Origin: Isoetes taiwanensis
Lineage: Eukaryota > Streptophyta > Lycopodiopsida > Isoetales > Isoetaceae
Length of the DNA stretch: 64,000 nucleotides
Direction of reading: 5' to 3'
Assembly (NCBI GenBank): GCA_021234155.1
Contig: JAJEKV010000099.1
Span: forward strand, 613,585 to 677,584
The position numbers were made by a program, and so were the translations under genes. The notes beneath the pieces are model-generated. The model made no database searches. It saw nothing but the letters and a program-made list of their open reading frames with translations, and was not told the origin of the DNA. Of this stretch, positions 1-64,000 are shown piece after piece. The first letter of the stretch is position 1, and each line of letters opens with the position of its first letter.

Positions 1-1691
1 TTCCGAGGTCGGGTGTGTCAGCTTAGTAAGAACCGACGGCGATGTAAGAGTCTCAACGCTCTTGCTCTTCGGGCTGATATGCCAATAGGTTTCTCTACTT
101 GTGTGTGTTGTAACAACCGTGTGGTGAAGTCGATGAAGTCATCTTGGCAATACTCCGCAAGATCATAGAGAATCTCTAATTTCTTGCGGCGGATCCCAAG
201 AAGAACGCAGAGAGGGCCCACATGATATCCTCAAAGATCGTAATTTTGGTCATTCAAGAGTACCGCAGGGAGAAGGTTTAACCCTTCGAGCTTGAGGGCT
301 TTCTCGCCTACCGGGCAGGGGCTTCGTGGCAAGTTCCTTCCACCTTACAAAAATCCTCGCCATTGACGACTTCGGCCATCTTCTCGGGTCGAGGTAGAGG
401 CGTAGAAGAATGCTCGCCAGAATCTCTTCATCCTCTATGTAATCGGGTCCATAATGATGGCCGCTGCAAATTGGGCCTCAAAACAAGTTTCCCGATCTAT
501 TGTAACAATAGGGAGGTCGGTCCTCGCCGCCTAATGCCTTTGATGACGCTATGCCATGCTCATCACCCCTAACATCTCGTGTGGTATGAAAGTCAAGATA
601 GAGCCGCCATCGCCTTCATTGTAAACGCATGCGTGTACAATCTCCTCACAATAGAATCAAGGAAAGCAAAGATAACTGATGGCTCATGATGTTGAGATAA
701 GATCTACTCACAAGGTGTAGGGGTGAAGAAGATCAAAGGGAACCGCAGGTCCCAATGCTCTCCGGCCCAAATACCACCGCCGCAAGGTTGGGCGAGCCAT
801 GAGGGGTGAAGGCTAAAAGGAGGAGAAAGAAGGGCTTAAAGCAAGAAGGAAAAATGAAACCCTAGTGGCCAAAAAGGGGTTTTATACTTTTTGGACGCTT
901 CCTAAATTATTATTAAAAAGACTTATTTACTTAATAATAATTTCCAAAAAATATTTTTATATTCACAACCCCAAAATGGGACTAGTACATGGATAAATTA
1001 CAAAAATTGTACAACCGGAGAAAAAAAAAAACTGGTCATTTAATCATCTAAAAATCCCCTCGGATCCTTTCGTACAAGTGAAGGTCCTTGGGCATAATAG
1101 TAACCCTCTTTTATGTATGGCGCAAAGGTTGCGCCGCCAAGAGTTCAATAAGATAAGCCTCGGCCTCCTCAGAGGGCGGTGCAGGACCGCGAAAAGCTTG
1201 AAACCTTAGGGTCGGTTTTGAAGTCCCGGCGATTCCGCATAAAGCACTGGAAGGGAAGCCGGCGGATCAATGGCTCGGTAGTCTTCTGGATACTTCACGT
1301 ATCTCTCGAAGAGCTACCGCGTTTCCGCCGATATCTATGGGCTTCCGCTGCTTGAGGGTCGCTTTTGCCGGCATGGAATGGATTTGCCGCCGATGAAGGA
1401 TGCTTTGTCCGCGGACAATGTGCTCCCCGCCTTCGAGCCGGCGTCTTTGGTAATTGTTGCATCCCGCCGCGCTTGGGTCTTATAGTGCACCCCACTCCTA
1501 ACAGTCCGGATTTCGCTCTTTCAATCTCCGGGCATACCCCCGCCAGACGATCGCCGTGGGTCCATTGGTTAACGCCGATGTGGTTTTCCGGGGTTAACGC
1601 TCGAGCCGCACTCTAGGTCCCGCCGGGTCAACATCAAGGTTCCATTGCCGCTCCACCTCGCCGGGTAATCTTGCTGATCCCCCGCCGATTC

Positions 1692-2346
1692 TCACTCCGG
1701 CTGACTATGAAGGTCCTCCCTTCCTTTTGAGCCGCCTCTCTTCGCCCGGGCTCTCTCCGTGATGCACTTTGGGTGCGCCGCAATCTCAAGGCCCGTGATG
1801 TCTTCTTGGATGGATTCCGTGGCATTGGCTAAACCTTTGGCGGAACGCTTTTCAAAAATGAAGCATGGAAGGCCTTCATTCCAAGAAAAGGTAGGAAGAT
1901 TAAAGTATTCTTGGTATGTGAGTATACGACCCTTTCCCAAGTAATAGAAGCGGTCCATCCTTAGGTCTGGTGGAGCACTGGCTATCTGCTGCAAGTCTTC
2001 CACTCTCGCAAGATGCATGATCCTCTGGGCTTCACTCCGAATAAGCTCGGCAGGGTCTTCATCTGGTCCTGGCGAGGGGTAAAACTTAACCACGCTTTCA
2101 TGCACGATCCGGCCGCTTCCACGAGAGTGTAGGTTCTGATCGGGCTTCATTCAACTTGATAAGAAAGCGCTCGTTGAAATGGAAGATAGGGTAGGGGACT
2201 CTTCGGCCCTCGACAAAGTGCTTGACGAAAAGATCAAGAATGGTATCTATCATAGGGTCTTCGTCGGCAAGATGCTCGACTAGTGCGGCAAATAGCTGGA
2301 ATACGCTCAACTTCTTCAATTCCACGGTTAGCTTAAAGCGCGGCAT
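1692..2346 (-). pseudogene. Unidentified leader ORF of the minus-strand retroelement (frameshifted)
   Basis: Two overlapping minus-strand reading frames together cover about 215 codons. The first starts at the ATG at 2346 (MPRFKLTVELKKLSVF) and runs to about 2098. The second carries on from about 2150 to 1692 (VVKFYPSPGPDEDPAELIRS, then LGKGRILTYQEYFNLP). A single-base shift in the overlap would join them. The composition looks protein-like (amphipathic, few low-complexity runs), but I recognise no domain. It sits 0.7 kb downstream of the LTR and primer site, the place where the complete element at 17.5 kb carries its H3-like gene, so it is probably an accessory leader ORF rather than gag. 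It does not resemble a histone. An in-frame ATG at 2397 is possible but adds only a hydrophobic run. Confidence 0.4.
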
Positions 2347-3038
2347 GGTTATACTAGTAAAGAACAGCAAGGGAGGAGGAAGGTGAGGCGCCAGCAAGGG
2401 GTGGACGCACTCAAGAGTAAATAAGGGCTTGAGGCGAGGGGCGATGCAAGGGAGGCGTGGAGGTCAGCTATATGGTTTGGAGCTTAAGTCCCATGGGGTA
2501 TTATGGCGAAAAGGGCGCCGAGAGAAAGCACACGCCCAAAAAATATATTTCAAAATTCAAATTTTAACTTTTAACTTTTTATTAAATTTTTCAAAAAAAT
2601 ATTAATTTTTTTATAAAATTTTAAATCCAAGCGCCAGATAAAAATACGCTACGATCAGAGGGGGCTGCGTTGCTTATACGGGCTTTTATTTTTCAAAAGA
2701 AACACCCTCGAAAGTACAAAGAGCGCCCCTTTTCATTTTTCGGGCGTCCGTTGTTTTTTGACCCTCGGGAGACGTGGCCCCCTAGGGTATTTGAGAGGTG
2801 CCCGATCCATTGGAGCCGCTCGCCTTCATCCGAGCTACCTACAAAAAGTTATGGCTTTTCAAACTTGGGTCTTCCAATGGGCCCGTGATTTTAAGGAATT
2901 ACAGTTTATTACATTAACCTAGCACTAAATCAAACATCAAAGACTTAAACACTCACTCTTGCTTAACTCTCTCCTAACTACCGAACTAGCGAAGTTAGGG
3001 TTTGGTCGCTAAGCTATGATTTGAGAAAACCAAATCAC

Positions 3039-3050
3039 GGCTCCATACCA
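3039..3050 (-). other. Degenerate primer-binding site (initiator tRNA-Met)
   Basis: The minus strand reads TGGTATGGAGCC directly after the LTR end. The usual plant Met-initiator primer site is TGGTATCAGAGCC, so this differs by one missing base and one substitution. Its position relative to the LTR supports the orientation given to the element. Confidence 0.5.
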
Positions 3051-4690
3051 TCGCGGACGCCCTCAACATATACGACTCCCTACTGCAGATACATACGGGA
3101 CTTTTTCCTCCCATGGCAACCAACTTGCCATAAGCGGTGCCCCTCCGCCTAACTTTCGGGCCGCCTATAATAAGACGCCAAGTGAAGGACACAGGGGTCA
3201 TTCGCCCACGCCTTCAATGGGTGCCTACGCCGAAGCTGAATACAAGGGTTAGCACACAAAGATAAATCACATATAAATAACCACCAACGAAGGGTGGCAC
3301 ATCCATCCAAATACCAACGGCAAAGAATATGCATCTAAACCTAAGAAAACACCCCAAACCCCGTGTTCTACCCCAGCCTGCACTCTCGCGGAGGATAGAT
3401 CGACGGCTCGGCCTCAAGAGATCGCCAGATGAGGTATAACTCCGGCGCTATCGGGCATAGAACATCGGCTAGGGTTGTCCACTCCATCCGCCTCCCCCGT
3501 GGCACACTTCCCTTGCAGATGGGTCAATTCACGCTTATGGCTTCGCTTATAGCCTTCCCGGGAGACGCAGGCTCAAGGCATCACCCGCCGAGCCTTTTTC
3601 CTGTGGTTCATGAAGCCCCGGGTCCGATGAGGTGTGTCAAGGAAGCGCCCCTTCCGTAATCACAAGGGTTCCATGGGTGAGCTAGAGAATACGTGCGTGC
3701 ATCACACCCCCGCATCCGCACTGACTTACTCACCCTAAATCTACTCAAAGTGCAAGGTGCCCCATACTGGTCACACCTCTACACCCGTGGGAGTGTCAGA
3801 CTCCATACCCGCCCCTACGCGGACTGGGGCCATCGCCTAGCCCATCAGAGGAGTCTCGTGAGCCTTTTATGTTCATGCAAGACCCCACCTCCACTTCACC
3901 ACCTGTTCCTTTTGTCCGGTGCTAAGCCAGTCCATAGCATCTATGACCCGTGGGCTCTTGTGCATGTGCCACATCTAACGGGTAATACAGGGCTCTATCT
4001 AGAGCATACTACAATAAATGGGCTCAGAGGTCTCTACCCCCTTAATTCCCCCATTTCCAGAATAATACTAGGCAAAGAACCATCAATCCATCCTTTGAAA
4101 GCAATCCCTTAATCGTAATATAAAGAGAACTAACTTAGCTTTACAATAAAGGGTTAGTTCCTACGAGTATAAATACAGAGAGAAATGACAACCAACCCAA
4201 CATGTGCCCAACAGGGCGCTTATCCTAGAATTCACAACTACACTAGCCACCCACTTGTGTTTCTCGCTGGACCCGCTATCATTGGGGATTTCCATCTTCT
4301 CGGTCTTGGTGTTCACCGTCACAAGGGTGGCGCCCAACCGCTTCAAGGTGGCGCTCGGGCCTGGGTCACAAGGGTGGCGCCCACCGCCAAGGTGAATAGT
4401 GGCTGATATGGGGGTGGTGATCCACCTTATTGGTCTCAATTAGCATTACCATGTTAGCCAATCGATGGTGACCACGTGGCGCCTTCCCAAACCATAATTA
4501 ACTTAATTATGCCTTTTAAATATGAGTTCCTTAATTATAGGTTATTATCTTTAATAATTAAATTAGCATAGCTAATTTAATCCCTTTTAAGTCAACCCCC
4601 TAGGTTACTATACCACATGGTGGCGTATCTGTACTGGGTGACGTGTCAATATATTTATACGTATACCGTATAAATACTTGGAACGTCACA
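3051..4690 (-). repeat. LTR of the minus-strand retroelement
   Basis: On the minus strand the block begins TGTGACGTTCC at 4690 and ends about 3051 beside a primer-site-like sequence. It is about 1640 bp, matching the 1640-1653 bp LTRs of the complete chromovirus. Near its start it contains a short duplication of a GGCGCCACCCTTGTGAC-type motif (about 4318-4385). The long plus-strand ORFs across it, such as 3693-4112, have no recognisable protein features and are shadows. The right boundary (TG at 4690) is clear; the left boundary is uncertain by a few bases. Confidence 0.55.
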
Positions 4691-4699
4691 TTTTTCAAA

Positions 4700-5350
4700 T
4701 AGTCCAAAGCAACCAACTTGCTGCTAAATGAAAAGCCTGGCTTTGTAATTTCGTTCAGGTACTTGGAAAAATTGCCAAAAGCACTTGTTGACTTGTTAGT
4801 AATACCTCGAAAAAGAACAACCAATCCCATACATATCTAATATGGCCATACATGAAAAAACAATGCTCAATGGTCTCAGATCTCGGCTTATATACTGGAT
4901 ACATATCTGATACTAGGGTCAAACCTGTGGAGAAGAACATTAACCCGAAGACATATGTGAAGAATCTGCCACCAAAGTACAATCACTTTAGGATGAAGTA
5001 TCTTTTTCCATGCCCAAGTCCACATCTACTGCCGTTGAGGAGGAGGGAGTTGAAGGGGCTACTTATTAGGAGGACAATATCAAGATCAAGCAATATCTTA
5101 TACATAGACTTCACAAGTCCAGACTCTTTAATATCTTGATAACATATCCACACCAAAATATCTTCTTGTCAGAAAGCAAAATATGCTGCAGATAATCAAC
5201 GATTTTTTTTTTTTGCCAAAGAGCTCTATCCCATTGCCCCAACAAGAACTTTAATTGAAAAGCCTCCCATGTTAGCAAGTGGCATGAGCTATACCACGCT
5301 GCAATTATTAAGACTCCAACTATTTTCCACTGTCATTGAGTCAATGGATG
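4700..5350 (-). mobile_element. LINE remnant: zinc-binding C-terminal region of a non-LTR reverse transcriptase
   Basis: Minus-strand translation gives pieces typical of the region after the RT of plant LINEs: WWQILHICLRVNVLL, then MYPVYKPRSETIEHCFF and HIRYVWDW. The usual pattern is CPxCxxxxETxEHLFFxC...W. Here three of the expected cysteines read as tyrosine (TGT to TAT), and stops and frameshifts break the frame. An upstream block around 5100-5200 (FWCGYVIKIL, KSMYKILL) fits the preceding linker. The remnant is cut at its 3' side by the LTR starting at 4690. It is not functional. Confidence 0.6.
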
Positions 5351-7040
5351 CACAATAAAGCAAAATGATGCATTGTCAACCAAAGGAATCCACCAAGGAG
5401 CAAATTAACCGAAAGCAAAAGCTGTTGGGTTGATGTGAAATAATGTTTTACCGTGGTGTTACTTAATCTAACAAGCCCCTTTAAAAGGGTAGAAGCATTA
5501 GATAAGGTCAAGTTTTTGCAAATTATATAATAGACTCCATGGAAAAAACAGTTTAAGTGTGGCTTTCCCCAAAAAGGAATACAATGGGTAAGAGCCCTCA
5601 GGTAATAAGCAAAGAACCCAGAAAATCATCCTTACCCACAAGAAACCTCCAAATAATTTATTGTTCATGACTTTACAAATGGAAATCTATCTTGCCCAAC
5701 CTTCCAGCAAACTTAGGTTTTATACACTTAGACCATGCAACCTTAACCACAAACCTGCTTTATTTCCACCCTAATGAAAACTTCTGCTAACACCCACAAT
5801 CTTTTGAAACTTTTACTGCGATAAAAAATGGTCTATCTGTTAATTTACAACTATCTCTATAAAGACCTATCTTATATATAGGTAGACATGCAACATAAAA
5901 TGCAAGGTTGATTTCTCTGGTTTCTGATTGATGATGTTGTTAGGCTTTGTGTAACATTTCATGTGAAATAGTTTCATCAACATGGAAAACAAGTTAGTTA
6001 CTCTGGCTTTGGATGATCAAATATTGATTGTCTGAAAGTTCTTGCTCATGTGATCGTTAAAAACATGTATTATCGTGGAATACATAATTTCAACAATGTG
6101 GCAATATCTCCTCCGCATTCTTTGAGTAACATTTTCTGTGATGTGAACACATTTCTTGGAACTCACATGAGGTTTGCAAAATACAGGATTGGAATACAAA
6201 AGTGTTCTAGATGAGTAAGCATTACTCACAAATTACAAAAAAAAGGGGAGACCATAAAATTTCAGCCCTAAACAGCAAGTTTCTTCATGCGAAAAAATCA
6301 ATCCATCTTTAGTTGATTTCTTGTTCATTTCGGTTGGTTTCGTTATCCATCGCCAGAAACTCGTCAGAATCTGCCATGAAACTTGCCGGAATCTGCCATA
6401 TAAGAAAAAAAATTCATGGTACCTTTTTTTCCCTTAGGGAATTTTCGCCGGCAAAAATTTCATGACAAAATTTTCTGCCGGTGAAAATTATCTATTCTAA
6501 AATGTTAATGTGAAATGAATAATTGGAAGGCTGGAAAAGGAACAATAAAAAATATTATGAAATACGTGCACATGCTCGCCACCAATATTGAAGAGCTTGA
6601 CTCACAGATTCTATTCAACAATAGGCCAACACAAATAATAAACACAATTGCTTATAGAGTATCGCTTGTTAAGCATGTTTCATTTTATTGTTTGTAAAAT
6701 TATGTTAAAAACCTTGGAAAATCTCTCAAAGCACTAGATCTTGAGTAAAAACCAATAATGCCTATAATTTACATCTAATGCATAGAATAATACTCCACTG
6801 ACTGTTCATATTTGGGGAGTCCTTGTAAAGTAGACCTCCAAGAATTATATTTAGGATCGTGGACAAATCTCGAGAATTATCCCACATTCATATGTTGTTT
6901 ACATCAAGGTAGTTGAGTACTTAGAAACTGCACCTTAAAAAACTGTGATGCAAAGATTTTTTAAAGGTTTTTAAAAAATATAAAAATCCTTAGAATACAA
7001 ATTTTATAGAAATTACAATATGGCCATTACAATATGAAAT
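5351..7040. other. AT-rich DNA without a recognisable gene
   Basis: No reading frame here carries a motif I recognise. The short frames at 6017-6229 (minus) and 6515-6697 (plus) are compatible with chance. It may hold further upstream LINE debris, but I cannot show it. Confidence 0.5.
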
Positions 7041-7254
7041 TCTAAACCCCGTAGTTTCCTACAATTCTAACCCTAAACCTAAATTCTAAACTCAGAATCC
7101 TAAATTTTCAACATTCTAACCCTAAACCTAAGTGTACACAATGTAAGCCTAAACATTCTAACCCTAAATTTAAACATTCTAACCCTAAACCTAAACATTC
7201 TAAACCCTGTAAACCTTAATTCTAAACATTCAAACCCTAAACCTAAATGTGCAC
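7041..7254. repeat. Degenerate telomere-like repeat block (CCCTAAA-type)
   Basis: About 210 bp built from variants of a roughly 20-bp phrase made of AACATTCTAA followed by CCCTAAACCTAA. The heptamer CCCTAAA, the plant telomere unit on this strand, occurs several times but is interrupted by ATTCT spacers. It is an interstitial telomere-like or telomere-derived minisatellite, not a true telomere. Confidence 0.6.
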
Positions 7255-8287
7255 AAAAAAATTAGGGGCAAATTTTTTTATTTTATTTTTTTTTTGGCTA
7301 TCCCATTCCATAAAAATCTTTTAGAGTACCTACTTACATTACGTTAAATTTTCTAGAAGAAATATTCTGTTTATATGGGTTACAACCAAATTGTAGTGGG
7401 AAATGCTCTTCCTCTTTGACCATGAGATAATAGTGATATGAATATTACTCACGTTGAAGATATAACCACTCAAAACTATATTTCTAAGATAGTTTTCTAA
7501 TGTCTATTCAAAACATAGCTATGGATACATCTCATCTGCATCCTTTCTCAACAATACCCTCTAAATCCTTTCAACACCTACCACCATGCACAACAAATTA
7601 CAAAATTTGCTTATGTCATGAAATTAATGTTATAAATTTACTTAAATCTTTAGCACAGTCTAATACATTCTATTGCAAACTTAAACAAGGATTCTCATCG
7701 AGGTTTTTAAGACTATATATCCTTTCACTTTCTGGCTTCTCCTATGTCTTTTTCATCACAAATGTTTTATCTACTTTCAATTCCTCATGGGCAACCCTTT
7801 GTGTGATAACACCTTGATTATGTTTATATATCAAACATAAAAAAGGGCTGCCAGCTATTTCGCCCAATTACCCAGAGTCATATCGTGGTGGTGTTATGGG
7901 GTTTGGGGGGTCTTTCATGAGAACCAATTTTATGATGGCACATCTTAACTACCAATTGTCTTCTGATTCCATTCCAACAGTTAGCAATTACCACAACACT
8001 CCTCTCAAAACAAAAGACGCCACCGCTTTAACTCCAAAACACTAGTTTAATTGACAGGGGTGATCCCCTGGCCTTTAAAACTTGAATCAAAGGGAACTTG
8101 AGTTGGATAATAAGTTCTCGTTAGTCCATCCACATTCTTTGAATCAATTGCATGTGGTTATTTTTTGTTATAAGTAAAATTCTAGTGCCATATGCATCAA
8201 CCCCCCTTTTAGATATATATGATCTTTAGATCTTTCAAACTACCTATCTGAAAGTAGTATGTCTGATATACATGTTCACAGAATTTT
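7255..8287. other. No recognisable gene
   Basis: The 105-codon plus-strand frame at 7500-7817 starts with ATG but has no domain, a low-complexity composition and many hydrophobic residues. I do not support it as a gene. Confidence 0.5.
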
Positions 8288-8503
8288 CTAGTCCACTCCA
8301 TTTCCTTCTGCCTTAATTTCTATAATTATCTTATCATCAAGTTCTAAGTCCATGATCCTGAGACTGTTCATCCTCCTTTGATATAAAGAAGGCACATACT
8401 CTGAATTGTGCAAAATTTGTTCCTGCATTTTCACAAAGCCAGATACTCTATCAACATATGCATTAGAATTAGAACCACCAATATTTAAACAAGATGCAGC
8501 AAA
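8288..8503 (-). other. Coding-like open segment of 71 codons, unidentified
   Basis: On the minus strand a stop-free stretch runs from 8503 to the TAG at 8290-8288. Its predicted peptide looks protein-like: charged, helical and not low-complexity (FVKMQEQILHN, YQRRMNSLRIMDLELDDK). No ATG opens it; the first Met is internal. It could be an exon or a piece of a decayed gene or transposon. I do not recognise the family. LINE debris lies just upstream on the same strand, so a LINE origin is possible. Confidence 0.3.
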
Positions 8504-8719
8504 TCAAAAGGGCAAAAGAATAAACCATATTGATTTCATTTCCTGATATATTTATCATCAAACTTTTCCTTACATCTCAATATCATACTGAAAGTTAAGA
8601 ATACAGAGATTTTTTTTTTTACTATTCGAAGAACATGACTTTACTTTTCCCTATATTCCAAAGAGTCAGAAAGATAATAGTATTCTTAGATAAATCATCA
8701 TTCTGCATGCAAAAAAGAA

Positions 8720-8960
8720 GAGTCTTTATAATCAATCTCAAACTGAATTGAATTGAAGGCTACAATCTAACTCCAAAAATGTAAAAGCTTTGGGCAAAAG
8801 AAAATGTGTTCCATATCTTCTACTATCTTCTTTCTATTAGATATACTCAGGGGTATTAAGGACTCTCTTACCAAGATCAAGAACATTGGATGCTATGATT
8901 ATGAATAATCCACATAAAGAACTCACTTTAGGAGAGTCTAGTTATAAATAAAGAATCTAG
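8720..8960 (-). mobile_element. Second LINE remnant (RT zinc-binding region)
   Basis: The minus strand encodes VEDMEHIFFCPKLLHFWS, which fits the ETxEHLFFxCPxxxxxW signature that follows plant LINE reverse transcriptases. Two stops lie immediately upstream. Only this short piece is recognisable, so the element is a fossil. Confidence 0.45.
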
Positions 8961-10202
8961 AAGCAAGCATTCATCAACAAGAATTCAATAAATTAAGCCT
9001 TTAGAGGGAAGTCCTTTTGATGGAAAAAAATATACCTTTTTTTTCCCTTTGGGTTGGGGAGGGATGGGGTATATTTCATTATCAAAAAAAAAAGGGTACA
9101 ATAAGTCGACAGAGGTTTAAAACCCAAAGGGATAAAATGTCCCTTTGTGCAGGGTTATATGTACAACCTCAAAATTTTATTCAGCATGACTATCTTCTAA
9201 CTCACTAATGACTGCTGAAGATCGCTATTTCCTAGCTGGATTCTTGAGCGTGACAACAACCATCACCATGCTCCATTATAGTCTTAGAAATATGTAGCAA
9301 TCGTGATAATTGAAAAACAAAACAAGATGTCGTAGATGGAGTTACAATAGCATCCATTACTTCCGGATGTGAACTGTCACTTCCTGATTTTAGGGAGATG
9401 ATTGTATCACATTCATATCACTTGAGACATTGTTAGACATACTAAATGGCACAAGATCAAGGGAGGGCTCTTGAGATGGAAGAGTAGATAATCACGTAGG
9501 AAATGGGTACAATAATTGAGGAGATAATAGTGGATAATTTAATACTAGGAGCAATCATAGAAGAAGATGAAGGAATCATAAAACATTCAATCTTAGATGA
9601 GGATTCACAGAACGTTCTGTCAAGCAATGCGAGGGTCGTAGATGAGGCAGTCATGGAACGTTCAATCCTAGATCAGAAAGCAATGCGAGAATCATGAAGT
9701 GGCATTGTAGCAAATGGGGCAGGTCCACGAGATCTAGAATGTGAGGAAGCACTATTAAATATAAAAGACTTATCTAGAAATATGAAAGCAAGTTCCGAAC
9801 CTTTTAGAAGAGGGAACTCAACTTCTTATACCACTTGCCACTTTTGACAATAATACACACTCAGGAATTGCTTCATCAATGGGAATAGAAACACAAATAC
9901 GTGGACTATTGGTAATAGAGTGAGAAATGTGCTTACCAATGCCATAGGCAATGGCTAGAGAAAACTCAAAAAGCAAGCAAATTAACAAGCAAATCAGATT
10001 GGAAAACCAAGAAGGCATCTCAAGGGCTAAAAGCATACTAAGAGAAAAACCAGGTATAAAATATTGATAGAGGATGTAACCAATACCAAAGGATGCACAC
10101 CTTGATAGACCAATTTCTCTACTACCTCAGCATTATTATGTTCTAATATTCAAGTAGAAGCTCTTACCTATTTTTTTCAAAGATCCATAAGCAGGAAATC
10201 TT
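8961..10202. other. No recognisable gene
   Basis: The frames at 9017-9208 and 9503-9697 are short. The latter lies over loosely repeated GATGAGG and AACGTTC phrases (about 9590-9680) and reads open on both strands, which points to composition rather than coding. Confidence 0.45.
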
Positions 10203-10545
10203 GTTTTATTTTATTTTTTATTGAAGGACGTCAATCTATTCACCATCACATCATGAGTACATTAGATACATCACATTCCATATATTATATGGAAGCCAAT
10301 CCACCATCACATCATAAGTACATTAGATACATCACATTCCATATATTATATGGAAGCCAATCCACTACCTAACTGCGATACCTTATGCTAGAAACTACTT
10401 GTATGCGATTATCTAGTACATATGATAGATTTAAGGTCTCTACCAACAGACCAATTGGTCATACTTGAACCTTGAACCCGTGACCTCAAATGTGGCGGTT
10501 TAAAGTTCTACCACTAGATGATGCGAGAAATGTGCTGAGGAAGCC
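10203..10545 (-). mobile_element. tRNA-derived SINE
   Basis: On the minus strand a tRNA-like head contains an A-box-like TCTAGTGGTAGAAC (about 10,502-10,516) and, some 35 bp later, a B-box-like GGGTTCAAGGTTC (about 10,465-10,480). The D-arm resembles tRNA-Gly. The body follows, and the 3' end is an A-rich tail, seen on the plus strand as the T-rich run at about 10,203-10,220. This box order and spacing, plus the A-rich tail, define plant SINEs. Target-site duplications are not obvious. Confidence 0.5.
10241..10362. repeat. Tandem duplication, 2 x 61 bp
   Basis: Two adjacent 61-bp copies (10,241-10,301 and 10,302-10,362) beginning CACCATCACATCAT differ at a single base. They lie inside the SINE body, next to its A-rich tail. 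Confidence 0.9.
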
Positions 10546-11088
10546 ATCGAGATAGCCTATGGTAATCCAAAAAACTACCAATATTATAATAATTAATTAC
10601 AGAGTGTATTCTTAAGTTCTATGCACATTTAAGACGAGACTCATGGTTATCTCCACCAAAGAAACCCTAGCTTTGAGCAAATCCAATATCAAACTAGGTG
10701 TCTTTAGTGGTAGAGTATAGTATTTGAAGTGCAGCATTAACACGAGCTGGCCTTGTTGATTAGCATTTGTCTTTCCTAATCCAATCAGAGAATGACATAC
10801 ATAAAACTCTTGCCACAAAATCAAAAGTATGTCAAGATCGAGGAACACCATATGCATGGGAGATACCTTCAGGAGCTGCATGACCAACATGCACGTTATG
10901 CTTCCCCTCTATGCCCGAGAAACTGACCCACAAAATTATATACCAACGTAGAGATATCAACAAATTTAGAAAGAGGTAGAAAGTGCTAGAAATCCACACT
11001 CATATTAACAAGAACAAGACCAAAAGACATAGCCGCAGAACCGAGACGCTAGAATTTACCCTAAACAGAACTTCACATAATAGTATCT
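10546..11088. other. No supported gene
   Basis: A minus-strand open stretch at 10,612-10,890 yields 92 codons. A second minus frame over the same bases gives a protein-like but stop-broken sequence (HAAPEGISHAYGVPRS). It may be a scrap of a decayed gene that I cannot identify. Confidence 0.35.
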
Positions 11089-11166
11089 TTCCTTTTGTTG
11101 CAATTCTGTTGTGTAAGATGACGCGAGTCGGCACATCTTCCACAGCAGAATTGCAACAAAAGGGAA
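11089..11166. repeat. Near-perfect hairpin (32-bp stem, 13-nt loop)
   Basis: Left arm 11,089-11,120 (core CCTTTTGTTGCAATTCTG) pairs with right arm 11,134-11,166 (core CAGAATTGCAACAAAAGG) around a 13-nt loop. The stem has one bulged base, one G-T wobble and one mismatch. The length and near-perfection fit a young foldback element or a small-RNA precursor. No TIR transposon signature is apparent. Confidence 0.85.
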
Positions 11167-11215
11167 GTTCTTGTATACAAAACCTAATTAATTGCGGTAT
11201 ATCAAGTCTCAATTT

Positions 11216-11440
11216 CGTGCAACCATTTTGGGTCCAGATTGACTACTATGGCCATACTAACTATTTTGGGTATGTCCAGATTAACCACTTTGAATACCAC
11301 CAAAAATTAGCCAGGCCAGATTAACTATTTTATCAATTTAGTGCAACTCTTTGGGCATGACCACCTTAGGTCTGGCCAGACTAACCATTTTGACCAGAGC
11401 CATACTAACCATTTTGGGTATGACAACTTTGGGTACCTAA
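11216..11440. repeat. Degenerate minisatellite
   Basis: A phrase built on ACTAACCATTTTGGGTATG recurs with variation about seven times over 225 bp (for example near 11,222, 11,262, 11,280, 11,375 and 11,405). It lies between the hairpin and the 3' end of the PPR gene. Confidence 0.6.
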
Positions 11441-11708
11441 CTAATAATATTTTGACATCACATTCTATACAAACGGATACAAACAGAAGCTTAAGTTACG
11501 TGTTTGAATGAACGCTGCTTTTGCTGCTTTCCCACTGATGTTGCTTAAGGGGACACGTGAACACACTAGAACACGACATACTGGGCTGTACTTTGTTCTT
11601 TCCCTTTACATTCTTGCTTAGGCCTTTGTTAGGATAAAACCAGTCAAATATTGAGATGCATTTGGATGATTTGGATTTTGTGCATGCTGACTTGCAGCAT
11701 TTTCATGT

Positions 11709-14700
11709 TCAATATACTTCTGTGCTCTTTTGCAGCTGAGCATACGTGTTGGAGAGCAAGGATAGGGCAGCCGTATTCTCTGGTTCAAGCTTTAAAACAT
11801 GTTCTGTAGCAAGTTCTGCCAATCCCACATCCATGTGATTTCTACAAGCACCAAGAAAAGACATCCACAATATGACATTAGGTTGGAATGGAATTCTATT
11901 AAGAAGTTCCAATGCCTCTTTCAGGTGACCAGCATGACCTAAAAGATCAATCATACAAGTATAATGATCCTCATTTGGAGTGATGTTGTATTCATAACTC
12001 ATCAAATGGAAATAGCGGTGACCTTCATCCACTAAATATGCATGGCTGCATGCAGAGAGAATGGAAATAAATGTGATAAGATCGGGTTCCACCCGTTCTT
12101 GTTGCATTTGCTCAAAAAGAGTCAAAACTTCAATGGAGTTCCCATGCTGCGCATGCCCTCCAATCATAGCATTCCAGGAAACTATACTTCGTATACGCAT
12201 ACCTCCAAAGATACTATAAGCTTCATGTATACTGCCACATTTAGCATACATATCCACAAGGGCACTTTCCAGAAAGACATCCAACTCACAGCCAGTTTCT
12301 AACATGTGATGGTGAATTTTTCTCCCATCTTCCAGATTTGATAAGAAACCACATACACTCAAAATGAAGACAAAGGTCACAGCATCCGGTTTCACCCCCT
12401 CGATCTGCATTTTCCTGTACAGATCCAGAGCTTTCTTTGCATCCCCATGTTGGAAATACCCCCCAATCAACGCATTCCATACAACCACATTTCTGTCATC
12501 CAAATGCTCAAATACTTTGCACGAATCTTCTAAACTACAACATTTAGCATACATATTAATAAGTGAACTTCCAACAAATAGATCAAACTCACAACCTTCT
12601 CTTCAACATGTTACTATGAACTTGTTTTCCAGCTTCAAATGATGGCATGTTTGCACAAGCAGTTAAAGCATTGATGAAATCAGTCTTGCTTGGGTTTAGA
12701 TCTTCCACTTGCATCTGCATGAAAAGCTTTAAAGCTGTCTTATTATGCTGACTCTGTGCCAATTCTCCTAACATTAGTGTCCAGGTGTATGCATTCACTG
12801 TGGGTACAGTTCTAAACAATAAATGGGCTTCCATAATCCACTTCACCTGCACATACATTTCAATCAGCATGGAAGCAACACTCACATCTGAAATATATCC
12901 AGAGTTCAACACAGCTGCATGAATGCGCTTTCCATATTCGGGCCATGCTATGCCGCTGCATGCTGTTAACATGCTCATATATGTGGTCTGATCTGGTTTT
13001 GTACTGGCTTGTTCCATTTTCCAGAACAGGTCAAAAACCCCTTGTGTTCCATATTGCATATATCCTCCTATCATTGTATTCCAGGAAACGACATCCCAAG
13101 TGGGCATAATACTGAACACTTGAAACGCATCATTTATGCTCCCACATTTCGCATACATGTCAACAAGGCTATTATAAATTAAGATCTCTTTAGAATAACT
13201 AGAGATCAAAAATCTCAGAATGCACTTTTTACCGAATTCTAGATTTTGCACAGAAGAACATCCATTTAGAATGCTGATAAAGGTGACTTTGTCTGGACAC
13301 AGAGCCATTTCTTGCATATGACCAAAAAGTTTAATGGCTAATCTACAATCGCCATGATGTGAGAACCCTGAAATCATCACATTCCACAATATAACATTCC
13401 TTATAAGCAAGCTATTGAACAATTTACAGGCATTCTCCATACTGTCACATCTAAAATACATGTCAATAAGAGCACTGCTCACAAAGACATCCGGTTCCCA
13501 TTCAAACTTTAAGACAATTGTGTGCATGTATTTTGCTTGCCCCATATCTGCAAGATCGGCACATATATTGAAAATACTAACAAATGTTGTACTATCTGGC
13601 TTCACATTGATTTCATGCATTTCTTTGAACATATTGAGTGCTTTTTTGCTCAGGCCATACCAGCAATAACCCCTCAACATTGAATTCCATAATATGACAT
13701 CTTGTGAAAGAGAGCTATCAAATACTTGATCAGCATCTCCTAAACTCCTGCATTTTATATACATGTCAATAAGCGCGCTCCCAAGAAAACTGTCACATAT
13801 TGGGCTGACTGCAAGGACCTCAGCGTGAAGCATTTTTCCATGCTCAAGAGAAGACATTGCAGAAAACGCACGCAGAAAATCCAAAAAAACAGCTCTACTT
13901 GGTTTCACAACTTCATGCTTCATTCTTTGAAAAAGATACAAAATTGACCTGTTATCATCATGTTGATAAATGCCGATGCCATCGTGGCCCATGTCAAGTC
14001 ATCCTTTGTGGTGGTCATGCCGAAGATTGCCTGAGCATTCTCAAGACTTCCACAATTTGCATACATGTCAATAAGTGCTGTAAGAACAAATGTATTAGAG
14101 TCAAGGCCAACTTTTAAAATAGAACCATGGGTCCGCTTTCCCCTCGCAAAGGCAGCTACACTGGTGCATGCATTCAAGGAATTGATGAATGTCACGTCAT
14201 CTTGAACTAACTCTTCTTGTTCCATCTGAGCCAAAAGTCTGAGTGCTTCTTCTGCATGTCCATTTCGCATGCATCCTGCAATTATTGCATTCCATGAAAT
14301 TGTGTCAGGAATAGACATCCTACTGAACATGTGGTAGGCCATTTCCATGCTACCACATTTTGTGTACATGTCGATAATTGTATTATTGACAGGATTACTA
14401 CTGTTTTCCTTAGACATCACAATTGAATGAATGCGTTTTCCTTGTTCGAAAGATGGTATGCTTGCACATGATCTCAAAATGGCCATCATTGTTATTACAT
14501 CGGGATCCACACCCTGCTGCTGCATTTGCATAAAGAGCATAACTGCCTCCTTCCCATCTCCATGTTCTGTGTATCCTTCTATAATTGTGGTCCACACAAA
14601 TACATCTCGCGTACACAATCTGTCAAACACATCACGAGCAATTTCTAAATTCCTACACTTGACATACATGTCAATGAGCGCATGGGCAAGCTGGATATCC

Positions 14701-15542
14701 AGCTTGAGCGCGTTGTTCAGAATGTAAGCATGCAGACATTTCCCTTCTTCAATGACACATTTGCTGGCACAAGCTTTCAGAATAACTAGAAGAGTAACTT
14801 TGCTAGCCTTCATACCTGTGGCTTTCATTTTCCAAAACAGCTTCAGTGCAATTGCACTGTCCCTATGCACTGCACTTGAAATAATTATATTCCAGCAGAC
14901 CACATTTCTCTCAGGTGTATTCTCAAATATCTGAAAGGCGTCTGCCATGCTCCCACACTTACCATACATGTTCATGAGTGTGCTACAAACGGATGTGTCT
15001 AATGGGCATCCAACTTTTAGAATAATTGCATGCACTATCTTACCATGTTGCAGAGATCGTGTACTTGCACATGCACCTAAGAGAATTATAAATGTTATTC
15101 GATTTGGTTCTAGGTCTTGATGCAGCATTTCTGCATAAAGCTTCAGAACCTTGAAAATATTTCCATCACGACCATATCCTGCAATTATTATATTCCATGT
15201 AAACAGATTTTGCCTTGGCATGCGGTCAAAGATGTTTTGAGCATCCACACTACTTCCGCATTTGATATACATATTTATTAGTGTATTTGTGATGAAGATA
15301 TCTATCATGTCTCCTCTTTTGATAATGTGGGCATGGATATGCTTTCCTTGTCTATAACTCTTCAGATTGGTGCACTCCTGTAAGAGAGGTATACAAAGCT
15401 GCGTACATACCTTGGTACCACATTGAGTTTCAAAGTTTCCCGTTGCTTTCAAATCGATGGCCTTATCTTTCTCTTCATCCAGCGTACAATTCCCCAGTGC
15501 ATCATGAACACAAGAAATTCTGCAAAAGGAATCCCTCCTCAT
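11709..15542 (-). CDS. PLS-class pentatricopeptide repeat protein, long, with two frameshifts
   Basis: PPR proteins bind organellar RNA and direct editing, splicing or stability in plastids or mitochondria. Three minus-strand blocks form one gene: 15,542-13,920, 13,992-12,589 and 12,554-11,709. Blocks one and three share a frame; the middle one is offset. About eleven P-L-S triplets are visible, each marked by an LIDMYxKCGS-type L/S motif and an RDVxxWNxxIxGY-type motif, so over 30 repeats and nearly 1300 residues. The C-terminus has the L2/S2-like NEDHYTCMIDLLGHAG and an E1-like block (LKLEPENTA), then stops; E2 and DYW are missing. The frame breaks are single-base indels near 13,965 (missing base) and 12,597 (extra A). 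There are no internal stops otherwise, so this is a young pseudogene or carries consensus errors. The start at 15,542 is the first ATG; the targeting peptide is not obvious. No intron is seen. Confidence 0.9.
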
Positions 15543-17525
15543 AAGCCAATATTTCTCTGAACTTCCAACTCATCATATCCAGATGTACCTTTTAAATCCA
15601 GAACAACCTGGAAAAAGACGATCTTCAATCTGACAATTTAAACCACTAACTAATCTTGCCTCTGGTATATTTTTGAATCTCGGATACGTTATGCTTAAGA
15701 AATTAAGCATTCTCTGTACACCAAATATTCAGGAGCAAGACTAAGCTAAAATCGTCAAGCGTATGAAGCAGAAACTTAAGATAGACCTGGTTGGCAGCAG
15801 TTTTTGTTGTATGCGGCCCCAACAGAGAGCATAATGAGGGCTCCCCGGGCCCGTTGTCCATCAACCGCATCTGGCCTGATGAAGAACGTAAACAGTATCA
15901 AGACAACATACAAATCTAATGGATGAAGCCAGAAATTTACACACACAAAAATTTACAGACACGTGCATGTGACTACATGTATAAATAGCGAATAGAACAA
16001 TCGTTATTTCCCAGTCTACAAACAGATCTTTTTTGAAACCCACCATTTCTTATCCTATTTTTGTTTTTATTTCACGCCCAAAGCCCACATAAGCCATAAA
16101 CCATACAAGAAATTTATCGCGGCAGGAACATTTCTCTTTCTCGGCTCCTTGTATTTTGAGTTTGTAGCATTGCATTATGGTGCCAAGGTTAGTATCCTTC
16201 TGATCTATCTCGATTTTGGAGTGATATATCTGTCTAGAGTGGAGGAAACATGGAATCGTGTCTATTGACGATAGAAAGAACTACCTTGTCATTGGACCCA
16301 CTTTCATTGTAACAGTTTTTTAAAATGGAACTTAAAAGGTTGCAAGTTTGAGTAAGTCTTAATAATATTTAACAAAGCCGTGGAAAGGTCTTTAATATAT
16401 TTGTTAATATAATGCACCTTGTATTATCAAATTGTCATTTTGTAACAAATTTAAAAATTCTTTAATTTTGAACGGGATGAACTATTTAGGGTCTGCAAAT
16501 CCGACAAATCCAACTTGGGTTCTAAATGAGGATATAGAACCATACTCTGGCTAAAATAGGTTTCTTGTAGGCTCCCCTCTTCCTATGTGAATCTTGTTAG
16601 TCGATGTCTACATACACAAGAAACACCATCACGTTTTGGCCAAAGTGGTACCATATTCTCTTTGTTCGTACGTGCTAATGTGTTAAAAATTTACCGTCAA
16701 ATTTTCACCCATGACATATTAGTCTATGTGGCATTGATTACATGTATAAAGGGCTAATCTCAAAAATTGAAACAGAATAGATGTGTGCCAATCACAAGCA
16801 TATTCTGACTCTTGCCCAACAGAAAGAGGAGATGGAGATAGAGAGGAATTTCAGGCATAGGATCATCGGCCTGAGTGAATAGGATCGGGAAGAGAAATTT
16901 GGGAAAGTTGTCAAGTGCATTTGGAGTGAGACGAAGGGGAAATGACTGAGCAATTTTGTTACCTGTGTAGTAACACTGTTTCAGATCTTCAACTATCCGA
17001 GAAGGGGCATTCTATCAAAGAATAATAACAAACCTCAAGTCAAATGCTCGCATAGATCAAACAATTGGCCCGTCTCTTGCCTTGTCCAATTCTGATATAA
17101 ATTTGAAATAATCCTTAAGCATCTTAGCACAACTAAACGATAATTAGTGTTAATCTCAAACTTTCTTTAACGTAATTCTTTAAATGCAATTAGACAGTCA
17201 TGAAATAATATTTTATTAAGCAATAATATGTTGATTCTTCTACACATTGTATGCATCTACAGATGAGGCAACATTTTTGTCTTAGTAGCTAGCCTAATCA
17301 CCATAACTTAATCAAAGAAAACAAATGTCCTTTGAGTATCTGATATTGGATGGCCAGATTATGGGCCATGGAGTACCCACTAGCATCCCACCATTTTAAA
17401 CCTTATATCCATGGAACTTCCATGAACGGATACAACCTTTTTTTGGTCGAAAACAACCTTTACTTGATCTTACTTTAAAAATTAAGCATTAATTTTATTC
17501 TATGGCGACGGTTGAAGCAAGATAG
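15543..17525. other. Intergenic DNA between the PPR gene and the chromovirus
   Basis: This 2-kb stretch holds no supported reading frame. The first few hundred bases would contain the PPR promoter and 5' leader, but I see no convincing TATA placement. Confidence 0.5.
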
Positions 17526-19178
17526 TGAGATTACATCCGGGACGGGGAATGGAATATACGCCATAAATACGATATTCCTCGATCCGCTACTATACAAGTC
17601 TATTCATAGCCTTGTATACCATAGGTTGTGGCACTAGGGGGGCATGGCCAAGTTATTCTCATAACTTAGCCAACCATGGGTTAGACCATTATCCACGGGC
17701 CTTAACCCATTGGGGGCACCCGCCACACAGGACTCACCCGATTGGTGCCACGTGGCATCCTAGGTGGACCTAACTTATATAGGCCTAAACCCTAACCCTA
17801 GGCCTCTTTTCCAGCCCTAGCACCCAGAGATCACCTACTGCTCAAAACCCCGCTTCAACATCGCTTGTTAGGCATAGGTCTGGGTGCAAAGCCCCAAACA
17901 GGTAGACTCGCTCTTGGAGTAGGAGCAAGACTCGTGAGTCAAGATCATGGAGGCACACGGATCCGAGGGAGAGCTTCGTGAGCGTGTATATAGGATAGTA
18001 GTTGTGATAGCTTATCCGGAATTAGCATTCCAGATATGCTAGTATCTTGTATCTAGAGTAGAGCCATCCTAGAACTCAGATTCAACATCTTGAACCCTAA
18101 TCAATGAACCCTAACCGTTAGTTAGTTGTATGATTAGGTTAAGATGTTGTTCTTATGATTATTCTCATGATATGATGATTATGTGATGATGGTTGATCAT
18201 GTTTGCTCCTCTTGTATTGGGAAGGGGGTAGAGACCTAGAGCCATATGTAGTATGCTCCCTAGATTAGATCCCTTAGTTCCTATTAGTTCATGCTCAGGC
18301 ATAGGAGCCCACCGTGCTATTGAGGCTATGATATTTACTCAAAGACCCCACAACGGGGCTAGAGGGAAAGTGGAGGGTGGATCCCCGCCGAGTGGGGGGC
18401 TTGAGGGGGATCCCATAGTGGGCTAGGCTTATGGTCGGTCACTTCTGTGGGGCGAGCATGGGTCCGGACACCTCCCCGGGCAATGGTGCCGCCGCCCGAG
18501 AGCCGCAAGTGTTGGCTTGGCTCGCTTTGGGGGTTAAGTCGGCACCTAATCGCGGTGTCGCCACGCATTCTCTAGTCGCCCACCGAACCTCTAGCCACCG
18601 GGAAGGGAGATGCAACCCTTCCCGCCTGGGGGACCTGTGGGAGATGCAACCCGAGTAGTCCCGATGGGTGATGCCATGGGACCGCTGTGATCCGAAGGCT
18701 AGAGTCCCGCCGAGCCCTGGATTTAGCCCATCTGCAAAGTATGCACGTGAGGGGCGATGGAGTGGTCAACCCTAGCCATTGTTCTATGCCAGCCCCCGCC
18801 ATTGCCATGACACCCTGGCCCACCGCTTCTATCTTGAGGCCTAGCTCTGGCCACCATCCTCCTTACGAGTCTGAGCCGGGGTAGGAGCTCTCGTGTTTCG
18901 CAGTTGTGCTTATCATCTTTGTATTGGTATATGTGTGATGCACTACCCTTCGTGGTAGTATTTGTATATGTTTGATGCTAGTTCTGACGTGTTATCGCTT
19001 CCGCTGTATAGGAGCCCATAGGGGAAGGGCGCGCAAGACACCTTCGTGTTCCCTCCCCGCACTAGGGATCCCCTCGAAGTGCGGGGTAGACAAAGGGCCC
19101 GTGCGGTTGTTGAGCCGGACGGGGGATTTCCTGCCGAGTGTACGGCTGGGCGCCGTATGTTTAGCAGGGAGCGTCACA
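17526..19178 (+). repeat. 5' LTR of the chromovirus
   Basis: About 1.65 kb, homologous along its length to 29,123-30,762. It ends GTCACA at 19,178, one base before the primer site. The exact start is uncertain: the 3' LTR starts TGTGGCGATC, but here the first 10-20 bases are altered, so the start may lie anywhere from 17,526 to 17,541. It contains the GGCCTAAACCCTAACCC motif downstream of a TATA box. Confidence 0.85.
17776..17781 (+). promoter_or_regulatory. Probable LTR TATA box
   Basis: TATATA lies about 250 bp into the 5' LTR and is followed by a pyrimidine-rich stretch, the layout of an LTR promoter at the U3/R junction. The matching place in the 3' LTR reads CATATA (about 29,361). Confidence 0.45.
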
Positions 19179-19179
19179 A

Positions 19180-19191
19180 TGGTATCAGAGC
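19180..19191 (+). other. Primer-binding site, initiator tRNA-Met
   Basis: TGGTATCAGAGC, exactly the usual plant initiator-Met primer site, starts two bases after the 5' LTR. It fixes the element's orientation and the 5' LTR end. Confidence 0.95.
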
Positions 19192-19753
19192 AATGTTCTT
19201 GGTTGACCAAGAACTAGCACTGACCATAACCATGAAGGTAGTCTAACAGGCCTATAGGGGTGGGAAATAAACATTCCACCATTGAACCGCGAAAATGGGG
19301 GAAAATTTTTTTTCTCCTAGGTAGTGGGTCAGGATTTAGGTTAAGTGTTAGACGAAGGAATGAGTGAGTCAAATTCACCTTCTAGAAAAATTGGAGTGAA
19401 AATTATGCATCTGCATCAAATTTCACCTAAAATGGGTCGAAGAATCATGCCAATCGGAGACCCAGGTGAAAAATGGCGCGAACTCATAATTAGCACTCCA
19501 AACCATTAGAGAAATTCGAAAATTTAAAGATAATATCAATTAATATAGGTTAATATATACATTAATAGTTAAATAATTACTAAATATGGTGTAATTAATA
19601 AGGGGGGCTAATAAATAGGAGTAATTATGGTAGGAGAATATTCCCAGGGACCCTCCTTTTTAAATATCTGACACCTCATTCTCTCTCTCCAACCCTTCAC
19701 CTTCACCTCTCTCTTGCTCAGCCTTTCATCACCCATTTTCTGAACCATAAGAT
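19192..19753 (+). other. Untranslated leader between primer site and H3-like ORF
   Basis: About 560 bp with no open frame, rich in A and T. A pyrimidine-rich run (CTCTCTCTCC and neighbours, about 19,680-19,715) lies just before the start codon at 19,754, as often seen at plant promoters or leaders. Confidence 0.5.
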
Positions 19754-20872
19754 ATGGCTCGTACCAAACAAACCTACAGGAAGCCTGGACCTAGACCCAC
19801 CCTCTCCATGGCGCAGGCAGCAGGGCGACATGTCAAGAAGGTCCCCGAGCATCTTCGGCCGAAGCCAGGCGATGAGGAGTCCCCCGCCAGCAGCAGCAGC
19901 AGCGAAGACTCCTTCCATGATGCCGAGCAGAGCCCCAGCAGTAGCTCGTCATCAGGAGGCACGCAGAGAACGGGTGAATCGCGCCACTTCGGGGCCTCAG
20001 ACACCGAGGTGGAGGAACAGGTTGAAGAACAGGTGGAGGAGCAGCACCACCACCAGACCGAAGAAGCGGGCCCTTCAGTGCCCAAAAAGAAGGGGAAGGA
20101 GAAAGTCACGGAGTGGCCTGAGGAGAGGGCCGCCAGGAAGAAGCGGGAGCGGGAAAGGGAGCTGAGGGAGCGAGAAAGGAGGACGAAGAGGAGGAACGAC
20201 GCCCCGGCCGACCGCCGTTATTGAAGAGCCCCCTACAGGAGGAGGAACCACAAGTGGAGGGCTTATTTGAGAAGAGGAGGAGGAGCAAGCAGCTAGGGCT
20301 CCTCGACGCTAGGGCCACCCTACCCCAGTGGCCGGAACCACCTAAAGTGGTGAAGAAGCAAAAGGTAGGGGGAGGGCTGCTCAAGGCTCGACAGACCGCA
20401 TGAAGTTCAAGCGAAGATGGCGGCAGATAAGGAGTACCTTCGCCGCTGGACGAGGTACAATGAGTGGTACCGCCGCCAGAGGTGCAGCGCATAGGTTGTG
20501 GGAGGGGCAGCAGTCAAGAAGAATCAGCCCAAGCCACCCCCACCTAGACCGAAAACCCAAGAGGGTTCACCACGGGCCAACAAAGACGCGACGCCGGGGT
20601 GTTTAGGGAGATACGGCACTTTCGTGATGTGCACGTAATCTCCCGATAAGGAAGGCGCCTTCTCGAGCGCCTCCTTAGAGAGGTCATGCGCCAGATTCCG
20701 GACCGGGACATGTGGTAACCCCTCTAATGACCCGGCCCCGCAGAGGTCAGCCGGGCTGTAGCTGGTGCAGCTCTTCGAGGAGGGAAACCTCTGCGCTATC
20801 CATGCTAAGCGGGTCACCCTCATGCCGAAGGACATCCACTTAGCACGGAGAATCCGCAGGGAGAGGCCCTAG
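19754..20872 (+). pseudogene. Histone H3-like protein carried by the chromovirus
   Basis: The ORF starts MARTKQTYRKPGPRPTL; canonical H3 starts MARTKQTARKS, so nine of ten positions match (Ala7 is Tyr), with Pro at position 10 of the tail. A roughly 280-residue tail follows, with two Ser/acid clusters, a VEEQ triplet and a Lys/Arg-rich stretch; normal H3 has about 45 residues before the fold. The fold is spread over three frames: REIRHF (20,605-20,622, alpha-N), PIRKAP (20,643-20,660), ERLLREVMRQI (20,665-20,697, alpha-1), then [15 protein letters not shown] and [12 protein letters not shown] to the stop at 20,872 (alpha-2, alpha-3, C-terminus). REIRHF and the long divergent tail recall CENH3; the RRIRRER ending recalls canonical H3. 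Lesions: at least four frameshifts and a TAG at 20,759 where H3 has Tyr. Bounded by primer site and gag, same strand. Role unknown. Confidence 0.85.
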
Positions 20873-21686
20873 GCCTCAAATTTTGTAAATTTTGTAGAAG
20901 AGTTAAAATTTTCATGTAACTATGTTTCTTATTAATATAAAAGTTATTTTCCTCTATAATTAGGAAAAAAATGTTGTATGCTTGAAATTTAGGAAATAGA
21001 ACCCAAATTGTAGTAGGATTCTTCATAGCACCCTCAAAATATCCTAGAAATCATAACTGCAACAAAATTTTGGCAAAAAAAATCATCAAAAATGCTAAAA
21101 TTGGGGCCAACCGGGTGAGACCGCGCCTAAGGCCTCTGCGTCCCCGACGCAAGCGCGTTCCGCGCGGATTCACCTGACTGGCCCCAAAATCACGCTTTTA
21201 GATGCCAGTTTTGCTCAAAATAAGTTGCTAGTTAGGTTAGAATTGGCCCAATTAGCCATATTAGCATCTTCAAATTCCCTAAATTGACCAAAAATTGGCC
21301 CAAAAAAAAGCCAACCCGGGTGAGATCAGCCAAACGCAGCGTCAAGCGTCCAAGGACGCTGGAGGCCATCCGCACGGATTCACCCGGGTCAGCCCATCTT
21401 TGGCCCAAATTAGCCAAATTTGATCCAACAAATTGCCATATAGTGTTTCTTGCTTTGTTTTGCTTAAGTTTGCACTTCATGGTAGTTCATTTGGACAACC
21501 AGAGCCATAGAACCAAGGTCGTCTTAGGTAGATACCTTTTTGCACGAACCCCGAGATCACCCCTAGTCTATAAAAATAGGTCTCATTTGCCATTTTTCCT
21601 TCTACAGAACTGCTTCCAGCCCCTTAGGCGATTTTCTGAACCTCAACTGATCTTTGCAAGCCATTTTCTACACCCTTTCCTGCTCA
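20873..21686 (+). other. Leader spacer with paired repeats
   Basis: No supported ORF. Two related blocks (about 21,098-21,195 and 21,290-21,415) each combine an AATTGGCCCAA-like phrase, a CCGGGTGAGA phrase and a GGATTCACC phrase. In the second block CCCGGGTGA and TCACCCGGG form an inverted pair about 60 bp apart. These may be structured leader RNA. Confidence 0.45.
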
Positions 21687-22700
21687 ATGGCGCCCAGCAA
21701 CTTTGAGAGATGGTACAATGTCGCCACCACATCCATCGCCTTCCCCGTGGATCAAGCCTTCTCTCGTGTTTGACCATTGCTTGATCTTCATGCAACTCTC
21801 GACTAGAACACCCTACTACACGGACATTATGTGCCAATATGACCAGCCAGGTCCCCGCCTTTGGGAAGTTAGATTACCCCCTAGGGGAGGGAATTGGGTT
21901 TCTCTTGAGACACTTACCCAAGCCTTAGGTCGAGAGTTGGCAGGTTCCAAAGGCAAGAAGCAGCTATGGGATAGGACTAGGACCATGCCCGATTACATGA
22001 CCTGCAGACACAATAGGCATAGGTACCTCTCGTCTCAGACAGCCCTTGCCCTCTTCATGTACTATAAGTCAATCAACAAAGTAGGGGAACCTTCTGTTCA
22101 GCCCTTAGACTTAGCGCCACTTGATACCCGTAGGGCCCAGGATCAAATCCTAAATATAGAGTCCTCCGCCTACGAATACTATGGCATGACGTCTCGGGCA
22201 CCATCTCTGCAGATTCATGAAGACTACGAGCAGCTAGGGGAGCAGAACCCAGAATGGGAGAGCAGGGAAGCAACAAGAATGCAGAGGTACGCGTTGAGGC
22301 ACGATGACGACGGAGAGAACAAAGCCTAGCCCACCCACCGGCGGCATCACAGCCTTTGTCACCGATAGTCATCGACGGGAGGAGTACATTTTGCAAATGA
22401 CATCCTCAACTTGTCCCATCGTCGTGAATGGTGGTCTTCGAATCGACGAGCTCTTGGGCATGATAGCACACGGAAGAGCATGACCTCATCGACTATTCAT
22501 ACCAGGAGATTCCAAGGAGAGGCGGAGAGACACTCATATCTTTGGGAGACAATGTCGGATATAGCAGCCTATCAGCAGATAAGGGAGATCTATCGACAGC
22601 AGGAACCTATCATCTAAGAGGAGGAGTTCCAGCAGATACAGAGCACACTCTACAAACCGGGAGGGGCCCAAGCTCAAGCTTCACTCCGTTCGAGCGTAAG
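21687..22700 (+). pseudogene. Unidentified leader ORF 2 of the chromovirus
   Basis: A frame starting at the ATG at 21,687 (MAPSNFERWYNVATTS) shifts near 21,770 into a 180-codon stretch that ends at 22,329. Recognisable text there includes PRLWEVRLPPRGGNWVSLET and YEYYGMTSRAPSL. Protein-like sequence goes on in a further frame from 22,411 (HSYLWETMSDIAAYQQIREI) to about 22,700. I recognise no domain. It lies between the H3-like gene and gag on the same strand. It could be a second accessory protein or a divergent upstream part of gag. The true end may lie near 23,220. Confidence 0.45.
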
Positions 22701-23511
22701 CATGAGGGAAGGGTCCAAAGAAGATCAACTTGGACAACGAACCAAAGATGTGGAGAGACCATGAAGATCTTATGGCGAAGAGATGCCTACTGATTTTAAG
22801 CAGCTCAAAGGAAGGGCACCGGATCGCGAGGCGTAGGGAAGGGCACGACGCCGCTACTATCTTCCGCCCCCTAACCAAGGGCAAATGATAGTCTTCCACA
22901 AGGAGTTCAGCCCAAGGGGAAGAATCCGTGGCACTTCTCATAGCACTTTCGGGCTTGAAAGAAAGACTCGAAGATATACCCATGCCTAACCACATCATTC
23001 TTTCAACAGGCGCCAAGGCTCCATTGCCTCGACTTCATGAGAGGGCACCTCAGTGGATGCAACACTTTCGGTTGTAGCAAAGAATAAAGACTGTAACTTC
23101 CGGGCAGGAGATGGCCCGAAAGCACTTGAAGGAAGATCGACGAGGAACATCTTATGCAATCCCCTCGCAAAGGCCTCCGATTCAGGGATGTCAAGAACTT
23201 CTTCAGGCTTTCGGGAGGCCATTGAATAGTTGTTAAATTCTCTTAAGTCTTGTGCTAAATGATTTCTTGTACCCCATTATGCTAAGATATATCTACCATT
23301 ATCATGTAATCCTTATGCATTAATGACTATTAACTGTTTTGCAAATGTAAGGCTTTGTATGATTTCTTATAACTAAAGATAATTCAATTGCAAGTAAAAT
23401 TGATCAACATCTAACCCAAATAAAATGTATTGATGATCAAACCTTGCAGCAAGGAATTCAAGTGCAGGATCCCAAGACCAGCACCGACCACGCAATTGGG
23501 TACCAAGGAAC

Positions 23512-24690
23512 TTGTTTGGCAGAGAACAGGAAGACTTTGAGCAGGATATGTCACCAGAGGCAATCAACGCAAGGCTGGTGCAGATGAGGAACCAGATGCA
23601 GAACCTCATCAACTGGGCGGCACCACTGATGAATGAGCAGGAGGATGGACCCCTACCTCCACCTCCACCTTGTTTTCCCGTGGTGACGGTAAGTCCTCGC
23701 CAGGAAGGGAGGGCAAACCAGGGGAACGCCGGGGATAGAAGAAGGAAGAGGAGAACTAAGAGTCCATCATCATCTAGCTCCAGCTCATCAGACAGTTCTT
23801 CCAGTGAGGACAGCTCTAGCTCCGACAGTCAGTCTGGCACACCTAAAGCAAGGAAAAGAGCAAGAAAGACAGATGACTATCAGAAAAAGGTGGATAGTGC
23901 TATGAGCAATGTATGGAAGACAAGGAAGCTGGGCCGCCGGGGAAAGACAGTCGTCGCATGGAGGTCAAGCATGGCTTGATGAAATGGAAGAATTTGGCAA
24001 CTCCTACTTATGAAAGACAAGGACATAGGGAAAGTTGCTACAGCCTAACCTTATTGGACCGGCAAGGATCCGTGGAAGGGATATGCTAAGTCTAACAAGT
24101 CAAGAGGAACAATTGCAGTGTTTAAGACCTTCAAAGAAGGCTTTCCGCGAAGCACTATGTGCCAAGGTCTCATACTAGTAGACGATCCAAAGATAGTTTT
24201 ACAAAGTTGAATCGTGGTAGCTTATCAGTGGCTAAGTATACCTCAAGAATTCATGAGGCTTAGGCTCCATGTTCCCCGAGTCTCGAGAGAGGCAAGCAGT
24301 GGATACTTATATTGAGGGGTTGAACAAAGAATATCAAGAGGCTTGTTAGAGCAATCAACCCAAGGTCATTTGCAGAGGCCTAAGATAAAGCTATAAGTTT
24401 GGAAGAGGCACCAAAGAACTCCGGTAAGAGTTCGTAAGGCGTGATCGGGGACAATATCGGGGTAAGCAATCAGCAGCCTACACCATCAGGAGTCAGCAGC
24501 AAGGTAAGGGTCAGAATAAAGCTTTTGGGGACCGTGAAGCCACGTAATGCATCATGGGCAGGGCGGTTTTAAGCGCCTCCTAGACAGTCGCCGAAGGAAA
24601 GAGACAGAATGCATTGAGAAAAAGTTATGCTTGTGTGCTTCCAGCCAGGGCACCGAACACATGATTGTCCATTCGTCATGCAGTCAGCCT
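23512..24690 (+). pseudogene. gag: Gag of the chromovirus (capsid and zinc knuckle), frameshifted
   Basis: Gag forms the virus-like particle and packages RNA. The first block (23,512-23,979) has a coiled, acidic N-terminus, a Pro run, then an extensive Ser/Asp cluster flanked by basic runs (RRRKRRTK, KARKRARK) that could act as nuclear signals. A typical retrotransposon gag signature follows in broken frames: LSVAKYTSRIHEA (about 24,215) and VDTYIEGLNKEYQEAC (about 24,305). A zinc-knuckle relic CFQPGHRTHDC sits at about 24,636-24,668; its first cysteine is lost to a frame change. The start at 23,512 is the first ATG of the open frame and may not be the authentic one. Confidence 0.75.
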
Positions 24691-25307
24691 TGGCAGAACT
24701 CTTGGATTGGGACTCCCCAACAGAAGCGGACGAGGACGACGACCAGCAGGAGGCCCAGGACTTCATAGATGGTGAGTGCCACATATGTGCAAACATTGAG
24801 ACAGGTGATATAGAGAATCGGGATCGATCGTCATTCGGGGCTGATGGGATCATAGATAGTAATCCATATGTAGTCCTCATAGATACAGGTAGCTCTCATA
24901 ATTTTGCATCTCCTAGGCTGGCTGCTATAATGAAGAACAAGGTATTGAAGTCTAAGCCAAGGCCAGTGGCTATGGCAAATGGCGCCATTCGACACACTAA
25001 GGGGAGGAGGATCATCTTTGACATAGACCTTAGTGGGGCTAAGTGGCCGATGGGAGCGGAAGTCATGGATATCGGAAGATATGATCTCATAGTGGGGATG
25101 GAATTCTTGAAGCCAGCCAAAGCCATGATTGATTGCGATCGGAATGAAGTCACCATGACGGCACCAGACGGCACCAAATTGATAGTGAAAGGTAAGAAGC
25201 TAGATTCTCCTATGCAGTGTATTTCCTTGAAGCAGCTAAGGAAGAGTATAGAAAGGAATAAGGTGGACTACATCTTGAGGATGGAATCAGTTGAGACAAA
25301 AAGGTGA
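24690..25307 (+). CDS. Retroviral-type aspartic protease of the chromovirus
   Basis: The protease cleaves the Gag-Pol precursor. The active-site motif DTGSSHNF begins at 24,882, preceded by a hydrophobic strand (VVLI), and the second conserved strand-loop is IGRYDLIVGMEFL (about 25,072-25,110). This segment is open from the zinc knuckle in the same frame to a TGA at 25,307, so gag and protease were continuous. The frame breaks just before RT. Length and motif spacing are normal for Ty3 proteases. Confidence 0.85.
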   Translation: MAELLDWDSPTEADEDDDQQEAQDFIDGECHICANIETGDIENRDRSSFGADGIIDSNPYVVLIDTGSSHNFASPRLAAIMKNKVLKSKPRPVAMANGAIRHTKGRRIIFDIDLSGAKWPMGAEVMDIGRYDLIVGMEFLKPAKAMIDCDRNEVTMTAPDGTKLIVKGKKLDSPMQCISLKQLRKSIERNKVDYILRMESVETKR

Positions 25308-25429
25308 GGGAAGTGACCAAAAGGGGAATGGCTTGCCCGGCAGATAGCAAGGCTTATTTCAGAGTTCAAGGATGTATTTTGATGAAATTAAGAACCGCCA
25401 CCTTATAGGGGTGTGGAATGTGAGATCAC

Positions 25430-26710
25430 ATGGCTCCGGATGCAAAGCCTACCAAGAAGGGCCATATAGAATGAGCACCCTGAATTGATTGAGCTCAAGA
25501 AGCTCGGGAATTGCTCGAGCTTGGATTTATAAGAGCAAGTGTGTCTCCTTTTGGAGCACCTATACTCTTTGTGAAGAAGAAAGATGGGAGCTTAAGAATG
25601 TGCATAGACTATCGTCAGCTCAATAAGCAGACGATAAAGAACAAGTATGCATTGCCAAGGGCAGATGACCTAATGGACCGTTACAAGGAGCAAAGGTATT
25701 CTCTAAAATTGATTTGAGGTCGGGATACCATCGATAAGAATAAAAGAAGAGGATATCCATAAGACCGCTTTCAGAACGCGGTATGGTCACTTTGAGTTTA
25801 CAGTAATGCCCTTTGGACTATCGAACGCTCCAGCAACGTTTATGCGCCTCATGAACGACATCTTCAGAGACTTCTTGGATGAGTTTGTTATTGTCTTCTT
25901 CGACGACTTGACATCCTAATCTACAAAGAAGTCCCTTGAGGAGCATTGTCAAAGATCTCAGAAAGTGTTGGAGAAGTTGAGACGCCATCGGTTGTATGGG
26001 AAGCTCTCTAAGTGCCACTTTGCAATAGGCCGAAAGTGGAGTATTTGGGGCATGTAGTAACATCCGAGGGAATCTCCATGATCCATCTAAGATTGAGGCA
26101 ATAGTTGATTGGCCAGCCAAGGAATGTGGCAGAAGTAAGAAGCTTTTCTGACATGGATATTACGTAAAGTTCGTAGAAGGACTTTTGCGAAGTGGGCGCC
26201 CCTTTGTCGGACTCACTAAGGCCAAGAAGATTAAGGATTGACTAGCCATTGGTTAGAGAAAGTCCAAGCTTCTTTTGAGAAGCTTAAAGAGGCCTTAACA
26301 ACAACACCAGTGCTTTGTTCTCCGGATCCGAGTAAAGATAAGTTGGTAGCAACGATGCAAGCAAGATAGCAACAGAGCAGCCTTTGATGCAAGAAGGAAG
26401 AGTAGTCGCCACGACCGGAAGAAGATGAACGACGCCGAAAGCAACGCTTACCCAACCCATGATCAGGAGCTGCTAGCCATTGTCGGGGCATTGAGGATAT
26501 GGAGGCATTATCTGGCTGGGAAGGAAGTTTCAGTTGGATACCGATCACCGTGAGCCTTCAAAAGATCTCTTCACCCAACCACTCCTCAACTTAAGGCAAA
26601 GAAGGTGGATGGAATTCCTTGAGGAGTATGACTTTGATATTGTATATAAGCCCGGTAAGCTTAATGTTGTAGCAGATGCCCTCTCCAGAGACCATTTCGC
26701 ATAAGGATGC
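25430..26710 (+). pseudogene. Reverse transcriptase and RNase H of the chromovirus, frameshifted
   Basis: RT copies the element RNA and RNase H removes the template. RT blocks in order: [20 protein letters not shown] and DYRQLNK (25,540-25,635), [20 protein letters not shown] (about 25,780), and the catalytic VFFDD (25,893-25,907), an accepted variant of YxDD. KLSKCHFA and VEYLGH follow (about 26,010-26,050). RNase H shows NDASK (about 26,350), AYPTHDQELLAI (about 26,445) and FDIVYKPGKLNVVADALSR (about 26,635-26,690). At least five frame changes and an in-frame stop near the catalytic loop make it dead. The order RT-RH directly before integrase is typical of Ty3 elements. Confidence 0.85.
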
Positions 26711-26735
26711 ATTGTAATGCACGATTTCCACTCTT

Positions 26736-28045
26736 TTGAGTGAGTTTGGCAAGAAGATTGAGGAGTCCTTGCCAACAGATGTGGACTTCAAGGAGGTATG
26801 GGAAAGTCTTTCCAAGGAAGCCGTAACGTATAAGGAGCGGAAGCCTTCAAGCATTATAAGAAGGAAGGCAAACTCGTTGTATCACAAGCATAAGTTGTGT
26901 GTGCCCGAATCGCCGTGGGTAAGGAAGCTAATTCTTCATGACACACATAACAGCCCAATAGCAGGGGGGCATGGGCTTCATGAAGACCTATTTCAAGATT
27001 CAAGTAGCTACTTCTCGCCAGAATGAAGAGGCAGATAGCCGCGATATATTCGGGATTGCCGTTATGTCGGCCAGACCAAAGCTGAGCAACTTCGATTCCA
27101 GTGTGCTCTTGAGCCATTGGGGGTGCCAAATGCAAAGTGGGAGGTCATAAGCATGGATTTCATCACAGGTCTCCCTAGAACTCTTCGAGGCAAGGATGCA
27201 TTGATGGTTGTCGTAGATAAGTTATCTAAGATGGCACATTTTGTGCCTTGCAAGACTACTGACACCGCATTAGATACCGCCAAGTTATTTGTAAGGGAGA
27301 TTTTCAGACTCCATGGCATGCCTCGGGAGATAATATCTGATAGGGATTCCAAGTTTATGAGTGCCTTTTGGCAGGACCTCTTTAGCACCATTCAGACGAA
27401 GCTCTCCATGAGCACGGCATATCATCCCCAAACAGATGGTCAGACGGAAAGGGCGAATCGGATCATTGAAGACATGCTTCGGAAGTTATGTGTGGAACAA
27501 GCAGTCCAAGTGGGATGAGTATATCCACTTGGTGGAATTCGCCTACAATAGTGCCAAGCAGGAGTCATCTCAGATGTCTCCTTTCATGGTAAATTACGGG
27601 TACCAGTGCTTAACCCCGGATACCTGGCACAATCCTGTGTCCAAGGTAGAAGTGTCCAAGGTAGAAGTGTTCCAGCAGATGTTAGGGGATATGCAGCAGC
27701 TAGTGGAAGAAGTAAGGGGTTACTTATTGGCAGCAAGAAGTCGGCAGAAGAGTGTAGCCGACAAGCATAGGACCGTAAGGGAGTTCAAGGTAGGCGATAG
27801 CGTTTGGTTGAAGATCAAGGTGAAGCAAGCCAAGCTGCGGATTGGGAGTTGCAAGAAGCTTGCCCCTAGGTGGGCTGGTCCGTTCAAGATTTTGGAGAGA
27901 GTGGGCTCTCAAGCCTACAAGTTGGATCTTCCAGCCCATCTCAAGGTTCACAAGGTCTTCCACGTAAGTTTGTTAAAAAGGCACAATCCTAACCCTGAGG
28001 AGGTTTTGGATACTCCAACCTTGTTGGAAATGACGGAGGAGCAGG
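26736..28045 (+). pseudogene. Integrase of the chromovirus, frameshifted
   Basis: Integrase inserts the cDNA. The HHCC zinc region is visible as LILHDTHNSPIAGGHG (about 26,930) and CRYVGQTKAEQLRFQC in a broken frame (about 27,058-27,110). The catalytic core has MDFITGLP (Asp at 27,155), SDRDSKF (Asp at 27,339) and TERANR (Glu codon 27,447), giving the D-D-35-E spacing. A one-base shift near 27,500 moves to the next frame, which runs through EFAYNS, the GPFKILERVG strand and VFHVSLLKRH, the usual GPY/F region, into the chromodomain. The catalytic residues are intact; only the frames are broken. Confidence 0.88.
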
Positions 28046-28260
28046 TAGAAATAGTGCCTGAGTTACTTCTTGATAAGTCATTCAAGAAGACTAGGAGGTC
28101 TCGGTTCCTCCAATATTTGGTTAAGTGGAAGCACTTACCCGTGGAAGATGCCACATGGGTATTGAAGCAAGATTTGGAGAAACAATACCCAGAGTTTATG
28201 AAGGAGTTTAATGGGCGAGTCGTCTCCGACTTGGTCGACCCCGACTTGCCAGGTGGTTAG
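28046..28260 (+). CDS. C-terminal chromodomain of the integrase
   Basis: The last 70 codons of pol begin near PELLLDKSF and contain FLQYLVKWKHLPVEDATW and a terminal helix EKQYPEFMKEF before the TAG at 28,258-28,260. LVKWxxLPxEDATW is the chromodomain signature of plant chromoviruses. In that family the domain tethers integrase to heterochromatin, in some members through methylated H3. The two Trp cage-type residues are present; the first aromatic cage position of canonical HP1-like domains is not evident, so it belongs to the degenerate-cage type. It is fused in frame to the preceding integrase tail. Confidence 0.85.
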
Positions 28261-29111
28261 CTAGTGTTGTTAGTTAGCCTTAAGCCTGGCGCATGCATTC
28301 TAGTTAGTAGGGTGCATGTGCCGTAACCTTGATCGTGTGGGTATGGCGATGGGACACGCTTTTAGGGCATTCTCTAGGGCCACGCACCAAAGAGGTGCGC
28401 ATGACCATTAGGGTCATGTGAGTGAGGAATGAGGCATGGTGGGCGATGATGGGACATCGATCGGATGATCTCTATGCCACGATGCGGGGTACGCACACCT
28501 GGCCGTAGGAGGGTCATGGTGAAGGTTAAAGTGATCATGCGCCGATGATGGGATCGCGGAGACGCCTCCCTAGCTGAAACCCTCAGGGGCATGATGCATC
28601 GGGTGTACTCGATCCGGGGATCGTGGTACAAGGTAGCACTCGATCATGGGCTTATGATGGGAGCATCTTAAATGATCCCTAAGCTCAAACCAAAGGGCCA
28701 TGATCTTGGGCAAGGGTAGGACAACCTTGAGCCAAAGAGTTCGGCTCAAGGAGGTAAGGGGGTTGGTCCCCTAAAACCACAAATTATTAACTAAACTAAC
28801 GTAACGTGCTCCTTTTGCAGGCAAGTAGAAGGAGGACTTCAACGAGGAGTGCGTTACGAGAAGATAGGGGGAGCCATAATTTAGATTATGAACCCTAATA
28901 ACTCTTATAATAGTATTTTGAATTATTATAAGTATTAACGCTGTTAAGGCTATATAATTTTGTATAAGTACAAATATAGCCTAAATTTTGACCTTTAACT
29001 AATAAAAACTTGATTGCTAAAGTAAACTAAAGACATGACATGTTGTTGTTTTGCGAGGGCATAAGGTAGAATTCGTCACCTTAAGCGCAATCTTGAGGGC
29101 GACATTGTCCT
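28261..29111 (+). other. Untranslated region between pol and the polypurine tract
   Basis: About 850 bp with no supported ORF. It contains repeated GATGATGGGA-type phrases (28,445-28,560), a GGGGTTGGTCCCC inverted repeat (about 28,758-28,772) and an AT-rich end. A diverged match to the GGTTGGTCCC area recurs after the second chromovirus fragment near 54,225. Confidence 0.6.
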
Positions 29112-29122
29112 AAGGGGAAGAA
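29112..29122 (+). other. Polypurine tract
   Basis: AAGGGGAAGAA directly precedes the TG of the 3' LTR. This is the expected plus-strand primer and it fixes the 3' LTR start. Confidence 0.9.
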
Positions 29123-30762
29123 TGTGGCGATCGAGGGAATATAAGCCATAAATACGTATATTCACGGATAAAGTCACTATACAAGTCTATCTTCATAGCC
29201 TTGTATACCATAGATTTAATAGCACTACAGGGGCATGGCGAGAGTTATTCTCATAACAGCCAGCCATGGGTTGAACCATTATCCCGTGGCCTTAGCCCGT
29301 GGGGCACCCGCCACCTGAGAACTCACCCGATTGGTGCCGTGGCATCCTAGGTGGACCTAACATATAGGCCTAAACCCTAACCCCCAGGCCTCTTTCCATT
29401 CCTAGCACCCGAGACTCACCTACTGGATTGGAAACCCCATTTGGGAACATGCGTTTATTGTGGCATAGGCTGAGTCGGCAGCCCCGGTGGGCCTTCGTTC
29501 TTGGGTAGGAAGGCTGACACCTGCATTGAGTCGAAGATCATGGAGGCACAGGATGCGGGAGGGAGAGCTTGGGAGGCGGTATGTAGGATAGTAGTTGTGA
29601 TAGCTTATGGAATTAGCATTCAGGATATGCCCCAGTATCTTGTATCTAGAGTAGAGCCATCCTAGGGTAGTATTCAACATCTTGAACCCCTAATCAATGA
29701 ACCCCTAGCAGTTAGTTAGTTGTATGATTAGGTTAAGATGTTGTTCTTATAAATTATTCTCATGATATGATGATTGCTTGATGATGGTTGATCATGTTTG
29801 CTCCTCTTGTATTGGGAAGGGGGGTAGAGACCTAGAGCCATATGTAGTATGCTCTAAGATTAGATCCCTTAGTTCCTATTAGTTCGCGGCTTTTGTGCAT
29901 AGGAGCCCACAGACTGTGAGGCTATGATCACGACTGGCACCCCATACTTGGGGCTAGAGGGAAGTGGAGGGTGGATTTTGCAGTGGGGCTTGGGGGATCC
30001 CATAGTGGAGGCTAGGCATGGTGGTCACTTAGGTGTGGGTGAGCATGGGTGGAAGCACACTCACAGGGCAATGAGTGTAGCCACACTTTCGAGCACAGAG
30101 TGTTGGCTTGGCTCGTTTTGGGGGTTAAGTAGAAGTGCAGTCGTGTGTAAACCCGCGGTGATTCTCTAGTAATACGAGAACCTCTAGACCACAGGAAGGG
30201 AAGTGCAACCCTTCACCGCACCTCGTGGACCCGAGGAGGTCACAACACAGGTAGTCAGATGGGTAGTGCCATGGGGCTAGCATTATCGGAAAACTAGAGA
30301 TCTGTCCGAGGCGATTCGCCCATACCGCGAAGTATGCACGAAGGAGAGGATCGATCAGTCAACCTAGCCATTGTTCTATACCAGCCCTGCGCCATTGCCA
30401 TGACTTCGATTACGCTCTATCTTGAGGCCTAGCGATTCGGTCATCCTCCTTACAGTGCAGTAGGGGTAGGAGCTCTCGTGTTTCGCTGATTGTGCCCATC
30501 ACATCTTTGTATTGGTATATGTGATGCACTACCCGCCATTGGTAGTATTTGTATATATTTGATATAGTTACGGCGTGTTATAAGCTTATTTGTATAGGAG
30601 CCCATAGGGGAAGAGCATAGGAATTACCTCGTGTTCCCTCACAGCACTAGGGATCCCCTCAGTCGCGAGGGTAGGCAGAAGGGCCCGTCTTGGTTGTTGG
30701 GCGGACGGGGATTTCTGCGAATTATGCGGTACGGCCGTATGTTTTAGCGGGGAGGCGTCACA
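29123..30762 (+). repeat. 3' LTR of the chromovirus
   Basis: It runs 1640 bp from TGTGGCGATC to GTCACA and is collinear with the 5' LTR. Some blocks are nearly identical (for example about 29,585-29,610 and 29,790-29,850), others are heavily altered. The divergence implies an old insertion, or base-calling trouble in GC-rich blocks. Confidence 0.9.
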
Positions 30763-31984
30763 ACGCCGGTACTTAACTATATCCATTTATAACACTTGCA
30801 TAATCTTGATGGTTTCTCCATAGTACATGCATAACAAAAGCGACTCACGTCTTGATAATAAATGGGAGGTATTGAGTGTGCTCTGTGTGTGTTTTTGCTT
30901 CAAGGTATACAAAACACAGGAACAACAATTCCTTCTCATAGGTAGAATAGGTTACAATCAGCAAATTTTACACTTTCTTTGGTTTCCCCCATTACAGAGT
31001 GTAAATCCAACGAAATAAAGAATACTCACTCCTTAGGATCCTCCAAAGCGATATACTCCTCATGATTATGGCGTACAATATTATCTACAACCTACAAAGA
31101 ACTGCGTCATTTAGTACTCAAATGGGATAGTTTTAGTTTTACACCTCCCCTCTCAGGAGAAAAGATTTTACCGGCAAATTTTTTCATGTTTTGAACACTT
31201 TCCGATGCTTTTTATCCGTTTTTTCTTCATCTGCAATTTTCCGGTCGTGTTTCCTTTGGTGTAAACCGAAAGTCTTCCCTGAAATGTTGCATCTATTTGG
31301 AATGTAAGTTCAATATCCAACCTTATTGTATTTTGCAAATGCATAATCTCATGTTGGAACTACTCCATCCTCAACTCGAGTCTGGCAACAAACATCCCAT
31401 TTTAAGATTATTCATAATTGACTCGTGGATGACACAAACATTAACTATCTCTTTGGATATGAAGGAGGACAAACCCAATGGAAGAGCTGAAGGTTATCAC
31501 TGCGAGCACTAGTTGTAAAAGGAAGTCAGTGCCACGATATCTAAAAAAAACAAATGCAAACACAAAGAAATCATAGTACAAATTGAATGGAATACCATAA
31601 TTTAACTGCACCAGCCTCACCTTTTTTGACGAAACATATCGCTGCTTCAGGTCTACTGGAATTATAGGAGGCAACCCCCCTGTCAATGCATAAACCTAAT
31701 TTCAAATAGATAAATATGCCTAGAAATGCATAAAGACGAACAAAAAAATTAAACAAATCAATTGCAAGAAAGGAGATAAATACCTCGGTGCATTTATTGG
31801 CTCCTGATTATGGGTTGGATTCCAATGGGGTATTAGACTCGTAGATTGTCTTCTATTTTGCAAGTCGAATACCAAAAATGGGGTATTCGGCTTGTAGATT
31901 CGCATGTAAATTATGTAAGTCAAATACGCCCAAAAAATATTGTGTGAGTCGAATACCCCTCCAAGTAAAAAAAAAATTGTTAAA
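30763..31984. other. No recognisable gene
   Basis: AT-rich flank of the chromovirus. The small frames at 30,827-31,018 and 31,297-31,512 show no motif. A phrase around GTATTCGGCTTGTAGATTCG recurs imperfectly at about 31,830-31,950. Confidence 0.5.
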
Positions 31985-32062
31985 AGGCGGGTTCGAACTC
32001 GCACAAGGAAGTTGAAAACCAAACTAATTGACCATTTGCACCACGCGGCATTATTGCAATAA
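31985..32062 (-). mobile_element. tRNA-derived SINE head
   Basis: The minus strand reads GTGGTGCAAATGGTCAATTAG (A-box-like) and, about 30 bp later, GCGAGTTCGAACCCGC, a textbook B box inside a T-arm hairpin. No anticodon arm fits, so this is a SINE promoter rather than a tRNA gene. The body downstream (lower coordinates) is not delimited. Confidence 0.5.
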
Positions 32063-32243
32063 AATTGCTTCCCATAATATAATAAACTATTATATCTATG
32101 CATGGCATATTCCGCTCGGCGTTTTCTGGAATCCAACCCTCTTTCGGGAGCCAATATTTCGCTCGTAAATATCTCACGGGAAATATGGGTATCAAGTTGG
32201 GAATGTATTATAAAAAGAGGGTAAAAGACTCGCAATATGTCTT

Positions 32244-32316
32244 GATGTATTTGGTCTAGTAGTATGATTCTTGCTTTGGGCGCAAGAGGTCCCAAGTTTA
32301 ATTCTCAGCATACCCC
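32244..32316 (+). pseudogene. tRNA-Pro(UGG) pseudogene
   Basis: The stretch TTGGTCTAGTAGTATGATTC, the anticodon stem CTTGC/GCAAG around loop TTTGGGC (anticodon TGG) and AGGTCCCAAG follow plant tRNA-Pro closely. The T-loop reads TTTAATT instead of TTCGATT, the T-stem has two mismatches, and the 5' acceptor strand no longer pairs with CATACCC. The changes are mostly C-to-T and G-to-A, as expected for methylated, non-selected DNA. Confidence 0.65.
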
Positions 32317-32408
32317 ATTACGCTTTGTCGTCATTCTATTTGTGTCCATGGCAACTTCTTGAAGTGAGGATATTGCTCTGCAATTACGTTTGCAAATGCT
32401 TTCTTTTG

Positions 32409-32530
32409 AGATAAGAGCGCCCACTGCTGCGTAGCCCGAGTTAGGTTTACCATATTTTAGACAACTTGAACAAATTGGCATTTTTTTTTCCTTTGGGAAC
32501 AAGTTTTTGGGTTGCCCGAAGGGCAAACCC
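32409..32530 (+). repeat. Dispersed repeat B, copy 1
   Basis: About 120 bp from AGATAAGAGCGCCCACTGCT to GTTTTTGGGTTGCCC, matching 48,108-48,218 at most positions. The antisense frame at 32,305-32,526 is a by-product; the same peptide phrase (GQPKNLFPKEK) appears at the second copy because the repeat is conserved. Confidence 0.75.
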
Positions 32531-32754
32531 TTTCCTTGATAGGCCCATAGTGGGGCCTTGGACTTGAGGGCCGAGATGGGTCTGGGGGCCTATTTGGACG
32601 GCCCGAATGATTTTAACAGCTACGCTAGACAGTGTTAAGGGATGGGTTGGCTGTCATCGATCAGTTGTTAGGCATCGTTAGCTTTGAATCTGGCTATGTC
32701 CTCTATTATTTTTTCTTATTATTCTTCTTGTTTTAAACTTGCACACCATCGCCG

Positions 32755-32837
32755 ATTTGGGGGCATGATTGGATGGTACATGGCCTCTATTTGGAGTCCC
32801 AATTTGGGGGCATGATTGGATGGTACATGGCCTCTAT
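32755..32837. repeat. Short direct duplication (47-bp period)
   Basis: Two 36-bp copies beginning ATTTGGGGGCATGATTGGAT are identical and start 47 bp apart (32,755 and 32,802). Confidence 0.85.
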
Positions 32838-33219
32838 TTTGGTTTTGGTTTTCTAGCCTCAGATTTTGGTTCTTTAAGCTCAGATTTGCACTTTGTTACA
32901 ACCTCTGCTTTCGCAAAACTTTTGCAATCCTTTGCCCCTTCTAGCTTGGGCTTTGGAAGGGCGAACACGTTCGCCTTGATTGTAGCTTTGATTCTTGCTT
33001 AGCTTAGCTTTGGGCATTTTTCTTTTGAGTAGAACAAAGCTCTCAGGTAGTAACGAAGTAAGGCCTTCTAGTTCCAAACTTTGCAGTATCAACCAAGCTT
33101 CTAACTAATAGCATTATTTTCATGGAGGGATTTACTCGTTAATCACTCAGTCAGTATGGCCTCCAGTATGAGCAGATTTAAGGGCAACCGGCAGTGCATA
33201 AGCACTTTTTTTTCATTTT

Positions 33220-33420
33220 CCTTTGTTTAAAATCTTTGCCTAAAAATGTTGTTGTAAATAAATTATATAGTCAAACTAGGATGACCATGAGGAATTGCAA
33301 TAATCCAGATATAAATCTTCTCATTAAACATCTATATGCGAAGCATCTTCAATTTTCTAGAGCAAAGGAAGAATAACAAGAGCCATAGTGCATTTTGCAT
33401 TTAACAAAACTTAAGGAAAC
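33220..33420 (+). repeat. Dispersed repeat A, copy 1
   Basis: From TTGTTTAAAATCTTTGCC through AATTGCAATAATCCAGATAT to CATAGTGCATTTTGCATTTA. The same order of phrases occurs at 52,610-52,820. At 36,180 and 52,835 the CATAGTGCATTTT phrase continues into sequence resembling a receptor-kinase exon, so the family may derive from a decayed gene. Confidence 0.75.
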
Positions 33421-36179
33421 AAGGTGTTGTCACACAAAGGGTTGCCCTCAAGGAAATGAGATTAGGCCATGGATTCATATTTAATTATGCTAGAAGTGAA
33501 TGCCATTCTAGCATAATGGTCATTCCGCTTGGAATTCCAACAACTGTAGCATATTTTCAATCTTGAATTTATATGTGTATTTGTGGCTTATTACTAAGAT
33601 GACCTGGTTTTCGATTTGTGGTTTAAGTACTATATGTGTTTTACAGGATGACTTGGTGAAGAGAAGTATGTGCTCTAATACTGAATTGAAGCAAGACATA
33701 AATAGTAAAATATAAGAATATATTTATGCTACAGACATAACTGCATAAGAACACGTGCTCTTGATGAGATCAACTACAGTAATTTAAAAGTGCTGCAAAG
33801 AATATGAAATCGTATAGTATTCAATATTACTGATTGAACAAAATAGAAATGCAGAATTACTGTTGTGTGTAAATATAGTCTCTTAAATATGGAATATTAA
33901 AACCATAGCGAACGATTATTTGTAAATATGGAGATGTAGAATAGCCTCATACTAGATACCGCACCTGGATGGTCTCTCGGCATTAAGCGTAACTAAGGTG
34001 GTATGTGGACTGTTAAATGTTGTAACTTAGATTGGGAGCTATGAAAAGTGGGATATAATACGAGACATATAGGTCCTTAGCTATGCTGTTTATTTGTAAC
34101 CACGGGACATTTTGGATGTATGCGTGATAGAAAATTGAGTTTGGTTAAAAGAGCCACAAACACCTATGGAGAAAGTTCTAGGACATGTTGGCATTGCTGG
34201 GTTACAAAATGTCTAAGGTGTAAATTGATTTCTTAACAAGAGAATGTAAGTTATCATAGCTAGCAGATTTAGTAAAGATATTGTATGTGAATTCCTTATG
34301 GGGGGAATAACCTGTTGGTGGTAAGTGTTAGAGGTGCAATGAGATGCATAAGTATTGGGACTTACACCTGTCTTTGGACAAGCTATTTGACCAAAGAATA
34401 ATAAGTATCTAACGAACGTATAATAAGTATAACGAACGTATAATAAGTATCTAACGAACGTCACATGTCTTTGTCTTTGCATTGTCCCACTATTGCCTTG
34501 GTACTTTAATGTCTCTTGGAACCTCCGGGGTCGAGCTTTTAGGTTCGGTGGCCTAGGTTGTGTTGGCATGCTAATGTTTATCTGTGTTTCTCTAAAGGTA
34601 TTCTTGTGCTTTTTGACACCAAGCGTAGTTTTCGGATCAAAGATGCTCACGTCACCTGCAGCGATTCCATGCGTAAGAGAGGTCCTCGGTGCCAGGGCGT
34701 GGGTTGGGAAGGGTATGCTTTACGCGTCTGGTCTACCCATCAACTCCGCTAATGGGGCACCGGAATGTAATTTGGTTGGGCATGTTACGCTAATAGGGCA
34801 CTTTATATAGGGTGGTGAGCTTCCATTGTCAGAGATATGTTATTATAGTGATTTGGTGTTTCTCTGCCTTTGATGCTCATGTTTTACATTTCTTTAGATT
34901 ATGTGGTCATTGTCTCGTACTGTACTCACAAAAGATCTTATGTCTGTGCTTGTGCTTATGTTTTTGTTATCCAAGTTTTTTCTAAGACATTTCCATGTAT
35001 GCAGTGGCAGCCAGTGATCTCCACTTAATCACAAGGATTAACCCCATTTGAGTGCATGTGTAGTGTATCTAAAAGGAAATTGTCAAGTTGATGGCGGTAA
35101 TGTAGCTGGGGATCGGGGCTGAGTTCCAGAGCTAGAAGCTCTTGTCTGATTTGACCAATTGTTATGATGTATATATTGAGAATATTATGGATATTAAATC
35201 TTCTAGATTTTCATCTTGGATGAATAAGAATAGATCATTCCCGATGGCAAAGTGGATTAGAACCCACTCGTTCTAGTCTTAAGTTAGACAAGATCCCGAG
35301 TTGCCAAGAGGGTCAACTCGGCAGGCTCGTCACAATGGATCAGAAAAAAAAAGTTTATGTAGCTCAGTCTTAGATCAATAGATTTGAGTGGAGCTATTTC
35401 AGATGATATACATATTTAGAAGTAAACTCCTAATGTCATTCCAGTCTGGACATTCTTTGACAACTCCTCATAAAATTGGAATCTGTTTCAATCAACCCCG
35501 TACCAAATGGTGACTTTATAGATGATAACGACCAATTGAGTGTGTATTCTAGAAGTTCAAAGCATATTGCACCTACATGACCAGCCCAAAACAATTTAAA
35601 ATACCAAGGCTGTGGGCGTTGCGTCCATTATATTGTACTCTTCTAGATTTAATGCATTGCATCCGTAAAGGCTACTCGCGAGTAGTCACAGGAAATACGC
35701 CATCTGAGAAGAAGTAAATAAACGCAAATAGCAATTTTGCGCCGCGGCGCAGACCATGAACTTCGGCATGACCTGCGAACAATATTACTTTACCTAGAGC
35801 CCTGGCAGTTATATCAACCAGATGGGTTTGTTCCATAGCCACTATATGCATTAACAATCGACATCAAGAGACATTTCACAAAAAACATGGGGATCCAAAT
35901 TCAAATAGTCGATTTGAATAACGGCTTTGATGAGAGCTTTAGGTTGGTTTTCCGCTTCCGCAGAGGATCCGACACAGGTCGCTAATCTAATTCTATTGTT
36001 TCGCGGTTACTCCACTTTCTAATTCCACTTTCCACTTCATGCATGCATGCACTCACCCGAATGGTCTCTCTTCTCCGTCTGTCATATTATGGCTCCTTCA
36101 CCGTTCTTTTGGTAAATGTCTAGTATATTCCTCTTTTTGCTACTCCACACCTAGGGTTGGCCCTTCGGGAAAATTCAAA
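33421..36179. other. No recognisable gene; small repeats
   Basis: AT-rich DNA. At 34,399-34,461 a TAATAAGTATCTAACGAACG phrase is repeated about three times. At 35,310-35,352 a GGCAGGCTCGTCACAATGG followed by ATCAGA resembles an LTR end next to a primer site (see findings). The frames at 34,213-34,650 and 34,493-34,810 lie opposite each other and show no domain. Confidence 0.5.
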
Positions 36180-36509
36180 AATAAATAGTCACTGGGAAGG
36201 AATACGAGCTAATGGGATCCATTCTAAAGCAAAGGAAGAATAACAAAAGCCATAGTGCATTTTCAATTGAACAAAACTCACAAAGGGGAATCTTCAGGTA
36301 AAGTTGACATTGCATTATGCTGCAATGGCCTCCCAAATAGCTCTGGTAGCATTTCTGAGGATAGTGAGCAAGGGGAACTAGTGCATTTTGACAGCTAAGC
36401 TAATTTTGATTTGGAAGATCTTCTAAACGCCTCAGCATATGGTCTTAGCAAGAGTGAATTAGGAATTGTTTACAAATCAATTCTTGAAAAGGGAGTGACT
36501 AGGGCGTAG
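36180..36509 (+). pseudogene. LRR receptor-like kinase fragment
   Basis: The plus strand reads GSISEDSEQGELVHFD, a stop, then ANFDLEDLLNASA, LSKSELGIVYKSILEKGVT and a stop at 36,507. Plant LRR receptor kinases of the subfamily III type have a similar block at the start of the kinase domain: FDLEDLLRASAEVLGKG, then GTxYKAxLExGxxVxVKR. Here the glycine loop is eroded and the expected catalytic-lysine segment is absent. The upstream part overlaps dispersed repeat A. LRRs, transmembrane segment and the rest of the kinase are not found nearby. It is a dead fragment. Confidence 0.6.
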
Positions 36510-37654
36510 ATTTTTAGTTCCTTTCACAGTTACAGACTATACATGGATGCTCTTTAATCAGTTCATAGGCACAAGGGAAACATGAGTGTTGTTGTTAGAA
36601 GTGGTAAAAAAATAGGTTTATAAACCATATTTGCTTTCTTCATTATTTAGATAAGAATTTGGTCCTTAATCGCAGTGGAGAAAAATTTCAGGAATGAAAA
36701 TGTACGCAACAAAAGTTTTTTTAGGACACGTGGCTTTCCTAACATGGATGTAGAATGCTTACCTAATTTGACTCTACAAAAGGTACTAGAGACTGATGGT
36801 GAAGCTTTGTTTGAAAGAGAAGTCACTTTGCTTGACTTATGAAATGGGGTCGGATCAAAAATTATATTCATGACATCCTTCGTATAAAAAGGCTGGTCAA
36901 CCCCTTCACTTACCTGAGGCCCTGAAGCTTACTTAGAGGCACCTATGGGTCATAAAAGTAAAATGTAGCATCTATTCATCTGAGGGCTCATCATTTAGCA
37001 TTGACCACGGTACATTTGGGATGCTACACCTAGGGAAAATCAATTGTAACAAAGTTTAAAATGAAGCACTTGGCCTAACATAAGCACTTCAAAAGGAATC
37101 TTTGAAAGATTCTCTAAAATTCCATAAAAATGCCCATTTTCTTGGTATATTTATGACAAGTGTGACAATTTGAATATTTTAGGCACCATTTTTGGAGAAT
37201 TTGAAACTAGAAACTTCCATTCAAAATTGTTTGAGGTACCATTTTGGCCTCTAGTTTGGTTTGAGAAATAGTAATATTTTAAGGACAAAACAAAATAGAC
37301 ATTGAAAAAACAACAAAAGCGCTAAGAGTGCCCAAAAGCGTATTTAGTTCAAGTTTTATAGATTCACTACAAAATTATGAACAAAATTGCAAAAAATGCA
37401 ACACATTTTGATATTGCCTCAATGAAGCAAATATTGTCACCTTAAAGAGTATACCTCACCGCCTTAGCGAGTTGAAGTTGAAAGATACTTAGCAGCTTTT
37501 GCTTTATACACTTGCTCTTATTTGCTCCTCCCGACTTTGCTATAGACTTACCGTATCTGCATGATGGTGGCGTGTATCTAATGCGGACTTTTTAAACTTT
37601 GTAATTTATTTGTTCTCTTGTAGTCCTTAGTTTCTTCCAAATAAATTTCAAGAT
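36510..37654. other. No supported gene
   Basis: One plus-strand stretch (about 36,660-36,840) is open and protein-like (GFPNMDVECLPNLTLQKVL) but ends in a stop and matches nothing I know. It may be another part of the receptor-kinase remnant. Confidence 0.4.
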
Positions 37655-38028
37655 GGTATAAATTTATACCTCAATAGATAGTAATATGTGGACATAGTAT
37701 GCTAGAGAGTTTGCCGCGATATAAATTTATCACCTTAAAGAAGACTTGAAGCGGTATAGATTTATACAACAAAAAAGAACTTCGGCGGTATAAATTTATC
37801 ACGACCAAAAGGTTCGAGAGTGGTATAAATTTATACATAAAAGAATTAAGCGGTATAAATTTATACCGCAAGAGTTTTCTCGGTATAAAGTTTATCACAA
37901 GAATATATATATATGTATATTGCCATAAATATATAATATATATATATAACATATATATTTACATATATATATCAGAAAAAGTCTTGCGACAAATCTATCT
38001 TGAGACTTCTATGATATAAATTTATCAC
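37655..38028. repeat. Array of 16-bp palindromes (GGTATAAATTTATACC)
   Basis: Eight copies of the self-complementary GGTATAAATTTATACC or close variants begin at 37,655, 37,719, 37,753, 37,787, 37,822, 37,852, 37,882 and 38,013. The copies at 37,655 and 37,852 are perfect. Starts of copies two to seven are 30-35 bp apart, with unrelated spacers of about 14-19 bp. Several variants end TTTATCAC instead of TTTATACC. The minus-strand frame (37,671-37,952) with repeated KFIPL is a by-product of the array. Confidence 0.85.
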
Positions 38029-38115
38029 AGATTTTTATATATACAAATATGTGAGCGATATATATATTAAATATATATATATATTAAGATGTATATAAAT
38101 ATATATATCTGAGAA
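37905..38115. repeat. AT-rich microsatellite region
   Basis: Several interrupted (TA)n runs lie directly beside and within the last part of the palindrome array. Confidence 0.9.
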
Positions 38116-41100
38116 ATTTAGTAGCGTCTATACGGTCGTGTTACAGTTTATACGTTCTACGGTACAATGCTTTTATTCTAGCATGTTTTCACGATGCATG
38201 TTCTTACGGTGCAAGTTCTTGGCGTCGTATATTCTAAGATTATTCCCTAGGTTGTCTTAGGTTCCTAATGATTTTTGTGAGGGGTTCTCATAAATGTGTT
38301 CGTTAAATATTGGGTCAGTAACACTATAAGGTCAAGAAATGGGTTGTCTTAAAATGCATATAAATGGATCACCCTCGTCAAATAACATCAATATTGAAGC
38401 AGTAGAAGTACATAAATAGGCAATGAGCATGTCTTGATTCAACTGTTGTAGTTTATAATGTTAATATTGTTGTATTTCAAAATTAGGAGCCAAAGAGTGG
38501 GTTTTATATTTGTCAAAGTTAATACGTATATGCCCGATTATTGTGTGTTTCTTTAGAGGCTATGGTGAACTCCTAGAGCATATGTTGGGACCATTCTTTA
38601 TTTTAAAATCAATGGATTAAAATTCCTTATTTATTGAGGGTGAGAGGTACCGCATATAGTTTGGGCATTGTTGGAGCATGTATGTTAGGACCATTGTTTA
38701 TTTTTAAAAATCAATGGATGGGTGAGATAAGAAGTGAGATGTGGGATTGTGATGAAGAGATAGAAGACAAGTAATTTGGCCATGTAGAGAGGTGGTGAGA
38801 GAGGGAGATACTTTCTCCTCCTCTTAGTTTGACACGATTTCACCATTCAAGCATGGTGGCAATGCTCCAAGGAGGGAATGTGTATGACCTCCTCATATTT
38901 GATTCGAAGGTTCCTTGCAAATTGGTTCTTCCTTTGTATCTTGATCATGTATCATGTTGGATTAACAAAATTTATTTACATATATAAAACTAAATTTGGT
39001 AAATTGATGTAGGAGAAACCCTTGATTGAAGTAGTATATTGTGTAAAATTTATATCCCTACATTTGTTGTTTTGTGTTCTATCGTTTGAATTGTTCAACA
39101 GGCAAGCCTCAAGGCAATATAAAAGCTTCACTTATATAATTTCATATATAATGGCGGTAATATGAAAACATCTATACCGTGATGCATATGCTATATAATT
39201 TTAATAACATTTATATGGATAATATGTAATATGACTCGTATCTAAAGAGACAAAACAGCAAAGAATAGCTTTATATTAACTTTAGACTCTATGGTTTGCA
39301 ATTGCCCAAGTAGAGCATATACTGAAAATATTGGATTTGCAGTATATTAACAGATTGGATATTTCTGCTAATTGTTTGGTGTGAACTTTCAAAGGCACTT
39401 ACTCTTGAACAATAGCGGTTTCAAGATTGCCACAAGTCAGGGTGCGTATTTGTTTTGTCTGAAAGATATGGAAGGGGCAAGCATTTTGCTAATTATAGGT
39501 TACAGGGTATGATGCTTCAAACTCTAATGTCTATAGATGACGGAAGCCTCTTGCAGGCTTCTACATTTCTAAGATAGTAGCAACAATAATATCTGATTGA
39601 AAGTTGCTTCCTAATAATGATAGGATGAATACTGGTTTTCCCTGCCATATTGCTGGGACTGCTCAAAAAAGAAACTTCAAGAGCCATGTGGACAAAGATA
39701 AAGAGTTTTGACCATAATGTGCTTGCCGTTGTATGTTGTTGTTGACATTTGTTTTGAATGGATTGCAGAAAATATTTGTCGAGCAGTATATGAATTGTCT
39801 AGAGTGTGGATCGTGATAAATAATTTGGGTCCTTCGCAGGCCTTTAGAAAAAAAGAAAAAGAAAAAAAGAGCATGGTGGCTAAGATTTTGTGCCTAGTGC
39901 CATTTTTGATATGTTAACCATTCAACATAGGATAATTTAGCATTTGACAAGATAGCAGATATATTGCTCATTCTTTAATCATAATAAAGAGATTTATATT
40001 CTATTTTCTGTAGATTCAAAATGGAGATCAAGAACTAATCTAGAAGAGGGGTTATACATATGTTCTTTCTCCACTTAGAAACAATTAATACCATTTACTT
40101 TAGGATGCCTAGACAATTTATAGAAGATATTCCAAAATGATAGGATATTTAACATTCAAATCTTTAGAAAACATCCAGGGTGTGCAAACACGTCATTGCA
40201 AAAGTACGAATTATGATTTACCAAACCTGCCATTTCCTGCGTAACATTGCCTGCTTTTACTGAGACAGTGCCATTCTGCATTAACATTTGCCTCTTTGCA
40301 AACTTGGCAGAACCTAATTGTAACTCAACTCCAACCCAATTTGTAATAATCTAAGTGCATACAAAAATAAATGGATCATGAAACTCAGTTGCTATGATCC
40401 TAAAAGGGGTAATGATCTCAATCATTCAGAACAAAATGTAGTAATATGTTAAGGCAACCGAATTGCATTGGTACACGTAAACAAAAATCAACCCAAATTT
40501 AGTTATCCAATCCAATTAGTTCTTTATCAACTCTCCTAAGGCACTTAGTCTTGTTCATTTGGAGTTTCTGTAACGGTGGAAAACCTTATGATTAAGAGAA
40601 AATCTTTGAAAGGTAATCCAAGGGGCTTTTGGGATTAACATGATGGGATCAACCCATAAGATCACTCAAGCAAAGCAGATTGAGAAGAATAAGAGAGCAT
40701 TTGGGTGTCCCAAATCAGAGGACAATTCTATTTACAGTTCTTGGCTATAGCAGATCTGGTATTTGCAAAAATGAGTCCAAATCCAGCAAACTAAATGGGG
40801 CTTTTGCGGAATTTGAATTCAGGCTTTTTAAGCTAATAGGCAAAGTTAATTAGAATTTGGCCACAGAATCGATTGGATTAAGGAAAGAAAAGAAAGATTA
40901 GGTCCCCTGTTTGACAGGGTAGGATGATCTGGTGGAGCCAAAGTGGCCAAATTGGATGGGGCTTTTGTAGATCTACTGGATATACTTGGGCAGAACTTCG
41001 AGCTATTAAGGGAAAAGGAATTAGATTTTGGCCCTAGAATCAGTTGGAATTAGAAAAACTGTCGACCAGGTCTGTAATTTAGGGGCTGAGAACTGTTCTT

Positions 41101-43805
41101 GAGTAATTTGGAATTTAAAATGGAGTGATCTAATGGGGATTTTTGCATCAAAATGATCCAGTTTCATGGCCGATCAAAGGAAGTTAATTTGAAATGGGTC
41201 TTACGAGTTCTACCGAAACCAAAAACAGACACATGAAATACCTCTGGAATAGATCATTTCATTGCACACAACATAGGATAGCCCCATCCGCTCCGCTGCA
41301 ACATAGGATAGCCCAAAATATTGTCTCATCCACCACAAGGAAGAGCCAGAGCACAAAAATTGCCTTAAAATTGCCGGCTTGTCAAACTATGCGTCAAGAA
41401 ACTGCTATAGAAGACGAATTTGTGTCAAGTGGAAGCGTGAGGCAGAAATAAAAGATCCGCCATATGCCTAAGCGGAGTTTTGGAAAAAGACAAACAAAAA
41501 CTCACCATCACTCGTTAGCGCTACACCTTATACCCTTGTCCATACACCGATTGGAGTTGCTGCCATAATAATCATGAAGAAAAATTCCTCGCAATTAGAA
41601 GACCATAATCAAATTCAAGATCAAGAAATAGCATCAGTTATGGTAGAACTGATATGAAGGGGCCAATTCTTAATGGAAAAAGGGATATAAGGCATTAATA
41701 GAGACGTAGGTTGCGCTCCAAGGGCTCCAAAGCGAAACACTGCACACAAAACAGAGGAGGGAGAACAATGATGACGGAAATAAAACAAAGGAGAGTGCAA
41801 GAACTGATTGAAAAAAAAATACTATAGAATGGACTGTCAGATAGCAGCGACCAAAAACCGTTCAAGAATTCCAAAACAATTGTCAAACAACTGCGACATG
41901 TGATCATCAAAATATATATGACCAATTCAAGAAGATTCAAGAATATTTCTACCACGCTGATACAGAATTCTGGCGTTAAAGAAGGCGTTTTAGGCTTAGC
42001 GAGATCAGCCGTAGAAAGCTTAGGAAACACGCCCGGATCCAGGCAGCGGTCAGCGTGGGAGGCTGACGGACGGTAGGGACTCCTGGCGAGTGATATATAA
42101 TAGACTTCAGAGCTGGCTGAAATTACGTATATATCTTGATATATCACATTATAAAATATGTAGTCAGGAGTATATAAGTTTATATAGGTCTGAAATCTTG
42201 TGTAAGTGCTGCTGCGCTCCCGAGGTTTTGCAAAAGCTTATCTTATTGAAATAACGCCTTGGGATAATTTTATGCGGTTTTCTTGGTTTTGGATTCAAAA
42301 GTTACAAAATAGTTAAATTCTCACGGCTGGCGTAATGCAATGTTAGGCATAAATTAATTCCGAATCCGGTTGTTGTACTGCTTTTTTTTTCTCTACACCG
42401 CATTACTAAAGCTTTCAACTTTTAGAAGCTGACTCAAAAGCTGCTACTAAAGGCAAAGGACGAAATGTTATGGAGACACATGTGTTGTGAGAAGGGAAGC
42501 TACGTAGTTTGTCCGTAGAGTGCGAGGGTAGCAACCCCAAAAGTTTACACCCTATTTCTTTGAAGCGGGAATGAAAAAAAAGCAAGATAGACAAATACTT
42601 CTCTGTGGAAATGTGCGGTGAAAAGCATGCTTGCTCTGAGATGATGGAATTGTCTTTGAAGACTCCAACATTGACAAGGTTAGTATCTTCTACGACTATC
42701 ACTATATTGTGGATTGGTATTGTAATGTATTACGAACATGATAAATACATCTCGAGAGCAATGAAAAAAGGCCATGTAATCATAGAGCTTCACTCTTGAC
42801 TTCTGTTTCGCCATTTATAAATTTATCTGACATCGTCGATTGGAACTTCAATTAGCGCATGATTCGTGGATGTATTATATTTTGTAATACCATATGATCA
42901 CGAAAACAATAATTTTCATTCAAGCCGTTTGTTCAAGCTGTATCCAATGTCTTTTAAGGTCAATTAGGATGTTTAGCGAAATAATAGTTTGTGAAATAAC
43001 AAATTTTGTCTTCTCTTATTGCGATATAAATGTTAAGGGGATAAGATCTAAAGTGTCTAATTTACATAAGTATAGAGTTTGCCGCAATGCTGGCTTTCGT
43101 AGTGGTCCTTTTTTCCCCTCTAAAATGAGATATTTTTTCTTTGTTGTTCTTCTCTTTAATGTTAAGTCTTCTAAAATATACATTTTCATAAAAGCGGAGT
43201 TTATAAATCTTTAGACACAAGATAGTAAAAGAGAGTTCTTTTTAGGTATTTTAGAATTTTAGAAGGAGAATCTTTCAAGCACTTCTTAAATAAGTCGTTT
43301 CATTTTAAACCTTGTTTTGTGTGTATGTTGTGGAGTCGAATGAATTGGAAGATGAGGCACATACTTTCGATTCTGTTGACTTATCATCATGTCGAGAGAA
43401 GCGATAGTTCTGATCCCTCTTCGCCAGGTACATTTGCACCGGGGATTTCACCTAGGCGTATGAGGGATCACCTGCATTAATGGCGTCTTGAGGAGTGTAG
43501 GAAAACCCACTTGTATCACGACTTTTTGGAGTGAAAACCCCTACATCGTAAATAGGAAAACCCGGTTTCCACCTTCACCAAGTAGATATCTTGCTTGGGA
43601 CTATGTTACGATTTTATATACCTACCCGATCATTTGTAGGGCTTAAAAGGTCTTTATATACCCTACTTAGATCTTACATAATAATTTAATGGCATATTTA
43701 ATTGATCAATAGATAGAGAACTTGTCCAGAGTAGCGTAAGTAGTGTATGTAATTCGAGAAGACTTGAGGCCAGGATGTAAAAATTGCAAGGACACGATGT
43801 AAGGT
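38116..43805. other. Long gene-poor AT-rich stretch
   Basis: No gene is supported. A direct repeat (GGGACCATTCTTTATTTT-type phrase) occurs at 38,575-38,616 and 38,672-38,717. Related GGGGCTTTTG...AGAATC phrases at 40,797-40,880 and 40,960-41,050 suggest an old duplication, and a CAACATAGGATAGCCC phrase is doubled at 41,268-41,312. The 150-codon minus frame at 41,695-42,147 is hydrophobic and unidentified. Frames at 42,415-42,799 overlap on both strands. Confidence 0.45.
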
Positions 43806-44000
43806 GGTTCATGTCTTAAAAGATTCAATTACATATGCACATGCAACTAACATGAAAAATATTTTCAACATACATCCACTAGCAGGATGGATTTGAAGCC
43901 CATAGGGGTTCATGTCTTAAAAGAATCAATTACATATGCGCGTACAACTAACATGAAAAATGTTTTCGACACTCACGTCCACAGGGAGGCGGTTGAAGCC
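43806..44000. repeat. Tandem duplication, about 101-bp period, two copies
   Basis: GGTTCATGTCTTAAAAGA and the following 80 bp recur at 43,806 and 43,907, both ending TTGAAGCC, with about a dozen differences. Confidence 0.85.
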
Positions 44001-45719
44001 ACCATCGTTAATAGCCAAAGTCCAACAAGCGGTGAGACCTATATCGGTGGTTGTTTAAGATGATGATGGAAGCAGAAGCTCCCCACGGGTTCTCTAGCAC
44101 ATAACAACGAAACAAAGCAGACCATACCGTTCAAGAAAATTTACTCGCGCAACATCTCACCATTATCCCACACTAGATGACATAGCACCTTATTGTTACA
44201 GTTAAAATATTCATGTACTATTAGAGCAAAATCAATCGCGCAACAAAAAATAATCAGCTTAGGATTTTGAGATGCTTGAATGTATAACGTATTCGTTAAA
44301 AAATTCATTTTAAATAAAGTCTTATGATGACACAGATGGGACAAAGAAATCCAAAGGTGGAAAATGCACTATCACAACATCCGCTCCATCCCAATAAGAA
44401 CAAAGGATAAATAACCTTGGTTAAGCATTCAAGCCATAAAAGGATTCGGAGAGAAGCCTCTGATGGCTTCCCTTGTAAGCATAATTTGTTGGATTAGATT
44501 AAGATTTGCAGGGTCAATGGTCCAAATTGGTACGTGAACTTACATTACTGCTCTCACCTTTGCTTCAAGTTCAATTAAAATTGGTGAAAATTGTAAAATC
44601 TTGAGTTTTCTATGAAGACATGAAAACCACTTTCAATGTTTTGAATAGATGACATGATGCATGTCCGCGATTAATAAAAACAACAATTTCTTGTGTTAGA
44701 ACCATGTGCCCAAGCAAACAACTAGAACCCTGACATCGTAATGCCATGGCATGTATATCCCAACATAATAGATGCTTCAACACATTTGTTGTGCTAAATA
44801 CCAAAAATTTGAGCGAATTCTATGCATTGTTGTGATTTGTTGTATATGTTGTTGCGAGTGCGGCTACTGCTAAATCCGCTCATCAACTTGGAACCCAAAC
44901 AAACCACACATGATGCGGGGGATAAGCTGAAGCAAAGGGTCCATACTTTATTGCAAGTTCACGCATATAAAGTGGAAACAAACTATATCTTTTAGAAGCG
45001 CAACAAAGCGCTAGCCATCGAAATGAAAGATGTTGTAACTTACCTTTAGCGTTCCGGGAATCATAGGAATGCGTCATACACCAACAAAACAATCTTAGTG
45101 CCATGGAAATTTATAGAAGGAAAATCGTTCATAACTAATAATATAATTACCAATCAAACTTCAACTCATTTGGCTTGTCGGAAAGTATGTCAGAGTGGTG
45201 AGTACTTGAATTAGAGAGCCTCACGAAAGTGATGCTATTCCGAGTTTAGAAAGATAATCGGGACAAAAGCATGAACCCTTAAGAGCTAAGGCATACTTAC
45301 TTGGCTGGATTTTTCTGACCATCAGAAATTTAACAACAATGAGGCTTGCTATAATGTCTTGTCTTTGCTTTAGACTCTAGAATAATGTGTGGTATAATGA
45401 TCCCCACTTTGGAAAAGGCTGATCAACATAATATTAATATACATACTTGAATATACAAGCTAATCTAGTACTTACGCTTCTAGCTTATCGAGGCGGCAGA
45501 GACTTCACTTAGCGGAGTTCTAAGTGGCTTTCATCAATAAATCTTGCCCTAAACATGAGTTAAGGAATCTTGCCAATTTGCCAAATCATTTTTCTACTTT
45601 GGATCTTTTTGAACCTTTGCCAAATCATCAATTTAACTAAGTTAGATTATTTAATCTTTAAATTAAAAAGCTTAGAGCTTCATAATGTCTAGTAAAGCAA
45701 TGCTTACCATCTTTGATAT
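44001..45719. other. No supported gene
   Basis: The minus frames at 44,610-44,804 and 44,883-45,104 show no motif. They lie downstream of the MAPKK pseudogene on the same strand and could hold its eroded 3' end, which I cannot confirm. Confidence 0.4.
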
Positions 45720-47060
45720 AAAACCCAGAACTCATCGGGCCGGTCGAGATAGTGCGATTGGTGGTGGCGTTCTCTGATCATTTACTTGATAGTTCATAGA
45801 CACTATGCAGGTACCACCTCTCCTAGAGATAAGTAAGGAAATGCCCGGTGCATTCCAAAATCGTTATGCCTAAGCTCCGGATATCACTAAGATATCCATA
45901 TTTGCTTCCAACTATATGCTTTCATTTTGCGGATGAGGGAGAAATCAATACTATAACTATAGTTCATACAAGGCGCCAACATGTACAATGGTTCATATAG
46001 CATACACGCCATGTATGTGAAGGTCCCAACAAGCGTATCCGTTGTTGGGGTAATGTTTGCCGGCCTTGACCTTACGACACCAAAAGTCACGCAATTTTAA
46101 CATTACCTTTACTATTTAATAAGAGATTGGATGGCTTTATGTGGCGGTGGATTATGTCTTGCTTATGCAAAGTACCAATCCTTGCAAAACACAGCGGATC
46201 ACATAGCACATGAGGCAAATCTAGGAAAAAATAGACACTGAAAGCCCAAAGAACTTGAGATAGATAATATTGATGTATCCCTTGCACCTTACAGGATCCG
46301 CAGCCAAGCGTAGTTCCGAGGGAATTGTTTTCTTCTTCTTAGAGTAGGTCACCAAGTGTTCCAATATCCATATACTCCAAGCGTCTTGCTGAACCATTAT
46401 GGTAAAATGCAAATATAGAGGCGCACAATATGTAGGCGGTGAAGGAATGAATAATCTTTTAGCTACAAATGATGCCTTTATGACCAAGCTCCTCATATTG
46501 AAGGATAACTGCTTGAAATGCATCTTGAACTTTTAAGACTAACAAAATTTTAAAAGATTTCCTAATTTGCCTTTAATATGAACCATCTTGTAAGCACCTT
46601 CATAGCAAATAAGCGGCACATCCACTTATGACAAACTAGGCGCACAACGGCACTAGCCCCTCTTGCCTACGCTTTCCCGCAGTCTCAAAATCTTGCGAGT
46701 AGTTTGGTCATCCCTTCTCACTGCGTAGAATTAGAACTTAAATTCGATTTTCAAGCAGCAGCCTAGGTAAACACTCACATTTGTAGGTTGAACATTTGAC
46801 ACCTGCGAGGCCATGTTCATTCAAGCGTATGTCTCCGCTCCGGTGGGGTGCCACTTTCACGTAGTCCTATACAATCAACATGAGAAGATGCATTTCCCTG
46901 CTAGTGCAGAAGAATGTGATCTTAGTACCCGAAATATTCATACAAACTTGTTTGTGGTCGGTAGACGAAGTTTCATTAGTTAGCACACCCATATCTTTGG
47001 ATACCAAAAGTCTACCCAATACCAATACAAAGCAATATGTGATAAAAGCACATGCTTGAG
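45720..47060 (-). pseudogene. MAP kinase kinase (MKK) pseudogene
   Basis: MAPKKs phosphorylate MAP kinases in signalling cascades. Minus-strand pieces appear in MKK order: RLLVSKDMGVLTNETSS (about 46,990; compare the LLVNKDG segment of group-A plant MKKs), the glycine-loop relic GASAVVRLVCHK (46,625-46,660) with RLFAMKVL carrying the ATP lysine, FYHNG and LEYMDIGTLGDLL (about 46,345-46,410), the catalytic loop IIHRHIKPSNLL (HRH codons at 46,141-46,149), TFGVV (about 46,085) where DFG is expected, DTLVGTFTYM, then YGYLSDIRSLGITILEC (about 45,880). Catalytic Asp of HRD is His and Asp of DFG is Thr, with stops and frame changes throughout. A non-matching insert before the catalytic loop may be a decayed intron, which would argue against a processed copy. 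Confidence 0.75.
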
Positions 47061-48107
47061 GGCCCACATATGCGTGACCCATAAAACATCAGGATACCAT
47101 TTATGGTCTTATCATTTCTACCTTAGTCAAAGAGACCTCGTGCAAAGCTAACATACCCTCCTAAGTATAGCTATAGCCATCAAAAACGAGAAGGAAATGA
47201 AATGCAATATGCGTAGCAAACCAAAGACTGTTTTGAATGCGCTCTATCCTGACTCAGAGTCTTAGAATTACCCGACTCAGTCTAGAATCTCGCAAGCTGG
47301 AACTTGCCTTTCCACCATTATTTGCCTCGGATATCTGATATACAGGAAGTTCCCGAAACTGGCCTCTTGCTTTTGTTAAAGGTTGTCTCCATAAACCCCC
47401 TTTAGGCATATTTCCAATGTTGGATGCCGCGAGAAAACCCGAAAGCGTTCATTCAAAAAACCGAAGCGTTCATTTCAAACCCCTCACGATCTTGAAGGAT
47501 CCATTTAAAGCGGATCTTAAGCACCCCTCTGAGTATCAAGCGGGTGAGGAGTTCCACGCCCGGCACGCGTAAGCGACCGCACGTCCGAAACAGCGGTGGT
47601 GACGCATTATAATTTTTGGGCCGTATCGCGAGCTGGCGGGTGAGGTAAGAAAAAAAACCCTAACTTGATCCAGCACATGTTAGATCACGGATTTTTTAAT
47701 GGTAGGAAATCCCGGGCATTTGCATCCATTGTTGAATACTTCATTTCAAATTAAGCAGGGTCCACACTTGCTAGCATCTTAGCCCATCAAGAAAATCTAT
47801 TGAAGATACAACATACCCCAGTCTCATCATAAATATTTTTGTATGGCAGTATATATTTTTCTACGAAGGTTTTTCCCCCAAAAGGGCGGGCATTTTTAAT
47901 CCTAGTAGTAAAATCGGTACTGCTACATGCATCCGCTATTTGGCATTTATTGCTACCCATTGTATTCTGTCCCATAGACCAATTTGTCTCCAAGGATGTT
48001 AAAAACCAATTTAATTGAATTCAATTCAATTCCATATTCATTATAATTGCGATGCAGAAATATTATAGGGATAAAAACTAAAAATTATAGAATGAATTAA
48101 GCATGCT
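47061..48107. other. No recognisable gene
   Basis: Only short frames without motifs. A CCCGAAAGCGTTCATT / CCGAAGCGTTCATT pair sits at about 47,436-47,478. Confidence 0.45.
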
Positions 48108-48345
48108 GAGATAAGAGTGCCCACTACTACGTAGCCCGAGTTAGGTTTACCATTTAGACAACTTGAATAAATAGGCATTATTGTTTTTTCCTTTGGGAAC
48201 AAGTTTTTGGGTTGCCCTAGGGGGCCGGAAGCCACACTGGATTTCGTGGAGTTTGTGGGATATCTTTTGAGTATATCTTCGGAATATACTTTCGGTATAT
48301 GTTGATAGCTTGCTAAAAACCCTTTGTTCCTTAGCAAATACGCGA
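48108..48345 (+). repeat. Dispersed repeat B copy 2 joined to repeat C copy
   Basis: 48,108-48,218 matches 32,409-32,520. From the shared GGGTTGCCCT onward, the sequence to about 48,340 matches repeat C (also at 51,610-51,715 and 55,709-55,820), with GATATCTTTTGAGTATATC-type phrases and a CTTTGTTCC end. The antisense frame at 48,041-48,499 runs across this repeat and is not supported. Confidence 0.65.
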
Positions 48346-49255
48346 TTGATTTAGCACGTTGTGGATCCAAGGATATTGCGGGCCAGGGTAGCTGGCGGCT
48401 CAATCTCATGAATAAGAACAATGGGAGGCGATAATTTTTGCTTATGGCTATATAGAAAAGAGAGGTTCCGGAATTAGAAGCAGGACAAACAAAATGCAAG
48501 ATCGGTCATTTCCTTGATCTTGCTTAATGGCACATTGATTCTACGGCAACCAACAGGAGTTTGTTCTTTGGATTTTACCACCGAATTACTCCTTTTGGCT
48601 CAAATTTCTATACATGTTCCTAGTACTTTGAAAGGCATTACTTGGTTATTGCAAGTGGATGGGTGTGAGGAACCGAACAGGTTGTTTATAATACCACCTT
48701 ACTTGAGACTTACCTAGCTTTGCTTTCTTACGGGGCATGTGACCTTGGTGTATTTTTGTCATACAATGCTAGGGTTCTAGCGTATTTTTGTACTCATGCT
48801 TTATTCTTGAAGTTGGAAAATTCTCCTCAAAGGTTAGCATTTCCATATCTTTTGTAACTAACTTGCAATTTACGTTTTAGATTATGGCGCATCAGCATAG
48901 AGCATGCATTGGCATATATTCACCACTAAATAACTATGCCTTGACATGTCAAAGCTTTGGATAAGCAAAATTAGTCTGAGAACCACACCTTCAAAGCAAA
49001 TTCATAATCTCATGGTCTCCCCTTGCAAGAGGAATGTTTACGAATTGTCTATAGGTGTTTTGTTGCTTAGCCATGAACAATCTATCTGATCGCGATTATT
49101 GCGGGATATGCTAACAATGTAAAGGTCTTCTTGCATTAGCTTGTTTTTCATATATATGCAAAATGAAGGTCTAGAACCTAACAAGGCCATATTCCTGAAG
49201 TCGCGTTGAAAGCATGTACTTGATATTACTTCCAAGAATATGGAAAATGCATTCA
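48346..49255. other. No supported gene
   Basis: The plus frame at 48,514-48,717 has no recognisable domain. The stretch leads into the PPR pseudogene and may contain its eroded 5' part. Confidence 0.4.
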
Positions 49256-50660
49256 TGGCCAGTTATAAGCGGTATTTCGATGTTGTCTTAGGAAACTTGC
49301 TCTTGTCGGTATGTATGCAAAATGTAGGGATTTGGATATGGCATGCAAAATCTTTTGGACAATTGTCTAATTTGGATGCCATCACACTTGGAGTACAATG
49401 ATAGCGGGGATATGTTAGAAGCATGGAAGGCTCTCTTTATGCTTGAATGTGCGAGGTGTATGCGGCTGAAGGTATACGACCTACTATGCGTGACTTTTTT
49501 GGCGAGCATTTTCAAGACTTTGCCTGTGGTGGTGCCATAGAGTGAGGGGTAGGTGTATTCATGAACACATAATTCATCTAGAATTCCACTCAAGCACAAC
49601 TTTTGGGTAATACTGCGGATTTGATATGTATGTCAAATGTGGGGCGTAAATGGAAGCGGATATGGTCTTGATTAGTTGCCATCAGACAGCCGTATTGACA
49701 CGGAATCGTTAGTTCTTGGGATATGCCTATGTTGGTAAAGACCACCTTTAGAATGCTTTGGTAAAATGAAGCATGATGGCATAAGGCTGGAATATTTGGT
49801 AACATAGGCTACATTGATTGCGAGGGTTTGTTCAACATGGTGAAAACTTTACTTGCTGCGGAATACTTCCGAGAATATGAGGAATGGGGGCCTGGAAACC
49901 AAGCAAGGTGGCATTTCAAGTGCATTGTTAAAAGGCATCTTGTAGTAATTTAGGTGTTGTAAGAGCAAGGCGGGTGTGTATTCATGGCGGATTATGGAAT
50001 TCATTCTTGGGGAAGACATTGTTATTGCAAATACCCTTGTTGATATGTATGCTAAATGTAACAATTTTCTGAAGCTGTGTATTTTTAACAAATTGACAAG
50101 TAGGGATGTTGTATCATGGAATCGTTGATTCTGGGGATATGCTCAACATGAGAAGAGGGCTTATAATACACGGACATGTTGAAACCATGCAACTAGAGGG
50201 CATAAATTCCTGCGGGGAATCAACGTTGTTAGCCATGCTAAAGGCATGTGGTTGCGTAAGCCATAAGCGAGGGCTTTTCCATGAACATGCAATTGAAAGG
50301 TGTGAATATAATATTCTTACTTAGAGTCTTTGTGTTGATATGTGATACAGGTGGGAACCCTAAAGGCTGAGGAAAGGTGTGTGATTGTAGTGCAATGATT
50401 TAGGGATATGCCCAAGTAATGGCAGTTGTTGTACAATGTCTAGAAGGCATGCAAAGCGTGGCAATAAACGGATCATATAGCATTCCACGGGTATCCTTCT
50501 GTCGGTAGATCGGGGCCTAGTAAGAAGGCCAGCGGTATTCCAATTATGGAAAAGAACAAAATGGATTGGTACGGATATGGTCCATATTACTTGCACGATG
50601 GATCTCCTTGAGCTGAGGACATTTTGAGGAAGCGAGAATCTATATTTCATAAAAGTTCGT
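49256..50660 (+). pseudogene. PPR protein pseudogene
   Basis: Broken plus-strand frames carry PPR motif pieces in the expected order: ALVGMYAKCRDLDMACKIF (about 49,300), a MYVKCG relic (about 49,630), LVDMYAKCNNF (about 50,037), TSRDVVSWN (about 50,098), GYAQHEKR and MQLEGINSCGESTLLAMLKA (50,187-50,245), then HEHAIERCEYN. Stops and indels occur every few tens of codons, so it is long dead. It is on the opposite strand from the 11.7-15.5 kb PPR gene and not an obvious recent copy of it, though both are PLS-type. Confidence 0.7.
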
Positions 50661-52609
50661 AATGGGCGATAGTTGCTTGCACTTAGCTTTGGTAGTGCCT
50701 GCTTGATTATCTTGCTGTAAAGCTAGGAAGGCAATCTTTTAATAATCTTATTCATTTTGGATGCCTCTAGTGCATGGTATGTGCTCATGTCAAACACTTA
50801 CGCATAAATGCTTATATCTTGGGGAGAATGTTAATAAGGATCTCTTGAGGCTATAAATTTAAATAAATGTTCTCGAGAATAGGAGTATAGATCGACCTTG
50901 CCTTGAGGATTAATCACCTTTACTGGCTGACCTTTTCTTTGACGTTTCCCAATTTTTACATGGGAATTTTCCAAGACCATATTGTCATACAAGTAGGATC
51001 AGAAAATTCATCTGAGAACATACGTAATGTGCCATCTTATTCTTCTCTCTTGTAGTGATGCAAAACAATATATGGAAACGAGGGAAAGCGAGGGGAGTAA
51101 TGATTATGAGAGTTTAACTCTCAATATCAAAGAAAATTAAACTGTAGGGAATTTGAGGTATTGAAAAGTAAAATTTATATAGAAACATATGGTAAAAAAT
51201 AGGGGAAGGTTGGGATTTATCAGTGAGATTGAAGCCAAAGTCCATGCGCCAAATGGTTACAAATAATAGGAACCCGGTTCTATGATCAATTAAACTTGCA
51301 TTTCCATGAAAATGCTAAGTCCAAGATAAAAGCGTGAATAAAATCTAAATTTCTTTAGAAAATTGTTAAAGACATACTAATACCCTCTTTATCCATTTCA
51401 AATACGGTAGACTAAGAAGGCGGCAAAGATGATGTCACATAAATGATTTGCATTTGGCTAACTCAAAATTGCATCGCGGCGTTTCTATAGTTGGAATATG
51501 GTTCTTGATAACCTTGGTAATGGAAGAGATTGCATTGCCAAATAGCCAAAACAACCCAGTTGGAAAACACGCGTATTTTTTCAACTTTGCTAGAAAGAAG
51601 CTAGTAGTAATTTTTGGGTTGCCCTCGAGAGCAAACCACCGTTTAATAATGGGTTTATGGCATATCCAAGTATATCTTGGAAGCATGCTTAGGATATCTT
51701 TGGTAGTACTCTAAGCTGGTTGTTGCGATGGTAGCGTCGGCATGAGGAGGTTTGGCCAAAGAGCAAAATCTTGACTGATTATCTGACACTTAGGGCTGAG
51801 ATGCGAGGCCCGGTGTAGTAGGCATTTGAATGGGTGGGTGCATTTGAGAATGCAAAAGGTTCATTTTAGTTTTATGGCCTGCCTTTGTCCTGCAGTTTGC
51901 TAGAAGTGGATATTTAAAGAGGCTTATTATAGATTGTGGCGAGGAGCCAGGCTTAGAGCAATTTTCCTGAATGGAAGAAGCATTTGAATGCGTTTGTAAG
52001 TTTCTGTTCACGAATCTAATTTTTGATCAAGCCTAAAATCACGGCAGCCCTAAGATGTCTTTGCGAAGTTTTAGAAATGTGAAGGAGCATGGAATAGAAA
52101 ATTTGGAAACAAAGATGTGATATGTATTTGCTTCATGGCAGATTGCTGCAGAGTTAGGTAGATACTATTCTTGTTCTTGATGTGACCAACTAGTATTACC
52201 AAAACCTGAATTGGCTCTTTACACCGGAGTATTCTATTCATAATATTTGTATACATTCACAAAGAAAATAAAAAGCCGTATTTATGTCACGGGGCACGTA
52301 CAATTTCAAATGCTGATGTAACTACGAAGCATTCTTCATGAATCACTAATGTGTTTTAGACAAAGAACATAATCCGTCAATCCCAATTGGTCTAGGCAGC
52401 TTGTAAGCCTCTTCTTGGTCCATATACAATTCATAAACAAAAGAAAACAAAACAACACAAAACAAAAGCCCCATTCAAGCGATTAATAAGCCATCACACA
52501 TGAAATGATCTAACAAGAACCATGAAAATGACGACAGCGAGGAAACATGAAAACACACTTTTTATTGCGGGAGGCCAACCCCGTCGTCTTGTGACACATT
52601 TCTTTGGTT
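50661..52609. other. No recognisable gene; contains repeat C copy
   Basis: A copy of repeat C (GGGTTGCCCT to GGATATCTTTGGTAG) lies at about 51,610-51,715. Frames at 51,435-51,686 and 51,448-51,714 overlap on opposite strands and are not supported. Confidence 0.45.
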
Positions 52610-52965
52610 TCTCTTTGTTTAAAATCTTTGCCTAAAAATGTTGTTATAAATAAATTATGTAGCCAAACTAGGACGAGCATGATGCATTGCAATAATCCAG
52701 ATATAATCCTTCTCATTAACTTCGTCAAACATCTATATGCGAAGCATCTTCAATTTCCTAAAGCGAAGAAAGAATAACAAAAGCCATAGTGCATCGCATT
52801 TAACAAAACTCAGGAAAAAATAAATAGTCGCTTGAAAGGGATACGAGCTAATGGGATCCATCCTGGAGCAAAGGAAGAATAGCAAAAGCCATAGTGCATT
52901 TTGCATTGAACATAACTCACAAAGGGGAATCTTCGGGTAAGGTTGACACTGAATTTTGCTGCTCA
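52610..52965 (+). repeat. Dispersed repeat A, copy 3 (longest)
   Basis: This copy joins the block seen at 33,220-33,420 to the block seen at 36,180-36,320, so it shows the full unit. It holds two related halves around CAAAAGCCATAGTGCAT (52,780 and 52,885) and ends with an ESSGKVD-coding phrase that it shares with the receptor-kinase remnant at 36,290. Confidence 0.75.
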
Positions 52966-53344
52966 ACATTTGTACTAGCGGATAAGCTAAGTTAGCTTTT
53001 ATAACTTTAATTGGGTGATTGTATTCACATCCAGGTTCAATTAAGGAATTTAGTTAAGCCAACTTAAAGGAATCACATTTGCACGTATCTAATTAATAAT
53101 CTTGGTTAAAAAATAGCTTACCTAGATTATGTTTGCACACATTTAGTTAAGTCAGATTAAGTTGTCACTGTATCCCTCTAGGCAAAAAGGTCGTCAAACC
53201 AGTCCTACCTTGGACATTATTTCAGACTCTGCAGCCTTTTCCAAGTGCTTCTCCATTTTTACAAGTGGCTTGTTGGCCCGACATGAAGCTGATCAAACAC
53301 ATCTTTTGCAGCCATGCCCCTCCATCCACACCCTATTGGAGACT
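52966..53344. other. Spacer without a recognisable gene
   Basis: The frame at 53,162-53,470 is meaningful only in its second half, where it enters integrase sequence. Confidence 0.45.
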
Positions 53345-54727
53345 CCATGGTGGGCACCTTCTCCTTTTATGATCAATCATGGCTATCAATGCCTTACTCC
53401 AGACAGTGGCATAATCCAGTTTCTAAGATGGAAGTGTCTCAACAATTGCTTACATATATGCAAGCCCTAGTTGAGGAAGTTCGAGGGTATTTGTTAGCTG
53501 CCAGAGCCCGGCAAAAGAGCCTTCCTGATCGGCATCGGACAATACGGGAATTTCAATTGTTGAGTCAATATGGCTAAAAACTAAGGTGAAGCAGGCCAAA
53601 CTCAAAATTGGCAATTGCAAGAAGCTTGCATCTAGATGGGCGGGACCTTTTGAGATAACCGAGAGGATAGATTCTTAGGCCTACTGGTTGAATCTACCCG
53701 CGCATTTGAAGATCCATAAAATCTTTCATGTGAGCCTCTCAAGAAGCATAATCCCGATCCAGAAAAGATTCTTGATATAGCCAAACACTTACGGAATGTG
53801 GCCGAGATCAAATTGGAGATTGTGCACGAGGCTCTCCTTGATTGTGGATATGGCAAACCCCTAGAACTCAAATCTTGCGATGTTGGTTAAGTGGAAGCAC
53901 TTGCCAGCGAGGAGGATGGAACACGGGTCCTTAAAATTGGATTGGGACAAGGCTTACCCGGACTTTTATGCGAGGAATGCGAGGCCGAGACCATTGGGAT
54001 CGTCAACTCCAACCACAGCCAGTAAGCATTGCGTTATGGGTCCGTGAGGGATCATTTAGGGGGTTGGGTTGCAGCCCATCCTAGATGGGGAGTGGGCATA
54101 TAGGCATTCATAATAGAGCATTCATATATGGCTATAATAGGGTATTGCCATTTCATACGCATGAGAGCCGAAATGCAAGTCTTAGGCATGGGATTTCCTT
54201 CATTCATATTTCTTTTTAATTAAGGAGGTGGTCCCTTCAACCACACTATTTTAATTATTTTGCCAAGTCTTGTCTTTACGTGGTCTACAGTCGATGGCGT
54301 GTACTATGCTACTTGAGAAGATTCTAGGTCTCGGTCACAGGGGCCATCTCTTGTTATTGCATTTGTTATTTTGTATGTGTGCTCCTATATCTAATTTAGG
54401 TGATATGAGTATTTATTTGGCCTCAAAGCGGACGTTAAAGAATATACATACTTCCTTCTTGTCCTATGCAATTTATGCGATTATTGTGCGGCATGTCTAT
54501 TCTTGCTAAGGTTTTCCCTCGCGAAAACCCTTGAGGTGGGGGTTTTTAATCACATCATTAATAAACTGCTTTGCTCTCTTTTATTTTAGGTCCCACATAA
54601 GCCAATTGGTCTCGTGGGCGCTAAAAATCCTATTCTATTCTATTCTCAAGGGACTTTTCTAACTTAATTGTTTTATTAAACTAACCCCAATCTTTGAGGG
54701 GACAACATTATTCCAAGGAGGGAGAAA
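53345..54727 (+). mobile_element. 3' fragment of a second chromovirus (integrase tail, chromodomain, polypurine tract)
   Basis: From SPFMINHGYQCLTPD (about 53,362) the sequence parallels the integrase tail of the complete element: EEVRGYLLAARARQKSL, KQAKLKIGNCKKLA, WAGPFEITERI, HLKIHKIFHVSL. A chromodomain relic LVKWKHLP is at about 53,886. A non-coding stretch follows with a GGAGGTGGTCCC match near 54,225 and a polypurine tract CAAGGAGGGAGAAAG at 54,713-54,727. There are stops and frameshifts. LTR-like debris continues to about 55,560. Confidence 0.75.
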
Positions 54728-55560
54728 GTATTTCCATGTATTTATATAGTATCACATTATACATACTATGACATGTCACAGTATAAGTGGATTTTTATGG
54801 ATCATTCTGCAGGGATAACTTAGGTTGACCTAAAAGAACTTTTATTAGCTATGCTAAATTGGTAAACCTAATTAGGCTGAGTAATGTAGTAATTAGTAAA
54901 AGTTAGCTAATTAGGGGTGCCACCTGACCCAAATTTGGCGGGGAACTTGCTATGTTTAGAGGAGCAAATTGAAATTTCCCAATTATGCCCAAATGATTTG
55001 GGAGTTGAAGGAAGGAGAAGAGCTACAGTACGCAGCGGACTTGAAGAATGGAAGCCTTTGTGACAATATGCAGTCCCTGGACATGCGATTAGATGAATGG
55101 TTAATTTTATCTTTCTTCAAGATGATGATCAAATCTTTGATTGTGTTCTCTCTCCTTCAGGTTTCTCCTCTGGGTTTAAGGGTGGGTAGGATACAAGGCT
55201 TTTCTGATAGAGATGTCTCTAGCTGAACCATAAGACCCGATGCTTCATGTATAAAAGCTGCCATGGATGCTACGGCTGTGTTCAGGCTGGTTTCATGGAT
55301 GTATTGGTGACAGGGTCCTTTTTTAATTCAAGACTCTATAGTGTGCTAGGCTTATGACAGATGTGAAGGTATTGATGGTGTGTTTTCTGGGTGGTGGTGA
55401 ACCGACCTTTTAGATTTAGGGGTAAGTCAGTCTGGATGAGAGGTCGTGCATGTTCTTTACTTACTGAGGATCCGTCATGCTGGGAGGGGCGCCTTCCAGG
55501 CCACCACCTCATCGAGGCCCAAGGGAGGATGTAACACAGGTAGTCATAGGGTGATTCATG
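54728..55560 (+). repeat. Degenerate LTR debris of the second chromovirus
   Basis: It directly follows the polypurine tract. The clearest match to the complete element's LTR is GATGTAACACAGGTAGTCAT at 55,530, equivalent to the region around 30,240-30,260. The LTR end is not recognisable. Confidence 0.45.
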
Positions 55561-57169
55561 ATACCCATCTCCAAAGGTTACATTATATGTCTTGACCCTA
55601 TTTGGGTATACGAGGAGGCGGGATGGATTGGACTATTGTTTGTCACTAACTCTCTTTTATCATTTGGATTTGTTGCTTCTACCTTTTGTTTATCCCCCAA
55701 ATTCTCATGATTGGTTGCCCTAAGGGGAGCAAATAACCAACATCAGGGTTATAGCATATTCCTTCTCTGTTAAATATACTAGGATATCTTTGATAGGCGC
55801 TCCAAACCCATTGTTCCTATCATTGGCGATCATTAAGGTTACGGATGGCGGGCGGTGACTTGAATCTAATCTTTGGGCCTTGTGCTTCTGGTCTGATGTG
55901 GGATGTGGATCTCGGTGGCTGCTGCGATGCAGCATGTAGACATCTTAATGCAATCCATTTTCGGTTCAGACGTTCTGGCGTGGGTGGGCAGATCTCAGAA
56001 TCCTTCCTTGGGAGGGTTGGCTTGTGATGGATATTTTTAACATTCGGTGACAATACTTGTTTCAAAGATCAAAGAAGTTGATAGTCTTGCATATGGGTGT
56101 TAAAGAAAAATCTCTAGATCCCTACATTCTAAGTTCACTTTGCAAGTCACACTGATTTACCATCCCACCAAGGGGAGGGAAATGGTCTCACTTGGAGGCA
56201 CTAAATTCAAATGTTGGATGGGGTGCGAGGTCAAGAAGCCGTTGGGATCGGATAGGGAATATGCAGTTACATGAAGTGCCTTAAAGCCCCACATGCATAG
56301 ATACATGTCATTTCATGTGGCTTGGCAACATTCATGCACTTCAGCGCCATCAAATAAGTAGAGGCAGATCCATACAACCAGGTTTGTGCACTTGGATATA
56401 AGGGTGGAAATCAACGCTTCATCCAACGGCTCAACTCCACCAAATATTTTATCAGGCACTTCTTCATAGCGATTTCGGTTTGAGGAGATTATAAGGAAGT
56501 GGAAGAACAAGATGAGGAGGAGAGAGATGGCTTGCGAAAGGATGGAAAAGCAAGTGTAGCATGAGGAAGAAATAGAGCGTGCTGGGCCACCAATAGGCAT
56601 ATGACCTTATCTTGTGGGGTGTTCATTGAAAGGGAATTGATATCAAGTAAGAATACCCGATGCCACATACATGATTTATTTTTGTATTTTACGTGAAATT
56701 CTTCCTCATTTTAATTGTATTTATGGGAGACCCATTTTCTTATAGCTGAAACCATCACGAAGAGATTCCTAGTGCATCTGATTTGGGGAAGAATTAATTC
56801 CCTTGGTTCATTATGCGGGGTCATACGGAAAAAAGTTTAGTCTTGAATGGGCAAATGCGGATGCGGTGATGAAGTTGACAAAGAAACCGGGATCTAGGAC
56901 AAGATCACAGGCCCTTTCAGCCGAGGTCAATACAACCTCAGCTGAAAAAACCAAAGAGTTAACAAAATTCTCCTTATTACGGATTTTAATGGGGTTTTAG
57001 GCAAGTTTATGACTTGAAAGAGGATCCACACATTGGCCGGGCGAAGGCAGCCATCCAGAATTGAACCGTAAAAGTTCATGATTTCAATTTCTTGGAGGAG
57101 ATGGTGTTTTTTTAATTGAGATTGCATTATGATGGTATATTAGGTAATATTGACATTGATAGAAAGTTG
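55561..57169. other. No supported gene; contains repeat C copy
   Basis: A repeat C copy lies at about 55,709-55,820 (GGTTGCCCTAAGGGGAGC to CATTGTTCC). The frames at 55,845-56,027, 56,313-56,600 and 56,803-57,000 have no domain I recognise. Confidence 0.45.
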
Positions 57170-57500
57170 CACTACAACAAAATAATTTTCGTCGGGTATA
57201 GCGCGTCGAACAAAGTGACACTATATTATACTCAAAGGCCCATTAATGTCACGGGTTGGCCAAAAGGATTCTATCTTTTGATGTAGCATGGGTGTCATCT
57301 TTTGCGTCTAATGTTAAATCAAGGCTACATAGCATAAAATACATCACATTCTCATTGTAACAATTGCGGGGCATGTTTGTGTCGAGCTTACATCGAGTTA
57401 TTCAATAATTCGTCATATTTTACATCATATTAGTCGAACTATGCGACTAAGATTATTCACGCCATATTGGCGTCCTTATCTCTTTTTGTAGGTTAACGTC
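57170..57500 (+). mobile_element. Probable CACTA (EnSpm-type) transposon terminus
   Basis: CACTACAACAAAATAATTTT at 57,170 matches the diagnostic CACTA terminal sequence (typically CACTACAAGAAAA). The following 300 bp are rich in GTCG and CGAC phrases (for example GTCGAACTATGCGAC at about 57,433), as in subterminal repeat zones. The preceding bases are TTG, a possible 3-bp target site. No matching TTGTAGTG end is seen to the right, so the element is truncated or extends outside the window. Confidence 0.5.
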
Positions 57501-60500
57501 CTTTAAATCCCGCATGTTGTAGCTTCTCTTATAACATATTTATATCTTTTGTTATGCAACTTACAATATTTTATTATTTACCAGCATGATTGTGACCTTG
57601 ATCGTATATTTCTTGACAAAACTAGTTCCTTTTTGTAATAGTTATGTAGAGAAAATTTATCGATATTAAGATCTTTTGTGGCATCCATTGTCAATTTAGT
57701 CATATAGTTATGACGACTAGTTTTTCTTTTTAACATTTTGAGTAGCAAATTTGTCAATGTTGGGTCTTTTGTGATATCTACGTATCGATTTTATATGAGC
57801 ACATATGTGATACCATGCTTGTTCTTGAAGTCTTATTTGCTTGGCAATCCTACCTTCAATTTTGTCATTTTCTCTCTTCATTAATAGATCATGTTATTTA
57901 AGAAAGCTTTTCCAAGAATCGAACCCAAACAAGTCCATTTAGCATCTCAAAATGCATGGTAAGCAAAGATTGAGCATTAAATGATCACTTTTAAGCTAAA
58001 TGTCTGACACTTCACTTTAATCCCAGTCATGCATTTGCATTACGACACCAGTACGATAGCAGGTTCAAAATTCCACATCACAAAGGGAGCCTTTTGACCG
58101 CTACGACGTCGGAGCAACATTTGTTTAGTAGTCCTTCATAGTACATAGTCGATCATATAATAACTGCAAGCAAACAAATCGGAAAGAAGGAGAAATAAGA
58201 GCTTGCAATTTGTGTTACTTGATCCAAGGGTGCTGAGCAACAAATAAGCACGCAAATTAAACATTTTAGTTATTCTTTGATGCTTCTTGGTATCTTGGCA
58301 TACCATTATATTTAATTTTGCAAAGGGAATAATAAATATATGATAATATTGAAGGGCGGATACACATTAAAACATACACGGACTATTTATAGCAATGAAT
58401 CATAACCATCTAATGACCCTTGCAACTGGGTACCAATGGCCAAAGGGTTTTGTGGTAGGGATGCCACCATTCCTACATCAGAATAATAAAGTTAAGCTTA
58501 ACGGAGGAATGTAAGCATATATAAACAATATGAAGACGTTAAATTCAGATAATAATTAGTTCACCTATGAAGTGGGGCTGCCTCCTTCTCCTGCCAATTC
58601 GACCTTTGAATACCTACATGGTAGTCTTTGAAATTTTACAATGAGGTGAAACAACTGATCTACAAATTCATCAACAAGCTATTTGAAAAATCTCCTGAAG
58701 GGGGATCACATAAGGGACAACCTCACTTAAGGTATACAATGTTGTCACTGAAAACATTACCACTGCTGACTTCTTTCATCATAGGAAGGTTTGAATCGGC
58801 CCCTGATAATTCCCACTTTTTGCTATCAGAAGCTTCAAAATGTCGGACATCAAGCGGCAAAGTCGATTTAACTTTCCAGAATATTACATAAGTTTAAGCG
58901 GTTTGATGTCTGAAGAAAGCGTAAGAGCATAACATAAAAAATAAAGGCTCATAATTCTTGGATGATAGATATTAGCCAAGACAAGGGTGCTCTGGGTGGT
59001 CCTTGTTTCAATATCTGCCAAGCTCATTCCTAGGTTTCTAATATGGCCATCAGTAGTTCGATCTATTACCAGCGACACACTAAGCATGGGTCGGTGCCTA
59101 CAAACTAGCTCAACCTACAAGTGCGTGCCGCTCTGTAATATTCTTCCTATCTAAAGCTACTAGAGCCACATTTGGCGGACTTTAAAAGCTACATACCATA
59201 GCTCTACCTGTGATGGTTTTAGCCTTTACATTCATGGCAATTATTAGGGAAAAATCGTGTCATCACTGGGATGAATTTGTTCTAGGATGGGCGAGCAGTT
59301 CTTTAGTTTTGGAAAAAAAAATCAGCTTTTAACGATCTTAACCAGCCATGTTCATAGTACTTATCTCATAGTACTTATTCTTCATCCTATAGCCAGCTTA
59401 CGTCAAAATCAAAGAGCAAAGAAGATAAAAAATGCAAAAGACTAGCAATAGTGAGTACAAAGTAATGGAATTGTTGTTGTTTCAACTAGCCTCTTACGAG
59501 AACAAATGCAATACGTTAAATCATATTACTTGCCAATATAAAATTTAATGGACAAAATATGGCATGCATCAAATATATATTTGGTTGCAAAACATTACGC
59601 TCGGTGGGAAAGTTACCAGCAACCCATTATTATTATTACAGGACATAAAATGCAAGACTTTAATGACACATACCTATATTATTAGTGAAAGGCCATCGTT
59701 TTTCTTTGGTTGTTTTCATAATTGCGATGCACGAGAGCCAAGATCTGAAACCCCGTGAGGCTACATCTATAATGGTCAAATCAAATACTATGCTATAAGC
59801 ATAATGCTGTGTTAATAAAACATCTAATAATCTCTCACATATCTAGAGACAAATTCCGGGTTCCCCTACTTTTGATGAAGACCACATTAGCAGCAGGCAT
59901 TGCATGGGATTCAAGTACCTTCTCGATTATACGTATAGATGAATCTAAATCAATTAAATACTATAAATCCAATTAAAAATACTATGCACGAGACATAATC
60001 CTGCAGTCTGCAAAAATAAAATAAATTCTTTGTAAAAAGCTTATATTAGAAGATTTCGATTAAAATCCTAGCATTCGATCGGTCAAGCTCTTTAATCCTA
60101 AGCATCATGAACAGTCCGGTGCACTATAAGCGAAGACTACTCCCCTATCGTTTATCTGTTTATCCAAAGACGCTATAAAACCTAAGAGGAATTGTGCAGA
60201 GCCATACGCCCCTTAATGTAACTATCAAATCCACATTCTTTTAGGTCTACAATCATTCCATGGATACATTAACGACATAATAGCCAGAAAAATTTAAGTG
60301 GCAAAGGAATGAAGGAACATGCATCTTTGCGTTGAATGGAACACAAAACTATATTCAATTTCTAACTAAAATACTATTACTTTAAAAAGATCTTTATAAA
60401 ACCATAAAATATTTATGATTACCTACATATGCTTTTCTTCTTATAATCTTTATGCCTCTAAGATGTATGAGCTAGATTCTCTAAGTTGTGTCTTACAGGC

Positions 60501-60833
60501 CGTAAAATTACGGATGTTTACGAATACCATCCTTTTAAGCTTTTATTACAGTCCCGGCCAATTCGTTGAAAAAGAGCGTAGGTGGAAAACCTTCTATAGT
60601 TCTATATGGCCCTCAAGATCCCTCAGGCATCTTGCAACCTCACATATCCTCAATTGGGTAAAGTAATCATACGCCCATATTGCATTCTTACATATTTGAG
60701 CTTACATTTCGAGGCATTGCAATATCTTTTTAATCCAGAACTTTTTACTTCACAAACATTCAGCTTACATTTGACATTATGTCTGTTATGGCCTTCGTAG
60801 AAGGTATTGTCGGAAAACCATGTTTTCACCCTC
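57501..60833. other. No recognisable gene
   Basis: AT-rich DNA. Frames such as 58,628-58,891 and 60,415-60,666 lack motifs. Part may be the interior of the CACTA element, but no transposase is visible. Confidence 0.45.
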
Positions 60834-61049
60834 TTACCAATCAAGTCTATCTTGTTTCTGAAGGAACCCCAAATGAATGTACCTCTGCCCTCCACCTTGA
60901 CTACAGAATTGTAGGCATCCCTTGAAGCAGCTGGCAGCGATGCGTGAGCCACTGAGCCGAAATATTCTTAAAACTGACATGTCTTTAGAGATAACTGGGA
61001 TACTAACCCCTTTGTGCTTCTTCCTTGGGCAGGTGGTGCACCTCTTTCT

Positions 61050-61277
61050 ACAGGGAGGCTGGGATGACACAGTGGTGTTGGTTTCAACAATTGGTGTGGC
61101 AGAGGTAGAGAATGAGCTGTTTTTGTTTCTTCCTTGAGCCGAGGATACAATGAGGACTTGGTGTAGGGTCTGCGGAGGCGGGTGCATTCTTGCCCTAATC
61201 AGGGATGCATTAAACCCATTTTCCTCCATTCCTGAATTATCATGGATGAGCGGAAGAAGAAAGAAAAAGGAAAGCAT
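61050..61277 (-). other. Candidate exon of an unidentified gene
   Basis: A minus-strand frame opens at 61,277 and reads a Ser/Thr/Pro-rich, protein-like segment (MHPPPQTLHQVLIVSSAQ, then PCRKRCTTCPRKKHKG) up to a splice-donor-like AAGGGGTTAGT near 61,000-61,010. After this the frame continues open but changes character. A second minus frame just downstream (60,650-60,952) has RDAYNSVVKVEGRGTFIWG. This could be one or two exons of a gene or a gene fragment. I do not recognise the family. Confidence 0.25.
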
Positions 61278-64000
61278 ATTTCTTCACATATGCTGAAAGT
61301 TTCATCACGTGTAACCTTCCCCAAGCATTCCACTGTCTTTGTTCATCGAGACCCTCTCTTCGCTCTTTTTCTCAAATCGAGTAATTAAATGCTTTTGCGC
61401 AAGCATGGACCTCTTGGACAAGCACAAATGAACAAAACTTCAATTGCAAATACTCCTAATACTTAATCTACGCCATATGCCTTCCATAGATCCGGCCAAC
61501 ACACATTCAAAACCAAAATACCCCGATCCAGATGGCGATTGGGGTTTGCCATGTGCCCAATACAATGGTGTTGCAACTTTACTTTCGATGGCGGCCCTAT
61601 TACATGATTGACAATGTAACAGGACTCTTAAAATAGTTTTTCACAAGTGCACGTACCCACATCATGCATGTAAAGTCACAAAACTTAACACACATACCAT
61701 CTTCCATTGCATACAGAGCTCTCTAAATTATCATAGAACCTCAGGAAAGTGGCGTGCATACAAATGCTTTTGTTGCCAGTTGGCATATAGACAAATATTC
61801 AATTGTTTGTAAAAAGCCAGTTGCTCTGGCGATAGGTTTCCATTGCAACTACGAAGTTAAATATGTAAAGAACTTACCCATAGGTACTTGTTGTGCTCTG
61901 AAAGCTCTAAGCAACTTCTTTGTATCGCATCCGACTCCAAGCTTAGATGTTTTGATCAACATTAGGGCTGACCATATGCACGATTGCTAATAACTCTTCA
62001 TTTCCCGTCGTTACGCTTCTTCCTGCGCTGGAGTGAGTCGGTGGTAGATCATCATCATCCTGTTTCATGAAATAATCGGGTAACAAAATAAAAACTTTCG
62101 AGGTCTGCACATTTCGGGGAGTGAAAATGTTCACCGCATTAATATAATATACCATATCATCTATGCCATAACAGAAGTTTGGTTTTGGGATGTGCTTGTC
62201 CTTGTTTCTCATGTTGCAAAAATTGATCATGTGTACTTTCCATAACACAAAGGATTGATTTTTGGGCTTTACGTGTCAAGTTAGGGCGATGGGTCTTGCG
62301 CATCTCATGTCTTGTGAGTTAAAACCAAATTATGTGCTTAAGACACGGGTAGTTAAAGATTAGTCTCTGGGCTCTAATATTTAAGTCACAGCACTTTGGA
62401 GGAAAAGCATTATTCCCCTCAACTAATTGCTCCCCAACAGCTTCCGGAGGATGAGAGTCGCAAATGCGCAGGCTGACCTCTCTGGCATAAAGTAGCAAAC
62501 AAATTCTCACCTTTCTGATCAGTGTTCTGTTCGGTTCGTTTTACATGATATCTTGTCAGCTTACAATACCTTGCTCTTTGGGTCTCAAATTCTCAAGCCA
62601 TAATAAACCTAAACATGGGACCGAGGCGAAGACGGTGGCCTCGGTCAAAGCTAGAAAAAGCCAGAAATTGCTTCGAGAGAAAGCAAAGCAAGGGAGGAAG
62701 AAGATCGTCTGGCTATTTATGCGAGTGCCCCAAATTCTAAAATTTGTGAAAACGTAGGGGCGGAGTTCATGGTTAAGCGAGTTTTCTTGAAAATGTCACC
62801 ACTGTAAATCACGACACCGCTGGTGAAATTGTAGAGGTTGGACTACGAGAGTAGAAGTAGATAAAAGAATCAACACCACGGCCAAATAAAAACAAAATTC
62901 CTTCTAAGAGATATCGTGTTAAGCTCAAGTCTAGGTCATACAATCCACCAAAGCGGGTAGCAAAGCAAAAGCAACAAAAAGCCCATGAACTAACTGCTAT
63001 GTTTAGAAAAAAGTAACGATGAAAAGGTGCAGCTCACATTGCTGCGTCTAGACCGACCCATAACCCTACCAAAACAAAGGTTTTTGGAAGACAAAATATA
63101 TCGGTTACAGGCAAAAGCGGGGATCTATTTGATCTTAAGCGAGCCAGTGCAAATAACGATGTCATTTTGTGAAGCCGGGACAAAAACATTGTTACCTAAG
63201 AGGTAATGCATCCATTGTGTATTTCGTCATGTCATAGCTTTCCCCGGCCCGGCCAGGACCTCACGAGCCCACATTAGCCGAAGGGATACTACGGGACCTT
63301 GCGATTCGCCTTCTTAGTTTGTGGTCACCAGTGCAGTAGGAAGACAACTTCAAACCGACTAGAAAAGGAAAGCAGCAGGAACAAAGAAATTATTGCAATT
63401 TGCAATACTAATTTATATATTTTGTGTATTTTAGGGATTTGAGGTTCGCTATTGACCTTATACATACACTAAATAAGGTATAGCAGTTGAAAATATCATT
63501 ATAAAAAACATAAATTAACGGGGTGCCTTTTTCCTCCTGGATTCTTGATTTTGTTTTTGGTAGTGAAACTTTAGTTGTTATCAGACTTGAAACTGACGCC
63601 GCCAGGTACAATGTGGAGTACACAATCTTATACAAGTACATAGTTTATTTCAATGCATACATATTTTATATAGACGGAGTAAGCGGAGATTGGCGGTTTT
63701 AGGAGATGATAACTCCACTCGGTCTAAATAGATGCGCCATTGACTCATGGTGTTTATTTCGGTGGAGTATGGTGATCGTCGTGAGCTCTTCCTTTGTTTA
63801 TGCGACTACCATCACAAAATATTATCAAAAGCCTTAGTAGCGGATACATACGTCGGTTGAGGAGAGAGGAGGAGGTGGGGTGGTGGAGTGGGAGATTATT
63901 AGCCACTTAGGACCCAAATTGATCTATCACGTTCCCTTAAGTCAAAATCATCATAGATTATTTGCCACAACCTGTGGCCCAGCCCATCAAAATGCAGATT
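61278..64000. other. No supported gene to the end of the window
   Basis: Frames at 61,754-61,990 (plus), 61,943-62,248 (minus) and 62,545-62,757 (plus) are short and unidentified. No repeats or RNA genes are recognised. Confidence 0.45.

Follow-up and report, generated by a model that had tools for sequence, protein, structure and literature searches.

This study describes a lineage of chromodomain-bearing Ty3/gypsy retrotransposons in the genome of Isoetes taiwanensis in which an additional gene upstream of gag, here termed ORF1, encodes a protein ending in a histone H3 fold. With a probability that we place at roughly 0.6, ORF1 is a captured H3 gene that serves this lineage as an accessory gene, is kept by selection and acts on chromatin. 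The element through which the lineage was recognised lies in a stretch of 64,000 nucleotides (hereafter the window), for which the initial annotation had reported an H3-like open reading frame between the primer-binding site (PBS) and gag, on the strand of the element.

This placement was borne out, as the PBS (19180..19191) and the gag region (23437..24633) enclose the H3 block on the element's strand, the + strand, on which all other parts of the element also lie. The element is bounded by a 5′ LTR (17551..19179), whose true first base is perhaps approximately 10-20 nt further upstream, and a 3′ LTR (29136..30763), the two being 78.4% identical. The PBS, TGGTATCAGAGC, the letters of which were read directly, adjoins the end of the 5′ LTR and is one that we take to be of the initiator tRNA-Met type. 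ORF1 (19754..20872; tblastn of residues 1-369 of the intact relative P0121 aligns to 19754-20869) is followed by a second pre-gag gene, ORF2 (21687..23222; tblastn of P0124), which sits between ORF1 and gag and was absent from the initial annotation; ORF1, ORF2 and gag are all broken in this copy. The gag region was located by tblastn, its Retrotrans_gag/Ty3_capsid domain being detected in the product (P0127) of a related copy, L012. It is succeeded by a zinc knuckle end, recognised by eye, and an aspartic protease (24618..25304; PF08284, 7.7e-9), a broken reverse transcriptase (RT) region (25430..26551; tblastn of the pol stretch of copy L014) and an integrase with a C-terminal chromodomain (26721..28257, the chromodomain at approximately 28057-28212; PF00385, 1.7e-11; PF24626, 2.3e-23; tblastn), while a polypurine tract, AAGGGGAAGAA, was noted by eye upstream of the 3′ LTR (29112..29122).

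As in Ty3/gypsy chromoviruses, there is an LTR pair, a tRNA-type PBS and a chromodomain after the integrase (PF00385, 1.7e-11), and the genes follow the order gag, protease, RT, RNase H and integrase, in which RT, RNase H and the integrase core were assigned by sequence and position and the Pfam scan covers the protease, the chromodomain and PF24626. Possession of a chromodomain distinguishes the element from those of the Tat/Ogre group, which are not known to carry one. The chromodomain carries YLVKWKHL, with I and L at the cage positions Y24 and Y48 (by eye), and agrees with the Galadriel-like motif as described in the available text of PMC3350952 (YLVKWK, without the Y24/Y48 cage); judged by the chromodomain motif alone, the element would fit a Galadriel-like assignment. 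Elsewhere in the window, a 549-codon open frame with pentatricopeptide repeats is present at 13920-15569 on the - strand (PPR_2, 7.5e-61), part of a different chromovirus integrase, with stretches sharing 48-81% identity with the integrase of the present family, was found at 53360-53966 on the + strand, and an Rfam scan of the window returned nothing at gathering score.

The H3-like open reading frame had been described as beginning with MARTKQTYRK and containing the alpha motifs in order; the letters are right, but they do not form a single open reading frame, as stops and frameshifts interrupt them. Frame 1 from 19754 reads MARTKQTYRKPGPRPTL..., the N-terminal tail motif MARTKQTYRK occupying 19754..19783, and continues as MARTKQTYRKPGPRPTLSMAQAAGRHVKKVPEHLRPKPG and then as a long charged stretch until a stop right after 20224; the open stretch of this frame (19751-20224) comprises 157 codons, with the stop included or next. 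The histone fold, from alpha-N to the C-terminus (20599..20869; translation, Pfam and PDB), is split over three frames, REIRHF and ERLLREV being in frame 3 (20599-20715), IRKAP in frame 2 and the last 36 residues in frame 1 (20762-20869). These 36 residues alone match the Pfam Histone family at 1.9e-13 and PDB H3 chains at 8e-14, and their similarity to H3 is far beyond chance.

The genome (1,658,258,908 bases on 1110 contigs) contains many further copies of this family, designated A. A DNA search with the window ORF1 gave 1386 first-look candidates, from which 40 copies including that of the window were scored, and 36 of the 39 others match ORF1 positions 1-1119 with identities of 79 to 88%. 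When the intact ORF1 P0121 served as protein query, 21805 candidates and 111 scored matches were obtained, all of the latter at E <= 4.4e-162; the matched part is free of stops in 79 of these, of which 65 span residues 1-369 by hand count. Twenty of the 39 DNA-scored copies, chosen by similarity to the query, were fetched with their flanks, and ORF1 proved to be intact in nine (362-370 codons), with a complete H3 fold (PF00125, 5.2e-29; PDB H3, 6.4e-31). The PBS and LTR end are present upstream of ORF1 in 19 of the 20 (at least 84% of the length of the PBS stretch 19150-19260 being matched), gag lies downstream in all 20 (in L025 only 74% of it), and RT and integrase are both full in 16. The search for H3 together with other parts of the element within one copy, which had been proposed as a check, was thereby successful (PBS/LTR in 19/20, gag in 20/20), and a mere proximity of H3 blocks to element debris is ruled out by the same counts. 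The LTR ends of one copy with an intact ORF1 are 98.2% identical over 328 bp and those of a second copy 92.2% over 332 aligned columns, these being the two fetched copies that the comparison covered.

Copies were also picked by integrase DNA alone (8415 candidates, 40 scored, 39 besides the window). An ORF1 match lies approximately 6.4-7.0 kb upstream in 11 of the 39, and the expected H3 place was fetched for 14 more, bringing the number examined to 25. H3 sequence was present at 12 of the 14 fetched places, in part at L044 (stretch edge) and L046 (internal deletion), and several of these places show the decay of old copies, L047, L052 and L054 having 66-69% identity. No H3 was found at the expected place in the remaining two, L045 and L055. 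The H3 match of L045 lies 18.0 kb upstream of the integrase, next to L021, a copy ending in RT, and because the displaced H3 (11 kb further out) adjoins a copy broken off in RT, a nested insertion is the likely explanation. For L055 an H3 match lies 19.3 kb out, and it and the integrase may belong together. The initial annotation had named an absence of the block at this place in other copies of the family as the refuting outcome; the block is in place in 23 of the 25 copies examined, contradicting that outcome.

Selection was assessed, as the initial annotation had suggested, by dN/dS on intact copies. In family A (nine intact copies, 36 pairs, Nei-Gojobori, pooled; intactness being selected beforehand), dN/dS was 0.13 for residues 1-40, 0.145 for 41-117, 0.15 for 118-183, 0.056 for 184-275 and 0.043 for the H3 fold (276-369), with difference rates in the fold of 0.032, 0.013 and 0.200 at codon positions 1, 2 and 3. 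The corresponding values in family B, described below, were 0.121 for the N-terminal part and 0.034 for the H3 part (five intact copies, 10 pairs). The sole part of gag-pol measured, the last 160 codons of pol in family A (open in 8 of 20 copies), gave 0.096. The fold of family A is accordingly under strong purifying selection, stronger than that on the measured pol stretch (0.043 versus 0.096), although the comparison is rough because dS differs between the two (0.34-0.58 by ORF1 segment in nine copies versus 0.18 at the pol end in eight) and the copy sets, while overlapping, are not the same. ORF1 and the pol end may not share exactly one history, recombination between subfamilies being possible. 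Nucleotide identity is 89.3% in the 700 noncoding bases after ORF1, 89.1% in ORF1 and 91.8% in the fold; noncoding and ORF1 identities being nearly equal, the constraint is visible in the codon positions and hardly in overall identity.

A search with canonical H3 (9022 candidates, 150 places scored) separated 15 places that are 96-98% identical to canonical H3 from 135 at 71-86%, many of the latter being situated in open frames of at least 400 residues. The 15 were taken as host H3 genes, three of which were read; two of these, L029 and L030, differ at positions 31 and 87 as plant H3.1 and H3.3 do. Six of the 135 non-canonical places (L032-L037) were fetched, and all six belong to one further family, B. 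ORF1 of this family comprises 409-413 residues and is intact in five of the six; in it, an N-terminal domain that differs from the one in A is joined by a basic linker to an H3 fold which is 86% identical to host H3 (PF00125, 2.5e-41). The canonical H3 format of approximately 136 residues with its tail is seen in neither family, ORF1 being 362-370 aa in A and 409-413 aa in B. Counted as H3 genes, the scored places amount to 111 family A matches and 135 non-canonical H3 places.

In the one B copy read for this feature the PBS lies approximately 0.75 kb upstream of ORF1, and the ORF2 that follows B ORF1 is a homologue of A ORF2 (BLASTP 3e-5 and 9e-9; approximately 23% identity). One copy without pol in 8 kb had raised the idea that family B is non-autonomous; this was dropped, as all four further B copies (L040-L043) show pol, L042 being without RT, and three of them gag, which is absent in L040. 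A and B are 61% identical over gag-RT and 72-78% over RT-IN. Between ORF2 and gag, the same four B copies contain a further open frame of approximately 123-166 residues (MFSIH.NYVAEETIWEYEERITDM...).

A third family, C, is represented in the window by a relic on the - strand (1054..2310; tblastn P0123, 3.2e-19 and 9.6e-8) in which a B-like N-terminal domain precedes the H3 fold, with an ORF2-like relic downstream of the H3 gene (120..803, - strand; tblastn P0125, 1.8e-5, and P0126, 1e-7). The genome gave 627 candidates for this family, of which 40 copies including that of the window were scored (39 others); C is known from its ORF1-H3 and the ORF2-like stretch, the two parts that the comparison covered. 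The H3 end of one C copy, which is open, shares 85% identity with B, 84% with host H3 and 60% with A. ORF2 itself, 509 codons long in copy L012, had no match above cut-off in a Pfam scan, and its AlphaFold model in family A was too poor for use (pLDDT 32.1). Its identity as the capsid gene was ruled out by the finding of Retrotrans_gag in the next open reading frame (P0127, 3.1e-17). Similar hairpin-helix stretches recur, by eye, in ORF2 and the N-terminus of B ORF1.

The residues of the three H3 folds bear on the number of captures. B and C share F at position 87, A at 107 and L at 124, which are absent from the three host H3 genes read, and H125 is common to A and C; because of these shared residues a single capture is favoured, and it would seem most likely that H3 was captured before A, B and C split and was then kept. 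The earlier proposal of an ancestral capture and subsequent retention of an H3 gene is thus sustained by the 23 of 25 copies with H3 in place, the nine of 20 with an intact ORF1, purifying selection, a sister family, B, with its genes in the same order, and a third family, C, with an H3-fusion ORF1 and an ORF2-like stretch behind it.

The fold retains much of what a cellular H3 requires. R63, K64, R69, R72, R83, C110, H113, A114, K115, R116, T118, K122, D123, L126, R129 and I130 are kept in all nine A and all five B sequences, and we take these, on the strength of known nucleosome and ASF1 structures, to be the residues that touch DNA, H4, the second H3 and ASF1. Family B also keeps alpha-N and most nucleosome contacts; the AlphaFold model of its ORF1 was of insufficient quality for a test of the fold (pLDDT 39.8). 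In A, a portion of alpha-N is missing, M stands at K56, R at K79 and V or I at F84, and positions 87-90, which direct chaperone choice in H3.1 and H3.3, are mostly LMTR (FAIL in B). Because of these changes A may not enter nucleosomes normally.

Regarding the tail, ARTKQT is present in all nine intact A copies, the A tail running ARTKQTxRK, in which P, T or Y occupies position 10 (S10 in H3). K4 is retained, the K9 position still holds a lysine, and no ARKS motif was seen by eye at K9 or K27 in the A tail. The N-terminus of family B lacks a canonical tail. Of five B linkers, that of L036 contains ARKS and the other four AHKS or AHKA, and STGGK persists in the C copy that was read, so remnants of the H3 tail may survive in the B and C linkers. 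From these sequences we conclude that the fold appears suited to pairing with H4, the tail being altered or largely replaced.

The course of events that we favour would begin with the capture of a host H3 gene, which came to lie in the leader that separates PBS and gag, in an ancestor that most likely already possessed ORF2. Purifying selection would then have preserved the captured gene as three or more families diverged within the lineage. Its product would be a variant of H3 whose N-terminal part is either very long or for the most part replaced, and which may pair with H4 and join the host H3-H4 pool and chromatin. As a nucleosome component, its altered or displaced tail might receive the K9 and K27 heterochromatin marks poorly, permitting new copies to be expressed; alternatively, the N-terminal part of ORF1 might tether the element's particle or cDNA to chromatin. 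The position of the gene, its many copies, its retention, the selection on it and the conserved contact residues are observed in the sequences, from which we infer single capture, expression, H4 pairing, nucleosome entry and either use. The more specific proposal, that an H3 variant of the element's own in host nucleosomes, be it at the element's copies or genome-wide, blocks H3K9/K27 silencing or marks integration sites, and so constitutes a selfish, mobile epigenetic mark that predates the separation of the three families, is put forward tentatively, and its anti-silencing form is weakened by the tail-like remnants in the B and C linkers and by K4 and the K9-place lysine in A.

The H3 fold could instead help to build the particle, or package nucleic acid by condensing cDNA or RNA within it, and be no chromatin protein at all. 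Basic stretches and a histone fold could bind nucleic acid, and ORF1 would, judging from its position, share a transcript with gag; histone-based packaging is also known from marseillevirus. The available text of PMC9145170 states that the packaging function of marseillevirus histones was examined. The contacts to H4, the second H3 and ASF1 are, however, kept as in cellular H3, and packaging alone would not demand these, which leads us to regard such a role as unlikely. A further alternative would have the ORF1 protein titrate H4, ASF1 or H3 assembly factors, weakening silencing from outside chromatin. The conservation of ASF1 and H4 contacts in A alongside changes at 87-90 and in alpha-N is in keeping with such interference, but the retention of alpha-N and most nucleosome contacts in B speaks against it, and we hold it to be distinctly doubtful.

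The family A gene may derive from canonical H3 or from CENH3, the tree being compatible with both. Were it a host CENH3, ORF1 might be a device that steers integration to centromeres. Two motifs, REIRHFQ..TNLLI (alpha-N) and VTLM, are common to family A and Arabidopsis CENH3. In a maximum likelihood tree, for which five reference folds were entered by hand and C was left out, a clade of A and CENH3 was not rejected (p-AU 0.32 and 0.37). Against this, a weakly supported branch of the best tree (57/43) sets A and B off together, and the folds of B and C clearly resemble canonical H3 (86% and 84%). Loop 1 of CENH3 is longer than that of canonical H3, and no extra residue is present in loop 1 of A. 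By eye, the listed P0121 matches also seem to be spread along contigs. A centromeric device is, on this balance, improbable. Finally, the idea that a histone pseudogene landed by chance in a single dead copy or in a few, to which the broken state of the window copy with its LTRs only 78.4% alike and the two of 14 fetched integrase-selected copies without H3 at the expected place might point, can practically be dismissed in the face of 36 of 39 scored copies matching the whole block, nine of 20 intact, a dN/dS of 0.043, further families, and a nested insertion that fits the miss at L045.

Histone genes within genetic parasites have precedents. The hAT H3L of Pyrenophora tritici-repentis resembles the present case in that an H3-like gene lies between element ends and has multiplied together with them; the available text (PMC3538342) reports ESTs, a long and a short element form and, for the reference genome, 26 gene copies that are very similar. 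As in hAT H3L, an H3 gene has here been amplified inside a mobile element; hAT H3L is a DNA transposon, whereas the carrier here is an LTR retrotransposon with diverged families, measured purifying selection and long N-terminal parts. Among DNA viruses, bracovirus H4, single viral H3s, marseillevirus doublets and a nudivirus Orf1 of 1111 aa with a C-terminal H4-H3 doublet are described in the available text of PMC9145170; there too a histone fold occurs in a genetic parasite, in several instances with extended or divergent N-terminal tails, but the carriers are DNA viruses and not a retrotransposon. In the main text of that paper 'retrovir' and 'retroelement' do not occur, and 'transposon' occurs once, in connection with silencing.

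Tat/Ogre elements, which carry an ORF1 upstream of gag, likewise exemplify an additional gene in an LTR element. According to the text available to us, the present elements share with chromoviruses (PMC6317226, PMC3350952) the tRNA-type PBS, gag, PR-RT-RH-IN and the chromodomain, and differ in that ORF1-H3 and ORF2 precede gag. The statement that chromoviruses normally have only gag-pol needs qualification, as rice Retrosat2 has an ORF0 (PMC3485330) and is placed in the chromovirus clade Tekay (PMC6317226, as available). Bdelloid rotifer LTR retrotransposons have also captured open reading frames (PMC5408684); no histone domain is named for these or for ORF0 in the portions of PMC5408684 and PMC3485330 available, and the gene here is an H3. 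It had been remarked that no histone was described in this place, and indeed no retrotransposon-encoded histone was found in the open-licence literature, which excludes preprints and most subscription papers. The word 'histone' is absent from the main texts of the Isoetes taiwanensis (PMC8566536) and Isoetes sinensis (PMC10541799) genome papers. Searches of a protein database with ORF1-specific parts gave 55 and 1964 candidates, none at E<=0.01, in a short-exact-word search of a resource in which such elements are often unannotated; among the top protein-database matches, the three that were read (P0001, P0002 and P0004) were rejected as relatives, being tandem or concatenated canonical H3s. 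An element-borne histone was therefore known already, and what appears to be new is a retrotransposon as the carrier, in several families and with measured selection.

The silencing of retrotransposons by host genomes operates through marks placed on histone H3, and here a retrotransposon carries an H3 of its own. This raises the testable question of whether transposable elements fight silencing by supplying chromatin parts, and natural H3 variants with altered N-termini become available for study. Counts of H3 genes in such genomes can, moreover, be inflated by the copies of an element.
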